Positions 1 through 40,955 of a stretch of 40,955 nucleotides of DNA are shown piece by piece. Source of the DNA: a virus; IMG/VR virus record IMGVR_UViG_3300020385_000002, positions 1-40,955 of that record; one strand, given 5' to 3'. The stretch's first letter is position 1. Every line of letters starts with the position of its first letter. A program made the position numbers and the translations under genes. The notes under the pieces were generated by a model. The model was not told the DNA's origin and ran no database searches. It saw only the letters and a program-made list of their open reading frames with translations.

Positions 1-77
1 AGATTGTGTCTCTGATTGTGTCAATTCAGCAGGAAAAGACAATCCATCTTCCCGCGCGCGATCGCGCACGCGTGTGA
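1..77. repeat. Left copy of the 77-bp terminal direct repeat
   Basis: The first 77 bases are identical to the last 77 bases of the window. The length equals a k-mer size commonly used by de Bruijn assemblers, so the simplest reading is a closed circular contig with one k-mer of overlap rather than a physical T7-type terminal repeat. The repeat contains two copies of GATTGTGTC (2-10 and 14-22, 12-bp period) and the palindrome GCGCGATCGCGC (56-67). Confidence 0.95.
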
Positions 78-643
78 TGGATCGCGGGCGCACGCGATCC
101 TATCTGTGGGGCATGGGGGGGCTCCGCTGGGGGGTCGCGTTATATAGAGAGCCTCAGAAAAATCTCCGACAACATTTCGCCCTACATTCTCACCATGCAC
201 ACTAAGGTCCCTATAAGAGATTATCCGTGGGCTATGTGTTCCTTATGCGTTCCTTGTAGCGTCATAGAGACCAATTCCATTGCAACGCGTTGCAATAGAT
301 CCAAACAAGGTAGCGCACGATAATGAAGGAGACCGGAACCGCCGGACAAGACTCGCTGACTCGGAGGAGAAGAGGTGAAGAGGGAGGAATGGTGAAGAAA
401 GAGAAAATCCAATCCTCATCACCTACTGACAGGGAAGGGGGGGTCTAAGGGGGGGAAACCAAATACTGTTTTTTTCATCCTGGCTTGTCAGAAACTAGGA
501 AGCTGTCCCGTAAGCCCCTTGTCGGGGAATTCGCCCCGGCCAAATGGAAAGGGTCAATTATGACTTCCTCGGTTCGGTTTGCTCCCTGCGGAAGAAATCT
601 CCCAGTCATCAGAGTGCAGCTTCTTGATCTGCTTGGAAAGGTC
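78..643. other. Non-coding control region, left part
   Basis: About 570 bases without a convincing gene. The first part continues the GC-rich, CG-alternating tract of the terminal repeat, with repeated GATCGCG and CACGCG words. It is followed by runs of G near 110-135 and AT-rich words TATATAGAG (about 141) and CTATAAGAG (about 212) that resemble each other and could be promoter elements for the rightward gene. Polypurine runs lie at 370-465. Short open frames here (for example 323-448 on the plus strand) lack a well-placed ribosome binding site. A divergent promoter or replication origin region is plausible but unproven. Confidence 0.5.
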
Positions 644-916
644 ATGACGAACGCCACGCTCTTCGGCCAGGGTCATTGGTGGTCAGGATTCCCTAATTGG
701 AATCTCTTGGATGTTGGCGAAGACCATGTTGAAGTTTGTGAAATAGACCATGATGGCGGCCTGAAAGGCCATTATGTGACTCGCCACATGATCTTGGACG
801 CGTTTGACAAGATTGACGGCGAACGCCTTGGCCGAATTGTCGATTTGCAACATGACGGCGAAGACATCGACATGCTTCTTCAAATAGCCGTATTTGGAAA
901 GAACAAGTACGCCTGA
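644..916 (+). CDS. Conserved-looking phage protein, only rightward gene
   Basis: A 90-residue protein of unknown function and the only gene read rightward. The chosen start at 644 has GGAAAGG just upstream. The frame extends further back, and an ATG at 560 also has GGAAAGGG ahead of it, so a 118-residue form is possible. The C-terminal part (GRIVDLQHDGEDIDMLLQ, then VFGKNKYA) resembles the end of small hypothetical proteins I recall from other podoviruses, but no function is known to me. A strong terminator begins 4 bases after the stop and points the same way, which supports a real rightward unit. It is divergent from the ArdC gene across the control region and convergent with the late operon. 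No helix-turn-helix is visible, so a repressor role is not supported. Confidence 0.65.
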   Translation: MTNATLFGQGHWWSGFPNWNLLDVGEDHVEVCEIDHDGGLKGHYVTRHMILDAFDKIDGERLGRIVDLQHDGEDIDMLLQIAVFGKNKYA

Positions 917-919
917 TCC

Positions 920-942
920 AGGGGGGCTTCGGCCCCCCTTTT
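920..942 (+). terminator. Rho-independent terminator of the rightward gene
   Basis: A perfect 8-bp stem AGGGGGGC/GCCCCCCT closed by a TTCG tetraloop is followed by TTTT on the plus strand. It lies between the stop of the rightward gene and the end of the leftward late operon, whose last stop codon overlaps its edge. On the minus strand the same hairpin lacks a T tract, so it should act mainly on rightward transcripts. Confidence 0.85.
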
Positions 943-1046
943 CACTTACCCTTGCGAGGCTTCTTTGGCGCAGTCTTCTTCTTGCCCTTGCTAGTTGGCT
1001 TGGCTGTAACGGTCATCTTTTTTCCATATCCCATTCCGCGAGGCAT
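942..1046 (-). CDS. Small basic protein, last gene of the late operon
   Basis: A 34-residue, Lys/Arg-rich protein starting MPRGMGYGKK and ending KKPRKGK. It has 13 lysines and 4 arginines, including a GKKKTAPKK stretch. TAGGAGAATTGCT gives a good ribosome binding site before the ATG at 1044-1046. It starts 11 bases after the holin-like gene ends. Very small basic proteins are common in podovirus late regions and may bind nucleic acid or be virion-associated, but I do not know this one's role. Confidence 0.75.
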   Translation of the reverse strand: MPRGMGYGKKMTVTAKPTSKGKKKTAPKKPRKGK

Positions 1047-1056
1047 AGCAATTCTC

Positions 1057-1344
1057 CTAGTCTTTGCGACGGTCCTGCTCGTCCAATTTACCAAGACGTT
1101 CCCAGTCTGGAGGCAGGTCTTTCATTATTCGAATCATCGTTTCGAGCCTGATAATGCTGTTATCTAATGCCCGGACTCGATCAATCAATTTAACAATCAT
1201 ATTCCACATTTGCTGCAATTTGGACAACAAGGTGTTCATCATCCAGCGAAGCATTAGATACATGCCTGCAATCAGCACAACTGCAATGAAGATAGGAAAA
1301 CCAAGAGTTTCAACAACATGAAGGGCTTGGTTTACTTCGTCCAT
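1057..1344 (-). CDS. Holin-like small membrane protein
   Basis: A 95-residue protein. A short acidic N-terminus is followed by one strongly hydrophobic segment at about residues 15-35 (FPIFIAVVLIAGMYLML), then an amphipathic, probably coiled-coil stretch and a charged C-terminal tail (WERLGKLDEQDRRKD). One transmembrane helix followed by a coiled coil and a charged tail resembles BhlA/UviB-like holin-associated proteins. Its place at the end of the late operon fits a lysis role, which is inference. The start overlaps the previous stop as TAATG, indicating translational coupling. Confidence 0.6.
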   Translation of the reverse strand: MDEVNQALHVVETLGFPIFIAVVLIAGMYLMLRWMMNTLLSKLQQMWNMIVKLIDRVRALDNSIIRLETMIRIMKDLPPDWERLGKLDEQDRRKD

Positions 1345-1703
1345 TACCTAATCCCTTTGCCCAGGATTCTCATTCTTCTCCGAGATCGAGGCCTCGGGCT
1401 CTCCCAATAGCCTTCGATTTGGCTGAAATTGCCACGATTAACGTGGTATTGGTAATAAAACCAGATGTCCGTAGCATGACCACCTGGATTAGGGGTCGAT
1501 TCAGACGAAGCCTTGATCTTAATCCCTGTTTTCAGGGATCCATTTAGGCAGTTCATGACCAAAGGAATGTGAGTCACATAAGTAAAGCTGCTTGTAGGAT
1601 TTGATGTTGTGACTTTTACAAAATTGCCTGCGTAATTCCAGGCAACGCTTGTAAGCCCTGAAGACATATCAACCCACGCGTTGTCAGTAGTTGCCCAAGG
1701 CAT
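1344..1703 (-). CDS. Hypothetical late protein
   Basis: A 119-residue protein of unknown function. The first 95 or so residues are rich in Ser, Thr, Asn and aromatic residues and look beta-structured. The C-terminus is very basic (PRPRSRRRMRILGKGIR). The start at 1703 has AGAGGAGGACTTGAA directly upstream, a strong ribosome binding site. It sits between the HNH gene and the holin-like gene in the last part of the late operon. A virion or lysis-associated role is possible, with no specific evidence. Confidence 0.65.
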   Translation of the reverse strand: MPWATTDNAWVDMSSGLTSVAWNYAGNFVKVTTSNPTSSFTYVTHIPLVMNCLNGSLKTGIKIKASSESTPNPGGHATDIWFYYQYHVNRGNFSQIEGYWESPRPRSRRRMRILGKGIR

Positions 1704-1704
1704 T

Positions 1705-1971
1705 TCAAGTCCTCCTCTTTCTTGCTACTACCCTCATTCGAGAGCGTCCCGTAGCCCCTTTTCTGCGATTTACACCCCGCGAAACAACCCGTAAATTTGA
1801 TCGCCCATTATTGAGCGGCTTGCCTGGGTTTCCCCCGCTCTTGTGATCGACTTCTTTGCCGTCCCCGACTCTCAATCCCAGCTTTCTGCGAGCCTGATTT
1901 CGTTGAGACCTGCGCTTTACCTGCATTGGCCTACCGTGGTATTCACGATATTCCTTCTTATAGTCACGCAT
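1705..1971 (-). CDS. HNH-endonuclease-like protein
   Basis: An 88-residue, very basic protein. The central VDHK (His43) followed by PLNNGRSNLRVVSRGVNRRKG matches the His-Asn core of small phage HNH-type nucleases (pattern VDH...NN...NLRVV...N). The final catalytic position is Asn rather than His, as in many HNN variants. AAGAGGAGACCGACAA precedes the ATG, and the start overlaps the terminase large subunit gene by 8 bases. Small HNH proteins next to terminase genes can assist DNA cleavage in packaging; a free-standing homing nuclease is the alternative. The capsid introns carry no nuclease of their own. Confidence 0.75.
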   Translation of the reverse strand: MRDYKKEYREYHGRPMQVKRRSQRNQARRKLGLRVGDGKEVDHKSGGNPGKPLNNGRSNLRVVSRGVNRRKGATGRSRMRVVARKRRT

Positions 1972-3694
1972 TTGTCGGTCTCCTCTTAATCCACATGGGC
2001 TTGCCTCCTGTAGACAAACCCATTGCAGCGTAATGCTCTCTCATTTTCTCTTCCATTTCACGTTCTCGGCGGGCTTGGGCAGCCCGTTCCGGATCAATAG
2101 TCATCATGTCATCAAATGTCCTTATGCACATTGCCAAGGCTTCTACCTCATCATCATGCTTAAGGCATCCTCGATCTCTGGTGATATGAACAACCTGCTT
2201 TTGCAGCTCTTGGTTTTCAGCGACTCTCGGATCAAGAATGATTCGCTTGCTTCCCAGGGCGGGTTCAATTCCTTGAATAATCCGGATTTCCTTTTGACCA
2301 GAAACCCTCTGAGAGTCAATCGAGCAGCCCCAACCTTCTTGGCATTCGTCAGATCCAGGCTCAATGAAGTGCCGCCTCATGACAGGCTCTAGGAGCGAGC
2401 TGAACATGCTCTGCCCAAAGTTAGCTTCTACAAAGACCTCTCGGACCCTATATTTCTTAGCCTCCTCACAGAGCGTCTCCAGGGTCTCTGCGCCAAAGCC
2501 GCCGGGGAGGCCTTTGCATTCGTGAATCCAAATGTAGCCGTTTAGATACGAGGCGCAGCAGTATGAGGTGCTATCGTTTCCTACTCCGGAAGGGTCAATC
2601 CACATCCGCGTAGCGGTGTAGGATCGCCAGTCATCATCAAACTTGATTGGAGCGTAAAACCCATCCGTTCCAAACCCCAAAGAAACAATGTCCTGGTGGC
2701 GAGTTGTTCCGCCTCGGTCATTCATTTTGCCCCAGGCAACAGTCACAGGGGCCTTGTCTCTCTGCACCGGCATTACAATAAATTCTTCAAGTTTGAGAGG
2801 GTACTGAAGCCCGTCCCCAACCGAAGTCAACATCTGGTATTGCATCCCAAATGTCGAGCGACCTTCAGACGCAAGCCGATCTCTTAGCTCATCTGCGGTA
2901 AATCGTGTAGGCCAGACTGAATCCCCTGGTTTAGCCCTGCCTTTTTCAAGATCCTCACGAAGCGGATCGGCCAAATGTGGCAGTTCGGGCCAATCGCCTC
3001 CAGGGTAATGGGCAGGCCAGGCCTTAAAGACGTAACCAGACTCCATTAGCTTGTCGTAAAGAGACTCCTGGTGGTGCGGGGTCCCGAGAAAAATAATGTC
3101 TCCGCCAGGAATGAGAATGTTCTCAAATTCCTTCACTGTTTCACGGAGCCGTTCTCGCAGCTCGTAAGTCATTGCGTTGGTCTGCGATTCGCAGTCATCG
3201 CCCAGGATTACATCGGCACGAAGGCCTGTGATCTGACTTGTTTGAGACGATGCAGTAAATGAGGGAACGCGGTCGTTCTTGGCCGGTCCGACATCAAATT
3301 TAGTAGCAGAGTCTCGCTGGCCTCCCCTTGCGTCCGGAGCCAGGTGCTGTAGAAATGGAACTGTTCCGATCCATCGACGGACCATGTGCAGGGAGTCTTT
3401 GGAGTGTTTTTCACTCTTACTTACCAGCAAAATACGCTTGTTAGGGTCGCAAAAGAGGACCCAGGCGGTGTAAGCAAGTGTTACCCAGGTTTTAGAGGCT
3501 CCGCGAAACGCAAGAATCCCTCTTCTTTTCGGCCCATGTTGAAGCCATTGAGCCATTTGCCTTTGGTGCGGAGCCAGGTCTGGAAGATCAATCTGTTCCC
3601 AAAGCTGTTCTGCAAAAAACTCAAAGTCAGTTGCCAAGCGTTCGACGTAGGCTTCTATGTCTTTCAATAGAGTATCTCCGTATGAGCCTGCCAC
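1964..3694 (-). CDS. Terminase large subunit (T7 gp19-like, DNA maturase B)
   Basis: A 576-residue packaging motor ATPase/nuclease that drives DNA into the prohead through the portal. The ATPase domain has Walker A FRGASKT (about residues 63-69) and Walker B VILGDD (about 162-167). The motif ILIPGGDIIFLGTPHH follows, resembling coupling motif III. The C-terminal nuclease domain begins with MWIDPSGVGND at about residue 370, as in T7-type terminases. The start is uncertain: the GTG at 3694 has only a weak ribosome binding site, whereas a TTG at 3667 has CGGAGATA upstream and overlaps the metallophosphoesterase stop as TTGA. The length is typical of the T7-type family. Confidence 0.95.
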   Translation of the reverse strand: MAGSYGDTLLKDIEAYVERLATDFEFFAEQLWEQIDLPDLAPHQRQMAQWLQHGPKRRGILAFRGASKTWVTLAYTAWVLFCDPNKRILLVSKSEKHSKDSLHMVRRWIGTVPFLQHLAPDARGGQRDSATKFDVGPAKNDRVPSFTASSQTSQITGLRADVILGDDCESQTNAMTYELRERLRETVKEFENILIPGGDIIFLGTPHHQESLYDKLMESGYVFKAWPAHYPGGDWPELPHLADPLREDLEKGRAKPGDSVWPTRFTADELRDRLASEGRSTFGMQYQMLTSVGDGLQYPLKLEEFIVMPVQRDKAPVTVAWGKMNDRGGTTRHQDIVSLGFGTDGFYAPIKFDDDWRSYTATRMWIDPSGVGNDSTSYCCASYLNGYIWIHECKGLPGGFGAETLETLCEEAKKYRVREVFVEANFGQSMFSSLLEPVMRRHFIEPGSDECQEGWGCSIDSQRVSGQKEIRIIQGIEPALGSKRIILDPRVAENQELQKQVVHITRDRGCLKHDDEVEALAMCIRTFDDMMTIDPERAAQARREREMEEKMREHYAAMGLSTGGKPMWIKRRPTNA

Positions 3695-4461
3695 TCTACG
3701 CCTGTGAATCGACTAGGAGAGTCCACTTTAGCTTCGCCCCATACGACAGCAGGGAGCCATTGGCTAACGTCTTTTCTTTGCATATATGGGGGCTGGAGGG
3801 GGCCTAGGGAGCCCGCATTGCTGTACCAATATGGCAATAGAACCTTAGCAGAGCGTTTGCATTGGGTTACATGCCTTGGTCTGTGGGTATGGCCTCTGAT
3901 TACCAGGCGATGAGCGTGACCTCCGCAAGCGTATGCTGCTTGGAGTCCCTCTAGCTCGTCGGAGTTTTGGCCTGCGTCAAACCCATGCAGAAAGATCACT
4001 TGACCAATTTCCAGGCATCCGGTTTGGTTGTGAATACTAGGCTTCAAATAGGGCCGCTGCCGCCATTTATTGAATTCTTCACCCCATTCGCTTCGAGACC
4101 AATGGATCAAATCCCTGGTTCGCTTGTCTGTCCGGCGAGAATCTCCAACCTGAAGATTGTCATCATGGTTTCCATGCAGCCACCAAAAATTGCAGCTCTT
4201 AGGAAGAACGTCACGAATTGAAGCCAAAAGACTAGCGGCTGACTCATATTCATCTGACAGTGAGTGAGCGTGTTCGTCTGGGTGAACAGAAGCGGCTGAA
4301 GACTCAAATAAGTCCCCAAGCATTACAAAATCAGTTATGCCACCATACGGACCACCCCCTGACAATCTGCCTAAAAGCGATTCAATCGCTTGTGTGTTTT
4401 GAAACGGACAATGCGTGCAGCTAATAGCTGCAAATTTAGACATCCTTTTTTTAGCTGGCAT
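3664..4461 (-). CDS. Calcineurin-like metallophosphoesterase
   Basis: A 265-residue protein with the ordered motifs of the two-metal calcineurin-like phosphoesterase fold: ISCTHCPF (residues 13-20), GDLFE (about 48), GNHDD (about 97), LHGFDA and GHTHRP. These usually hydrolyse phosphomono- or diester bonds in nucleotides or nucleic acid. In motif I the usual Asp of DxH is Cys15, with His17 kept, and GDxxD ends in Glu, so the metal site is altered or differently occupied. The gene lies between the two terminase subunit genes and overlaps the large subunit by about 30 bases. Its target is unknown; a role in DNA end processing or host nucleotide degradation would be a guess. Confidence 0.85.
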   Translation of the reverse strand: MPAKKRMSKFAAISCTHCPFQNTQAIESLLGRLSGGGPYGGITDFVMLGDLFESSAASVHPDEHAHSLSDEYESAASLLASIRDVLPKSCNFWWLHGNHDDNLQVGDSRRTDKRTRDLIHWSRSEWGEEFNKWRQRPYLKPSIHNQTGCLEIGQVIFLHGFDAGQNSDELEGLQAAYACGGHAHRLVIRGHTHRPRHVTQCKRSAKVLLPYWYSNAGSLGPLQPPYMQRKDVSQWLPAVVWGEAKVDSPSRFTGVEWQAHTEILY

Positions 4462-4464
4462 TGC

Positions 4465-4755
4465 TCAGTCCCCAGAGCAAGGGGTATCAGCAGTCAAATA
4501 TCGAATTGCCACGATTGCCACTCGCGGAATCGCAATTACATAGTCATAGGTCTCTAGTTGAGGTTTTAAGGCCCCTCCAATAACAATGTGATCCTCTTGC
4601 TCATGCACGAGAAATCCTGCCTGGAAAATCCGTTGCGGTTCCGGAAGATCGTACGCGTTGATGTCGCTGTTATCTTGGGGTTCACAGCTATCTATCCAGT
4701 CTACGAAGACAAGGGGATAGCCATCCCGAGAGTCGGGACAAGGCTGTTCGAGCAT
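4465..4755 (-). CDS. Conserved-type phage hypothetical protein
   Basis: A 96-residue protein. The start at 4755 is chosen because AGAAGGAGAGCTGAG directly precedes it; an upstream in-frame ATG at 4791 has no good site. The pattern VFVDWIDSC...DLPEPQRIFQAGFLVHEQEDHIVIGG...IAIPRVAIVAI resembles a family of small phage proteins (W-D-S ... GWL ... ED ... IP) often found beside structural or terminase genes. No function is known to me. It lies between the putative terminase small subunit and the metallophosphoesterase. Confidence 0.7.
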   Translation of the reverse strand: MLEQPCPDSRDGYPLVFVDWIDSCEPQDNSDINAYDLPEPQRIFQAGFLVHEQEDHIVIGGALKPQLETYDYVIAIPRVAIVAIRYLTADTPCSGD

Positions 4756-4768
4756 CTCAGCTCTCCTT

Positions 4769-5062
4769 CTATGCAGTTGCAGCATCGTCATCAGTGCTGA
4801 CTTCGGGCATTTTTAGCCCTCTAGCCTGCATTTCCTTGACGATGTTGCCTATGGGGTTTGATTGAGTCGGCATTGCAGAAATTCCGCAATCCTTGAGCCT
4901 CTGGCGAATCACGTTTAGATCCGCCGCCGTAGCCTCGACTTTCACAGAGTCCCCTTCTCTGTTCATTATCGTGCGACCCTCGTTTAACAGGCCTAGAAGG
5001 GCCTTGTCAAATTGATCGCTCATTTGCTCAAGGCTGGACTGGTTGGAGTTGTCTCGTATCAT
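4769..5062 (-). CDS. Terminase small subunit (probable, DNA maturase A-like)
   Basis: A 97-residue protein. The start at 5062 is preferred because AAGGAGGCCGAAT precedes it. The segment VKVEATAADLNVIRQRLKDC followed by a Pro-rich linker and an acidic tail matches the pattern of small terminase subunits in T7-like and other podoviruses, which recognise the concatemer for packaging. It overlaps the end of the giant internal virion gene by 35 bases and lies upstream of the large subunit, separated by two genes. The assignment rests on the motif and on position. Confidence 0.7.
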   Translation of the reverse strand: MIRDNSNQSSLEQMSDQFDKALLGLLNEGRTIMNREGDSVKVEATAADLNVIRQRLKDCGISAMPTQSNPIGNIVKEMQARGLKMPEVSTDDDAATA

Positions 5063-8000
5063 ATTCGGCCTCCTTGCCTTTGAGTCTTTCAATAACCTTA
5101 TCTAGCTGCCGTACCCTTTTAGAGTCCCCGTTATTAGGGTCCCATCCCTTGCGTTCATCATTGAACTGGAATTCCCACGAAGGGCGAAGCTCTTCAGCGT
5201 ACTCCCTCCATTTGGTAACCAGGTCCCGCTCAAGCATGGGGTACTCTTCCATGACCTGTTTCAGGGCTGCATCTCGGAAAGTCTCGACCTGATCCTTTAC
5301 CCAAGCGTCTTTGGCAGAAACACCCTTTTGTCTCAGCATTGTGCCTTCAGCATCTTGCAGCTCATGGAGCCTTCTCAAATCAGCCAAATCTCCTTGAGCT
5401 GGGTCGCCTTCTTTACCCCCAAGCCAGTAATTATGCAGCAAGTCATAAAGCGTGTACTCACGCGTTTCAATCTTGCCGTTGACTTGGAACTTGCCCTTTA
5501 GGGTAACTTCGCCAGTAAGCTCTTGGTAACGGTGGTATGCAGAATGCTCATTCACTCCATTCTGGTAGCTACGCATGTCAAGCCCCCGAATTTCACTTCG
5601 AGGCGGGCCAATATGTCGATCCATTTCGGCCAGACCAAGGTAAACCGGGTCATCGGTCTCAAATCCAACGTAGACCGGAGATACGAAATTGAAGTAGCTA
5701 AGGAAGTCAGCTCCTGGGGTTTCGCCTCGCCGGGCCATTTCACGGAAACGAGGGGCTTTGTACATAACCTCCCCGATAGGCGTGTAGCGAGGCGGCAGCT
5801 CATCCGTTTCTCCAAATCCAAACATGGTCCGTCCGGTATATGCGTCCCAAATATCAATCATGTCACGCTGAACAGGGTCCAGTGTGTCTAGTAAGTTTCT
5901 CGAAAATGAGGAGAATGGAGTTGCACTTGTCGCCACGTTCTGGAACCAGTTGTCCGCATACCTGGTAGGGTCTTCCATCGCCTTAAACATATCGCCCAGG
6001 CCTTGAATGTAAGACTTATTTTCCAACTGCTCCATTGTGGAATAAAGCAACCCTGTGAACAGATTGATTTCCTGGTCTTCAGTAAGGCCTTCTTGGCTGT
6101 GCATCAGCTCCAATGTATTCACAATAACAAGTGTGTGAATTGCTCCAGGGTCGAGTCGCATAATGGAGGCCTGGCCGCCTTCGAACCCAGGAATCCATGA
6201 AAGGTCTACGGAGTTTGCAACATACCCGGCGTTCTTCCAGGCCTCTCGCCCTTCCTTTGTGCCTGGGGTTGCCCCGCGAAACGCGCCCTGGGACCATAGC
6301 TCGTAAGTAGAGTAGATAATTCCAAGGCCCATCATCTGGCGACCTAGAGCCCTGTTTCTGATATTAGCTTCAGGGCTTCTCATTGCCTCTAAATGTCGCC
6401 TATGGAAGCCCCCCATAATGTCTTCTTGGCCGGGGTTCCATCTTTGCGACTCAACGCCCAGCTTCTGCCTTCGTTCTAAATCTGCATGTTGAACGTGTTC
6501 CATTGCTCTTCGCATAAGCATTTGCATTTGAACATTCTGGGTCTCTGAAACTTCTCCAGGTTTCCAATTTCTTGGATACCCCAAAGCCTTACGGCCCCCG
6601 CTCTGCTCCAAAACCCATGAGGTTATATGCTCTGGTGGCTCAAGCCGGTTAGCCGGTATTGTGTTTCGGTTCCATGACTTGACGGGTGACCCGTAAACCC
6701 GGCGAGCATGATCTGAAATTTCACCGTGCCAGCGTTTTGCAATTTCCTTAGAAAGCCGCTCGTGCATTCGTTCAGGCAAGACGTTATTTTTTAACGCCAT
6801 ATTGATTCTGGCGGCTTCACGGCGACCGACAGGGACCATCCGATCATCTATTTTTACTGGCCCGTTTGTCATTCGGTAGGCAGCTCTCTCTGCCCCTTCT
6901 GCAATAGTAGCAGTTGGTGAATAATCAAATGCCCGCTCAAGAATCATCCAAGGGGTACGGAGAAACGGCACGATGTACCTTGGAAACCCTTTCAAGTTAG
7001 GGTGATCAAGCAAGCCTTGAACATACTTTCCTACCGAACCTTCTTTGAATGGGGTCTGAAATACTGGCTCTACTGCTCTCTCTTCAACATACTTGACCAT
7101 TTCTACATGGCGAGGGTTCTGAGTCCACTCAATTTCCATTCGCTTTTGGACGGCTTCAAGCTGCTCAAGTCCTTCCAAAGCAAGAATTTCAGGGTCGCTA
7201 TAAATTTCCTGCTCAATTACCCTTTCAGTCCTAAGCCTTCCATCTTTAATCGTGCGATCAAGCTCAACCTGTACATGCTCAAGAACTTGATCATGGCGAG
7301 TCTGCATCCATTTGTGAATTTCACTACTTGTGCTGGTCTCACTGATTGCACCAAGAGGATTTTCCATTTCCGCCTTTGCAATCCTGTTCATTTCATCTCT
7401 GTAAGATTTTGCCATTGAGGCCATTCGGCCCCCTGATTGACGGTAAATCTCATCAAAGAACTGAATACCTAAGCCTGGGGAACGGGAGCCTTTACCTATT
7501 GCATTGACAATTTTTGAGACATGGCTATCGGGATCCATTTGCATAGCCTTGGGAAGAAATGTGTTTAGCCTTTCAGGACTAATCGTTCCTAATCTCATAG
7601 AGTCTTCAAGCATATTAGCTTGGGGCATAAGTACGCTTTGCTCTTCCTTCATTGCCCTCAAGCCCATCTTTGTCGCGTTTAGCAATTTGAACCTGGTAAG
7701 GTTTTCCCAGGGCTCTTTGGCCCCCATGATGTCGCCTTTAGCCAACGCCCCTATGCTTGTAGCAAGGCCATCCATCCCCATCATTACCGCTGGGCTTACC
7801 AGCGAAAGTCCGAAGATTGTTCTAGGACCGCTCAAAAGCCATTGGGAAAACATCTCAACGCCAAAGTCTTTTAGCCAGCTCACTGAATTGAAGAACTTCG
7901 AAGAAGTGTCCTGAGCAGCAAGCTGTGCAAGCCGCTTGTACGCTTCTGGCCCATCTCCGATAGACGCGTGCAGTTGCAGGAGCCGCTGTCCTGTTTCGGT

Positions 8001-11000
8001 TGTTTGACCTAACTCTCTAAGGAATGCACGAGAAGTTGCCTCGTCTTTCAAAACCTCATCAGTAGGCAGATGCGCAGGCATTCTCCAGGCAGACAATTCA
8101 GCACCAGCACTAGAACGCATAGTGGCCACATTAGCCTGAAGCCATTGGAATTGAATCCAGTCCCTTTGGAATGTAGCCATTGCCATAGGGGTTTGCAATT
8201 TCTGAGCCATGCGACGAGCTTTTAGAACCTTTTCACCTTGCATTCGCATAATGGTGTTAAGAGCAAAGACTCTGTGCATTCTTGCGGCTTTATCTCGGGG
8301 GTCTCCTTCCCTGAGAAATTGATTTATGGTTGCTTCTAGCTCAAGCGGATCTCGCCCCATCCAATCATTGACAAGTTTTAGTCCCTGTTCTTCTACTTCG
8401 TCCCAGGTAACCTTGCCGATGTTTACATTCTCTTTGTACAGGTATCGAGAGAGATCCTGGTACGCGGCCACCATGATCTGAAGCTCTTCCTCTGTACTCC
8501 ATGTGTTTGAGCTAATGGAAGCATCTGGGGGGTAAGACCCCACGATTGTTGGATCTTCTGGGTTGCCAGATCGGACCCTATCTGGGTCTAGGCCTGGACG
8601 CACGTTCCCTGGCCCCTGGCGATTTCCAGGCTTTTTAATCCTGGCGACAGCCAGCATATCTTCCGGTTTGAGTTTGTCTCGCCAATCAATTCCCTTTGCT
8701 GCCCAGTCCGCAATTCGGCCTGCAAGGGTACTCCAATCAATAGGATCAATATATCTGCCAGGAGCGTATCTAATAGGCAAATCAGTTCGACGGGCAAGGT
8801 CTTCAAAGAATTCCTTGATATGCGGCTTTAGCCTTCCAACGCCTGGGGCATTGCCTTTTGTGTCGATGTATATGTCCCGCATTTCTGCGACAAGTCGGGC
8901 AACGGCCTGGCGTTTCTTTGGAGGGATTGAGCTAGGGTCTTTGCTCCATCGGATTGCAATGTTCTTGAAAGCTCCTGAAAAGTCTTCCATCTTGCCACCA
9001 GGTCCGGTTGTCCAGCCTTCTGGCCCAATGTCAAACGCCTCGTTCATTGCTTTCTTAAGGCTTTCATCTTTGCTTGCAAACAGTTGAGCGTGCAACGCGT
9101 GACCAAACTCGTCTGCCGCGTCTACCGCGTCGGCCCCATTGAATCCTCTAATAAAAGCAACGCCTGTGTCGAAATCGACTTCAGCATGAGCGTTAGTTCG
9201 TGAATACAAAATAGGTTTTGCATCATTTCCAAAATCACCTTTGCCGAATGAAGGTGGGACTACCTCACCGGAGGCCTCCCTGGCACTGGCAATCTGCTCC
9301 ACAAAATCCTTCATAGATTCTTTGTCACGAGCTTCAAGCAATCCACTGTCTAGTATTCGGAACCCAGCGTCTTCTAGCTGCTTTTTACCTTCTGGAGTAG
9401 AAGCAAGATCGTCAAAGAATTTCTTTTCGTCTGGCAAAAGCGAAACGCGAATGCTGCCTGGCCGACCGCCTCCCGAGGCCATAACCTGCCTGGCTCCCAA
9501 GCCCTTTGGGCCTCCGCCAATGAACACGCTTGTTAGCTGGCCGTTGTGGCGCACAAACTGATCCATCAGTTCTTCCGCCTGGTCTAAACCCATGTCGAAA
9601 GTTTCCGTCATGAGTCTGCCCATTGCAGGGATCAGGTGTTCAATTTGCCAATCTTTAAGCCCAAATCCTTCATACTCAAGCTGCGCTGGAATGTTGCTCA
9701 TCTTCACTCCAGAGTCGTAAAGCTCTTGAGCCCTCTTCATTCTTGCAACTGTAAATAGATAGGTGTTGCGAATGGCAACCTTAGTTTCCGGCATAAGAGT
9801 GTCGTATGCCAGATTCTTTATGCCTTGGAGGACAGGGGCTACGCCAGTCTCTTCCGCAATCGCTTCTGCCCCTTCTCTTACTTGCTGTGTCGCGGAAGCT
9901 ACCCTTGGGCCTGCGGTTTGTTTTGCCCATCCAAAGGAACGCCCGGCCCAGCCTATAAGATCATCAATGAGCTTAACGCCAATAAGGTCTTCAGTAGCAC
10001 TAGCAAGCCTGCCGTAGATCCGTGTCTTTGGATCGTCTGTGTATTGCGTAGAGTCTAGTGGCTCAAAGAGGTACTTGTCGAAGAAGTTTCTTGCTGCACT
10101 CCAAGACTTGCCGTCAAACTGTTCGTTTAGAACTGTGCTGACATTTCCCTTAGAAGGATCAAAAGCTACGGCAACAGCGGCTCCTGATCCAGCCATGTAA
10201 GTGCTGCCATATCTAACCATGTCACCGATTGACTTCCCGCCTCGATTTCGGAATAGAGATCCTCCTCCAAATCTCCAGAGGCCAGTAAGTCCTCTAGTTA
10301 CCCTGGAAGTCGTTCCAGCAATAGGAATAAACCAGGTCATTACCTGGCCTACCCCCTGGAAAATTGAATCTGCCATTCCTTCTGGAGCCCCGTAAAACTC
10401 TTCTGAATCGAATGTTTCAATGTAATCGTTAGGGTCTTCAGTTGTTGCATTGTGAATATCAACGCCAAAGTTGTACCCTTCAACAATCCCTTTGTGTATA
10501 CCTTCTCCAACGCTGCCAACCAACCACAAATTATCCGGCATACTTCTTGCGCCCCATCGCCAATGGTCCGCAGGAGTACCCGATGCAATCGCCTCAATCC
10601 AGGGGTCAATTTGAAATTTAGCAAAATCATCCGTGACGTATTCTCTCGCCCATGCTTTTGCAAATTCTTCTGGATTATTGACTACAAACTCGGCCCAATC
10701 AGGCAAGGCTTCAGTAGCTTTCTTGTCAGGGTGAAGCTCGCTTGTGGGATTGGTCTTAGCTTCCTCCCTTGCTTCAGCGTCTTTTTCAGCCTGTTCTAAA
10801 TCTTGATCGCCTTGCGGCAAAGCCGTTTCCGTGCCAGGGGGAGTTTCTGGTAACACTTCAGGGCCAGCTTGCATCGCTGGCATTACCTGTTGAACAGCTT
10901 CTGATACAGCAGGGTCCTGAGCAGCTTGCCCAGCTCCCTCAAGCATCTTTTGCATCCATGATGCGGAGTTGTCTCCAGCTTCTTCGGGAGCTGGCTGCGT

Positions 11001-11111
11001 AGTATCCGCATCAGGCTCAGGAGCGTAGGTTTCCTCCTGATTTTGGCTGTCCTCAACAGCTTCGCTAGTGTTTGGATCTGGAGGAGTTTGGTCTCTTAGC
11101 TCTTCACTCAT
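5028..11111 (-). CDS. Giant internal virion / ejection protein (gp16-like, polyvalent-type)
   Basis: A 2027-residue protein, the largest gene, placed where T7 gene 16 lies. The N-terminal 130 or so residues are acidic and Pro/Gln/Glu-rich. A zincin-like region at about 640-780 contains DEFGHALH (Asp667) followed by the W...F..AF...P...R..V..MRDIY pattern seen after HExxH in phage polyvalent metallopeptidase domains. The first zinc His is replaced by Asp. The C-terminal half has PFLRTPWMILERAF (about residue 1385) and an LDPGAIHT region typical of large podovirus ejection proteins. No lytic transglycosylase motif was recognised. It is expected to be ejected into the host envelope to conduct DNA entry. 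GTGTCG overlap with the gp15-like stop suggests coupling. Confidence 0.85.
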   Translation of the reverse strand: MSEELRDQTPPDPNTSEAVEDSQNQEETYAPEPDADTTQPAPEEAGDNSASWMQKMLEGAGQAAQDPAVSEAVQQVMPAMQAGPEVLPETPPGTETALPQGDQDLEQAEKDAEAREEAKTNPTSELHPDKKATEALPDWAEFVVNNPEEFAKAWAREYVTDDFAKFQIDPWIEAIASGTPADHWRWGARSMPDNLWLVGSVGEGIHKGIVEGYNFGVDIHNATTEDPNDYIETFDSEEFYGAPEGMADSIFQGVGQVMTWFIPIAGTTSRVTRGLTGLWRFGGGSLFRNRGGKSIGDMVRYGSTYMAGSGAAVAVAFDPSKGNVSTVLNEQFDGKSWSAARNFFDKYLFEPLDSTQYTDDPKTRIYGRLASATEDLIGVKLIDDLIGWAGRSFGWAKQTAGPRVASATQQVREGAEAIAEETGVAPVLQGIKNLAYDTLMPETKVAIRNTYLFTVARMKRAQELYDSGVKMSNIPAQLEYEGFGLKDWQIEHLIPAMGRLMTETFDMGLDQAEELMDQFVRHNGQLTSVFIGGGPKGLGARQVMASGGGRPGSIRVSLLPDEKKFFDDLASTPEGKKQLEDAGFRILDSGLLEARDKESMKDFVEQIASAREASGEVVPPSFGKGDFGNDAKPILYSRTNAHAEVDFDTGVAFIRGFNGADAVDAADEFGHALHAQLFASKDESLKKAMNEAFDIGPEGWTTGPGGKMEDFSGAFKNIAIRWSKDPSSIPPKKRQAVARLVAEMRDIYIDTKGNAPGVGRLKPHIKEFFEDLARRTDLPIRYAPGRYIDPIDWSTLAGRIADWAAKGIDWRDKLKPEDMLAVARIKKPGNRQGPGNVRPGLDPDRVRSGNPEDPTIVGSYPPDASISSNTWSTEEELQIMVAAYQDLSRYLYKENVNIGKVTWDEVEEQGLKLVNDWMGRDPLELEATINQFLREGDPRDKAARMHRVFALNTIMRMQGEKVLKARRMAQKLQTPMAMATFQRDWIQFQWLQANVATMRSSAGAELSAWRMPAHLPTDEVLKDEATSRAFLRELGQTTETGQRLLQLHASIGDGPEAYKRLAQLAAQDTSSKFFNSVSWLKDFGVEMFSQWLLSGPRTIFGLSLVSPAVMMGMDGLATSIGALAKGDIMGAKEPWENLTRFKLLNATKMGLRAMKEEQSVLMPQANMLEDSMRLGTISPERLNTFLPKAMQMDPDSHVSKIVNAIGKGSRSPGLGIQFFDEIYRQSGGRMASMAKSYRDEMNRIAKAEMENPLGAISETSTSSEIHKWMQTRHDQVLEHVQVELDRTIKDGRLRTERVIEQEIYSDPEILALEGLEQLEAVQKRMEIEWTQNPRHVEMVKYVEERAVEPVFQTPFKEGSVGKYVQGLLDHPNLKGFPRYIVPFLRTPWMILERAFDYSPTATIAEGAERAAYRMTNGPVKIDDRMVPVGRREAARINMALKNNVLPERMHERLSKEIAKRWHGEISDHARRVYGSPVKSWNRNTIPANRLEPPEHITSWVLEQSGGRKALGYPRNWKPGEVSETQNVQMQMLMRRAMEHVQHADLERRQKLGVESQRWNPGQEDIMGGFHRRHLEAMRSPEANIRNRALGRQMMGLGIIYSTYELWSQGAFRGATPGTKEGREAWKNAGYVANSVDLSWIPGFEGGQASIMRLDPGAIHTLVIVNTLELMHSQEGLTEDQEINLFTGLLYSTMEQLENKSYIQGLGDMFKAMEDPTRYADNWFQNVATSATPFSSFSRNLLDTLDPVQRDMIDIWDAYTGRTMFGFGETDELPPRYTPIGEVMYKAPRFREMARRGETPGADFLSYFNFVSPVYVGFETDDPVYLGLAEMDRHIGPPRSEIRGLDMRSYQNGVNEHSAYHRYQELTGEVTLKGKFQVNGKIETREYTLYDLLHNYWLGGKEGDPAQGDLADLRRLHELQDAEGTMLRQKGVSAKDAWVKDQVETFRDAALKQVMEEYPMLERDLVTKWREYAEELRPSWEFQFNDERKGWDPNNGDSKRVRQLDKVIERLKGKEAEYDTRQLQPVQP

Positions 11112-13266
11112 TGCCTGTGTCGCCCTTGTAGATTACTCGTGCCTTAGCACCTTCTCTTACATTGTTCTCAGCGTCTTCCAACTGCTGTCTAAAGAAGGAC
11201 GCAATCCCGCCGCTTTGCCCTACAGTGAAGTCGTAAGATCCATTTTCATTCTTCTTCATATTGACAGTAGAGAACATTGAGTTTCTCATAGCGTTGACTT
11301 GTAATTCCCTGGCTTTTTCATATTGCGAGTAGAGCTTAGGGTCCATGTATGCGTCATAGACAGAAACTTTTAACACCTGTCCGGCAGTTACATCTTTTCC
11401 GTCTTTGACATACCCTTCAGGAGTTGTTATTTCAATATCTCCCTTGTGCCAATTTCTCCATTGTGTCCTGACCTGGTTTCCTAAGTCGGTGACATAGCCA
11501 TCCCACGCATCTGGAAGATCCTTTCCTCCTCCGATGTCAATTCCTATTTCACCCAGGCTAATAGAACTTTCTCCAGCAATTCTTTTTGCTGTATCAGATA
11601 TACGATCAACCAGATCATCAATATCCTCATCGTCATCTAGCTCTAGGTGTACTCCTGACTTCTTTTCCAGTGCTGCAAGCGTAGCTCTGTCTGCCTTGTT
11701 TAGGCTTCCATTTTTATATAGATCATCTATTTGTGCAGATACAGACACAAGGTCTTGGTTAGTCGTTGCTCTCCGCATCGACGCGCTTAACCTTCGCTCG
11801 TTATCCCTAGAAACGCTTTCATCAACAACCTTGTCCTCGTTACGCTTTTTGTCAACGTAATCATTGTATGTGGCACTTGCTGCACCTGGCGGAAGTGTTG
11901 TATCCAAGAAAGCCTTGTAGTTATCAGGATCAACCATTACAAACGCGTTTCCAGTGTCAAGCATGTAAGGGTGAGCGATCCCTGTAGGGTTATCTTTTGT
12001 GACTTTGTCATTTACAATCTGACCATTAGCGAGCATTTGCTCGTTAAAGTCGCTGCCCCGGTCTAAGTTAAACTGCCGAGCTTGTTGTTGATTCCTGATA
12101 ACATCAGCTTCTGTAGGCAAGCTGTTTATAGCCTCAGTGACAAATCGGCTCATTGCTCCACCTTCAACAAACAAGGGCTCGCCGTTTTCATCTGTCATGA
12201 ATCTAAGGCCTCGGAGTTTCCGAGTAGCTAGTTCAGGAAGCTCAACCTGTGAAGTAAATAACTTTGCAGCCTCATTGACAAATTCAGGACTGCCTTCAAG
12301 GGCTTTATCCATTTGCAAAAGCTGATCCATATCGATTGGTTTGTCGTTGTGCCATTCTGTATAAAATTGATACGTCTGCTTTTCGTTGTAACGCTGTCTT
12401 TCTGTCGCAATTGTTCCGTCAAGCGAAATTGACTTCTCTGAATTACGCATTCCAAGAGCCTTGGAAATAGCGTCTGCTGTTTCAAAGTTTCCTAGTGATG
12501 CAGCCTTTTCACCGGCCAAGACAAGCAGCTCATCCCGCTCACCTACCTCAGAAAATTGCCAGGACAGGTCTGAATACAGGAAGTCATCCCAGCCCTTCAA
12601 GCCTTTCATGCCAGCCCTAATGCCCATATCTCTACGATCTTCTGAAGTGCTAATTGCAAGCTCATCAATGATTCCCTGTTGACGAAGCTGCCTGCTGTCT
12701 TTTTGCCTATCCATGTAGGTAGAAATGAGCAGCTTGTCCATCTCAATCGTTGTCGTACCTGCAAATGCTGCTTGCGTTTCTTCATCCCACTCAACGCCAG
12801 CCATAGCCTGCGTAGCGTAAAAGTTGGAGACTTGACGCACTGCCCCAGTTAAACCCGTGCGGCCATCTTTTTCATACGCCCGATTAAAATGATCCCAAAT
12901 TTTCCCTTCATTGTCGGTAGTAGGGTTACCGTCCTGGTCGTAATCTTCCAGGCCGCCTGCGTCCAAATCCGTCTTAAACCCTTCAACAAACAGGGCTGCC
13001 TCTCTTTTTACAAGGCCCTTTTTGGATTTCTTAACGGCCTTGCCAATGTTTGCCGCCATTGATGCCGTCTGTCCAACCGCAGCAGTTCCGCTTTTGAAAG
13101 CCTGGTTAATTGCTTCAAGGTCAGAAGTGTTGGCTGAAAATTTAGCAGCCGACATATTCAAAGGCTCAAGCCCTACAGGGTCGAATATTTCAGTAGGCGC
13201 AATCGCTCCATCCGGCGACGATACGTTTCTGCCTTGCTTCCCCCAGCCTGATCCAAATTGACTCAC
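11104..13266 (-). CDS. Internal virion protein (gp15-like)
   Basis: A 720-residue, mostly helical, charged protein in the position of T7 gene 15, between the gp14-like and gp16-like genes. The GTG start at 13266 has GGGAG nine bases upstream and overlaps the previous stop as GTGA. The length is close to T7 gp15 (about 750). Sequence motifs are few, so the call depends on gene order, size and composition. It probably forms part of the internal core and the trans-envelope channel during DNA ejection. Confidence 0.75.
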   Translation of the reverse strand: MSQFGSGWGKQGRNVSSPDGAIAPTEIFDPVGLEPLNMSAAKFSANTSDLEAINQAFKSGTAAVGQTASMAANIGKAVKKSKKGLVKREAALFVEGFKTDLDAGGLEDYDQDGNPTTDNEGKIWDHFNRAYEKDGRTGLTGAVRQVSNFYATQAMAGVEWDEETQAAFAGTTTIEMDKLLISTYMDRQKDSRQLRQQGIIDELAISTSEDRRDMGIRAGMKGLKGWDDFLYSDLSWQFSEVGERDELLVLAGEKAASLGNFETADAISKALGMRNSEKSISLDGTIATERQRYNEKQTYQFYTEWHNDKPIDMDQLLQMDKALEGSPEFVNEAAKLFTSQVELPELATRKLRGLRFMTDENGEPLFVEGGAMSRFVTEAINSLPTEADVIRNQQQARQFNLDRGSDFNEQMLANGQIVNDKVTKDNPTGIAHPYMLDTGNAFVMVDPDNYKAFLDTTLPPGAASATYNDYVDKKRNEDKVVDESVSRDNERRLSASMRRATTNQDLVSVSAQIDDLYKNGSLNKADRATLAALEKKSGVHLELDDDEDIDDLVDRISDTAKRIAGESSISLGEIGIDIGGGKDLPDAWDGYVTDLGNQVRTQWRNWHKGDIEITTPEGYVKDGKDVTAGQVLKVSVYDAYMDPKLYSQYEKARELQVNAMRNSMFSTVNMKKNENGSYDFTVGQSGGIASFFRQQLEDAENNVREGAKARVIYKGDTGNE

Positions 13267-13784
13267 GACCGGAAGCTCCCAACTGCGCCTGCGATACCTG
13301 TACCCATGCCAACCACTGAAAGCGTATCTTGGAAGATGCCTGCAATCAAAGCGTTGCTCTTACTTCTCTTCATTGACTGAGCTTGATTCAAGGAATTGGT
13401 CAGTTTCTCATTTTCTCTCATTACCTCATTGGCAAAGCCAAGGTCTTGAGCAAAGATGCCCATTGCCAACTCTTGCCCTTGAACTTCAGACTGAAATCCT
13501 TGAACAGTCCTGAGATTAGTAACAGAAGCGTCTTCTTGTGCGCTGCCAGGTGCAACCCCTTTGCTGGCATACTTAGCCTTTTGGGTTCCCACAGCCGAAG
13601 CCATAGCGTACATCTCTCGCATTTTCATAGAGGAAAGGCGGGTGTGAGTCTGCTTGTCATTTGCCTCACTACGAACCTGCCGCTGAAAAGAGTTCATTCC
13701 CATTGTTCTAAGAGCAGATTGCTCGTTGCGTCTTGCCGCTTGATTTTGAATGCCGACCATTTCACCTGAAGTGATTGCGCTCAT
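13263..13784 (-). CDS. Internal virion protein (gp14-like)
   Basis: A 173-residue protein rich in Gln, Met, Ala and Ser with a long helical middle and a Gly-rich hydrophobic C-terminus (IAGIFQDTLSVVGMGTGIAGAVG). T7 gp14 is about 196 residues with a similar composition and place, just after tail tubular protein B. Gp14-type proteins form a pore in the outer membrane on infection, and the hydrophobic end fits this. TTGAGGAATCA precedes the ATG, and the start overlaps the tail gene stop as ATGA. Confidence 0.75.
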   Translation of the reverse strand: MSAITSGEMVGIQNQAARRNEQSALRTMGMNSFQRQVRSEANDKQTHTRLSSMKMREMYAMASAVGTQKAKYASKGVAPGSAQEDASVTNLRTVQGFQSEVQGQELAMGIFAQDLGFANEVMRENEKLTNSLNQAQSMKRSKSNALIAGIFQDTLSVVGMGTGIAGAVGSFRS

Positions 13785-16417
13785 TGATTCCTCAATTCTG
13801 AATGATATGTACCGTGCTGTTCAACGCTTGTCCAGGTGCAAGGGCCACCTGTATCAGAGTTGAGTTTTACTGAAGTCTTTTCAACGTCTCCTTGAGACCA
13901 TGCGTGATGAATACCAGTTTCGGTATCTTCAGTCGGAGTAAAGACTTCTTTTCTTTCTCTGCCAGATATATTTGCGTCATCTGACGTAACTTCAATGTCA
14001 TATTTAGAAGACTGATGATGTTGAACTACGACTTTGCGGAGTGTAGTCCTGCCATCAGTCATAGGCAGCCCAGCCCGATCTTTTGCAAATGGACGGGTTA
14101 GGGTAATCGAGCTTTTGACCCGCCTACCTATAATGGCCTTATAGCCAATCTTGTTTCCGGAAATTGTCAATTCATTTCCACTTAGCGTGTATGTGCCTTC
14201 GGAAAGAACGTCAGATTTCTGATACTCAAGAGTCGAACTGCCATTGGAAATAATTAGCGTGTCATATGAGGAGTGTGAATATCCCGAGGCAGGGGTGTGT
14301 GTAAATACCGTATTACCACTACCCGCGTCTGTGCCTGTCCCAGCATTTGTTTCGTGGTCAAGGTGAGGGGTGTAGGCAAAGGTAACGCCATTGCGGACAC
14401 AAGGGCCACTAGGCTCAGACAAATCCAGCGACTCAATAATGAGCTTGCTTCCGCTTTTTCGCATAATGATTTGCGTATCATCATAAGTTTTCACATCTTG
14501 AATAGCGTCAGTGTCAAAATTCCACTGCGACCATGCGCTTTGCTTTCTTTGATTTCCCTCGGTGTACGACCTGTAAACGACTACTTTTGACCCCGTTACG
14601 CTTGAAACATTTGAGTCTCCAGTGTCAGGGCCTACATTCGCACTCGCCGCCGCAATGATAATACTTGCGCCAGAACCAATGGTTACATTGTCTTCAGTGT
14701 TTGGTATGACTGCTCCAACCCATGATGCCGAGCTGTTCCACTCCAAGGCACTTCCGCTGGTAGCAGCAGAAATGTCTCTAGGAGTAGCCAACCCCGTTAG
14801 TGTGGGAACCATAAACACTGATTCCTGGTTGGGTGAAGCGTCAAGGCTGTAAACCCCAGTTGGAACCAGGTCATCAACGTGGCGGCCTACGTTTTGTGCA
14901 ACATTGCTCAGGCTTGCTTCTGAATAGTAGTATTCAAGAAGCGTCGAGTACCCAGCAGAAGAGCCGACCATGTAAAGCCGGTTTCCGATTGCTACAGGCC
15001 TCACATTTTGCGTCTCATACTTAGTTGCAGGGCTTACTGCAACAGAAGACGGAGTGAGAACGTCGCCGCCGTTTAGCTCGAATTGCTGCCCTGAGCCTGT
15101 CAAGACAATAATTGATTTACGGAATGGGACCAAGAAATCAACCAGGCAAACGTCACTAGCGGCAAGCTGCACGTTAATTGGATCAGCGTCAGTTTGGACA
15201 GGCGGCTCTTGCAAGTAAAACCGGAAAGAGTCATCAACTGCTGAAAATGCAAGCGTTTCGCCCGCTGCAATAACCAGACGATTGCGAATAAACCCAATGT
15301 CTCGAATTGGAATGCCTTTTACATTCACCCCTTGATTCTGGGTTTGCATTACAAATGGGGGTGGCGGATCTGTGGCATTGTCTCCAATGTGGACAAGTTT
15401 GCCCTTGCTGCAAATCAGCCTTTGCTTAACATCAATGTCAGGCGATAGCTGTACAAGAACGTCATCAGTGTCAGAAGGCCCGCCGGTTACAATTACTTTC
15501 CCATACGGAAACGCTGCAATCCCAACAACTGCTTTTCCGGCAACATTTTTAGGGAATGGATTGTTTGGGTGAGGCCCTTGCCAATCCTTGTACAGGGGAT
15601 CTAAGCATTCATAACGCCCTGTGCGAATCTGCTCAGATGCACTGGTAGTGTTAGTCAGCCCTTCAATAGTGATGCTCGTTTGCGAGCTGCTCATGTAAAT
15701 GATTTCTTTAAGCAGATCGTTAGGGTTAATCCCGTTGCCCTGCAAAGCGTTAGCTATCCACTCTGAAGAAGAGGATGAAGGCAATGGGGCCGAAGTTGAT
15801 TGCACGCCGTTTTGCCCAGAGCTTCCATAGGTAAGTTTCCACCAGCCAGATTCTCCAGACCCAGTGTTTTTTGCCTCTAAAATTTGCCGAGTCAAAGAAC
15901 GGCCAGCCCACTCGGGGGTACTCCAGACAAAGCCGCCTGTTAGCTCATCCTTTTTAAGCAAGACAGGCATTGTGTCAGAGTTGATCGTCTCTCCCCTTGG
16001 AGTAGTTGCTTCTGGAGTAATTCCAGTGTTTGCGACAAAAGTGCTGTCAGCAATAGTGGCAAATCGGAGAGTGTCTACGTTTGCCTGGTAGCTCACGTAT
16101 CCTGGCTGCCCCGCTACAGAAACTTGAGATCCAGTGTTAATGTTAATCATTGCCACCACGCCACCGGATCCGTAGATTAGTGCTAGTTCTTCATCACCAT
16201 CTCTTTCAATCTTATGGATCCTATAGCTGCCATACTGCCCATTGACGTTGATTGTAGTTAAGGGCCTAGTTCCAGGCCTTTTTCTTGCGCCGTCAACGAC
16301 GTTGAAAGATACGTTTGACGCGTCTTCCACCTGGCCTGGCAATCTAATTGAAGGCGATTGCTTGGAAATTCCTTGAACCAGTGATGGAGTTACATCAATG
16401 AAATTGCTTGAAGGCAC
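13781..16417 (-). CDS. Tail tubular protein B (gp12-like, nozzle)
   Basis: An 878-residue tail nozzle protein. The N-terminus FIDVTPSLVQGISKQSPSIRLPGQVEDASNV, continuing to a GARKRPGTRPL motif, is characteristic of gp12-type proteins (S-x-x-xG-x-S-x-Q, then Q-x-x-x-x-N...RP). The rest is beta-rich. The GTG start at 16417 has GAGGGG upstream. It lies directly after two gp11-like genes. T7 gp12 is about 794 residues, so this form is somewhat longer, with low-complexity Ser/Gly stretches in the second half that may be inserted beta domains. Confidence 0.9.
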   Translation of the reverse strand: MPSSNFIDVTPSLVQGISKQSPSIRLPGQVEDASNVSFNVVDGARKRPGTRPLTTINVNGQYGSYRIHKIERDGDEELALIYGSGGVVAMININTGSQVSVAGQPGYVSYQANVDTLRFATIADSTFVANTGITPEATTPRGETINSDTMPVLLKKDELTGGFVWSTPEWAGRSLTRQILEAKNTGSGESGWWKLTYGSSGQNGVQSTSAPLPSSSSSEWIANALQGNGINPNDLLKEIIYMSSSQTSITIEGLTNTTSASEQIRTGRYECLDPLYKDWQGPHPNNPFPKNVAGKAVVGIAAFPYGKVIVTGGPSDTDDVLVQLSPDIDVKQRLICSKGKLVHIGDNATDPPPPFVMQTQNQGVNVKGIPIRDIGFIRNRLVIAAGETLAFSAVDDSFRFYLQEPPVQTDADPINVQLAASDVCLVDFLVPFRKSIIVLTGSGQQFELNGGDVLTPSSVAVSPATKYETQNVRPVAIGNRLYMVGSSAGYSTLLEYYYSEASLSNVAQNVGRHVDDLVPTGVYSLDASPNQESVFMVPTLTGLATPRDISAATSGSALEWNSSASWVGAVIPNTEDNVTIGSGASIIIAAASANVGPDTGDSNVSSVTGSKVVVYRSYTEGNQRKQSAWSQWNFDTDAIQDVKTYDDTQIIMRKSGSKLIIESLDLSEPSGPCVRNGVTFAYTPHLDHETNAGTGTDAGSGNTVFTHTPASGYSHSSYDTLIISNGSSTLEYQKSDVLSEGTYTLSGNELTISGNKIGYKAIIGRRVKSSITLTRPFAKDRAGLPMTDGRTTLRKVVVQHHQSSKYDIEVTSDDANISGRERKEVFTPTEDTETGIHHAWSQGDVEKTSVKLNSDTGGPCTWTSVEQHGTYHSELRNQ

Positions 16418-16420
16418 TAG

Positions 16421-17080
16421 CTACCCCTCGCGTCTTGCCTGCTGGCTTTGTGGGACCATTGGCTGGATGTTCATTGGCTGGGTTGTGTCGGGCTGATTCC
16501 TTTGGACACGGATATCAGACAATGCTGCTTCCTGAATTAGTCCTACTTCAGCAGACTCGCTGCCTTGGTATCTTCGCTGGAATTTGATCTTTGCCTGATC
16601 CACAATAGCTTGCTGCAAAGGAACAGTTGCCAGCTCAAAGCCCCACGCAGAATCGCTCGCAATCCCGCCGTTTGCCACTACTTTTAGGGCTGTCACCTCA
16701 TCAACGTACAGCTTTTCATTTGCTACAAATGCAAACGTGCCAGCGTTGCCGTCATAAACCCTGAGTGTGCCGCCATCATCTCTGGCGACCAAATTTCTAT
16801 GGGCAGAAGAACCACTGGCTCTAAGCGTCAAAAACGTAGCATGAGTGTCGATAACGGTTTTGTCGCCTGATTGATCCGCAATGTACTGCTTGGATACTAC
16901 TGTGTTTTCCGGCCATCCCCACGATTGGACATACTTAGATTCTCGATCTAGGAAATTCCTTGCGCGGTCATAGATGCTTGTGCCACCTCCGCTAGGCGGA
17001 GTAGCCCCTGCCATTGGAAACTCTCCAACTGTTTCCACTATTTCGTTAATCGCATCAACGATTGTCATGCTCGCTGCCAT
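16421..17080 (-). CDS. Tail tubular protein A paralogue 2 (gp11-like)
   Basis: A 219-residue protein. Its start (DAINEIVETVGEFPM...SIYDRARNFLDRESKYVQSWGW) follows the gp11/tail tubular A pattern: an xxNxIL-x-x-xGExP motif, a helix with paired charges, then Q-S-x-GW. The C-terminus has an extra Pro/Gln-rich tail (QPMNIQPMVPQSQQARREG). It directly follows another gp11-like gene with a 1-base gap, so the phage carries two adjacent gatekeeper/adaptor copies. The ATG at 17080 has only a weak ribosome binding site and may rely on translational coupling. Confidence 0.8.
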   Translation of the reverse strand: MAASMTIVDAINEIVETVGEFPMAGATPPSGGGTSIYDRARNFLDRESKYVQSWGWPENTVVSKQYIADQSGDKTVIDTHATFLTLRASGSSAHRNLVARDDGGTLRVYDGNAGTFAFVANEKLYVDEVTALKVVANGGIASDSAWGFELATVPLQQAIVDQAKIKFQRRYQGSESAEVGLIQEAALSDIRVQRNQPDTTQPMNIQPMVPQSQQARREG

Positions 17081-17081
17081 G

Positions 17082-17717
17082 CTAGTAAACGCTCCAATCT
17101 TTCATACGAGGCCTGCCTCGAAATTGCCTTGCTTCGTTAATACCAAGCAGGTTTATGTCCTGTGAACGGACTTCTTCTCGAATACTCTTCATTCGAGCGT
17201 CCGCCATTTCAGACTGCAAGATTTGATCTCGCCCTACATTCTGTTCGTTTTGCCGGTTGAAGTTCATTGCTGCAAGGGAAATGATCCACTCTTGAAACTG
17301 CGAGGGGACCTGGTTAATGGGACGTTCCCATGTGTACAGAATTTTCAGGGTCCCGCTAAAAGAAGTGTCTGAGTTCTCATCTACGTCGTAGAGAAAATCT
17401 CCTTGCCGAACAACATTCGTGTCTACGCTGTCCTGGTCAGTATCAACGTGAAAAATAGTTGCGTAGCTTGCCGTTTGGCCTATGTCTGCCACGTTCTCAA
17501 GCTGATTAACTTGGACTTTACCATCACCATTAGCTGTTGCCGTTACATTTCTTTTTGTGTTCCAGTACCAGCCTTGGCTTTGCACAGAAATAGACGCGTC
17601 ATCTAAAGCTCTTTCAATGTGAGCGGCGATTGAAATGCCGCCGGGATCTAAAGCTGTAACGGGGGGCTTGCCCACCCGCCGCATGATGTCTTGTACACAC
17701 TGGAGCTTGGTTCTCAT
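17082..17717 (-). CDS. Tail tubular protein A paralogue 1 (gp11-like)
   Basis: A 211-residue protein. VQDIMRRVGKPPVTALDP, then HIERALDDASISVQSQGWYWNT, matches T7 gp11 closely (NDILASIGEPPVSTLEG...INRQIQSRGWTFN). The middle is beta-structured and the C-terminal helix has FQEWIISLAAMNFNRQ, like the RYWIVTKASRQFNNR segment of T7. It is the better match of the two tandem gp11-like proteins and is expected to form the ring between portal and nozzle. The start overlaps the fibre gene stop as TAATG. Confidence 0.85.
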   Translation of the reverse strand: MRTKLQCVQDIMRRVGKPPVTALDPGGISIAAHIERALDDASISVQSQGWYWNTKRNVTATANGDGKVQVNQLENVADIGQTASYATIFHVDTDQDSVDTNVVRQGDFLYDVDENSDTSFSGTLKILYTWERPINQVPSQFQEWIISLAAMNFNRQNEQNVGRDQILQSEMADARMKSIREEVRSQDINLLGINEARQFRGRPRMKDWSVY

Positions 17718-18559
17718 TACGCGTCTACCACCTGGAAATAAAGGTCGCCATTGTCATTTGTTTCGCCGTTTCTCAGCTTTAGGGTGATTGACCCTGAAGA
17801 TTCGTTTGAGACGTACCAAGTCAATGGCTTGCTACTATCCCCATCATCCCCGTCCTGAGTCGAGCTAAATGTAATAATTGGATCGCTAATTGTTGCTGAG
17901 AAATTGATTTGAATCGTAAATTCAGAAGTGTCTTGAGCAGCCGAGTTCACGTTAAGGCCGCCGCTGACAGCAGGATTGTGATCGGCAATGTTAAAGTCAT
18001 AAGGTATTTTGCCAAATGCTTTAACGTAGTTAGTACCAGTGCTACCACCGCTTCCAAATCCCGCGAAATCTGTTTCGGTGTAGGCCGTGCCATCGACCCC
18101 GCCAATTTTGAAAGTTTCGCAAATAAGCTGCCCGGTTCCACAATTTACATTACCAGTCAAAACGGTCACGGCAGTAGCATTGCCGTCGTTATTGTCTACC
18201 TTGAGCTGGTTTCTAACCGTGGCGCACCCGGTTGTAGCTGTTGCGCCAGAACCTATTTGTGCTGTGCCGCATGTCATTTCTGCGTCGGCAGTTACCGTGC
18301 TTCCGTCTACAGACCCACTAGCGTCCACGTTAGTAGCGTTGACTGCAATCGCATTTACTTCCGCGAGCTTACTAGTTCCAGTCCCGGCTTTCCCAGTGCT
18401 GTTGCCAGTCATGTCGCCAGCAAGGGTGATGCCTCCGGTAGCGGTAAGGATTCCGGTAACTGACAGCGTGTTGGCTGCTGACACATTTTGGCTGGCCTCT
18501 CCGAGCGTGAGGTCTGCGCTAGCCAAGCCTTTTACATTGCTTACTCTGAGTTCACCCAC
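17717..18559 (-). CDS. Fibre-like structural protein, repetitive beta
   Basis: A 280-residue protein. The first 170 residues are made of short Gly/Thr/Asn/Ala-rich beta units (for example NTLSVTGILTATGGITLAGDMTG), a style typical of phage fibre shafts. A C-terminal beta domain (TIQINFSATISDPIITFSS...LTWYVSNESSGSITLKLRNGE) could be a head or trimerisation module. The GTG start at 18559 has AAGGATTAG upstream. It precedes the tail tubular genes. It probably contributes to host attachment, but no N-terminal T7 gp17-type tail-binding domain is seen. Confidence 0.7.
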   Translation of the reverse strand: MGELRVSNVKGLASADLTLGEASQNVSAANTLSVTGILTATGGITLAGDMTGNSTGKAGTGTSKLAEVNAIAVNATNVDASGSVDGSTVTADAEMTCGTAQIGSGATATTGCATVRNQLKVDNNDGNATAVTVLTGNVNCGTGQLICETFKIGGVDGTAYTETDFAGFGSGGSTGTNYVKAFGKIPYDFNIADHNPAVSGGLNVNSAAQDTSEFTIQINFSATISDPIITFSSTQDGDDGDSSKPLTWYVSNESSGSITLKLRNGETNDNGDLYFQVVDA

Positions 18560-18562
18560 TGA

Positions 18563-18679
18563 CTAATCCTTTCGGCAACCGCCGCCAGGAATCCAGCGGC
18601 AGAAATACGGTCGGCAAAAAACGCCGCCGACGAATGAAGCGAGTCCTACGAATAGGCAGAACCAAATTGTTGACATCAT
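18563..18679 (-). CDS. Small membrane protein, 38 residues
   Basis: A short gene beginning MMSTIWFCLFVGLASFVGGV with a hydrophobic N-terminal segment and a Cys-rich, basic end (FCRPYFCRWIPGGGCRKD). CGGAGATAGAAC precedes the ATG at 18677-18679. It fills the gap between the three-helix membrane protein and the fibre gene with only 3-base spacers. The signal-like helix and four Cys residues suggest a membrane-anchored or exported small protein, perhaps for lysis. Function unknown. Confidence 0.65.
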   Translation of the reverse strand: MMSTIWFCLFVGLASFVGGVFCRPYFCRWIPGGGCRKD

Positions 18680-18682
18680 GTT

Positions 18683-19099
18683 CTATCTCCGAGAAAGAGC
18701 CATAGCCTCTTCTTCAAGAGACTTTTGCTTTGTTTTTGTTTTCAAGGCGTTGCGAACAACTACGAACGCGTAGGCCATAGATATAAGGCCTGTACCAATT
18801 AGCATTGGGACAAAAATTGCGTGAGCATATCGAGAGACTGCGTAGTTCAGAAGTACGAGTCCTACTCCAATTACAATAGCTTTGATTCCGTATGTCCTGG
18901 TAATTACCAAAGCAGCAATGCCGCCAATTATTGCCAACCCTCCAACCCAGGACAGTATTGCCAGCGACCCACAGGGGTCCCCTGGGCCTGCTGCTGTAAT
19001 AGATCCTAGAGCGTCTATTGCGTTTGTTGCGCTAGTGTTAGTTCTTGGCGCAAAACTGCAACCCTGCAAAAACAGGGCAAATGGCATAGTCCACTTCAT
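18683..19099 (-). CDS. Membrane protein with lipobox-like start, three helices
   Basis: A 138-residue protein. The N-terminus MKWTMPFALFLQGCSF could be a short lipoprotein signal (LQGC, imperfect lipobox). Three hydrophobic segments follow, at about residues 46-66, 72-92 and 95-113, and the C-terminus is charged (KTKTKQKSLEEEAMALSRR). Three helices with a charged tail is a class I holin-like layout, so a holin or accessory lysis protein is possible. CAGGCAGGACTTTGAC precedes the ATG, which overlaps the spike gene stop as ATGA. Confidence 0.65.
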   Translation of the reverse strand: MKWTMPFALFLQGCSFAPRTNTSATNAIDALGSITAAGPGDPCGSLAILSWVGGLAIIGGIAALVITRTYGIKAIVIGVGLVLLNYAVSRYAHAIFVPMLIGTGLISMAYAFVVVRNALKTKTKQKSLEEEAMALSRR

Positions 19100-21192
19100 G
19101 TCAAAGTCCTGCCTGGAGCGTTTAGCTGGAAGTGTCTTACGCAGCCCCTCAACGCTGGCCTGGTTCGGTGAAGGGGTTGGCCGTGCATCAAGCGAAGCAT
19201 CCTGGTCATTTCTTGATCAGAAACACGACTGGCAATTAAGGCCATTGGGCCGTAACGATTTTGGTCAACGCAGTTGTCTACCCCTTGGCCAACAGTTGTG
19301 TGCGGGTTTGTTTCAAAATCATTTCGGTTGCAGTACAGGAATCGCGGGTTTCTTGGCACTTGATTTCGGCACATCCGACTTACGTTGTACGGATTATCTT
19401 CGTCATCAAGCGGAAGATTTTCAAATTGTTCTGGGCTTATATTTTGGGACTCATTGGATGATGAAATCCTATTAGGGTTTATTACCTGCATTGAAATTCC
19501 ATTCCGCCAGCCACTTACGCCGACAGCTTGAAACGTCCAGTTTTTGCCAACATCATTACCCGTGCTTTTGTATTGGGTGTATGTGTTATCGATCCCGGTC
19601 GTGCTTTCATAGGGAGTGTAAAACTCAAACCTATTCACCGAAGAATCGCCATTAGCACCTACTCTGGAAAGGCCAAACCCATCATCTCCATCAACTATAT
19701 AAGTAACTGTCTGGCCTACAATAGAGCTGGTCCCAAGGGAATAACTCCAGGTCATGTTGATTCCGCCCCCTCCGCTTGACCCAGTGCCTCTCCAGTCAAA
19801 TATAACGGTTTGATCATGCTCACCAGAGCCATAGCTGCTAGACCGAGGAGAGTTAATCCCCTCCCATCCACAAAGCATGGTTACCCCAGCTTCGCCGTAT
19901 GAAGCCCCAGCGTTCAAGTCCCATCCTCCAGCCGCAACATGAGTGTTGTACCGATACTTCTGGTCTGTATCCGAAACTTCGTCTCCGGCTGTGTTTGTTA
20001 GTTCCCAGTGCCTGGGTATTCCGACTTGATGGTTTTCTAGCTTTTCGTTAATAGCCGAATCCGTGCTATCGAACAAAGGGCTGTCTAGCCTAATCATGTG
20101 AGCAAAACGGCCATCATGCCGATGTTGATTAGTCAAGCTACTTGGAGAATAGTCCAAGTCGGAAATCTGAGTTCCGCCGATCTTATCTGTCTGATCGGTT
20201 GAATACCTGTTTTCGTTGTAGTTGACTTTTATATCTAGCGGCCTTCTCATTGAATTGAAATGCCGGTACATATCCTCATAATTCAATGCTGAACCGTACA
20301 CAGAAGCGTATGCAAATTGTCCGGATCTAACCTGAAACGTGCTACTGGCTCCAATGGTGGTATTGACTGACATTCGAAAACGAGGCGTTGCCGGGAAGGT
20401 CGCAGTGTTTGACCTTGCGGCGATCTGGATCCCGTCAATATGAAGACTCATTTGTGTGGGAGTCACTACGAGGACAACGTAGTGCCACAATGTGTTTTGC
20501 ATAGAAGCATCCCAGGGAGTTTGGGCTGGGTCGCTTGTTACCTGTGCTGAACATGAGCCTGCGTCTGGAATGCTTTCGGCAGTGTCTATTTCACCTTCAA
20601 GCCAATATCCAGGGGCAGCAGTTCCAACCTGCTTCCTCTTCAGATTTATTCTTGCGGTGTACCCTTTTGCACTATAGCTTGGCGAATAATTTTGAATGCT
20701 TATTAGCGTTGCGCTAGTAGGGTCGGTGTTGTCATCTCCCGCTGGGTCAAATGTAACGCTCGTGTCGTTAATCCTGTACCAAATCCCCAAACTGTATGAA
20801 GAGCTATTAAGGCCAATAGGATTAGGGTTTCCAGCATCTGGGGTAGGCGATGTCATCGAAATTGTGCTAAGGGCCGTAGTTTTTACCGTAGACGGATTGG
20901 TGTACCCTGGCCCTCTATTTGCACTGGCTGGCAAAGCCACTGCTGGCCCCGTGGCAAGAACGCCTGACGCGTTGTAAAGGCCTGTGGCTCCTTGGACTAT
21001 TTCAGTAGCCGACAATGTTGCCCCGTCAGTTAAAGGGTAATGGCAAGATAAGCCAGGTTTCCCTAGTTCTGACCTGGGAGGCCCATAGGCCTCATTTAAT
21101 ATGTACTTATCAGAGCCATCTTCGACTAGATTTCCACAGTAAATCGCATGAGCTTTATGCTGTTTAGCGACATCCGCAAATGGAATATACAT
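19096..21192 (-). CDS. Tail spike/fibre protein with LamG-type lectin domain
   Basis: A 698-residue protein. Residues about 130-330 have the layout of a LamG/concanavalin A-like jelly roll: YSLGIWYRI, a beta-rich middle, then WHYVVLVVTPTQMSLHIDGIQIA and a GQFAYASVYGSALNYEDMYRHF closing segment. The downstream half is beta-rich with many Gly, Ser, Asn and several Cys residues. LamG domains bind carbohydrate, so host surface recognition is likely. It lies unusually between the capsid and tail tubular genes. The ribosome binding site is weak; the previous gene ends 4 bases upstream. Confidence 0.75.
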   Translation of the reverse strand: MYIPFADVAKQHKAHAIYCGNLVEDGSDKYILNEAYGPPRSELGKPGLSCHYPLTDGATLSATEIVQGATGLYNASGVLATGPAVALPASANRGPGYTNPSTVKTTALSTISMTSPTPDAGNPNPIGLNSSSYSLGIWYRINDTSVTFDPAGDDNTDPTSATLISIQNYSPSYSAKGYTARINLKRKQVGTAAPGYWLEGEIDTAESIPDAGSCSAQVTSDPAQTPWDASMQNTLWHYVVLVVTPTQMSLHIDGIQIAARSNTATFPATPRFRMSVNTTIGASSTFQVRSGQFAYASVYGSALNYEDMYRHFNSMRRPLDIKVNYNENRYSTDQTDKIGGTQISDLDYSPSSLTNQHRHDGRFAHMIRLDSPLFDSTDSAINEKLENHQVGIPRHWELTNTAGDEVSDTDQKYRYNTHVAAGGWDLNAGASYGEAGVTMLCGWEGINSPRSSSYGSGEHDQTVIFDWRGTGSSGGGGINMTWSYSLGTSSIVGQTVTYIVDGDDGFGLSRVGANGDSSVNRFEFYTPYESTTGIDNTYTQYKSTGNDVGKNWTFQAVGVSGWRNGISMQVINPNRISSSNESQNISPEQFENLPLDDEDNPYNVSRMCRNQVPRNPRFLYCNRNDFETNPHTTVGQGVDNCVDQNRYGPMALIASRVSDQEMTRMLRLMHGQPLHRTRPALRGCVRHFQLNAPGRTLT

Positions 21193-21195
21193 CTG

Positions 21196-21720
21196 CTAAA
21201 AGAGACCAATCAGTGCGTTGTAGCTGGTTGTCGGCTGCGTCACGCCAGTCGTGTCAAAGGTGATGCCAACCATTTCACAGCCTTCGAGGTCTACGGTAAT
21301 GGAAGCAGCTTCCTGTGTGGCTCCGGTAATAACGCGGACGCTAGTGTCACCGGCAGTAACGGTCACAGTGTCAGCGAAATTCTCAGTGTTTATGACCTGC
21401 TTTGCGGACAAGCCAGTCATCGAAGTGCCTGCCCACAGAAATTCAGCCTTGCAAATAAATGAGGGAACCCAAATTTGCTTATCTGTAGTTTCGTCTCCGA
21501 ATCTGTTGTATCCAGAAACGATCATATTTAGGCCTGAAGAGCCGGAAGTCCCGATTCCATAGCAAAGAAATTTTGCCAGATTTGCCCCATTGGTTGGCAC
21601 TGCGTTTGTGGGCAGTGTTGCCGAAGGCGCGTTAAATGTTCCAGCGTCAGCGTCTACGCGGTTTGTACCAAATACAGGCCGCCAGTGCCTTGTGCTGGTT
21701 GAAAGAGTTACACCATTCAC
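21196..21720 (-). CDS. Putative virion structural protein
   Basis: A 174-residue protein, beta-rich with many Thr, Gly and Ala residues and no charged repeats. It lies two genes after the capsid gene and before the spike. The central FLCYGIGTSGSSGLNMIVSGYNRFGD and the ITVDLEGCEMVGITFD segment look like beta sandwich strands. A head decoration or minor capsid protein is plausible from position and composition only. The GTG start has ACAGGAGAACGTATCA upstream and overlaps the previous stop as GTGA. Confidence 0.65.
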   Translation of the reverse strand: MNGVTLSTSTRHWRPVFGTNRVDADAGTFNAPSATLPTNAVPTNGANLAKFLCYGIGTSGSSGLNMIVSGYNRFGDETTDKQIWVPSFICKAEFLWAGTSMTGLSAKQVINTENFADTVTVTAGDTSVRVITGATQEAASITVDLEGCEMVGITFDTTGVTQPTTSYNALIGLF

Positions 21721-21932
21721 TGATACGTTCTCCTGTCAGTCTGCTCCTCAAGACGTTCAATACGAATTTGGAGCTGTTCTTGTCTAGTTAAAACTTCGGT
21801 GAGCCTTCGCTCAAGTGTTAGGGTTGCAGTGAAAACAGATACGAGAATAGTAAGCACTGCGCTGAGGATTCCGATCCAATCCCTAACGGACAGTCGAACG
21901 GTTTCAGCTTGCCCCTTTGTGTTGCGGGTCAT
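21717..21932 (-). CDS. Small membrane protein with coiled coil
   Basis: A 71-residue protein. A basic N-terminus is followed by one hydrophobic helix at about residues 20-40 (WIGILSAVLTILVSVFTATL) and a charged heptad-type stretch (ERRLTEVLTRQEQLQIRIERLEEQTD). This N-in membrane helix with a periplasmic-type coiled coil resembles inner-membrane spanin or holin-accessory proteins. It is the first gene after the post-capsid terminator. The ribosome binding site (GAGAA) is weak. Confidence 0.65.
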   Translation of the reverse strand: MTRNTKGQAETVRLSVRDWIGILSAVLTILVSVFTATLTLERRLTEVLTRQEQLQIRIERLEEQTDRRTYQ

Positions 21933-21948
21933 ATTTTTTTCTCGACAT

Positions 21949-21981
21949 AAAAAGACCTGGGGGAACGTCTCCCCCCAGGTC
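21949..21981 (-). terminator. Terminator following the capsid gene
   Basis: On the minus strand a perfect 10-bp stem GACCTGGGGG/CCCCCAGGTC with an 8-base loop is followed by TTTTT. It starts about 20 bases after the capsid stop codon (exon 3). T7 also has its class III terminator directly after capsid gene 10, so this probably reduces expression of downstream tail genes relative to capsid. Confidence 0.9.
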
Positions 21982-22001
21982 CGTATTGCAAAGGTAAAAG
22001 A

Positions 22002-23637
22002 TCAGGCGTTGAACATGATTGCCCCTGCGCACCAAGGCGAGAGGACATCGTAGCCGACCAACATCTGAGCCTTCATAAACTTCCAAATATCTTCAACACT
22101 TGTCGCAAGCAAGTGTCCGTCGAACGAATCGACCGCTGTATGTCGCCATACAGTTGAGACCATATCATCATCCACATGGGATGCTCCGCGCTTCGGACTG
22201 GCTTCAGTCCTACTCCCTTTCGGGATGGTCGTTGCACGTTCCTGTCGATTGACAGGCTTCGCTCAGGATTGTCTACGAGAGATGTTCCCTGAGTTCACGG
22301 AGTTCTCACGCTGCGATTGCTCGACAGCGGACGCAAAAGTCTACGTTCCGACGTTCATCATCTTCGATGACCGTGCGGACTCCACCGGCCTGAACCATGC
22401 CGACGGCAGCAGAGCCTTCTGAGGCTCCACACATTGCAATGGCAGCACAACCTTGATCACTTCCACCAGTAGCAGAGCAGTCATAATCGTACTTAGCCAT
22501 AGTTGCCCCACCCTGGGTATTGTAATTTGCGAAAGTGCTTCCACTTGGCAAATGGGTGGTCAGGACGAGGTTAAACCCTGCAAGCGTGCCAATGACTCGT
22601 TCATTGAGCGAGCCAGCGGTGTTATTAGGGTTGTAATCTCGATTGAAGATTGTGAGATCGTGACGCAGGATCTTGCGGATATGGGGTCCGATAAACAGAT
22701 ATCGCCCATCTTCAGGGACATGATCGTCATCGAATTTTTCTGCAAGAGCATGTGCCGCGTCAACGAAAGCATTTACGCCACCAGTGGCATCAGTGAACGC
22801 TCCAGTGAGCGAGTTAGATGCTACTGCTCCAGTAACGAGCTGGCCGCCAGGATAAATCCCGTCAACGCCCGCGTTCTGTGCGGCTTTCATAGCAATCGTT
22901 GCAATCTTCTTGTCATTATCAATAGCCAATGAGCGACCCAGCTTGGTCGCGTATGGACGAATGACATCAAAGTGAGACAGATCAAGGTCTTGGAACGGAA
23001 CGTCGATAGCGGCGACGAGCATATCGTCAACGCGTACTGTCTGTTCGCTCATCTTGATCTTACGTCCGGCAATGAAATCACCGGGAACATGGTAACCAAG
23101 CTGAAGACCGCCCTCTTTACCCTCGATAGATCCGTTGCTTCCGGTATCCGTACCAATGGTTCCAAGGTCGATATCATCGCCAATGACGGGCCACTGAGCA
23201 ACGTGGCCGCCGCTCAAGACCTTTTTGGCCATGATGTTTTGCTGGTTATCATAAAAGACTGTTTTTGCTCTAAAGGCTTCGAGTACAGTCACTTGTGTTC
23301 ACGGCTGTTCGTTAGTCAACCGCCGCCGTGTGGCTGCTGCATGTCGCCATGCAGTTCAGACTATTTCTTCACCAGGTCATGGTGCTGCGCGCTTCGAGAC
23401 CACTTGGCCTCTACTCGGTTTCCCGATAGTCGTTGCACGTTCCCATAGGGCTTCGCTCAAGATTACCTCGATGAGGCTTCCCTTGAATTCACGCAGTTGT
23501 CACAGCGAGATCCCTCTCGCTGGGGGCAGTGTACTACCCGAAAAAATCTTCAAAGCAAGTTCACGAGTATCCGCACCCAAGTTACTACTCAGGGTACGGG
23601 TTGCACCAAATCCGGTGCCAGATGGGAGGTCAGGCAT
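22002..23637 (-). CDS. Major capsid protein (gp10-like), split by two group I introns
   Basis: The gene is read as join of exon 1 (23637-23536, 34 codons), exon 2 (23289-22324, 322 codons) and exon 3 (22109-22002, 35 codons plus stop), giving 391 residues. AAAGGAG lies 8 bases before the ATG at 23637. Exon 1 ends ELALKIFSG and exon 2 begins TVLEAFRAK, rebuilding the T7 gp10 segment LFLKVFGGEVLTAFART. Exon 3 restores the C-terminal KF...VGYDVLSPWCAGAIMF, matching KYAMGHGGLRPEAAGAV. Unspliced, the largest frame (23292-22306) has a false GTG start and a false ending. The intron 2 3' junction could shift by a few codons. About 160 bases upstream hold no gene. Confidence 0.92.
22110..22323 (-). 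ncRNA. Group I intron 2 (IA2, td-like) in the capsid gene
   Basis: A 214-base ORF-less intron. P1 pairs exon CGCTGT with intron GCAGCG, with a U-G pair at the 5' splice site. Core pairings: P3 CTCCGTG/CGCGGAG, P4 CTCAGG/CCTGAG, P6 CCTGTC/GACAGG, P7 GACCAT/ATGGTC, P7.1 CCC/GGG, P7.2 GGACTG/CAGTCC, P8 ATCC/GGAT, P9 CTGTATG-GCGA-CATACAG. The P7.1/P7.2 insertion defines subgroup IA. The words AATCCTGAGCGAAGCC and CAACGACCATC parallel the T4 td core. The 3' end is placed after a G at 22110, where exon CTTG can pair with intron CGAG (P10). A hairpin ACACTTG/CAAGTGT overlaps that end, so it is less certain. Confidence 0.9.
23290..23535 (-). ncRNA. Group I intron 1 (IA2, td-like) in the capsid gene
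   Basis: A 246-base ORF-less intron. Exon 1 ends TCGGGT, the same GGGT as the T4 td 5' exon, and pairs with intron GCCC through a U-G pair (P1). Other pairings: P2 GCGAGA/TCTCGC, P3 CTGCGTG/CGCGCAG, P4 TCAAG/CTTGA, P5 CCTC/GAGG, P6 CCC/GGG, P7 GACTAT/ATAGTC, P7.1 CGG/CCG, P7.2 GAGGCC/GGTCTC, P8 CACCA/TGGTG, P9 CTGCATG-GCGA-CATGCAG. The intron ends in G at 23290, and exon 2 TGTACT pairs with the intron's first bases AGTACA (P10). These joints keep the reading frame and rebuild a conserved capsid segment. Confidence 0.95.
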
Positions 23638-23800
23638 GACTTCCATCTCCTTTGTGAAAATGTGATGAATGTTTTTACAAATGCAGCCTAAGTGTCCTTG
23701 GCTCCTCGGGCCTGGAATCCAGGGTATCCAATTCGCTTCTGGGTTATGCAGCAAAAACCCGCCCACTGCCTTTCAGCAGCAGACGAGGGAAAGGTAATTT

Positions 23801-24208
23801 TTATACAGAAGGAGTGTTCTTCTTACGTCCTCTTCGAGGTCTCAAAGGAGCCTCAACGTCTGATTCAGTAGCATCGCTACTTGAAGCCGCCTTTTTCGCA
23901 TTTGCCTCATGCGTATCGTCTTCCAAGTCGGGCTGTATATCCGCGACTTTGCGACGTAAATTCTCGTTCTCTCTAGCAAGTTCGTCTTTCGTTTTACGCT
24001 TCGGGGCCTTCTCGTAGAGACTGATTGCATCTTTCCATGCCTCACTTTCGTTGTGTCCACGGCCTGTGCAAATCAAATCCCCGGACTTATCAAGGAGTTG
24101 AATATGGTACTCGCTTCCAGCCAAGTGAAAATTGAGCTTATGTTTAACGCCATGATTGACTTGAAGGTCAATCGCCTGCCTAATCTGGAAAGGTTCTCTG
24201 AGTCTCAT
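23801..24208 (-). CDS. Hypothetical protein between scaffold and capsid
   Basis: A 135-residue protein of unknown function. The N-terminal 65 residues look like a small alpha/beta domain (FHLAGSEYHIQLLDKSGDLICTGRG). A basic coiled-coil segment follows (KRKTKDELARENENLRRKVAD), then an acidic/Ala-Ser linker and a basic tail (RPRRGRKK). The gene begins right after the scaffold stop. A role in head assembly is possible from its place only. The ribosome binding site AAGG is modest. Confidence 0.65.
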   Translation of the reverse strand: MRLREPFQIRQAIDLQVNHGVKHKLNFHLAGSEYHIQLLDKSGDLICTGRGHNESEAWKDAISLYEKAPKRKTKDELARENENLRRKVADIQPDLEDDTHEANAKKAASSSDATESDVEAPLRPRRGRKKNTPSV

Positions 24209-25003
24209 CTATTCAATACCTTGCATAATATGTTTAGGAGTGTTCATGAGCCGCCGTTTTGTCGCTTCGTCAAGCCTTCCAGCGTCTCGGACTTTAGCCA
24301 TTGCGGACACGAGGTCTTCTACATTCGTGAAACCAGTTGACGTATCAGGCATTCGGTCGCCTTGAATCAACTGAGTTTCAGAGCCCCTGCCCGTCTCCTG
24401 CTGGTACTCAAAGTACATTGATTGAATTGCCATGCGATAAGTATTTGGATCGTGAAGCATCTCATTTGTTCGGTCAAGGTGAGACTGATCAGTTGAATAC
24501 TTTTTGCCAAACCAATCCAAGAGACCGTCAAGCTGCTCTTTTCCTCCAACAATGTTCTCAGAATTGCTTCGCATTTGATCAACAGCATATTGGCCGTTAT
24601 CAAGCTGGGCCTTTTTGCCCATTAAGAATTCGTCGATCATCTGTCGTGAGAAATTCTGCTTACCTAGAGCCTCGTACTCGGTATCGCTCAAGCGACCGTC
24701 AGTGTTGTAGTTCGTAATAAGCTCATCAAATTTCAAGCCAGCAGCTTCTACAACGTCTTCAAGAGTAGTGGGGGGCTCTTCATTGGACTTGTTACCCATG
24801 AGCTTTTGCAGCTCTTGGTAGCTCTTCTCCAAGTCCTCTACCGAGCTAAACTTACCGTCAGCGTAAGTCCTGGCGTTGTCCTCCATTGAGGCTTCAGCAG
24901 AGTTTCCCTGGACATCAATATCAATTTCTTGCACATCTGCTTGCGCTGGAGGCGTTGAGCCCGCAGCTTGCAAACCAAACGTGGGAGAGGCTTCATCAGA
25001 CAT
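24209..25003 (-). CDS. Capsid assembly scaffolding protein (gp9-like)
   Basis: A 264-residue acidic protein placed between portal and capsid, as in T7. It has a disordered Ala/Pro/Asp-rich N-terminus, a YADGKFSSVEDLEKSYQELQKLMG motif at about residues 48-70 typical of podovirus scaffolds, a helical middle and a basic C-terminal helix-turn-helix (TNVEDLVSAMAKVRDAGRLDEATKRRLM) of the kind that binds capsid protein. CAGGAGAATGTAA precedes the ATG. It overlaps the portal gene end by 8 bases. Confidence 0.85.
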   Translation of the reverse strand: MSDEASPTFGLQAAGSTPPAQADVQEIDIDVQGNSAEASMEDNARTYADGKFSSVEDLEKSYQELQKLMGNKSNEEPPTTLEDVVEAAGLKFDELITNYNTDGRLSDTEYEALGKQNFSRQMIDEFLMGKKAQLDNGQYAVDQMRSNSENIVGGKEQLDGLLDWFGKKYSTDQSHLDRTNEMLHDPNTYRMAIQSMYFEYQQETGRGSETQLIQGDRMPDTSTGFTNVEDLVSAMAKVRDAGRLDEATKRRLMNTPKHIMQGIE

Positions 25004-26579
25004 TTACATTCTCCTGCGCAGCCTGCTGCTCGGCAATCGTACCGGCACTGGAAACCATTTGGCTGGCCGCCATAGCCTGCTGCTGTTGTTTCTGTTGCTC
25101 TTGAATTTCTCTCTTCAATTCTTCTTCTGACTTTACCAAACCCGGCTCATACAAACCTGACTGCCGCATCAGCAAATCAAGAAGGATTCCCTGATTGACT
25201 CGGCTCATTGTATCCGGACCCAGTTGAGACAGCATCTGCAACAAGCTAAGAAGTTTCTGCTGATCAGTTTCCTGGCTAATCGCATGAATTCCTGTAACCG
25301 CTTCAATCTCTACCACATCATCTGGCAGGGATGGAAGCAAGTTTTTCTTGACCATTACTTCTCTAATACGCTCAACCAGGGGAACCTGAAGCGAGTCACA
25401 AATGGGAACATACACTGCTCCAAGGCTTTGCTCTAGCTCAGAGGCCACCCTTTGAACATGCAATCGACTTGCTCTTTCATAAGTAGGAAGCTGCTCGGCC
25501 TCCATGAGCATCACCGTAGCTAGGTCTTTCCGGATAGATTCTCTGACGGAGTTAGCTACCCCGAAGTCCTGGCCTTTGTCGGCTCTTAAAAGAGCGACAT
25601 CAGTGACCTGGCCGCTCTGGACTCTTCCTTGAATGACGGAGCCGGTTGGCATTGCCAAGTCGCTTGGTCGAACCTGTGAATTGTAGTCCGTGACCATAAG
25701 CATTTTCGATGCCATTGAAGCGTGATCGAGGAGCCTCTCTGTAAGCTCGTTTATCGAGCGAACGTCTCCAAGGTTCTGCTCCACCAGCCCAATTCCATAA
25801 TTGGAACCAGTAGCCAGCTCGAATGGCGTAGACAAAAACGGAGTTATCTTTTCCTCTGTTTCGTTGATTACTTTCCCACGGCATTCCTGTTGTATCACCC
25901 ACTTCTTAGATACAGGATTCCATTCGCATCGCGTGTAAATGTCTTCCATTCGATCAACAGGGCGTTTTTCCTGAAGAGAATCGAAGTCAAGATCGCACAA
26001 AGTCAGTTGGCTTTTCTTAAGTATCAGCGGATCAATGCTCTCTTTAACAATGTGAAACATCACATCGCCAGCAGAGTCTCTTTTGGTGACATACTGATCG
26101 CGTCGAAAGACCCGAACGTCCAGCTCATCTGTGAGCTGCATAAGTACGTCGCCAGTTACAAGAAGCTGGGAGATTGCGGTGCGCATGCGCGATCTAAACC
26201 CAGCCCTTCGGGCGTTGCCGTTCCGGCTTTTATCGGCCCTGTCCAAGTGCGCCATAACCGTAAGTTCTTGCAAATGAAGACGTTGCTGGAATTCCTGCAA
26301 TGCTTCAGGAGAGACTGCTGGGTCAAACTTGAATTTCGCTGCTGGCTTGAGCCGGAAAAACGGCTGCCCAGCAGGGAAAAGCGCAACAATCAAACGCCCT
26401 TCCAGATTAGAGATTCCCCGGCTAGGGAGACTGGAAAAGCATTCTGGTAATTTGGATCCCTCAGTCCACCCGCTTGGAGGCAGAATCCAGGGTTTTGTCA
26501 GGGATGAGCAAAGCCGTGCGCGATCAAGGCTCTCCTGCCGATCTGCGTCATGCTTTGCGTAATCCGCTTGAATCTTCAT
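24996..26579 (-). CDS. Portal protein (gp8-like head-tail connector)
   Basis: A 527-residue protein matching T7 gp8 in size (536) and place. Typical features are the N-terminal RARLCSSLTKPWILPP segment, SNLEGRLIVALFPAGQPFFRL at about residues 57-77, and a Gln-rich C-terminal tail (EIQEQQKQQQQAMAASQM). It forms the dodecameric channel for DNA packaging and ejection and docks the terminase. It overlaps the small gene upstream as ATGA and the scaffold start downstream by 8 bases. Confidence 0.92.
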   Translation of the reverse strand: MKIQADYAKHDADRQESLDRARLCSSLTKPWILPPSGWTEGSKLPECFSSLPSRGISNLEGRLIVALFPAGQPFFRLKPAAKFKFDPAVSPEALQEFQQRLHLQELTVMAHLDRADKSRNGNARRAGFRSRMRTAISQLLVTGDVLMQLTDELDVRVFRRDQYVTKRDSAGDVMFHIVKESIDPLILKKSQLTLCDLDFDSLQEKRPVDRMEDIYTRCEWNPVSKKWVIQQECRGKVINETEEKITPFLSTPFELATGSNYGIGLVEQNLGDVRSINELTERLLDHASMASKMLMVTDYNSQVRPSDLAMPTGSVIQGRVQSGQVTDVALLRADKGQDFGVANSVRESIRKDLATVMLMEAEQLPTYERASRLHVQRVASELEQSLGAVYVPICDSLQVPLVERIREVMVKKNLLPSLPDDVVEIEAVTGIHAISQETDQQKLLSLLQMLSQLGPDTMSRVNQGILLDLLMRQSGLYEPGLVKSEEELKREIQEQQKQQQQAMAASQMVSSAGTIAEQQAAQENVNV

Positions 26580-26800
26580 TCGGTATAACCACCACCACCT
26601 GCTGGCACGTTCGTTCCAGAGCCGCCAGGCTGGACTGTAAGGCCTTCCCTTGAGCCCTTACGCTTCTTCTTCCGGCTATTGCCAGAAGGGATCTCACGCC
26701 AAGGCTTGGGGGTTTGGCGGGTAGGGACCTGCATATCAAGAGGCACCCTATCCATGCTAGAAACAGTGCGAGTGCCATCCATACTAGGAGCTGAACCCAT
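26576..26800 (-). CDS. Small basic hypothetical protein before portal
   Basis: A 74-residue protein, Gly/Pro/Lys/Arg-rich and probably disordered, with a KKKRKG cluster and a Gly-rich end (GSGTNVPAGGGGYTE). The start at 26800 is chosen for TGGAGGATCAAG directly upstream; an in-frame upstream ATG lies inside the previous gene without a site. It is coupled to the portal gene by a 4-base overlap. Function unknown. Confidence 0.6.
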   Translation of the reverse strand: MGSAPSMDGTRTVSSMDRVPLDMQVPTRQTPKPWREIPSGNSRKKKRKGSREGLTVQPGGSGTNVPAGGGGYTE

Positions 26801-26996
26801 CTTGATCCTCCATTTTTTTCTTAAGGTAAACAAGCTCATTCACCAGGGACCTTCGGCCCGCCTGGTAAACAAGCTCTTGTAATTTGCTTTCGTCAATCGG
26901 CCCGGAAATAACGGGGGCTGGATTTAACTGATCCAGCTCGTCAATCAACTGACTCGATGTCATTGGTAGCGTAGCCGGAAGCGTAAGTGAATCCAT
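26784..26996 (-). CDS. Small conserved-type protein upstream of portal
   Basis: A 70-residue acidic helical protein. The pattern LIDELDQLNPAPVI..., then VYQAGRRSLVNELVYLKKK, resembles a small protein that often sits before portal genes in podoviruses (LD-x-x-xP ... AG-x-RSLV-x-x-L). Its function is not known. The start at 26996 lies inside the previous gene with a weak site; Met12 (26963) is an alternative start. Confidence 0.6.
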   Translation of the reverse strand: MDSLTLPATLPMTSSQLIDELDQLNPAPVISGPIDESKLQELVYQAGRRSLVNELVYLKKKMEDQDGFSS

Positions 26997-27507
26997 TTTC
27001 AGTCATCCAAAGTAGTAACAGCTTGGGGTTCCAGCACTTACGAGGAACTGGAACACCCAGGCATTGAAGCCAGTGCCTGGTAATTGTTGTGCAATTTCGG
27101 CATTGGAACCAGCCACGCGTCATCCACATGAGGATTCTGCCAAAGGTGGCGTACCAAAGACCCGATTTCATGTTCTTGTACTGGTCCCAATCTGGCTTCA
27201 TAGGGGACTCAAAGTACACCCAGCCCATGAGATTGTGATGGCGACGGTCAAAACGGTCCATTGGTACAAACTGGATCTTGCAAAATCCAAAGTCCATAGC
27301 CTGCTCTGAGTCAGAAGGAAGGCAATGCCTGTGGCCTGATCCAGTCAGTTTCCCCGACAGCCAGGAGCCCCATAGCTGGTAGCAGACTTTTGGATGGCGG
27401 CGAATTATGCGCCACCTTTCTTTCCAGCCCCTGCCCTCGAACAAGTCGCCAAGCCGGGGGCCTTGCGTAAACAAAACTGCATATCCGTATCGCTCTCGCT
27501 GGTTCAT
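26941..27507 (-). CDS. Hypothetical protein with Cys-rich C-terminal motif
   Basis: A 188-residue Trp- and Arg-rich protein of unknown function. The C-terminal segment FQCRNCTTITRHWLQCLGVP, followed by a PKLLLLWM region, recalls a phage family with an NC-(T/V)-x-x-x-K/R-x-x-LG pattern, sometimes suggested to be papain-like because of the conserved Cys and an earlier His. A lytic or protease role is speculative. CGAGGTAGGACACGATA precedes the ATG. It lies directly after the RNA polymerase gene. Confidence 0.6.
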   Translation of the reverse strand: MNQRERYGYAVLFTQGPRLGDLFEGRGWKERWRIIRRHPKVCYQLWGSWLSGKLTGSGHRHCLPSDSEQAMDFGFCKIQFVPMDRFDRRHHNLMGWVYFESPMKPDWDQYKNMKSGLWYATFGRILMWMTRGWFQCRNCTTITRHWLQCLGVPVPRKCWNPKLLLLWMTENGFTYASGYATNDIESVD

Positions 27508-27528
27508 TATCGTGTCCTACCTCGTTTT

Positions 27529-29955
27529 TCATGCAAAAAAGTAGGGTGCTTTCAGCACCTGGCTAAGATCCAAAGAGCCTCGCGGCGGAGGCATGGGAAG
27601 CTCAAGGCCTGGGTAGGCCTCGCTCCACTCCTCATAAGCCTGCATGGCATGGTTCACCTCATGCAGCAATATGAACTGCTCTCGAAGAGTCTGTCCAAGC
27701 TGCCCCATATTTGACAGATGAGCCCAATATGAGTCATGGACAAAGGCCGTAGTAATCCCTTGAAGCCGTGATTCAATCGCGGTAAATAAGGCATGAGCGG
27801 CATCAATCGCATGGACAAAATTTGGCGGCAGCCCTTGGATCTGCCTTCGCTTGGCGACGGGGGCATCTGTGTCACGATGGCCTAGCAAGACATCCTGTAC
27901 GATGGTCTTGATCCGGAACTTTCTCATGTTCCTGTAGGGCTGGACGATTGGAACACCTACTGGTGAAGTCCAAGAAATGGGCCTGCTGGGATCCTCTTCG
28001 CACATCATCCTGGCACAGGCCTCAAGCCACTTCATGAGATTGGTAGAAGCAGGGAACAGGTGGGCTACCTGGGCAAAGATTATTTTCGCCAGGTAATTAG
28101 CCATCTTTCTTCGCCCCTCACGGGGGTACTCGGCTTTCACTAGCTCCTCATAGACCTGGTTCTTGGCCCCAACCAGGGTCGAGTTATATTGCCTCACCAT
28201 GCAAGGCCTTTTAACAAGAGCCCTGCCCTGCTTACCCTGCAAATGAGGCAAAGCGGTCAAGGCCATGTCGCACCCCCCCCGATGCTTCAGCTCCAGCTCA
28301 TCAACCACCAGCTTCAAGGCATCCAGGTAAGGATCATGAGGCCTGTTGCTAGGCAGCATGTTGACCTTCTGAGCAGTAACCGGGTCAAGCCCAATAGCTC
28401 CATAATGCTGGTTCACATTATTAGATCCATCCACATGCCCCGGAAGGTGAGAAGCAAACTCTGGGTCGAAGATAGCCCAGCAGCAATTCATAAACTGGAA
28501 GGGCTCTTCAGCCTGGCCCCACTCATGAAATGTGTCTTCTGGATTCTGAGCCCACTCTTTAATCTGCGGAAGGTTGTCCTCAGTCCATGAAATACGATCA
28601 TCAAACGAGAGCTTGTCCTCGCCCCAATGATTGGCTGCTTGGATGTAAAGAAATTCAACGCCCTCATCTGTTACCGGAACTGATTCTGAAAACAACATGC
28701 AAGCCCTAGCCGTGTCCGGCCCGTGATGGTTTGGGCTGGTCGCCGGGATGGGGTAATGCCGTAGCCGAAAGTCAAATTGGCATGGCATGTAAATTTGATC
28801 TGAACCAAAAAACATCTCAGCAACAGACTGACGTTGCAAGAATTCAATACGAGCCCCCTTGAGCTTCGCATTAATTGTGTGAACCTCACTAGCAGCAGCC
28901 TTCCATCTTTTCAAAGAGTCAGGGTTGGTCTCAATATCAGAAGGCTTTGCTGGCATGGGAACCACATCAGGCTTAGGAACGCCTGCGCCTCCCCCGCTTT
29001 CATAAATACCCTTTTGAAGCTCAACCATTCTTTGATTGATTTTCCAGGGAGTCGCGTTGATTGCGTTCAGCCCCTCATAAAGGGTCTCTCTTTGGGAGTT
29101 ATTCAATGCCTTCCGCTGGTCACTTGTGGGCTTAGATATGAATGGGGTTCGAATCCTGACGTAGCCCCCCTCTACTTCGTCGCTCCAAGGGTACGGCGGC
29201 ACAAGCATGGGCAGGTATCGTGGTCTCATTGATTGGCGTACAAGATGCCCATCTTCAATTAGCTGCACAGACTCCTCGGCAAGCCGAATAACTCCAATGC
29301 TTCTGTTGTTTTGATAAACAAGTTTCCTTTCAAATGCTGGCAGCGGGTCATTCGTCCCATGCTGTTGAACAGTTGCCACGCTCAAAACCTTGTCAATCAG
29401 TATCGCTCCAACCTGCGTGCAAACCTTGCGGCTCCACAGCGAATCGTCCAACGTCTTCTTGGCCCACTGATTCACCTTGGTAGAAGACATCTGCTTAAAC
29501 TTTCTTTCAAGCTCTTGCAGTTTGCTGGCTTCCGGATCCGCCCGCATCGTGTCCATGTGAATCTCGGCCAGGACAGCCGACCCAATGGCATAAGACATCT
29601 TTAGAAATGTCTCTCCGCTAGGCTTAGACATGCACCTAGAAAGCATTTCGTGAACAGAAATAACTGCAAGACGTTCTGGATCTAAGTGCAACAGGACGGG
29701 GCCATAAACACCACGGCCCTTGCCAGGACTGCCGGTGTAAATAAGCCTATGTTCTTCCTTTATCGCCATCGCTAGTGCCGGGACCCAGTAAACGACAAGG
29801 CGTTCGGCTGGCTTCAATGAAGCTCCATCATCTCTGTCGATAGCATCTTGAGCGAGCCGCCTGTAACGAGCTACCCCTCTTGTAACCGCTTCGGTTTCAA
29901 GATTGATTTGCTCCTCAAGCAAAGATCCCTGGAGAACGTCCCCAACTCTCGTCAT
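27529..29955 (-). CDS. T7-like single-subunit RNA polymerase
   Basis: An 808-residue DNA-directed RNA polymerase that should transcribe late genes from phage-specific promoters. Motif A is VDGSNNVNQH with catalytic Asp509 (T7 D537). Motif B is RALVKRPCMVRQYN with Arg578, Lys582 and Tyr590 (T7 R627, K631, Y639). Motif C is FVHDSYW with Asp741 (T7 D812). The residue after the motif B Tyr is Asn, where T7 has Gly640. It is about 75 residues shorter than T7 gp1. It lies just before the structural genes, as in phiKMV-type phages. The start overlaps the nuclease stop as ATGA. Confidence 0.95.
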   Translation of the reverse strand: MTRVGDVLQGSLLEEQINLETEAVTRGVARYRRLAQDAIDRDDGASLKPAERLVVYWVPALAMAIKEEHRLIYTGSPGKGRGVYGPVLLHLDPERLAVISVHEMLSRCMSKPSGETFLKMSYAIGSAVLAEIHMDTMRADPEASKLQELERKFKQMSSTKVNQWAKKTLDDSLWSRKVCTQVGAILIDKVLSVATVQQHGTNDPLPAFERKLVYQNNRSIGVIRLAEESVQLIEDGHLVRQSMRPRYLPMLVPPYPWSDEVEGGYVRIRTPFISKPTSDQRKALNNSQRETLYEGLNAINATPWKINQRMVELQKGIYESGGGAGVPKPDVVPMPAKPSDIETNPDSLKRWKAAASEVHTINAKLKGARIEFLQRQSVAEMFFGSDQIYMPCQFDFRLRHYPIPATSPNHHGPDTARACMLFSESVPVTDEGVEFLYIQAANHWGEDKLSFDDRISWTEDNLPQIKEWAQNPEDTFHEWGQAEEPFQFMNCCWAIFDPEFASHLPGHVDGSNNVNQHYGAIGLDPVTAQKVNMLPSNRPHDPYLDALKLVVDELELKHRGGCDMALTALPHLQGKQGRALVKRPCMVRQYNSTLVGAKNQVYEELVKAEYPREGRRKMANYLAKIIFAQVAHLFPASTNLMKWLEACARMMCEEDPSRPISWTSPVGVPIVQPYRNMRKFRIKTIVQDVLLGHRDTDAPVAKRRQIQGLPPNFVHAIDAAHALFTAIESRLQGITTAFVHDSYWAHLSNMGQLGQTLREQFILLHEVNHAMQAYEEWSEAYPGLELPMPPPRGSLDLSQVLKAPYFFA

Positions 29956-30338
29956 GGCTTCATCGCCTTTGGAGTGATGGTCTCGTATTCATAAAAATCC
30001 TTGCCCCGCTTCTTCACAACAACAAGCTCTAGTCTTCCATAGGCTTCCCATAGTGTCTTGGTTGTCTTCCATTGCGGAGTTTCAAACCCCTTGACTTCGA
30101 CGTAATAAGGAAATCTCCCGTCCTCTGGAGATGGGATAACCAAGAAGTCAGGCTTGAATTTATTCTCGGGGCAACCTAAGCAATGAACAGGAACCTGGCA
30201 GTTGAACTCAGCAATAACTCCTGAGTCGAGTAGCAACTGCAATCTTTCGGCATACTCTTTTTCAGCTTTAGAATCAAATGTTCTGCCAAGAGATCGCCTC
30301 TGTTCGGACGGAGATACATTGTGTTTATTTCTTCTCAT
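29952..30338 (-). CDS. PD-(D/E)xK endonuclease (DUF1064-type)
   Basis: A 128-residue nuclease. TFDSKAEKEYAERL (Glu26), KPDFLVI (Asp64) and YYVEVKGFET (Glu81, Lys83) form the PD-(D/E)xK core in the layout of DUF1064 phage proteins. It contains two additional Cys residues (HCLGC). Such proteins are thought to be Holliday-junction or structure-specific endonucleases; in T7 the gp3 resolvase fills this role. GAAGGGGTGGT precedes the ATG. Confidence 0.85.
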   Translation of the reverse strand: MRRNKHNVSPSEQRRSLGRTFDSKAEKEYAERLQLLLDSGVIAEFNCQVPVHCLGCPENKFKPDFLVIPSPEDGRFPYYVEVKGFETPQWKTTKTLWEAYGRLELVVVKKRGKDFYEYETITPKAMKP

Positions 30339-30664
30339 ACCACCCCTTCATTCCAAATCTCATCCGCCCACTTGAACTGATCTTCCTTAGCCTCTTCTTC
30401 TCCGTCGCCCATGTACTTATCGTGAACCCATTGCCTAACGTGAATAAGCTCATGAGCAATGGTCGCTATGAAGTTTCGAAGAGACTGGTCTTCAGCCACA
30501 GAAATGCAATATGTATTTCTCTTTGTGTCATGAGGCCAAGCCATGCCCCAACAACCAAGCTCATTAGAAGTTGAAATGTGCATTTCGATCTTGCAATGCA
30601 ATCCCATTTTCAACTGCAAGTAAGCCAAGCACCTGCGAGAAATGTCATGAGTAGTCTCAGGCAT
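30335..30664 (-). CDS. SprT-like zinc metallopeptidase-fold protein
   Basis: A 109-residue protein. IAHELIHVRQW contains a clear HExxH zinc motif (His71, Glu72, His75), followed by GEEEAKEDQFKWADEIW, which could supply the third ligand. The size and order fit small SprT/WSS1-like zincins in phage replication modules. The start at 30664 follows AGAGAGGAGCCCTTGT and overlaps the primase stop; the longer open frame upstream lies in primase sequence. Proteolysis of DNA-bound proteins is a possible role, inferred from relatives. Confidence 0.75.
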   Translation of the reverse strand: MPETTHDISRRCLAYLQLKMGLHCKIEMHISTSNELGCWGMAWPHDTKRNTYCISVAEDQSLRNFIATIAHELIHVRQWVHDKYMGDGEEEAKEDQFKWADEIWNEGVV

Positions 30665-31511
30665 ACAAGGGCTCCTCTCTAAGCAAAGACTGGAAGTCAT
30701 CCGGAGTCGCACCCTGTTTCACCCACTCTCTAATATCCTTTGCTGGCGGAACTATTACCTTTGCGGTATTACTGATCCCTTGAAGCCGGTCTATAAGATG
30801 CTTTGCGCCGTTTTGGCCAGGCGGATCATGGTCCGCAACAACAACAACATCCTGATTAACGCACAGTTTTTCGATAATTGTTACACCGCCAAGGCAGTTG
30901 CTTCTTCCTAGAACTTTGTAAAGACCTAGAGCCAGGAGAGCTGCTGTATCTGTAGGCCCTTCTGCTATGTAAACAGGACCCGGCAGTTTTGAAATAGGGT
31001 TCAGTGTTGCAAACAATCCGTCAGAAGAACCACGGACAGCCCTTTTCTCGCCAGCTTTAGACCTGGTTCTGATACCAACAACCTTCAGAGTTTCGTCATA
31101 CATAGGAAATGTCCAAGCCTCCAACCCTTTGTGCCAACCGATCCCAAGCATGAAAAGATGCCGACCTTTTAAGCCAAGCCGTTTAGCCAGGCGGTCCCTC
31201 TCTTCGTGCATGTCCATTCCATTCGCTAGGTATTCGGCCTGGACGTTGTTGAAGTTTGAGAGTTTGAACTCTTTTGCAGGGGGGGAAATTTTTCTCGGGA
31301 CAAAACTTCCGCCAGGCACATCCTCTTCTCGTCTAAAAACAGTTGCATTCCCAGGCTCTCTAGGATCGTCGGCTGGCCGGACAACCCGATATCCAGTTTT
31401 CGCAATTACTCGCTTGCACCTGTGGGCTCCGTCTTCCGTGTAGCCGCACCAATCCGGTTTCCCGCAAATCTCACAAGGCCGACCAGGTTTAACATCTCTC
31501 CATGTAGTCAC
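30657..31511 (-). CDS. DNA primase (zinc finger plus TOPRIM)
   Basis: A 284-residue primase. The N-terminal zinc-binding motif is CEICGKPDWC...C (Cys13, 16, 21 and about 30). The TOPRIM domain has VYIAEGPTDTAALLALG (catalytic Glu) and VVVADHDPPGQNGAKHL (Asp-x-Asp). There is no fused helicase domain, unlike T7 gp4. The helicase is a separate SF2-type gene two positions upstream. The GTG start has GGAGGACTC upstream. Confidence 0.9.
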   Translation of the reverse strand: MTTWRDVKPGRPCEICGKPDWCGYTEDGAHRCKRVIAKTGYRVVRPADDPREPGNATVFRREEDVPGGSFVPRKISPPAKEFKLSNFNNVQAEYLANGMDMHEERDRLAKRLGLKGRHLFMLGIGWHKGLEAWTFPMYDETLKVVGIRTRSKAGEKRAVRGSSDGLFATLNPISKLPGPVYIAEGPTDTAALLALGLYKVLGRSNCLGGVTIIEKLCVNQDVVVVADHDPPGQNGAKHLIDRLQGISNTAKVIVPPAKDIREWVKQGATPDDFQSLLREEPLYA

Positions 31512-31825
31512 GAGTCCTCCAAGCTGGCTTGCTCGGCCTCTCGTGCAGCGGTCATGACCTCTTCTGAATGCTCGTCAAGAAAGCAATCAAACCACTCAAG
31601 ACCTTCAAGATCAATCTTGTGTTCAGTCTCGCTGTATGGTGAGTAGATTGTGATCTGGCAATTAAAGCCTGTCACATTCAAAGAGTCAGGGTCGCATGGG
31701 ATGTATCTCCCGTCCCCTCCCTTCCCGACAATGTAATCAGCATCAACATCACAGGAAACAAAGGTATGAAACTCAGTGTTTCCAATCTTTATCAGGAACT
31801 CATCTTTTTCGATTGTAAAACTCAT
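31508..31825 (-). CDS. Hypothetical acidic protein in replication module
   Basis: A 105-residue acidic protein, beta-rich in the first 80 residues (EFLIKIGNTEFHTFVSCDVDADYIVG) and ending in an acidic helix. AAGAGGAGATTCAG precedes the ATG. It is coupled by 4-base overlaps to helicase upstream and primase downstream, so a replication-related role is likely, but no family is recognised. Confidence 0.7.
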   Translation of the reverse strand: MSFTIEKDEFLIKIGNTEFHTFVSCDVDADYIVGKGGDGRYIPCDPDSLNVTGFNCQITIYSPYSETEHKIDLEGLEWFDCFLDEHSEEVMTAAREAEQASLEDS

Positions 31826-33465
31826 CTGAATCTCCTCTTGAAACCAGAATTCGCAAGCTGTTGCAAATACTTGCTCGCTTGCTCTCGTGTCAGTGACTTA
31901 GCAGACAGCTTGGCTCTACGAAGAGCCTGCTCTTGGAAAATCGTCCAAAGTCCTTCTTTGTCCCGCCGTCTAATCTCACGGATAACTTGCTGGGCTTCAG
32001 CCTTAGTCATCTCGCCGCCGTCAATCCGGCCATCAGTGCTTTTAGCAAGCCATTCGCACTGCTCAAGAGTCGATCTGCCATCGTCTTCAAGAAAAACATC
32101 TGGCCCAAGATCACAACGATCAAACGGGTTAATTTTCCGCGTCTTGTATTTAGCTCTAGCAACCAGGCCAGCTCGTCGGCACTTCTCTCGCTCTTCAGCT
32201 TCAATTCGAGCCTGCTCAATTAACTCATCCGGGTCAACAGCTTCGCCTTCGATGTTTTCTTCAGATAGCTCGCGGGCCAAGTCCATAACTTCACCAGGGA
32301 GAGTCCCCCCTAAGATGTCGCCAACCCAAATCAGCTTGTGCTTTCCAGCGTTGCCGTGGAAATCAATAATCTCGCAATGAGTTTTCCTAGATCCCTGTAT
32401 GGCAGCTTTTCTTTGGCTAGGGGTCTCTTCCTGATCCACTAAGCCGGGCAAAGGCCGGAGGCCACGCCCAACCGCTTGGGCATACCAGGATCGAGACAAA
32501 GTTTTCCTCCCCAAGATGATGCACTCAGCTTCAGGGCAATCAAACCCCTCGACAGCAACATTTACATTCACCAGAACCTGAAATTCACGGCTCTTGTAAG
32601 TGTCAAAAATTATTCGGCGTTCATCTTTTGGGGTTGTGCCATCAACGTACCTTGCACAATTCTCCTTGTTTCGATTGAATATCTCAGTAACACGTTTCCC
32701 CTGATCCCGGTTCGCAGCGTAAAAGATGGCCTGCCTATCCCCGATTAGCTCCAGGGAAGGCGAGACCATCTTGTGCATGATCTTCTCTTTACCAAGGATT
32801 TCCCTCAAACCCTTAGAAGAAAGATCACCTCTGTTTCTACGGACATTTGTGTAGTCTAAATCTTCAACATAGACAGTCCGTTGACGTATCGGAACAAGCC
32901 ACCCACCATCAATGGCTTGCCGAATGTTCATTTCATAAGAAACTTCGTCGTATGAAACAGCTAAAGAACCACCACTATCACGATCCAACCTGTCAGGCGT
33001 AGCTGTTACGCCAAGAGTTTTATGAGACGGATTCTTTCTCAAATGCTCCAGCACTGTTTGGTATTCTTGCGCAGGAACATGGTGAGCCTCGTCAACAATA
33101 GATAAAACCCACTGATCCGGATCTTTAACTAATCTTTGTAGCCGAGCGCAACCGTTCCTTGCTAACGATTGGACCGTCGCAACAACGACGCGAGGAGCCC
33201 ACAACGCACCAGATACCTTCCAATCCGCCATTTCGATACCGACTTCTTTAGAAGTGACATGGCGTAAAGTGTTGGCAAGCTGATGAATCAGCTCCTCTCT
33301 GTGTGCAATAACAAGTATCTTGCCCTGGGGAAACCTGTTGACCAGGTGAGCTAAAGTTACGGTCTTACCGAGCCCCGTCGCCATCACCATTAAAAGCCCG
33401 TTGTTCTCCTCAAACTTCTCAACAGTCGCTTCTAATGCCTCTTCTTGATATGGGCGCAGTTTCAT
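31822..33465 (-). CDS. Superfamily 2 DNA helicase
   Basis: A 547-residue helicase of the DEAD/DEAH-type SF2 fold. Motif I is MATGLGKT (28-35), motif II DEAH (125-128), motif III TATP (154-157) and motif VI QAVGRGLR in the C-terminal RecA domain, after VAVEGFDCPEAECI (motif V). The N-terminal LRPYQEEAL is the Q-type motif of UvsW/RecQ-like and type III restriction-like helicases. The last 150 residues are a charged extension, perhaps for substrate binding. It may unwind D-loops or forks. GAGGGGAGCAGTACAG precedes the ATG. Confidence 0.92.
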   Translation of the reverse strand: MKLRPYQEEALEATVEKFEENNGLLMVMATGLGKTVTLAHLVNRFPQGKILVIAHREELIHQLANTLRHVTSKEVGIEMADWKVSGALWAPRVVVATVQSLARNGCARLQRLVKDPDQWVLSIVDEAHHVPAQEYQTVLEHLRKNPSHKTLGVTATPDRLDRDSGGSLAVSYDEVSYEMNIRQAIDGGWLVPIRQRTVYVEDLDYTNVRRNRGDLSSKGLREILGKEKIMHKMVSPSLELIGDRQAIFYAANRDQGKRVTEIFNRNKENCARYVDGTTPKDERRIIFDTYKSREFQVLVNVNVAVEGFDCPEAECIILGRKTLSRSWYAQAVGRGLRPLPGLVDQEETPSQRKAAIQGSRKTHCEIIDFHGNAGKHKLIWVGDILGGTLPGEVMDLARELSEENIEGEAVDPDELIEQARIEAEEREKCRRAGLVARAKYKTRKINPFDRCDLGPDVFLEDDGRSTLEQCEWLAKSTDGRIDGGEMTKAEAQQVIREIRRRDKEGLWTIFQEQALRRAKLSAKSLTREQASKYLQQLANSGFKRRFR

Positions 33466-34130
33466 CTGTACTGCTCCCCTCTGGCATCAAACAGCTCTTG
33501 AGTAACCCACCCAATGCCTTCACACAAATGGCACTGCGACTGCCTGCCGAAACACTCAGGGCATGGAACTGTTGGTATGGACTTGTTGATCAATGCCGCC
33601 AGCGACTTAATATGCCCCTGAGCCTCGTTGATATACAAGTGTCGGCCTGGTCCGGAATGTAAACTATTCAGCCGCTTGCCAATTTGCTTAACTTCAAAGA
33701 CCAGGGCTTGAAACTCAGACTTGTCCGGGGGCTCAAACGTCGTAGGCTTAGGCCGCAGCTCCTCATGAACATCCTGAATCATGGGGGCTGTAACCTTTTC
33801 GATTCCCCCTTGACGTTCAGAAGCTATGGCTAAAACCTCACTTCTTTGATCTTCCGGTACATCGCTTAATTTCAAAGCTGCTCGCAAGCTGGGGACATCA
33901 TGTTCCTGCTTAATCTCAGCAGCTTTCAACAGGTTGTAACCCTGTCGCCAGCCCGTCTCAATCTCAGACTCCATGTAATCCTTAAGTGTGCCGTAACCGC
34001 CTTCTCGAAACAGCTCGTTGTCTCGTATTTCAATCAAAGCCTTGCCAGCTTCAAAGAAACCTGAGAGCCCCCGCTTAACTGTTTCATTGAGGCGACGGAA
34101 CGCGTCCTTGCGTTCGATCTGACCATCCAT
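33462..34130 (-). CDS. Protein with C-terminal DnaJ-like zinc finger
   Basis: A 222-residue protein. The N-terminal half (GFFEAGKALIEIRDNELFREGGYGTLKDYMESEIETGWRQ) resembles the FxxGxxLxxIRDxxLYR...TFxxYCxxxWG domain found in phage and plasmid DNA-associated proteins. The C-terminus has CPECFGRQSQCHLCEGIGW, a four-Cys zinc motif like DnaJ repeats. DNA binding is likely, function unknown. It is coupled to the helicase gene by a 4-base overlap. Confidence 0.75.
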   Translation of the reverse strand: MDGQIERKDAFRRLNETVKRGLSGFFEAGKALIEIRDNELFREGGYGTLKDYMESEIETGWRQGYNLLKAAEIKQEHDVPSLRAALKLSDVPEDQRSEVLAIASERQGGIEKVTAPMIQDVHEELRPKPTTFEPPDKSEFQALVFEVKQIGKRLNSLHSGPGRHLYINEAQGHIKSLAALINKSIPTVPCPECFGRQSQCHLCEGIGWVTQELFDARGEQYR

Positions 34131-34141
34131 GCCAACCCCCG

Positions 34142-34705
34142 CTATTCCTTTGGCAAACCGCCAATTTTGATATTCATTTTCTGTGATGCTGGAACGATTC
34201 GGATTCCATCCGGCTCCTCGCCCGTGCCTAACGTAGACTCTGTACCCAGGACATACTCTTTGATCGGAGTCTTTCGCAGAGATTTAGTAATGCGAACAGC
34301 GTCTTCTAATTCCCTAGCAATGTCTTCAGGCTGCTGGTCTAGCCAACTGAAAAAACTTTCATCATCAACCACTTCAACAGTTTCCTTAGTGTCTAGCACC
34401 TGGTAGGAAGCGTGATCGGTATGCACGGTCTTTACCCTGCCGCCGTTTTCGTGAATCATCTGGGAGACCAGGGCCTGAACCTGTGAGTTAAAATGGTATT
34501 TAAGAGCAGCGATCTTGCGATCAATAACACTGACCTGCTTTTGGATCTGTATCTGCATGTTCTTTTTGCAGAATTCCAACCCACTTAGCTCTTTTCCGTA
34601 CCAGTTTAGAAGGCTCTTGGGGTTACCAACATGGATAACACCTTCCTCAACTAATTCTTGAATCTCGATCTCTTCTTGCTGCTCTTGTGTGATTTGTTCA
34701 GTCAC
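34142..34705 (-). CDS. Gp157/Gam-like recombination accessory protein
   Basis: A 187-residue protein. A long coiled coil (about residues 40-85) is followed by HASYQVLDTKETVEVVDDESFFSWL and TPIKEYVL...PDGIRIVPASQKMNIKIG. This layout is shared by Siphovirus Gp157-like and Mu Gam-like proteins, which often lie next to annealing proteins; Gam-type proteins protect DNA ends from host nucleases. The GTG start has GAGGAGGTGGACGC upstream and overlaps the ERF gene stop. Confidence 0.75.
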   Translation of the reverse strand: MTEQITQEQQEEIEIQELVEEGVIHVGNPKSLLNWYGKELSGLEFCKKNMQIQIQKQVSVIDRKIAALKYHFNSQVQALVSQMIHENGGRVKTVHTDHASYQVLDTKETVEVVDDESFFSWLDQQPEDIARELEDAVRITKSLRKTPIKEYVLGTESTLGTGEEPDGIRIVPASQKMNIKIGGLPKE

Positions 34706-35697
34706 GCGTCCACCTCCTCGGCAGCAACCAGGTCAGCCATCATTTGATCTGCAAGGCTTTCCCTGGGCGCAATTTCAATCTTGTCGAAATCATTCGCGCT
34801 TACCCCTTCAATGACATAATCGCCATCCTTCCAATGCTGATGAACAAACGGTTGCCCCGCTGGCCAATTTTCATCAGGCCTTTCAGTGTTGCGAGTCCAT
34901 GAGATAATCACTTCCCCGTTGTTGGGCTCTTGCACTGCCTCATCAACTAGCTTGATCGTGTCTTTGCAGAATGTCTTTATCTCAGCTCCGCTTGAAGTAG
35001 TAATCACCCAGAGCTGCCAGCCATCTGGCTTCTTCTTATCTTTGGCAATCATCTTGTGATCTACAATGATGAAGCTGTCTCGACCTCGCAGTGTGCCTGC
35101 TGGGCCGGGATCGCCGTAGAAATCTCCTGAAGAAGCTGACCCAGTAGCGGGCGGGGTTTGCCTCTCTTCCGAGGCCCCGCTAACAGGGCCAGTCTTCTTC
35201 TTTGGAGTAGCGGCCTTTTTAGGAGCCGCTTTCTTGCTGATCTTCGGAGCGGAGGAGCGTGTCCGATTCTCAGCTTTTTCCTGATGCGCAAACTCAGCGG
35301 AGTCATCGCCTCCCCTGGGCAGGTTTAATGCTCCCACAATAGCAAACTTTGCAGCATAAGAATACATTGAGCCGCACTGTTGAACCAGCGGTTGGCGACC
35401 CCCAGGAGATTCAATAACTTCGCAATAAACGGATTCCCGTTCACCGCTTGGGCCATAGTTCAAAGATCCTTCAACCCGGAATTTCATCTTTCCAGATTCA
35501 AGCTCTTGAACGGTTGCCCTGGGCAAGGAGAAAGAAAGCCCGGTTCCGTCAAGCGCGTCGTTTGCTACTTCTCTTACTTGCTCTACTGAAGTGCTTTGCC
35601 ATGCCCCAGCGTCAATGGTTTTTGCTACATGCTTGCGATCAATAGAAGCCAATGCTTCAAGCAATGGTGATGGTGTAAGTGTCTGTTCTGCGTCCAT
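34702..35697 (-). CDS. ERF-family single-strand annealing protein
   Basis: A 331-residue protein. The ERF core ends in QCGSMYSYAAKFAIVGALNLPRGGDDSA (about residues 105-135), matching the SxYxxxYxLxxxLxxxxxxDDDA signature. A basic Lys/Ala/Pro linker follows, then a second domain (FIIVDHKMIAKDKK...WQLWVITTSSGAEIKTFCKDT) that looks like an OB-type beta barrel. ERF proteins anneal complementary single strands and help circularise or recombine phage DNA. The start at 35697 has AAAGGAAAGG upstream; the longer frame does not. Confidence 0.85.
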   Translation of the reverse strand: MDAEQTLTPSPLLEALASIDRKHVAKTIDAGAWQSTSVEQVREVANDALDGTGLSFSLPRATVQELESGKMKFRVEGSLNYGPSGERESVYCEVIESPGGRQPLVQQCGSMYSYAAKFAIVGALNLPRGGDDSAEFAHQEKAENRTRSSAPKISKKAAPKKAATPKKKTGPVSGASEERQTPPATGSASSGDFYGDPGPAGTLRGRDSFIIVDHKMIAKDKKKPDGWQLWVITTSSGAEIKTFCKDTIKLVDEAVQEPNNGEVIISWTRNTERPDENWPAGQPFVHQHWKDGDYVIEGVSANDFDKIEIAPRESLADQMMADLVAAEEVDA

Positions 35698-35714
35698 GCA
35701 ATAAACCTTTCCTT

Positions 35715-36102
35715 TGTGTCTTCGATTGTCTTTGCGCAACTACTGCGTGCCTTCCCGTGTAAAACGATTAGGCCTTGTTATGACTTGAGCTTTCTGTGTC
35801 CTGGCCTGAGCTAACAGAACCCCACAAGCTCACGGAATAGTCCCCCTGACCAAACCGACACAGCTCTGTGTCCGAATTGTGCTGCTTTGTGTCTGAAAGC
35901 CTGGATGACTTCCAATTTCTAGTTAGCCGAGCCACAATATCTTGTATACGATTCATGCCGAACCCCTTGTTTTCGTATCGACATTGGGCCAATCAAATTG
36001 TCAGAGCCTGTACCGCCCATTGCGATATGCTCTTTTCCTGTACCCAATGACCACTTTACTATCATTTTTTGTAGCTCTGTGTCAAGCGAGCTATTGTGTG
36101 TC
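35715..36102. repeat. Cluster of GACACA/TGTGTC repeats around the integrase 3' end
   Basis: The plus-strand hexamer TGTGTC occurs at 35715, 35795, 35867, 35888, 36078 and 36097. An opposing GACACA at 35857 forms a 7+2+7 inverted repeat GACACAGCTCTGTGTC (35857-35872). On the minus strand the consensus is GACACARAGC. The sites lie in the last part of the integrase gene, the following short gene and the gap beyond. Integrase arm-type sites or operators are the leading ideas; a partial duplication of coding sequence explains some copies. Confidence 0.6.
35768..35956 (-). CDS. Short hypothetical protein overlapping the integrase end
   Basis: A 62-residue Ser/Asp/Gln-rich protein. AAGGGGTTCGGC precedes the ATG at 35956, and it overlaps the integrase gene by 38 bases. 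The middle (SDTKQHNSDTELC) resembles the integrase tail (GTKTHNSSLDTELQ), and the underlying DNA is similar too, so this may have arisen by duplication of the integrase 3' end. It could equally be a non-coding attachment region with an open frame. Confidence 0.45.
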   Translation of the reverse strand: MNRIQDIVARLTRNWKSSRLSDTKQHNSDTELCRFGQGDYSVSLWGSVSSGQDTESSSHNKA

Positions 36103-37232
36103 TTTGTGCCACACACTTTTTCCAGGTCGTAATCTGAGATCGTGTCGTAATGCTTGTCCTGTACAGCCTTAGAATGCCCTGTCCATTGGGCGATGACAAA
36201 CCCATCATGCCCCTGTTGCCTCCAGGTCGTAATCCTAGACTTGCGTAACATCATGAAGGTAAAGGGCTCAACCCCAGCTTTCTTCTGAGCATTTTTCAGC
36301 TCCCTGGTAATAGAAGATCCATGAACCCTATTGCCTTCAACCAAACCACAAACAGTTTTGTCCTGCATAGCCGTGTCCCAGGGCATAAGGCCCCGGTCGT
36401 TATCGGGTCTCGCATAGCCTAAAGCCTGCTCGTGTAAGATTTTGGCAGTCGCTTTTCTCATAAACTCACGCGATATAGGACAAATTCTTTCCCTTGTCTT
36501 CCTCTTAGGAATGAGGGCTTGAGGATACTTCTCGTCAATTATGTGCATGTCTCTCCACTTTTGGTGCAATGCCTCCCCGGTCCTCATGCCAAGCTCGTAA
36601 CAAAGGAGAAGCATCCAGCCCACGCCTGGAGAACAAAATGACACAACGCGATCAACCTCATTGGCAGAGATGACCCTTCGAATGACGTTCTTTGTTTCTG
36701 GATTTGATTTCAAATGTTCAAAATTGTGTGCAGCAATCAGATCGTGCTTTTTCGCAAAATTGAAAATGGTTTTAACTGCACGAACTTGGTTGCAGACCGT
36801 GGCTTCCACAAGAGGTTTTTCCCTGGATCCGCGAGATGACTGAGATGGCAGCCAAAGCTCAAACAATGTGGCCTCTTCAGCAGTAATCGACTCAATAGCC
36901 CGGCTTGCTGTAAATCGCTGGATGAGCCTGGAAAAAGCTCTCTTATGTATAAACGTGGTCCCCTTGGCCTGATTCGCTTTCAAAGCGAAGTATCTATCAT
37001 GCCACTGCCCAAGAGTGAGCTGCCTGGTAATCGTTGAACGTACAGGCTCCCTGGCATGGTCGGCAATCAACCGACGCATAAACGCGTCCGCCTGGCGTTT
37101 AGTTGCAGATCCTCCGCAATCATTACGCTTCCCTAGCTCTCGACCTAATGACTTCCCCCGCTTTTTGCCCTGGATGTCAGTCCATCGAACGATCCAATAA
37201 TCGCCGTGTTTCGCAACTATATAATTTTTCAT
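35919..37232 (-). CDS. int: Tyrosine recombinase / integrase
   Basis: A 437-residue integrase. The start is the ATG at 37230-37232, with AGGATTTGAAA upstream. There is an N-terminal arm-type domain (about 1-65), a core-binding domain (about 70-170, LTLGQWHDRYF...) and a catalytic domain with Arg217 (GMRTGEAL), Arg333 in LRKSR, His353 in WTGHS and nucleophile Tyr362 in KHYDT. The His of the usual HxxR box is Arg330, a substitution seen in some active members. About 75 residues extend beyond Tyr362. It implies lysogeny, uncommon but known among T7-like podoviruses. No attP core was identified. Confidence 0.92.
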   Translation of the reverse strand: MKNYIVAKHGDYWIVRWTDIQGKKRGKSLGRELGKRNDCGGSATKRQADAFMRRLIADHAREPVRSTITRQLTLGQWHDRYFALKANQAKGTTFIHKRAFSRLIQRFTASRAIESITAEEATLFELWLPSQSSRGSREKPLVEATVCNQVRAVKTIFNFAKKHDLIAAHNFEHLKSNPETKNVIRRVISANEVDRVVSFCSPGVGWMLLLCYELGMRTGEALHQKWRDMHIIDEKYPQALIPKRKTRERICPISREFMRKATAKILHEQALGYARPDNDRGLMPWDTAMQDKTVCGLVEGNRVHGSSITRELKNAQKKAGVEPFTFMMLRKSRITTWRQQGHDGFVIAQWTGHSKAVQDKHYDTISDYDLEKVCGTKTHNSSLDTELQKMIVKWSLGTGKEHIAMGGTGSDNLIGPMSIRKQGVRHESYTRYCGSAN

Positions 37233-37262
37233 TTTCAAATCCTGGTAGGTAATTCAAATCCG
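37233..37262 (-). promoter_or_regulatory. Integrase leader with ACCTACCAGGA ribosome site
   Basis: The untranslated stretch before the integrase start contains TTACCTACCAGGATTTGAAA. It resembles the CAACTACCAAGGAG leader found before other early genes (38122, 38706, 39564 and 40578), with the AGGA acting as ribosome binding site. It supports the ATG at 37232 over the in-frame TTG at 37238. Confidence 0.5.
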
Positions 37263-37280
37263 GAAAAGACCGCAGAGATG

Positions 37281-37309
37281 ACTATAGGCTCATTCTTGAC
37301 GCTTTTCAA
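37281..37309 (-). promoter_or_regulatory. Sigma70-like promoter of the integrase gene
   Basis: On the minus strand TTGAAA (37309-37304), a 17-base spacer and TATAGT (37286-37281) lie about 50 bases before the integrase ATG, inside the end of the preceding small gene. The match is close to the sigma70 consensus and would give integrase expression from host polymerase independent of the early operon. Confidence 0.6.
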
Positions 37310-37481
37310 TAGCTTCATTGACTGCTCTGAATACTGCTGTATACAAGGGTATTTTGGTCCCGTCCCCGCTTTCATTTTCCATGAGATCGCGGAGGATCTT
37401 GGCCCGATCTATCACGGGAATCGTCTTCGGTATCTGTAAAGTATCGACCTGTTGGCGGCTCTTATTGCTATCCTGTGGCAT
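37290..37481 (-). CDS. Small hypothetical protein upstream of integrase
   Basis: A 63-residue charged helical protein (RAKILRDLMENESGDG...FRAVNEAIEKRQE). AGGGAGCGCAAAC precedes the ATG. It lies directly upstream of the integrase and holds the integrase promoter in its 3' end. Excisionases or small regulators often occupy this place, but no helix-turn-helix or winged-helix signature is seen, so no function is assigned. Confidence 0.6.
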   Translation of the reverse strand: MPQDSNKSRQQVDTLQIPKTIPVIDRAKILRDLMENESGDGTKIPLYTAVFRAVNEAIEKRQE

Positions 37482-37541
37482 GTTTGCGCTCCCTGGTTAG
37501 ATTGGTACAATGTTAAGGAATTTCCTTGGTAGGTTATTCAT

Positions 37542-37580
37542 GCCCTCCCCTTTCTTCGGATTGGGGAGGGCGTTTCGTTT
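37542..37580 (+). terminator. Strong hairpin with plus-side T-rich tail
   Basis: A perfect 9-bp stem GCCCTCCCC/GGGGAGGGC (37542-37550 and 37563-37571) with a 12-base loop is followed on the plus side by GTTTCGTTTA. It starts right after the stop of the leftward gene ending at 37579. On the minus side the tail is ATGAATAACC, so for the leftward operon it is more likely a stability or partial attenuation element; it could stop antisense transcription. Confidence 0.55.
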
Positions 37581-37917
37581 ATGTGTTATTGGTACCGGCA
37601 GCAGTCTTTCCTACGCATTTCCACAGCGTAGCTTCATAATCGTACTCTTCACCTCCGCCAGCCTGCCACCGTTTGCACTTTGCCCACCTCCAGGCTTTGT
37701 TCTTGTAAGGCCCGACCTTTTCGTATTTGTAATGATGAAGGTATGGGCAAGGGCCACCGCTACAGCTCACGGTCCTACCGTCTTCGGTCCTGTAAACGCT
37801 GGCATTTATAACTGCAAAGTTATATTCAGAATGCCCGTCAACGGTCGCATATCCGGGCTCATATAAATGCTCTTTGGTGAACTGGATGACATCACCAGGA
37901 ATCGGGTAGTCGTTCAT
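37579..37917 (-). CDS. Hypothetical early protein
   Basis: A 112-residue protein with five Cys residues (CSGGPC; KCKRW; KCVG) and many aromatic residues. The N-terminus (PIPGDVIQFTKEHLYEPGYATVDGHSEYN) looks like a small beta barrel. It is coupled to the preceding gene by a 4-base overlap. No family is recognised. The paired Cys residues could bind a metal. Confidence 0.65.
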   Translation of the reverse strand: MNDYPIPGDVIQFTKEHLYEPGYATVDGHSEYNFAVINASVYRTEDGRTVSCSGGPCPYLHHYKYEKVGPYKNKAWRWAKCKRWQAGGGEEYDYEATLWKCVGKTAAGTNNT

Positions 37918-38114
37918 GATTGGCTCTCAATCTTTACGCCAAGCTGAACCTGTGACCCATTCATACAAACGTGGTCAATCTCTGAACATTCGCCGCGATT
38001 CTGACCCTCAAATTCTACAAAGACGAAACACCTGCCCGCCAACATGCCCATAAGCCGACACAAATCATCGTTTGTCATTTGGTTTGCAATCTGAACAATC
38101 TTATCGGTATCCAT
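37914..38114 (-). CDS. Hypothetical early protein
   Basis: A 66-residue protein: a short helical N-terminus (KIVQIANQMTNDDLCRLMGMLAG) and a beta-type C-terminus (CFVFVEFEGQNRGECSEIDHVCMNGSQVQLGV). ACTACCAAGGAGATACGAA precedes the ATG, one of the repeated early leaders. Function unknown. Confidence 0.65.
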   Translation of the reverse strand: MDTDKIVQIANQMTNDDLCRLMGMLAGRCFVFVEFEGQNRGECSEIDHVCMNGSQVQLGVKIESQS

Positions 38115-38121
38115 TTCGTAT

Positions 38122-38149
38122 CTCCTTGGTAGTGTTAAAGATGACTATC
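38122..38149 (-). promoter_or_regulatory. Repeated early-gene leader, copy A
   Basis: On the minus strand GATAGTCATC (38149-38140), 6 bases, then ACTACCAAGGAG (38133-38122) precede the gene at 38114. The same two blocks in the same order, 7 bases apart, precede the gene starting at 38698. AAGGAG is the ribosome binding site. GATAGT could be a -10 element, but no convincing -35 was found. Confidence 0.55.
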
Positions 38150-38384
38150 ATTCAGGATAATCGCGTCCGTGAATGTTCGGCCCGGAAGGCCATTCGAATC
38201 CTCGCAAGTGTTCCGGTACATGGCTCTGCCTGGCTTTTTCGATTGCAGCCCTGGCCGCAATCATGGCCGCGTCTAATTCATCGCGGTATCCATTCAACCA
38301 GGTCAAGCCAGGACAATCACATAGATTTTCTAAGGCCTCTAGTAGGATGGCCTGGGTATCGGGCTCTTGTGTTGGCTGTTTCAT
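38148..38384 (-). CDS. Hypothetical early protein
   Basis: A 78-residue helical protein. The start at 38384 is chosen because ATG overlaps the previous stop as ATGA and AGGAAGGGGG lies upstream; the longer open frame is antisense-like overlap with the previous gene. ILLEALENLCDCPGLTWLNGYRDELDAAMIAARAAIEKARQ forms two probable helices. Function unknown. Confidence 0.6.
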   Translation of the reverse strand: MKQPTQEPDTQAILLEALENLCDCPGLTWLNGYRDELDAAMIAARAAIEKARQSHVPEHLRGFEWPSGPNIHGRDYPE

Positions 38385-38698
38385 CCTTCGCCCCCTTCCT
38401 GGCTTGGGCAATCTGTGTTGAGGCTGCGCCCGGATTTCTTGGGTCCATCCAATAAAACAATCTTCCCAAGCATCCAGCGATTGGCCAGGTCTTCGGGTAG
38501 TGAACGACTGCCGAAAGGGCAATCGAACCTGCCAAAGATGACTTCTACAAATTCCTCGCCATGCGGCTTGTAGCCTGTTCGGTGGATTCGGTGAACAAAA
38601 TAGTCCTCTGGATCGTCTTTGAATCTAACTGTAATCCTGCCAAGATCCTCGAATATGTGCGGGTATCCGTTCGCGTCTTCTTTAATAATGCGGTCCAT
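38381..38698 (-). CDS. Hypothetical early protein
   Basis: A 105-residue protein. The start at 38698 has AAGGAGATACAGA directly upstream; the longer frame runs back into the previous gene. The first 60 residues are beta-rich (GRITVRFKDDPEDYFVHRIHRTGYKPHGEEFVEVIFGRF), and the C-terminus is basic, then acidic. No family is recognised. Confidence 0.65.
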   Translation of the reverse strand: MDRIIKEDANGYPHIFEDLGRITVRFKDDPEDYFVHRIHRTGYKPHGEEFVEVIFGRFDCPFGSRSLPEDLANRWMLGKIVLLDGPKKSGRSLNTDCPSQEGGEG

Positions 38699-38705
38699 TC
38701 TGTAT

Positions 38706-38749
38706 CTCCTTGGTAGTTGTTGCGGATGACTATCACAATGCCCATTGTG
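38706..38749 (-). promoter_or_regulatory. Repeated early-gene leader, copy B, with palindrome
   Basis: On the minus strand GATAGTCATC (38734-38725), 7 bases, then ACTACCAAGGAG (38717-38706) precede the gene at 38698. Immediately upstream lies a perfect 7+2+7 inverted repeat CACAATGCCCATTGTG (38734-38749). It overlaps the last codons of the previous gene, so it could be an operator or a chance product of coding sequence. Confidence 0.5.
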
Positions 38750-39194
38750 TTGAATTGTGATCGTATTCTGATGACCTGCCGACATATCGGGCATAATCAT
38801 AGCCCTCAGTATTGACGAAAATAGACCAGGCATAAAGAGGACATCGAACCTCGACAACGCGAACCGATGACGTTCGATGAAACTCATTCAACAAACCAGG
38901 ATCGTTCATGATCTTCGGCCAGCTGATGTCCTGTAGCCTGGGGGAATCGGAAAAAGATCCGCCAATGCCCTCGAACCAGTCCGGACGATCATGAAGTAAT
39001 GACGTAGTGAATTCGCTCCATTCCGAATCGGTCAAAGTTATGACCTTTTCAACAATGCAGCGTTCCGGAAGCGTATCACCCTCTGCAAGGTCTTCTCTGA
39101 TTTCTCTATCATTGTCAGTGAGAAAATGCTGCTTGTTGCATCTTGGGAAATACACCAACTCAAACCGGGTCTTTTCTAGCGTTTCGTTTTTCAT
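38733..39194 (-). CDS. Hypothetical early protein
   Basis: A 153-residue protein. The start at 39194 follows AGGAAAGGTATAGAT; the in-frame upstream ATG has no such site. It is acidic, with segments EKVITLTDSEWSEFTTSLLHDRPDWFEGIGG and RVVEVRCPLYAWSIFVNTEGYDYARYVG that resemble a small alpha/beta fold. No family is recognised. Its last codons contain the 38734-38749 palindrome. Confidence 0.65.
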   Translation of the reverse strand: MKNETLEKTRFELVYFPRCNKQHFLTDNDREIREDLAEGDTLPERCIVEKVITLTDSEWSEFTTSLLHDRPDWFEGIGGSFSDSPRLQDISWPKIMNDPGLLNEFHRTSSVRVVEVRCPLYAWSIFVNTEGYDYARYVGRSSEYDHNSTQWAL

Positions 39195-39236
39195 ATCTAT
39201 ACCTTTCCTGTATGCCATCGGCTGGATGGCTGTTAA

Positions 39237-39545
39237 TTAGTACCCAAGCCAGGCGAAAAGAGGACGCGCGTCGTTTTCGTCTTCTGGCTTTTCTTCTTCG
39301 ATGTATTCGTACCAGCTGGCCCCATGCCATCGGCATAAATCCCTGGCATGGTCTGTAGTCACATAGACTCGAACCGGGCTGTCTATGATGTCACATCCCT
39401 TTGAAAATTCCGCAATATCCGCTTGCTCTACTTCTTGGCTCATGTCGTTGTCTTTAGTTGTCTTGTCTGCCATTGTTCTAGCGTCTTTGGTAGTGCCATA
39501 CTTATGTACAGCTTCAAAAGTTCCATTGATTGGAAATGGTTGCAT
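39237..39545 (-). CDS. Hypothetical early protein
   Basis: A 102-residue acidic protein. The start at 39545 follows AGGGAGGACAACGAT. The N-terminal half is hydrophilic (KTTKDNDMSQEVEQADIAEFSKG); the second half contains PVRVYVTTDHARDLCRWHGASWYEYIEEEKP. It is small and strongly acidic, as many phage host-takeover or anti-defence proteins are, but no homology is recognised. It directly follows the ArdC gene. Confidence 0.65.
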   Translation of the reverse strand: MQPFPINGTFEAVHKYGTTKDARTMADKTTKDNDMSQEVEQADIAEFSKGCDIIDSPVRVYVTTDHARDLCRWHGASWYEYIEEEKPEDENDARPLFAWLGY

Positions 39546-39563
39546 ATCGTTGTCCTCCCTTGC

Positions 39564-39576
39564 TTGGTAGTTGTTG
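39564..39576 (-). promoter_or_regulatory. Repeated early-gene leader, copy D
   Basis: CAACAACTACCAA (39576-39564, minus strand) lies 19 bases before the ATG at 39545, followed by GCAAGGGAGGACAACGAT. Here the CAACTACCAA block is separated from the ribosome site by a few extra bases, unlike copies A, B and C, where it runs straight into GGAG. Confidence 0.5.
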
Positions 39577-39582
39577 GCGGTT

Positions 39583-40569
39583 CTACTTCTTGGCCTTGGG
39601 CTCATACTTCAAGGCCTCTTCGGCTTCACCCTGATCAGGATCAATGCTGAGAATCATGTTGGCGGCCTTGGTAGCTCGACCAGCAGCGAAAATGATGGCC
39701 TTCACATCATCTTTGAGCATGGAGACCCAATTCTGGATATATGCGTTCCGGTCTTGGATATCGTTATCGATCTCGATACCAAGAGTCGAATTAATGAAAG
39801 ACGCTCCAAGCTCTGCCACTAGTTCCTCTCTGCTGTAGGTCTCAGAACCGAATGCGGCTTGACCATCTACAGCCCTATTCAGTCTGTCTTTGTGGCCCGT
39901 ACTGTGTACCTGTTCATGGGCCAGGGTATGTAGATAGCTTTCCGGGCTCCTGAATTGATCCCGATTCGGCATCTGGATATGGTCCCTGGTTGGATCGTAG
40001 TAAGCCCGATCACCACCATTGGAGAAGGTAAGCGGCTCCCGGTTCATGTAGTCAGCCAGGACAGTATCGGCCTGATCTACTAGATCCTGATTGGTAGCGT
40101 CTTCGGATACCCATCCTTGACCATTCAAGCGGTCCAGCCTGGCAGCGTATCGGGCCAGGACATCAGCAGGCATTTCACACTGATCGAAATTGAAAACCGC
40201 GAAGCTCTTCAAGATCGGAATCTGTTTCCCGGTCTTCTTCTTGGTCTTCTTGTCTACTTCTTCAATGAAAGACCACCATACCGCCCGGCTTGACTTCTGG
40301 CCTTTGACAACGGAGCCGCCGAGCTTCTTGGCTTGCTTGAATGTGATCCACCAAGGAGAGGAGAAGCCTTGCAGCTCTGCAATCAATGGGAGAATCATGG
40401 CGTTGATGCCTTGGTATAGCTTGCCGGTACTGGCTGATCGTGGTCCGCCCTGCTGGCTCCATGATCTACGCCAAGGGATACGATCAGATTCAAGGGATTC
40501 GATCACCTGGCCTGTGATCTCTTCATATAGATTCGGCTTGGCTTTGGCTGTCTTGGTCTTGGTGGTCAT
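39583..40569 (-). CDS. ArdC-like antirestriction protein with zincin domain
   Basis: A 328-residue protein. The N-terminal domain (NLYEEITGQVIESLE, PWRRSW, GKLYQGINAMIL, WWITFKQAKKLGGSVVKGQKSS) is the ArdC-type single-strand DNA-binding domain. The C-terminal half is a zinc metallopeptidase fold with TLAHEQVHSTGH (His218, Glu219, His222) and EELVAELGASF (Glu253, likely third ligand). ArdC proteins protect incoming single-stranded plasmid DNA from restriction. As the first gene behind the early promoter it is placed to act first on entry. AACTACCAAGGAGCTACGACA precedes the ATG at 40569, and the longer frame back to 40737 includes promoter sequence. Confidence 0.92.
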   Translation of the reverse strand: MTTKTKTAKAKPNLYEEITGQVIESLESDRIPWRRSWSQQGGPRSASTGKLYQGINAMILPLIAELQGFSSPWWITFKQAKKLGGSVVKGQKSSRAVWWSFIEEVDKKTKKKTGKQIPILKSFAVFNFDQCEMPADVLARYAARLDRLNGQGWVSEDATNQDLVDQADTVLADYMNREPLTFSNGGDRAYYDPTRDHIQMPNRDQFRSPESYLHTLAHEQVHSTGHKDRLNRAVDGQAAFGSETYSREELVAELGASFINSTLGIEIDNDIQDRNAYIQNWVSMLKDDVKAIIFAAGRATKAANMILSIDPDQGEAEEALKYEPKAKK

Positions 40570-40577
40570 TGTCGTAG

Positions 40578-40589
40578 CTCCTTGGTAGT
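40578..40589 (-). promoter_or_regulatory. Repeated early-gene leader, copy C
   Basis: ACTACCAAGGAG (40589-40578, minus strand) lies 8 bases before the ArdC ATG and is identical to copies A and B. The wider match is CAACAACTACCAAGGAG. It fixes the ArdC start and belongs to the family of leaders shared by early genes. Confidence 0.7.
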
Positions 40590-40607
40590 TGTTGATTCGA
40601 TGCCCCA

Positions 40608-40635
40608 ATGATACACAGTGTCGGACACAGTGCAA
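40608..40635 (-). promoter_or_regulatory. Early sigma70-like promoter with embedded palindrome
   Basis: On the minus strand TTGCAC (40635-40630), a 16-base spacer and TATCAT (40613-40608) lie about 40 bases before the ArdC start. The spacer holds the inverted repeat GTGTC-C-GACAC (40618-40628) and overlaps two direct copies of CACTGTGT 12 bases apart. Promoter plus operator in one place suggests repression of the early operon in the lysogen, by an unidentified protein. Confidence 0.65.
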
Positions 40636-40878
40636 GCCATAGTGCAGTCTTTTCTTGTTTTCTTTTCGACGAATGAAAAAGGCAGATCCGGAAAGGTGTA
40701 AGCCGTTACATCGGATGACGCGTTGATGGCCTGGCATTCTGTCCTGGCCTGGCTGGCTGGCCTGGTTGCCCTGGCTGGCTGGCTGGCTTGGCTTGTCCTG
40801 GTCTTGAATAGACTCGAACCATAGCCAGGATATCGGCTCTTATTCCTAGCTGGCTGGATGTTGGGTAGATCCTGGCAA
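40636..40878. other. Non-coding control region, right part
   Basis: No gene with a ribosome binding site is seen between the early promoter and the terminal repeat. The central part (about 40728-40806) is a CCTGG/GGCTGG-rich repeat tract, and the rest is unique. Joined across the circle to bases 78-643, this forms the largest gene-free stretch of the genome and a candidate for origin, attachment or packaging signals. Confidence 0.55.
40728..40806. repeat. CCTGG/GGCTGG low-complexity repeat tract
   Basis: About 80 bases made almost entirely of CTGG units: CCTGG occurs at least five times and GGCTGGCTGG runs occur twice. It lies in the large intergenic gap. CCTGG is the Dcm/EcoRII recognition word. 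Such a short-period tract may come from slippage or act as protein-binding iterons; nothing decides between them here. Confidence 0.7.
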
Positions 40879-40955
40879 AGATTGTGTCTCTGATTGTGTC
40901 AATTCAGCAGGAAAAGACAATCCATCTTCCCGCGCGCGATCGCGCACGCGTGTGA
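40879..40955. repeat. Right copy of the 77-bp terminal direct repeat
   Basis: This is an exact copy of bases 1-77, starting with AGATTGTGTC and ending with CGCGTGTGA. Joined to the start, it makes the region between the ArdC gene and the rightward gene one continuous regulatory gap. True packaged ends cannot be told from the sequence alone. Confidence 0.95.

Follow-up and report, generated by a model that had tools for sequence, protein, structure and literature searches.

Two putative td-like group I introns in a T7-type major capsid gene from a viral metagenome contig

Introns have been described in the capsid genes of several phages. In mycobacteriophage LittleE, splicing of an intron in the major capsid gene was established by RT-PCR and N-terminal sequencing, and the same paper cites a capsid-gene intron in phage Tuc2009 (PMC3706429). 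Group I introns also occur in the major capsid protein (MCP) genes of crAss-like phages, with five MCP fragments in one Zeta-group genome (PMC7886860). Jug phages have an average of 18.5 group I introns per genome, with RNA reads supporting the splicing of 37 of 76 (PMC12363816). The introns described below differ from these capsid cases: LittleE is a siphovirus with one 819-bp insertion that carries a putative homing endonuclease ORF and is called "most likely a group I" by its authors (PMC3706429), and the crAss-like phages are another phage group whose introns were recognised mainly via endonuclease domains (PMC7886860). The td intron of phage T4 (annotated as "group 1A") encodes I-TevI and lies in thymidylate synthase, whereas ours lack an endonuclease and lie in a capsid gene. 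Two studies reportedly deal with group I introns in T7-like phages, one of them, by its title, with DNA polymerase genes; those phages resemble ours in bearing group I introns. An earlier note on this DNA had listed genes for nucleotide metabolism, polymerases and lysins as the phage hosts of group I introns, which is right as far as it goes but omits the published capsid-gene introns (PMC3706429, PMC7886860). Capsid-gene introns in phages are thus already known, but we found no earlier report of a T7-type capsid gene as host in the titles and passages covered.

The window, by which we mean the whole 40,955-nucleotide stretch analysed (IMG/VR record IMGVR_UViG_3300020385_000002), has a T7-like gene order of head-tail connector, head assembly protein, MCP, tail tubular proteins and nozzle. 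The ORF containing most of the MCP matches PF21703 at 70.7 bits (cut-off 27), identifying a T7-like (Gp10A) major capsid protein. We read this gene as three exons separated by two td-like group I introns that are spliced by the standard group I pathway to give a 376-aa product (Table 1), and put the probability of this reading at roughly 0.94. The evidence obtained directly comprises a predicted fold with covariation, an empty site in a relative, in-frame joins and in-frame stops. Each intron would fold on the transcript and bind guanosine at P7, cleavage would follow the U of the P1 U.G pair, P10 would assist exon joining, and the intron would leave after its terminal G; we infer that both introns splice in this way, presumably independently of protein.

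Table 1 Features of the interrupted capsid gene (positions in the window).
Feature	Position	Strand	Basis or remark
MCP exon 1, MPDLPSGTGFGATRTLSSNLGADTRELALKIFSG	23536..23637 (102 nt)	-	aligns with N-termini of six intronless Autographiviridae MCPs
Group I intron 1, phase 0	23290..23535 (246 nt)	-	RF00028 76.3 bits; empty site in L003, L004
Intron 1 AGTACA, P10 partner of exon 2 TGTACT (23287-23282)	23530..23535	-	sequence
Intron 1 internal guide GCCC, P1 with exon GGGT (23539-23536), U.G at splice site	23524..23527	-	sequence, fold
In-frame TGA met from exon 1 in intron 1	23500..23502	-	begins 6 nt before P3
Intron 1 P3, 23496-23490 with 23391-23385; encloses P4-P6, P7 5' strand, P7.1, P7.2	23385..23496	-	
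Intron 1 P7 3' strand, pairs with 23431-23427	23359..23363	-	core alignment
Intron 1 P9 CTGCATG-GCGA-CATGCAG; stem strands as in T4 td	23337..23354	-	Rfam match, NC_000866 comparison
MCP exon 2	22343..23289 (947 nt)	-	PF21703 Gp10A-like 2.1e-19, phrog_267 8.7e-27 on containing ORF 22306-23292
Group I intron 2, phase 2	22084..22342 (259 nt)	-	RF00028 67.2 bits; ortholog in L003, L004
In-frame TGA met from exon 2 in intron 2	22306..22308	-	begins 6 nt before P3
MCP exon 3, including stop TGA	22002..22083 (82 nt)	-	first base completes V codon, then KFMKAQMLVGYDVLSPWCAGAIMFNA

The earlier note had placed a group I intron at 23290-23535, and a covariance-model search bore this out with a match to RF00028 spanning 23603-23337 (76.3 bits, E 8.8e-18), in which the model start is drawn into exon 1. 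It had seen only one intron in the gene, which holds for intron 1 but overlooks a second RF00028 match that spans 22348-22136 (67.2 bits, E 4.4e-15) and marks intron 2 at 22342-22084. Both scores exceed the gathering score of 50 bits, and these two matches, both on the minus strand and both within the capsid gene, are the only Rfam group I introns in the window. The T4 genome (NC_000866) gave matches of 105.3, 40.3 and 35.7 bits, the last two at 143595-143825 and 138508-138748, with the 40.3-bit match lying inside td. The two weaker T4 matches fall below the gathering score, so real introns of phages can go unannotated if that threshold is applied.

An unguided fold of intron 1 contained P1, P2, P3, P4, P5, P6, P7.1, P7.2, P8, P9, P9.1 and P9.2 (z -3.63; 0 of 200 shuffles as stable), and the free fold of intron 2 contained P3, P4, P5, the P6 extension, P7.1, P7.2, P8 and P9 (z -3.27), with P2, P6 and P7 not seen there. 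P7 is absent from both free folds because it forms a pseudoknot with P3. The P7.1 and P7.2 hairpins, which the earlier note had reported for intron 1, appear between P7 and P3 in the free folds of both introns and in the covariation structure; we take them to mark subgroup IA2, which would make both capsid introns IA2 and td-like. The P9 stem strands of intron 1 equal those of T4 td, as had been claimed, with different loops (GCGA versus GTGA), and the 3' ends are alike (TGAACA...TG before the exon). J8/7 reads GAAAU in intron 1 and in two of the other core sequences aligned below, versus GAUAU in most of the 20. The splice signals proposed for intron 1, namely exon GGGT, the P10 pairing and a terminal G at 23290, were all found in the sequence where expected. 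Intron 2 has its own set, with a P1 of ACGT/GCGT (U.G at ACGT), a terminal G at 22084 and a P10 of exon GAAGTTT with intron AGACTTT (7 bp including two G.U), so that a U.G pair at the 5' splice site, a terminal G and P10 can be read in both introns. The exon-guide pairing has four pairs only in each.

Conservation of the structure was assessed over 20 aligned cores, comprising introns 1 and 2, an intron 2 ortholog (L069) and 17 others, hand-picked from 34 compact cores among 122 hits. The structure read from intron 1 gave standard pairs in 94.8% of 1014 cells, and 31 of 51 pairs changed on both sides, while slid versions of the structure reached at most 44.8% and 14; none of 500 shuffles reached any of five covariation measures. 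The weakest helices were P5 (72%), inner P7.2 (77.5%) and P9 (91.4%). Because the cores had been selected with an 18-base pattern plus short motifs, parts of P3, P4, P6 and P7 were fixed in advance, and pairs in those parts say little; the invariance of P6 and most of P7 across the 20 cores is likewise partly due to a pattern in that region. Outer P3, P5, the P6 extension, P7.2, P8 and P9 were free to vary. What emerges is a P3-P9 core with a P7/P3 pseudoknot, backed by covariation.

Removal of intron 1 links IFSG to TVLEAF in frame. The 376-aa protein obtained by removing both introns was aligned with the capsid proteins of CRP-403, CRP-118, HTVC201P, RHph_I20, a Limnohabitans phage and MmP1 (all intronless, Autographiviridae), with 27-32% identity to five of the six. 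All six align at the first join, in agreement with the earlier claim that precise excision restores a conserved capsid segment; the only gap there is one residue in RHph_I20, three residues upstream, and the second join is gap-free throughout. A gene caller might instead report the 328-aa ORF that starts at GTG 23292, within the last three intron bases, and one could take intron 1 for a dead relic, with the capsid made from that GTG without exon 1. We consider this very improbable: a Shine-Dalgarno sequence (AAGGAG) ends nine bases before the ATG of exon 1 but none is visible before the GTG, exon 1 encodes M1, L27, L29, K30 and F32, which are invariant in the seven-protein alignment, and every assigned pair of intron 1 is a standard pair.

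The splice sites of intron 2 were set by frame, P1, P10 and alignment, without an empty site for the 3' end, and alternative in-frame joins exist. The join scan reached candidate ends down to 22086, and the adopted site, 22084, lies two bases beyond. In-frame ends at or above 22086 were rejected since they add residues missing from other capsid proteins (e.g., VEDIW), have no preceding G or have no U before the intron; the end of the Rfam match at 22136 was also rejected, as the match ends with P9 and not at a splice site. The 22084 site follows ATATTTG, was located by comparison with intron 1 and satisfies the U.G pair, the terminal G, the frame, P10, a relative and a gapless C-terminal alignment. 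In our own reading, the intronless L213 differs by one residue around this join. Phage T7 makes two capsid forms by frameshift, and two such forms are annotated in the MmP1 record; purposeful retention of intron 2 in part of the mRNA could similarly give a capsid form with a different, shorter C-terminus. Read without splicing, the frame continues past RRNV for only some dozen residues until a TGA, in the window and in L003 alike, but the C-terminal segment that would be lost can be aligned, gap-free, to the C-terminal block in the other six capsid proteins, and some intron RNA may be retained without any function, so that we give regulated retention very little credence compared with splicing of both introns.

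Two related contigs, L003 and L004, encode capsid proteins 66% identical to the window's in the best segment. At the intron 1 site they read TTCTCGGGG-ACTGTGCTCGAA with nothing between, a natural empty site. At the other site both carry orthologs of intron 2 (RF00028, 71.9 bits each), and the L003 intron has the identical position, length (259 nt) and join (N-V-K-F-M). Intron 2 is common to the window and this relative; intron 1, known solely from the window, appears to be either a gain in the window lineage or a loss in the relative. Close copies were sought, and five contigs had 16 bases of its 3' half in common; without an RF00028 match at the gathering score, and with a single 18-base blast match, we regard this as chance. 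Misassembly of the metagenome contig would account for the lack of a close copy among the loci examined and for the fact that no place in the phages collection, which may omit records very near the window, covers 80% of intron 1. Yet the first base of the insert follows the U of the P1 pair, its last base is a G, P10 matches, its flanks on both sides belong to one capsid gene, as in L003, and its best alignments to other introns are 72-82% identical (among the matches listed, from at least 119 loci); an assembly artefact is therefore barely conceivable. The data support a group I intron at minus-strand 23535-23290, towards the 5' end of a T7-like major capsid gene, and this is the best reading because the Rfam score exceeds the gathering score, the core covaries, splice signals are present, L003 and L004 lack the intron and the join is in frame and conserved.

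Related cores were collected by a pattern scan that returned at least 119 stretches; among the matches listed, tblastn with eight capsid proteins found a T7-type capsid gene in three (L045, L069 and L110), which are the same contigs as L005, L003 and L004. At E 0.001, RF00028 matches L003 and L004 but not L005, which is cut inside the intron. No RF00028 match at that threshold was found in the T7-type capsid genes of 80 IMG/VR records, six phage records or L213. The 80 were the best of at least 579 relatives and did not include L003 or L004, and the survey is biased against introns because broken genes score lower. One scan of genome contigs for a host or prophage, with 468 pattern matches, turned up no relative.

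Over aligned letters, identity is 76.8% between introns 1 and 2 and 85.7% between intron 2 and the ortholog in L003. A tree of 64 cores, rooted at its midpoint, joined intron 2 first to L069, next to L043 and after that to L081 and L019 (support 0.92-0.94); intron 1 grouped with L090, L031, L070, L082 and L011 (0.75-0.77) in a clade of 14 (0.84). Because the two fall in different clades, they were probably acquired separately, as judged from core sequences. Blast on its own does not clearly separate them, which counts against separate acquisition: among the matches listed, intron 1 scored best with L031 (127 bits) and nearly as high with the intron 2 orthologs L069 and L110 (114 bits), and with intron 2 itself it scored 80.6 bits. 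The placement of intron 1, moreover, has support of just 0.75-0.84.

Frames beside several of these related introns encode structural proteins. PHROGs matched the frames of L043, L081, L011 and L070 to major head proteins, the L031 and L090 frames to terminase, those of L014, L016 and L032 to RNA polymerase and that of L019 to a scaffolding protein. The introns nearest intron 2, of the same core type, adjoin phrog_9953 (L043) and Phage_capsid_4 and Mu gpT (L081); among those of the same core type near intron 1, the L070 frame matches SU10_MCP, and L031 and L090 adjoin the terminase frames. The L011 capsid protein matches phrog_267 (3.5e-20), the best family of the window capsid protein, yet is Phage_capsid_2 by Pfam, so remote kin of the window capsid family may carry an intron too. 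More broadly, the 95 distinct cores among the matches listed gave 90 downstream and 91 upstream frames, each the longest near the intron and not individually checked. The downstream frames listed included SU10_MCP (12), Phage_capsid_2 (3), Phage_capsid_4 (2), DNA_pol_A (9) and Terminase_6C (9), sets that may overlap, and by PHROGs 12 fell in one major-head family and 10 in one terminase family. Among uncultured phages, it would seem, td-like introns often reside in capsid and terminase genes. One contig (L083) carries two intron cores about 590 bases apart on the same strand (7581-8188).

Among the upstream frames listed, 13 of 91 matched one HNH family, and hence endonucleases are carried by, or lie next to, some td-like introns. 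Introns 1 and 2, at 246 and 259 nt, are too short to encode a homing endonuclease and are not classed as mobile introns. Pfam gave no homing endonuclease match for the 40 window ORFs scanned, which cover few of the small ones among the 174 listed ORFs of at least 60 aa; the closest to one is a Holliday-junction-resolvase match at 29952-30338 (phrog_190). Two Roseobacter phages have a small annotated HNH endonuclease gene just upstream of an intronless T7-type capsid gene, CRP-403 (L125, 2516-2746), where it matches PF13392, and CRP-118 (L130, 1-174). This gene may act as a free-standing partner in the spread of introns, or be a homing gene in its own right.

Both introns contain an in-frame stop just before the conserved core. 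The TGA occupies nt 34-36 of intron 1, with P3 starting at 40, and nt 35-37 of intron 2 and of the L003 intron, with P3 starting at 41. Among the matches listed, 25 introns had an upstream frame of 80 codons or more, and as a raw count the in-frame stop preceded P3 in 20 of them; the set includes the intron 2 ortholog L069, and one of the five exceptions extended past the contig end. Translation into the td intron reportedly can hinder splicing (PMC2988022). A ribosome running from the exon into either intron would stop at the TGA just before P3 and should therefore not unfold the intron core.

These observations extend the phage hosts of group I introns to a T7-type capsid gene, in which the two introns are apparently independent. 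ORF calling would misreport the window capsid protein by starting it in the last bases of the intron and giving it a false C-terminus. The sister phage, which lacks an intron at one site and has one at the other, makes with the window phage a handy pair for studying intron gain, loss and splicing cost in a highly expressed gene. Speculatively, capsid genes may be a preferred home of short td-like introns, which would spread among the capsid and packaging genes of unrelated phages; here, two separate stop-insulated ribozymes would gate the most abundant virion protein. We think this rather unlikely; if it were true, capsid output would track splicing and thereby guanosine, temperature and ribosome load.

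Between 5028 and 11111, where internal virion proteins are expected, the window encodes a protein of 2027 aa that matches no Pfam family at E 0.01. The region 27529-37238 encodes a T7-type RNA polymerase, a Toprim primase-like protein, a helicase, an Erf-like annealing protein and a tyrosine integrase, and no DNA polymerase family was found among the 40 ORFs scanned; the phage may be temperate and use the host polymerase. Near the record end (39583-40737) lies a gene for an ArdC-like anti-restriction protein with a zincin-like metallopeptidase domain.

Follow-up and report, generated by a model that had tools for sequence, protein, structure and literature searches.

How does a phage with the virion and RNA polymerase of T7 copy its DNA when its genome contains no recognizable DNA polymerase gene? 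T7 itself, the textbook example of a self-sufficient phage, encodes its own replisome of four proteins. In this work, we analyzed a single IMG/VR virus record, IMGVR_UViG_3300020385_000002, whose whole length of 40,955 nt constitutes the window studied here (Table 1). Through the 77-nt repeat at its ends the genome closes as a circle of 40,878 bp. As 77 nt is a common assembly word length, the repeat may be an assembly overlap; either origin, true end or overlap, leaves no gap for a missing polymerase. The T7-type set is complete and in order (RNA polymerase, portal, scaffold, capsid, tail tubes and terminase), and the RNA polymerase conserves the catalytic positions D509, K582, Y590 and H740-D741. 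The genome thus has a single-subunit RNA polymerase and the ordered virion and terminase genes that mark the T7 group, whereas profile searches found in it neither the family A DNA polymerase nor the bifunctional primase-helicase that are usual, although not universal, in that group. We regard it as a complete phage genome; the phage is probably temperate, and its virion and RNA polymerase are of the T7 type.

Table 1. Positions in the window of the end repeat, the landmark genes and the genes of the replication/recombination module, with the evidence for each assignment.
Feature	Position	Strand	Evidence
Exact direct terminal repeat, 77 nt	1..77, copy at 40879-40955	.	sequence identity of ends
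Terminase large subunit	1964..3694	-	phrog_38 3e-98
Major capsid protein	22306..23292	-	phrog_267 9e-27
T7-type portal (head-tail connector)	24996..26579	-	phrog_449 2e-90
188-aa Cys/His protein	26941..27507	-	H61, C139 invariant across 16 sequences
T7-type single-subunit RNA polymerase	27529..29955	-	PF00940 8e-98, PF14700 2e-44, phrog_414 3e-169
DUF1064 PD-(D/E)XK nuclease, resolvase-like, 128 aa	29952..30338	-	PF06356 2.9e-4, phrog_190 resolvase 1e-14
Small metallopeptidase-like protein	30335..30712	-	PF06114 E=0.012, PF10263 0.05 (weak)
Stand-alone zinc-binding and TOPRIM primase	30657..31511	-	phrog_47 1e-10, Toprim_2 2e-4
105-aa protein between helicase and primase	31508..31825	-	no convincing family match
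RadD-type SF2 helicase	31822..33465	-	ResIII 2.4e-31; profile vs PDB 6jde
Predicted ParB-like helical DNA-binding protein with C-terminal zinc ribbon, 222 aa	33462..34130	-	homologues, AlphaFold, Foldseek
Putative Gam-like protein	34142..34705	-	phrog_491 Mu-Gam E=0.089 alone (weak)
Putative ERF-type single-strand annealing protein	34702..35697	-	phrog_155 9e-7, PF04404 E=1e-4
Tyrosine integrase, module start	35919..37238	-	phrog_1 E=5e-30, PF00589 E=3e-10

A reading of the window from its sequence alone (hereafter, the sequence-only reading) had recognized no motif of a family A or B polymerase in any open frame, and this was confirmed. No full motif set of polymerase families A, B, C or Y was found in the six frames of the closed circle, and the profiles of family A (PF00476), family B (PF03175 and PF00136) and family C (PF07733) gave zero matches in the genome record; no gene returned a polymerase profile match. 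As positive controls, PF00476 detected the PolA proteins of MedDCM-OCT-S28-C10 (E=1e-49) and Mycobacterium phage jiawei (6e-34). Primase-polymerase and HUH-Rep motifs were also absent from the genome, the primase-polymerase pattern being validated by recovery of its control in the relative L090. The same reading took a phage-encoded DNA polymerase to be the norm in the T7 group. As a rule this stands, since a DNA polymerase is present in 89 of the 118 RNA-polymerase loci with enough flank, but the MPP-C cyanopodoviruses are a published exception (PMC9860041). The stricter statement that every T7-type genome has a polymerase is rejected by further polymerase-free RNA-polymerase lineages in sphingomonad and Brevundimonas genomes, in which the absence was checked at record level.

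The genes that the sequence-only reading had named, coding for a primase, an SF2 helicase, ERF and Gp157/Gam-like proteins and a DUF1064 nuclease, are indeed present, all of them on the minus strand. The helicase profile matched RadD (6jde) with E=1.3e-62, against 5e-30 for the next SF2 family; the match comprises the helicase core (profile positions 2-338), with the C-terminal part outside it. The primase profile matched the T7 gp4 primase (1nui/6n7i, E=3e-4) and DnaG (1dd9, 5e-4), while its AlphaFold model (pLDDT 90.7) retrieved 1dde (4.5e-9) and 6n9x (1e-8) in Foldseek; profile, model and fold search all predict a T7/DnaG-type primase. In the DUF1064 nuclease, E...PDF...(E/D)VKG is conserved in four members, a clear PD-(D/E)XK pattern. 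The ERF and Gam assignments are more tentative, with weak single-protein scores. The PF04404 score of the ERF protein was 22.8 bits against a curated cut-off of 25, its counterpart in the relative L011 scoring 36.1 bits; the Gam-like protein aligns at 27% with two relatives, and other relatives carry true Gp157 proteins at the corresponding position (PF05565, 1.5e-30). The genome yielded neither a replicative helicase of the RecA/DnaB fold nor a helicase loader or named initiator, nor any profile match to a T7-type primase-helicase, and the proteins scanned, without dedicated O/P profiles, gave no match to the lambda O and P families.

Within the module, the gene at 33462-34130 had been singled out as a place where a polymerase might lie. 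An alignment of its homologues, a structure model and a fold search all ruled this out. Eleven homologues share an invariant cysteine cluster, and the AlphaFold model is all-helical (pLDDT 88.6), with Spo0J/ParB 4umk (probability 0.93) and Noc (0.84) as best Foldseek matches, albeit with weak E values (>0.1). The product is thus predicted, from weak best matches, to be a ParB-like DNA-binding zinc protein. The same slot is occupied in L011 by a longer ParB-like protein (phrog_1033, 2e-16) and in the relative L178 by a longer relative of the latter. The sequence also contains a lone VHEEL string resembling motif C of family A polymerases, without motifs A and B.

The position of the module differs from that of the T7 replisome block, by which we mean the DNA polymerase, primase-helicase, SSB, endonuclease and exonuclease genes between RNA polymerase and portal. 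In the closest polymerase-bearing phages, PolA is located in that interval; MedDCM-OCT-S28-C10 and jiawei have the order integrase, RNA polymerase, small DNA-metabolism genes, primase(-helicase), DNA polymerase, nuclease genes and portal. In the window genome, by contrast, a single gene, that of the 188-aa Cys/His protein, separates the RNA polymerase from the portal region, and a different module occupies the interval from integrase to RNA polymerase, upstream of the latter. Gene order thus points to replacement of the whole T7 replisome block rather than to the loss of one gene.

This arrangement is not peculiar to one contig. The module (integrase, annealer, Gam or Gp157, ParB-like protein, RadD-type helicase, primase, DUF1064 nuclease, RNA polymerase and portal) recurs in the same gene order, wholly or, on short contigs, partly, in about 40 metagenomic virus records, some of them near-duplicates. 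The first RNA-polymerase scan gave L010-L012, and relatives were found by profile scans with primase, helicase and nuclease together with a survey; single-protein scans of viral contigs with RNA polymerase and helicase gave no matches where profile queries succeeded. Several relatives measure 36-44 kb, RNA-polymerase identity to the window genome reaches 54%, and one relative, G054, closes through a repeat of 111 nt, shares the gene order and lacks PolA. No relative carrying RNA polymerase and module had PolA at the locus, and PF00476 matched 0 of 42 relatives at record level versus 4 of 4 controls; the family B and C profiles were applied to a handful of relatives. On these sequence data, the uncultured clade appears to have no family A DNA polymerase gene. 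The annealer slot is variable: ERF in the window genome, L011, L194, L217 and L359, Sak4 (AAA_24) plus a PD-(D/E)XK exonuclease in L178, and 317-327-aa proteins of phrog_19042, with no assigned function, in G024 and G054. The swapping of unrelated annealers while helicase, primase and nuclease stay suggests that a strand annealing/recombination function is needed.

In a tree of 100 RNA polymerases, 37 module genomes plus L090 and L091 fall on one side of a branch with SH-aLRT 99.9, and all 48 PolA-bearing genomes on the opposite side. An earlier tree of 160 rows recovered the same small clade at 100, with the sphingomonad and Brevundimonas polymerase-free lineages separate from it. As the RNA-polymerase tree is unrooted, it does not separate loss of the polymerase from ancestral absence. 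The polymerase-free state may be ancestral: temperate phages would first have combined the T7-type virion and RNA polymerase with a module based on recombination and the host replicase, and the T7 replisome would have been gained later across the split; we consider this rather unlikely, although it is compatible with the tree, in which the two replication types lie on two sides of one unrooted branch. The clade may vary in polymerase activity, since its member L090 has an NrS-1-like primase-polymerase domain (PF22763, E=7e-28), related to the NrS-1 phage polymerase; none was found in the window genome. L090 and L091, contigs of Planctomycetota MAGs that also encode homologues of the 188-aa Cys/His protein, are the sole hint of a host, and they may stem from free phages whose contigs were binned into the MAGs. 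The primase gave 19 matches against 392 Planctomycetota genomes, with phage context in none of the seven regions fetched.

Polymerase-free T7-type phages were already known: the MPP-C cyanopodoviruses (Prochlorococcus phage P-SCSP1a and kin) encode a T7 RNA polymerase and no identifiable DNA polymerase (PMC9860041). What is new here is the wholesale replacement of the replisome. The MPP-C phages resemble the window genome in their T7-type virion and RNA polymerase, but in them the interval from RNA polymerase to portal still contains endonuclease I, primase/helicase and exonuclease, whereas our genome has none of the three there and carries another module upstream of the RNA polymerase. They were rejected as parent group, their portal being distant (30%) and their replication genes different; the RNA-polymerase tree was built without them. 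The temperate Autographiviridae LUZ100, vB_PaeM-G11, Rhizobium TRX32-1, MedDCM-OCT-S28-C10 and Mycobacterium phage jiawei share integrase, T7-type RNA polymerase and virion with it, but all five encode a DNA polymerase according to annotation or paper. At the DNA level the module matched no named phage, primase and ERF had no match among 50,697 named phage records, and a search of the literature available to us found no paper on this clade.

The module itself has a lambdoid parallel. Outside Streptococcus phages, in which a helicase of the same family adjoins a gene annotated as replicative helicase, the annotated match over most of the helicase was Pseudomonas phage PS-1. There, a primase directly follows an SF2 helicase that belongs to this family (27% over 94%), recombinase genes are present and no phage polymerase is annotated in the 25.4 kb region examined; the pair lies behind CI/Cro and before NinB and RusA, a lambdoid layout. 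PS-1 differs from the window genome in its CI/Cro context and lambda-style Bet/exonuclease, and no T7 RNA polymerase is annotated in that region. Our genome likewise combines helicase and primase with an annealing protein and a resolvase, and no phage polymerase, the lambdoid-type combination. E. coli RadD has the same helicase core but is a cellular repair protein, and the C-terminal part lies outside the match; RadD speeds RecA strand exchange in a RecA-dependent manner, does not act on its own as a helicase on branched DNA (PMC8887467), and binds SSB (PMC10238739).

Taken together, these results make it probable that the phage belongs to an uncultured polymerase-free clade in which a siphophage/lambdoid-style set stands in place of the T7 replisome and the DNA is copied by the host replicase. 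The chimera proposed in the sequence-only reading, a T7 virion and RNA polymerase joined to a lambdoid-like set that depends on a host polymerase and on recombination, is supported by the gene content and by the PS-1 layout. Since there is no phage DNA polymerase gene, the phage presumably must borrow a DNA polymerase from its host. Most likely this is the replicase, probably Pol III, with the building of forks linked to recombination. Such a mode of replication would be consistent with a RadD-type motor encoded beside an annealer, a primase and proteins resembling end-binding proteins and resolvases, the latter a nuclease. Gene content, the absence of known polymerase families, synteny and the clade come directly from the sequences; each enzymatic step and the host polymerase involved are inferred. 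The ParB-like zinc protein would bind phage DNA; the ERF protein would anneal single strands and the Gam-like protein manage ends; the RadD-type motor would drive strand exchange or branch migration and the DUF1064 nuclease resolve junctions; the primase would start strands, copying of the phage DNA would fall to host DnaB together with the replicase of the host (most likely Pol III), and the phage RNA polymerase would transcribe late genes. As no phage replicative helicase, loader or named initiator was found, this model does not account for the loading of host DnaB.

The sequence does not discriminate between Pol III and Pol I. Host DNA polymerase I, a family A enzyme and kin of the T7 polymerase, might be recruited instead and work amid the primase and RadD-like motor of the phage; recruitment of Pol I was proposed as one option for the MPP-C cyanopodoviruses (PMC9860041), and the Planctomycetota genome behind L090 does encode a full-length Pol I. 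We find this unlikely, given that the main role of Pol I is in repair (PMC9860041), that the loss of the entire T7 replisome leaves Pol I no T7-type helicase as partner, and that no phage polymerase is annotated near a lambdoid helicase-primase module such as the one in PS-1. Less likely still, a very divergent polymerase might be hidden in the 720-, 698- or 2027-aa proteins or in the products of small early genes, which have no convincing family matches; the MPP-C authors likewise left this possibility for their phages (PMC9860041). Against it, Pfam searches of the large virion-region proteins and small early genes gave nothing polymerase-like, no motif set was found in the genome, the 720- and 2027-aa genes follow tail tube B at the places of T7 gp15/gp16, and a lectin-like domain was weakly matched in the 698-aa gene; in the module, the sole gene of unclear fold models as helical and ParB-like, and the primase as DnaG-like. 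The most improbable reading is decay, in which the polymerase would have been lost from a genome that is defective, a satellite or chimerically assembled. Although the genome is known only as a metagenomic contig with an end repeat of possible assembly origin, its module genes are all open, its virion and terminase set is full, and its gene order is repeated in about 40 records, with RNA-polymerase identities to the window genome of up to 54% and a second closed genome among them.

Replication by the host replicase, the preferred reading, would mean that a deep and widespread clade keeps the transcription and virion of T7 and yet relies on its host for DNA synthesis. The T7-type replication module would then be separable from the transcription and virion modules, and surveys keyed to phage polA overlook this clade. 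Altogether, the module offers a defined gene set with which to ask how a phage without a polymerase, a replicative helicase or a known loader of its own may capture the host replisome.

Other loci encoding a T7-type RNA polymerase without a phage DNA polymerase were found. In six sphingomonad loci (L095, L099, L103, L125, L128 and L139; the L125 contig is titled as a plasmid), no phage-type PolA was found within 10 kb of the RNA polymerase and no T7 portal was recognised, and a whole-genome search of four of these loci's genomes gave one full-length Pol I only. Another T7-type lineage without polymerase comprises L116 (Brevundimonas), L039 and L017, in which the portal follows the RNA polymerase after about 1-1.5 kb and the replication block is absent between the two. 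L201 and L202, which are the same virus, and likewise L366, carry the helicase-primase-nuclease module and a T7-type portal but lack the RNA polymerase between the nuclease and the 188-aa gene; in L201/L202 it could lie elsewhere, since the contig spans only 13 kb. Within the clade, the Planctomycetota MAG contig L090 has an SNF2-type helicase and an NrS-1-like primase-polymerase with intact-looking motifs in place of the RadD-type motor and TOPRIM primase.

In the window, the 188-aa protein, located between RNA polymerase and portal and retained over much of the clade, has an invariant His and Cys and is reminiscent of NlpC/P60-type enzymes. Relatives of the ArdC-type protein are present in two of the compared genomes, G024 and G060. 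The repeated ACTACCAAGGAG-type leader of the early genes is an extended ribosome-binding site. Two exact copies of GGAACGTGCAACGACNAT lie one on each side of the capsid gene (0.13 expected by chance). After each copy comes a small GAAA-looped stem, and between the two stems the base pairs are changed on both arms (CCC-GAAA-GGG versus CGG-GAAA-CCG). Copies and stems together are candidate promoters of the phage RNA polymerase with a 5' mRNA hairpin.

Positions of the features discussed, in the window unless a locus is named
Feature	Position	Strand	Remark
GGAACGTGCAACGACNAT, two copies	22225-22242; 23426-23443	-	
188-aa protein	26941-27507		
ACTACCAAGGAG-type leader	38110-38133; 38694-38717; 40566-40589		ahead of early-gene starts
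ArdC-type antirestriction protein	39583-40737		MPTase-PolyVal domain; PF08401 3e-31, PF18818 4e-38
NrS-1-like primase-polymerase	L090:6744-9197		
G024 annealer-slot protein	L397:2871-3848		C-terminal DIPF
L011 SSB	L011:928-1590		C-terminal DIPF

The DIPF end is absent from the window's ERF. In the G024 protein occupying the annealer slot and in the L011 SSB, this end resembles the tail with which SSB recruits replication proteins of the host.
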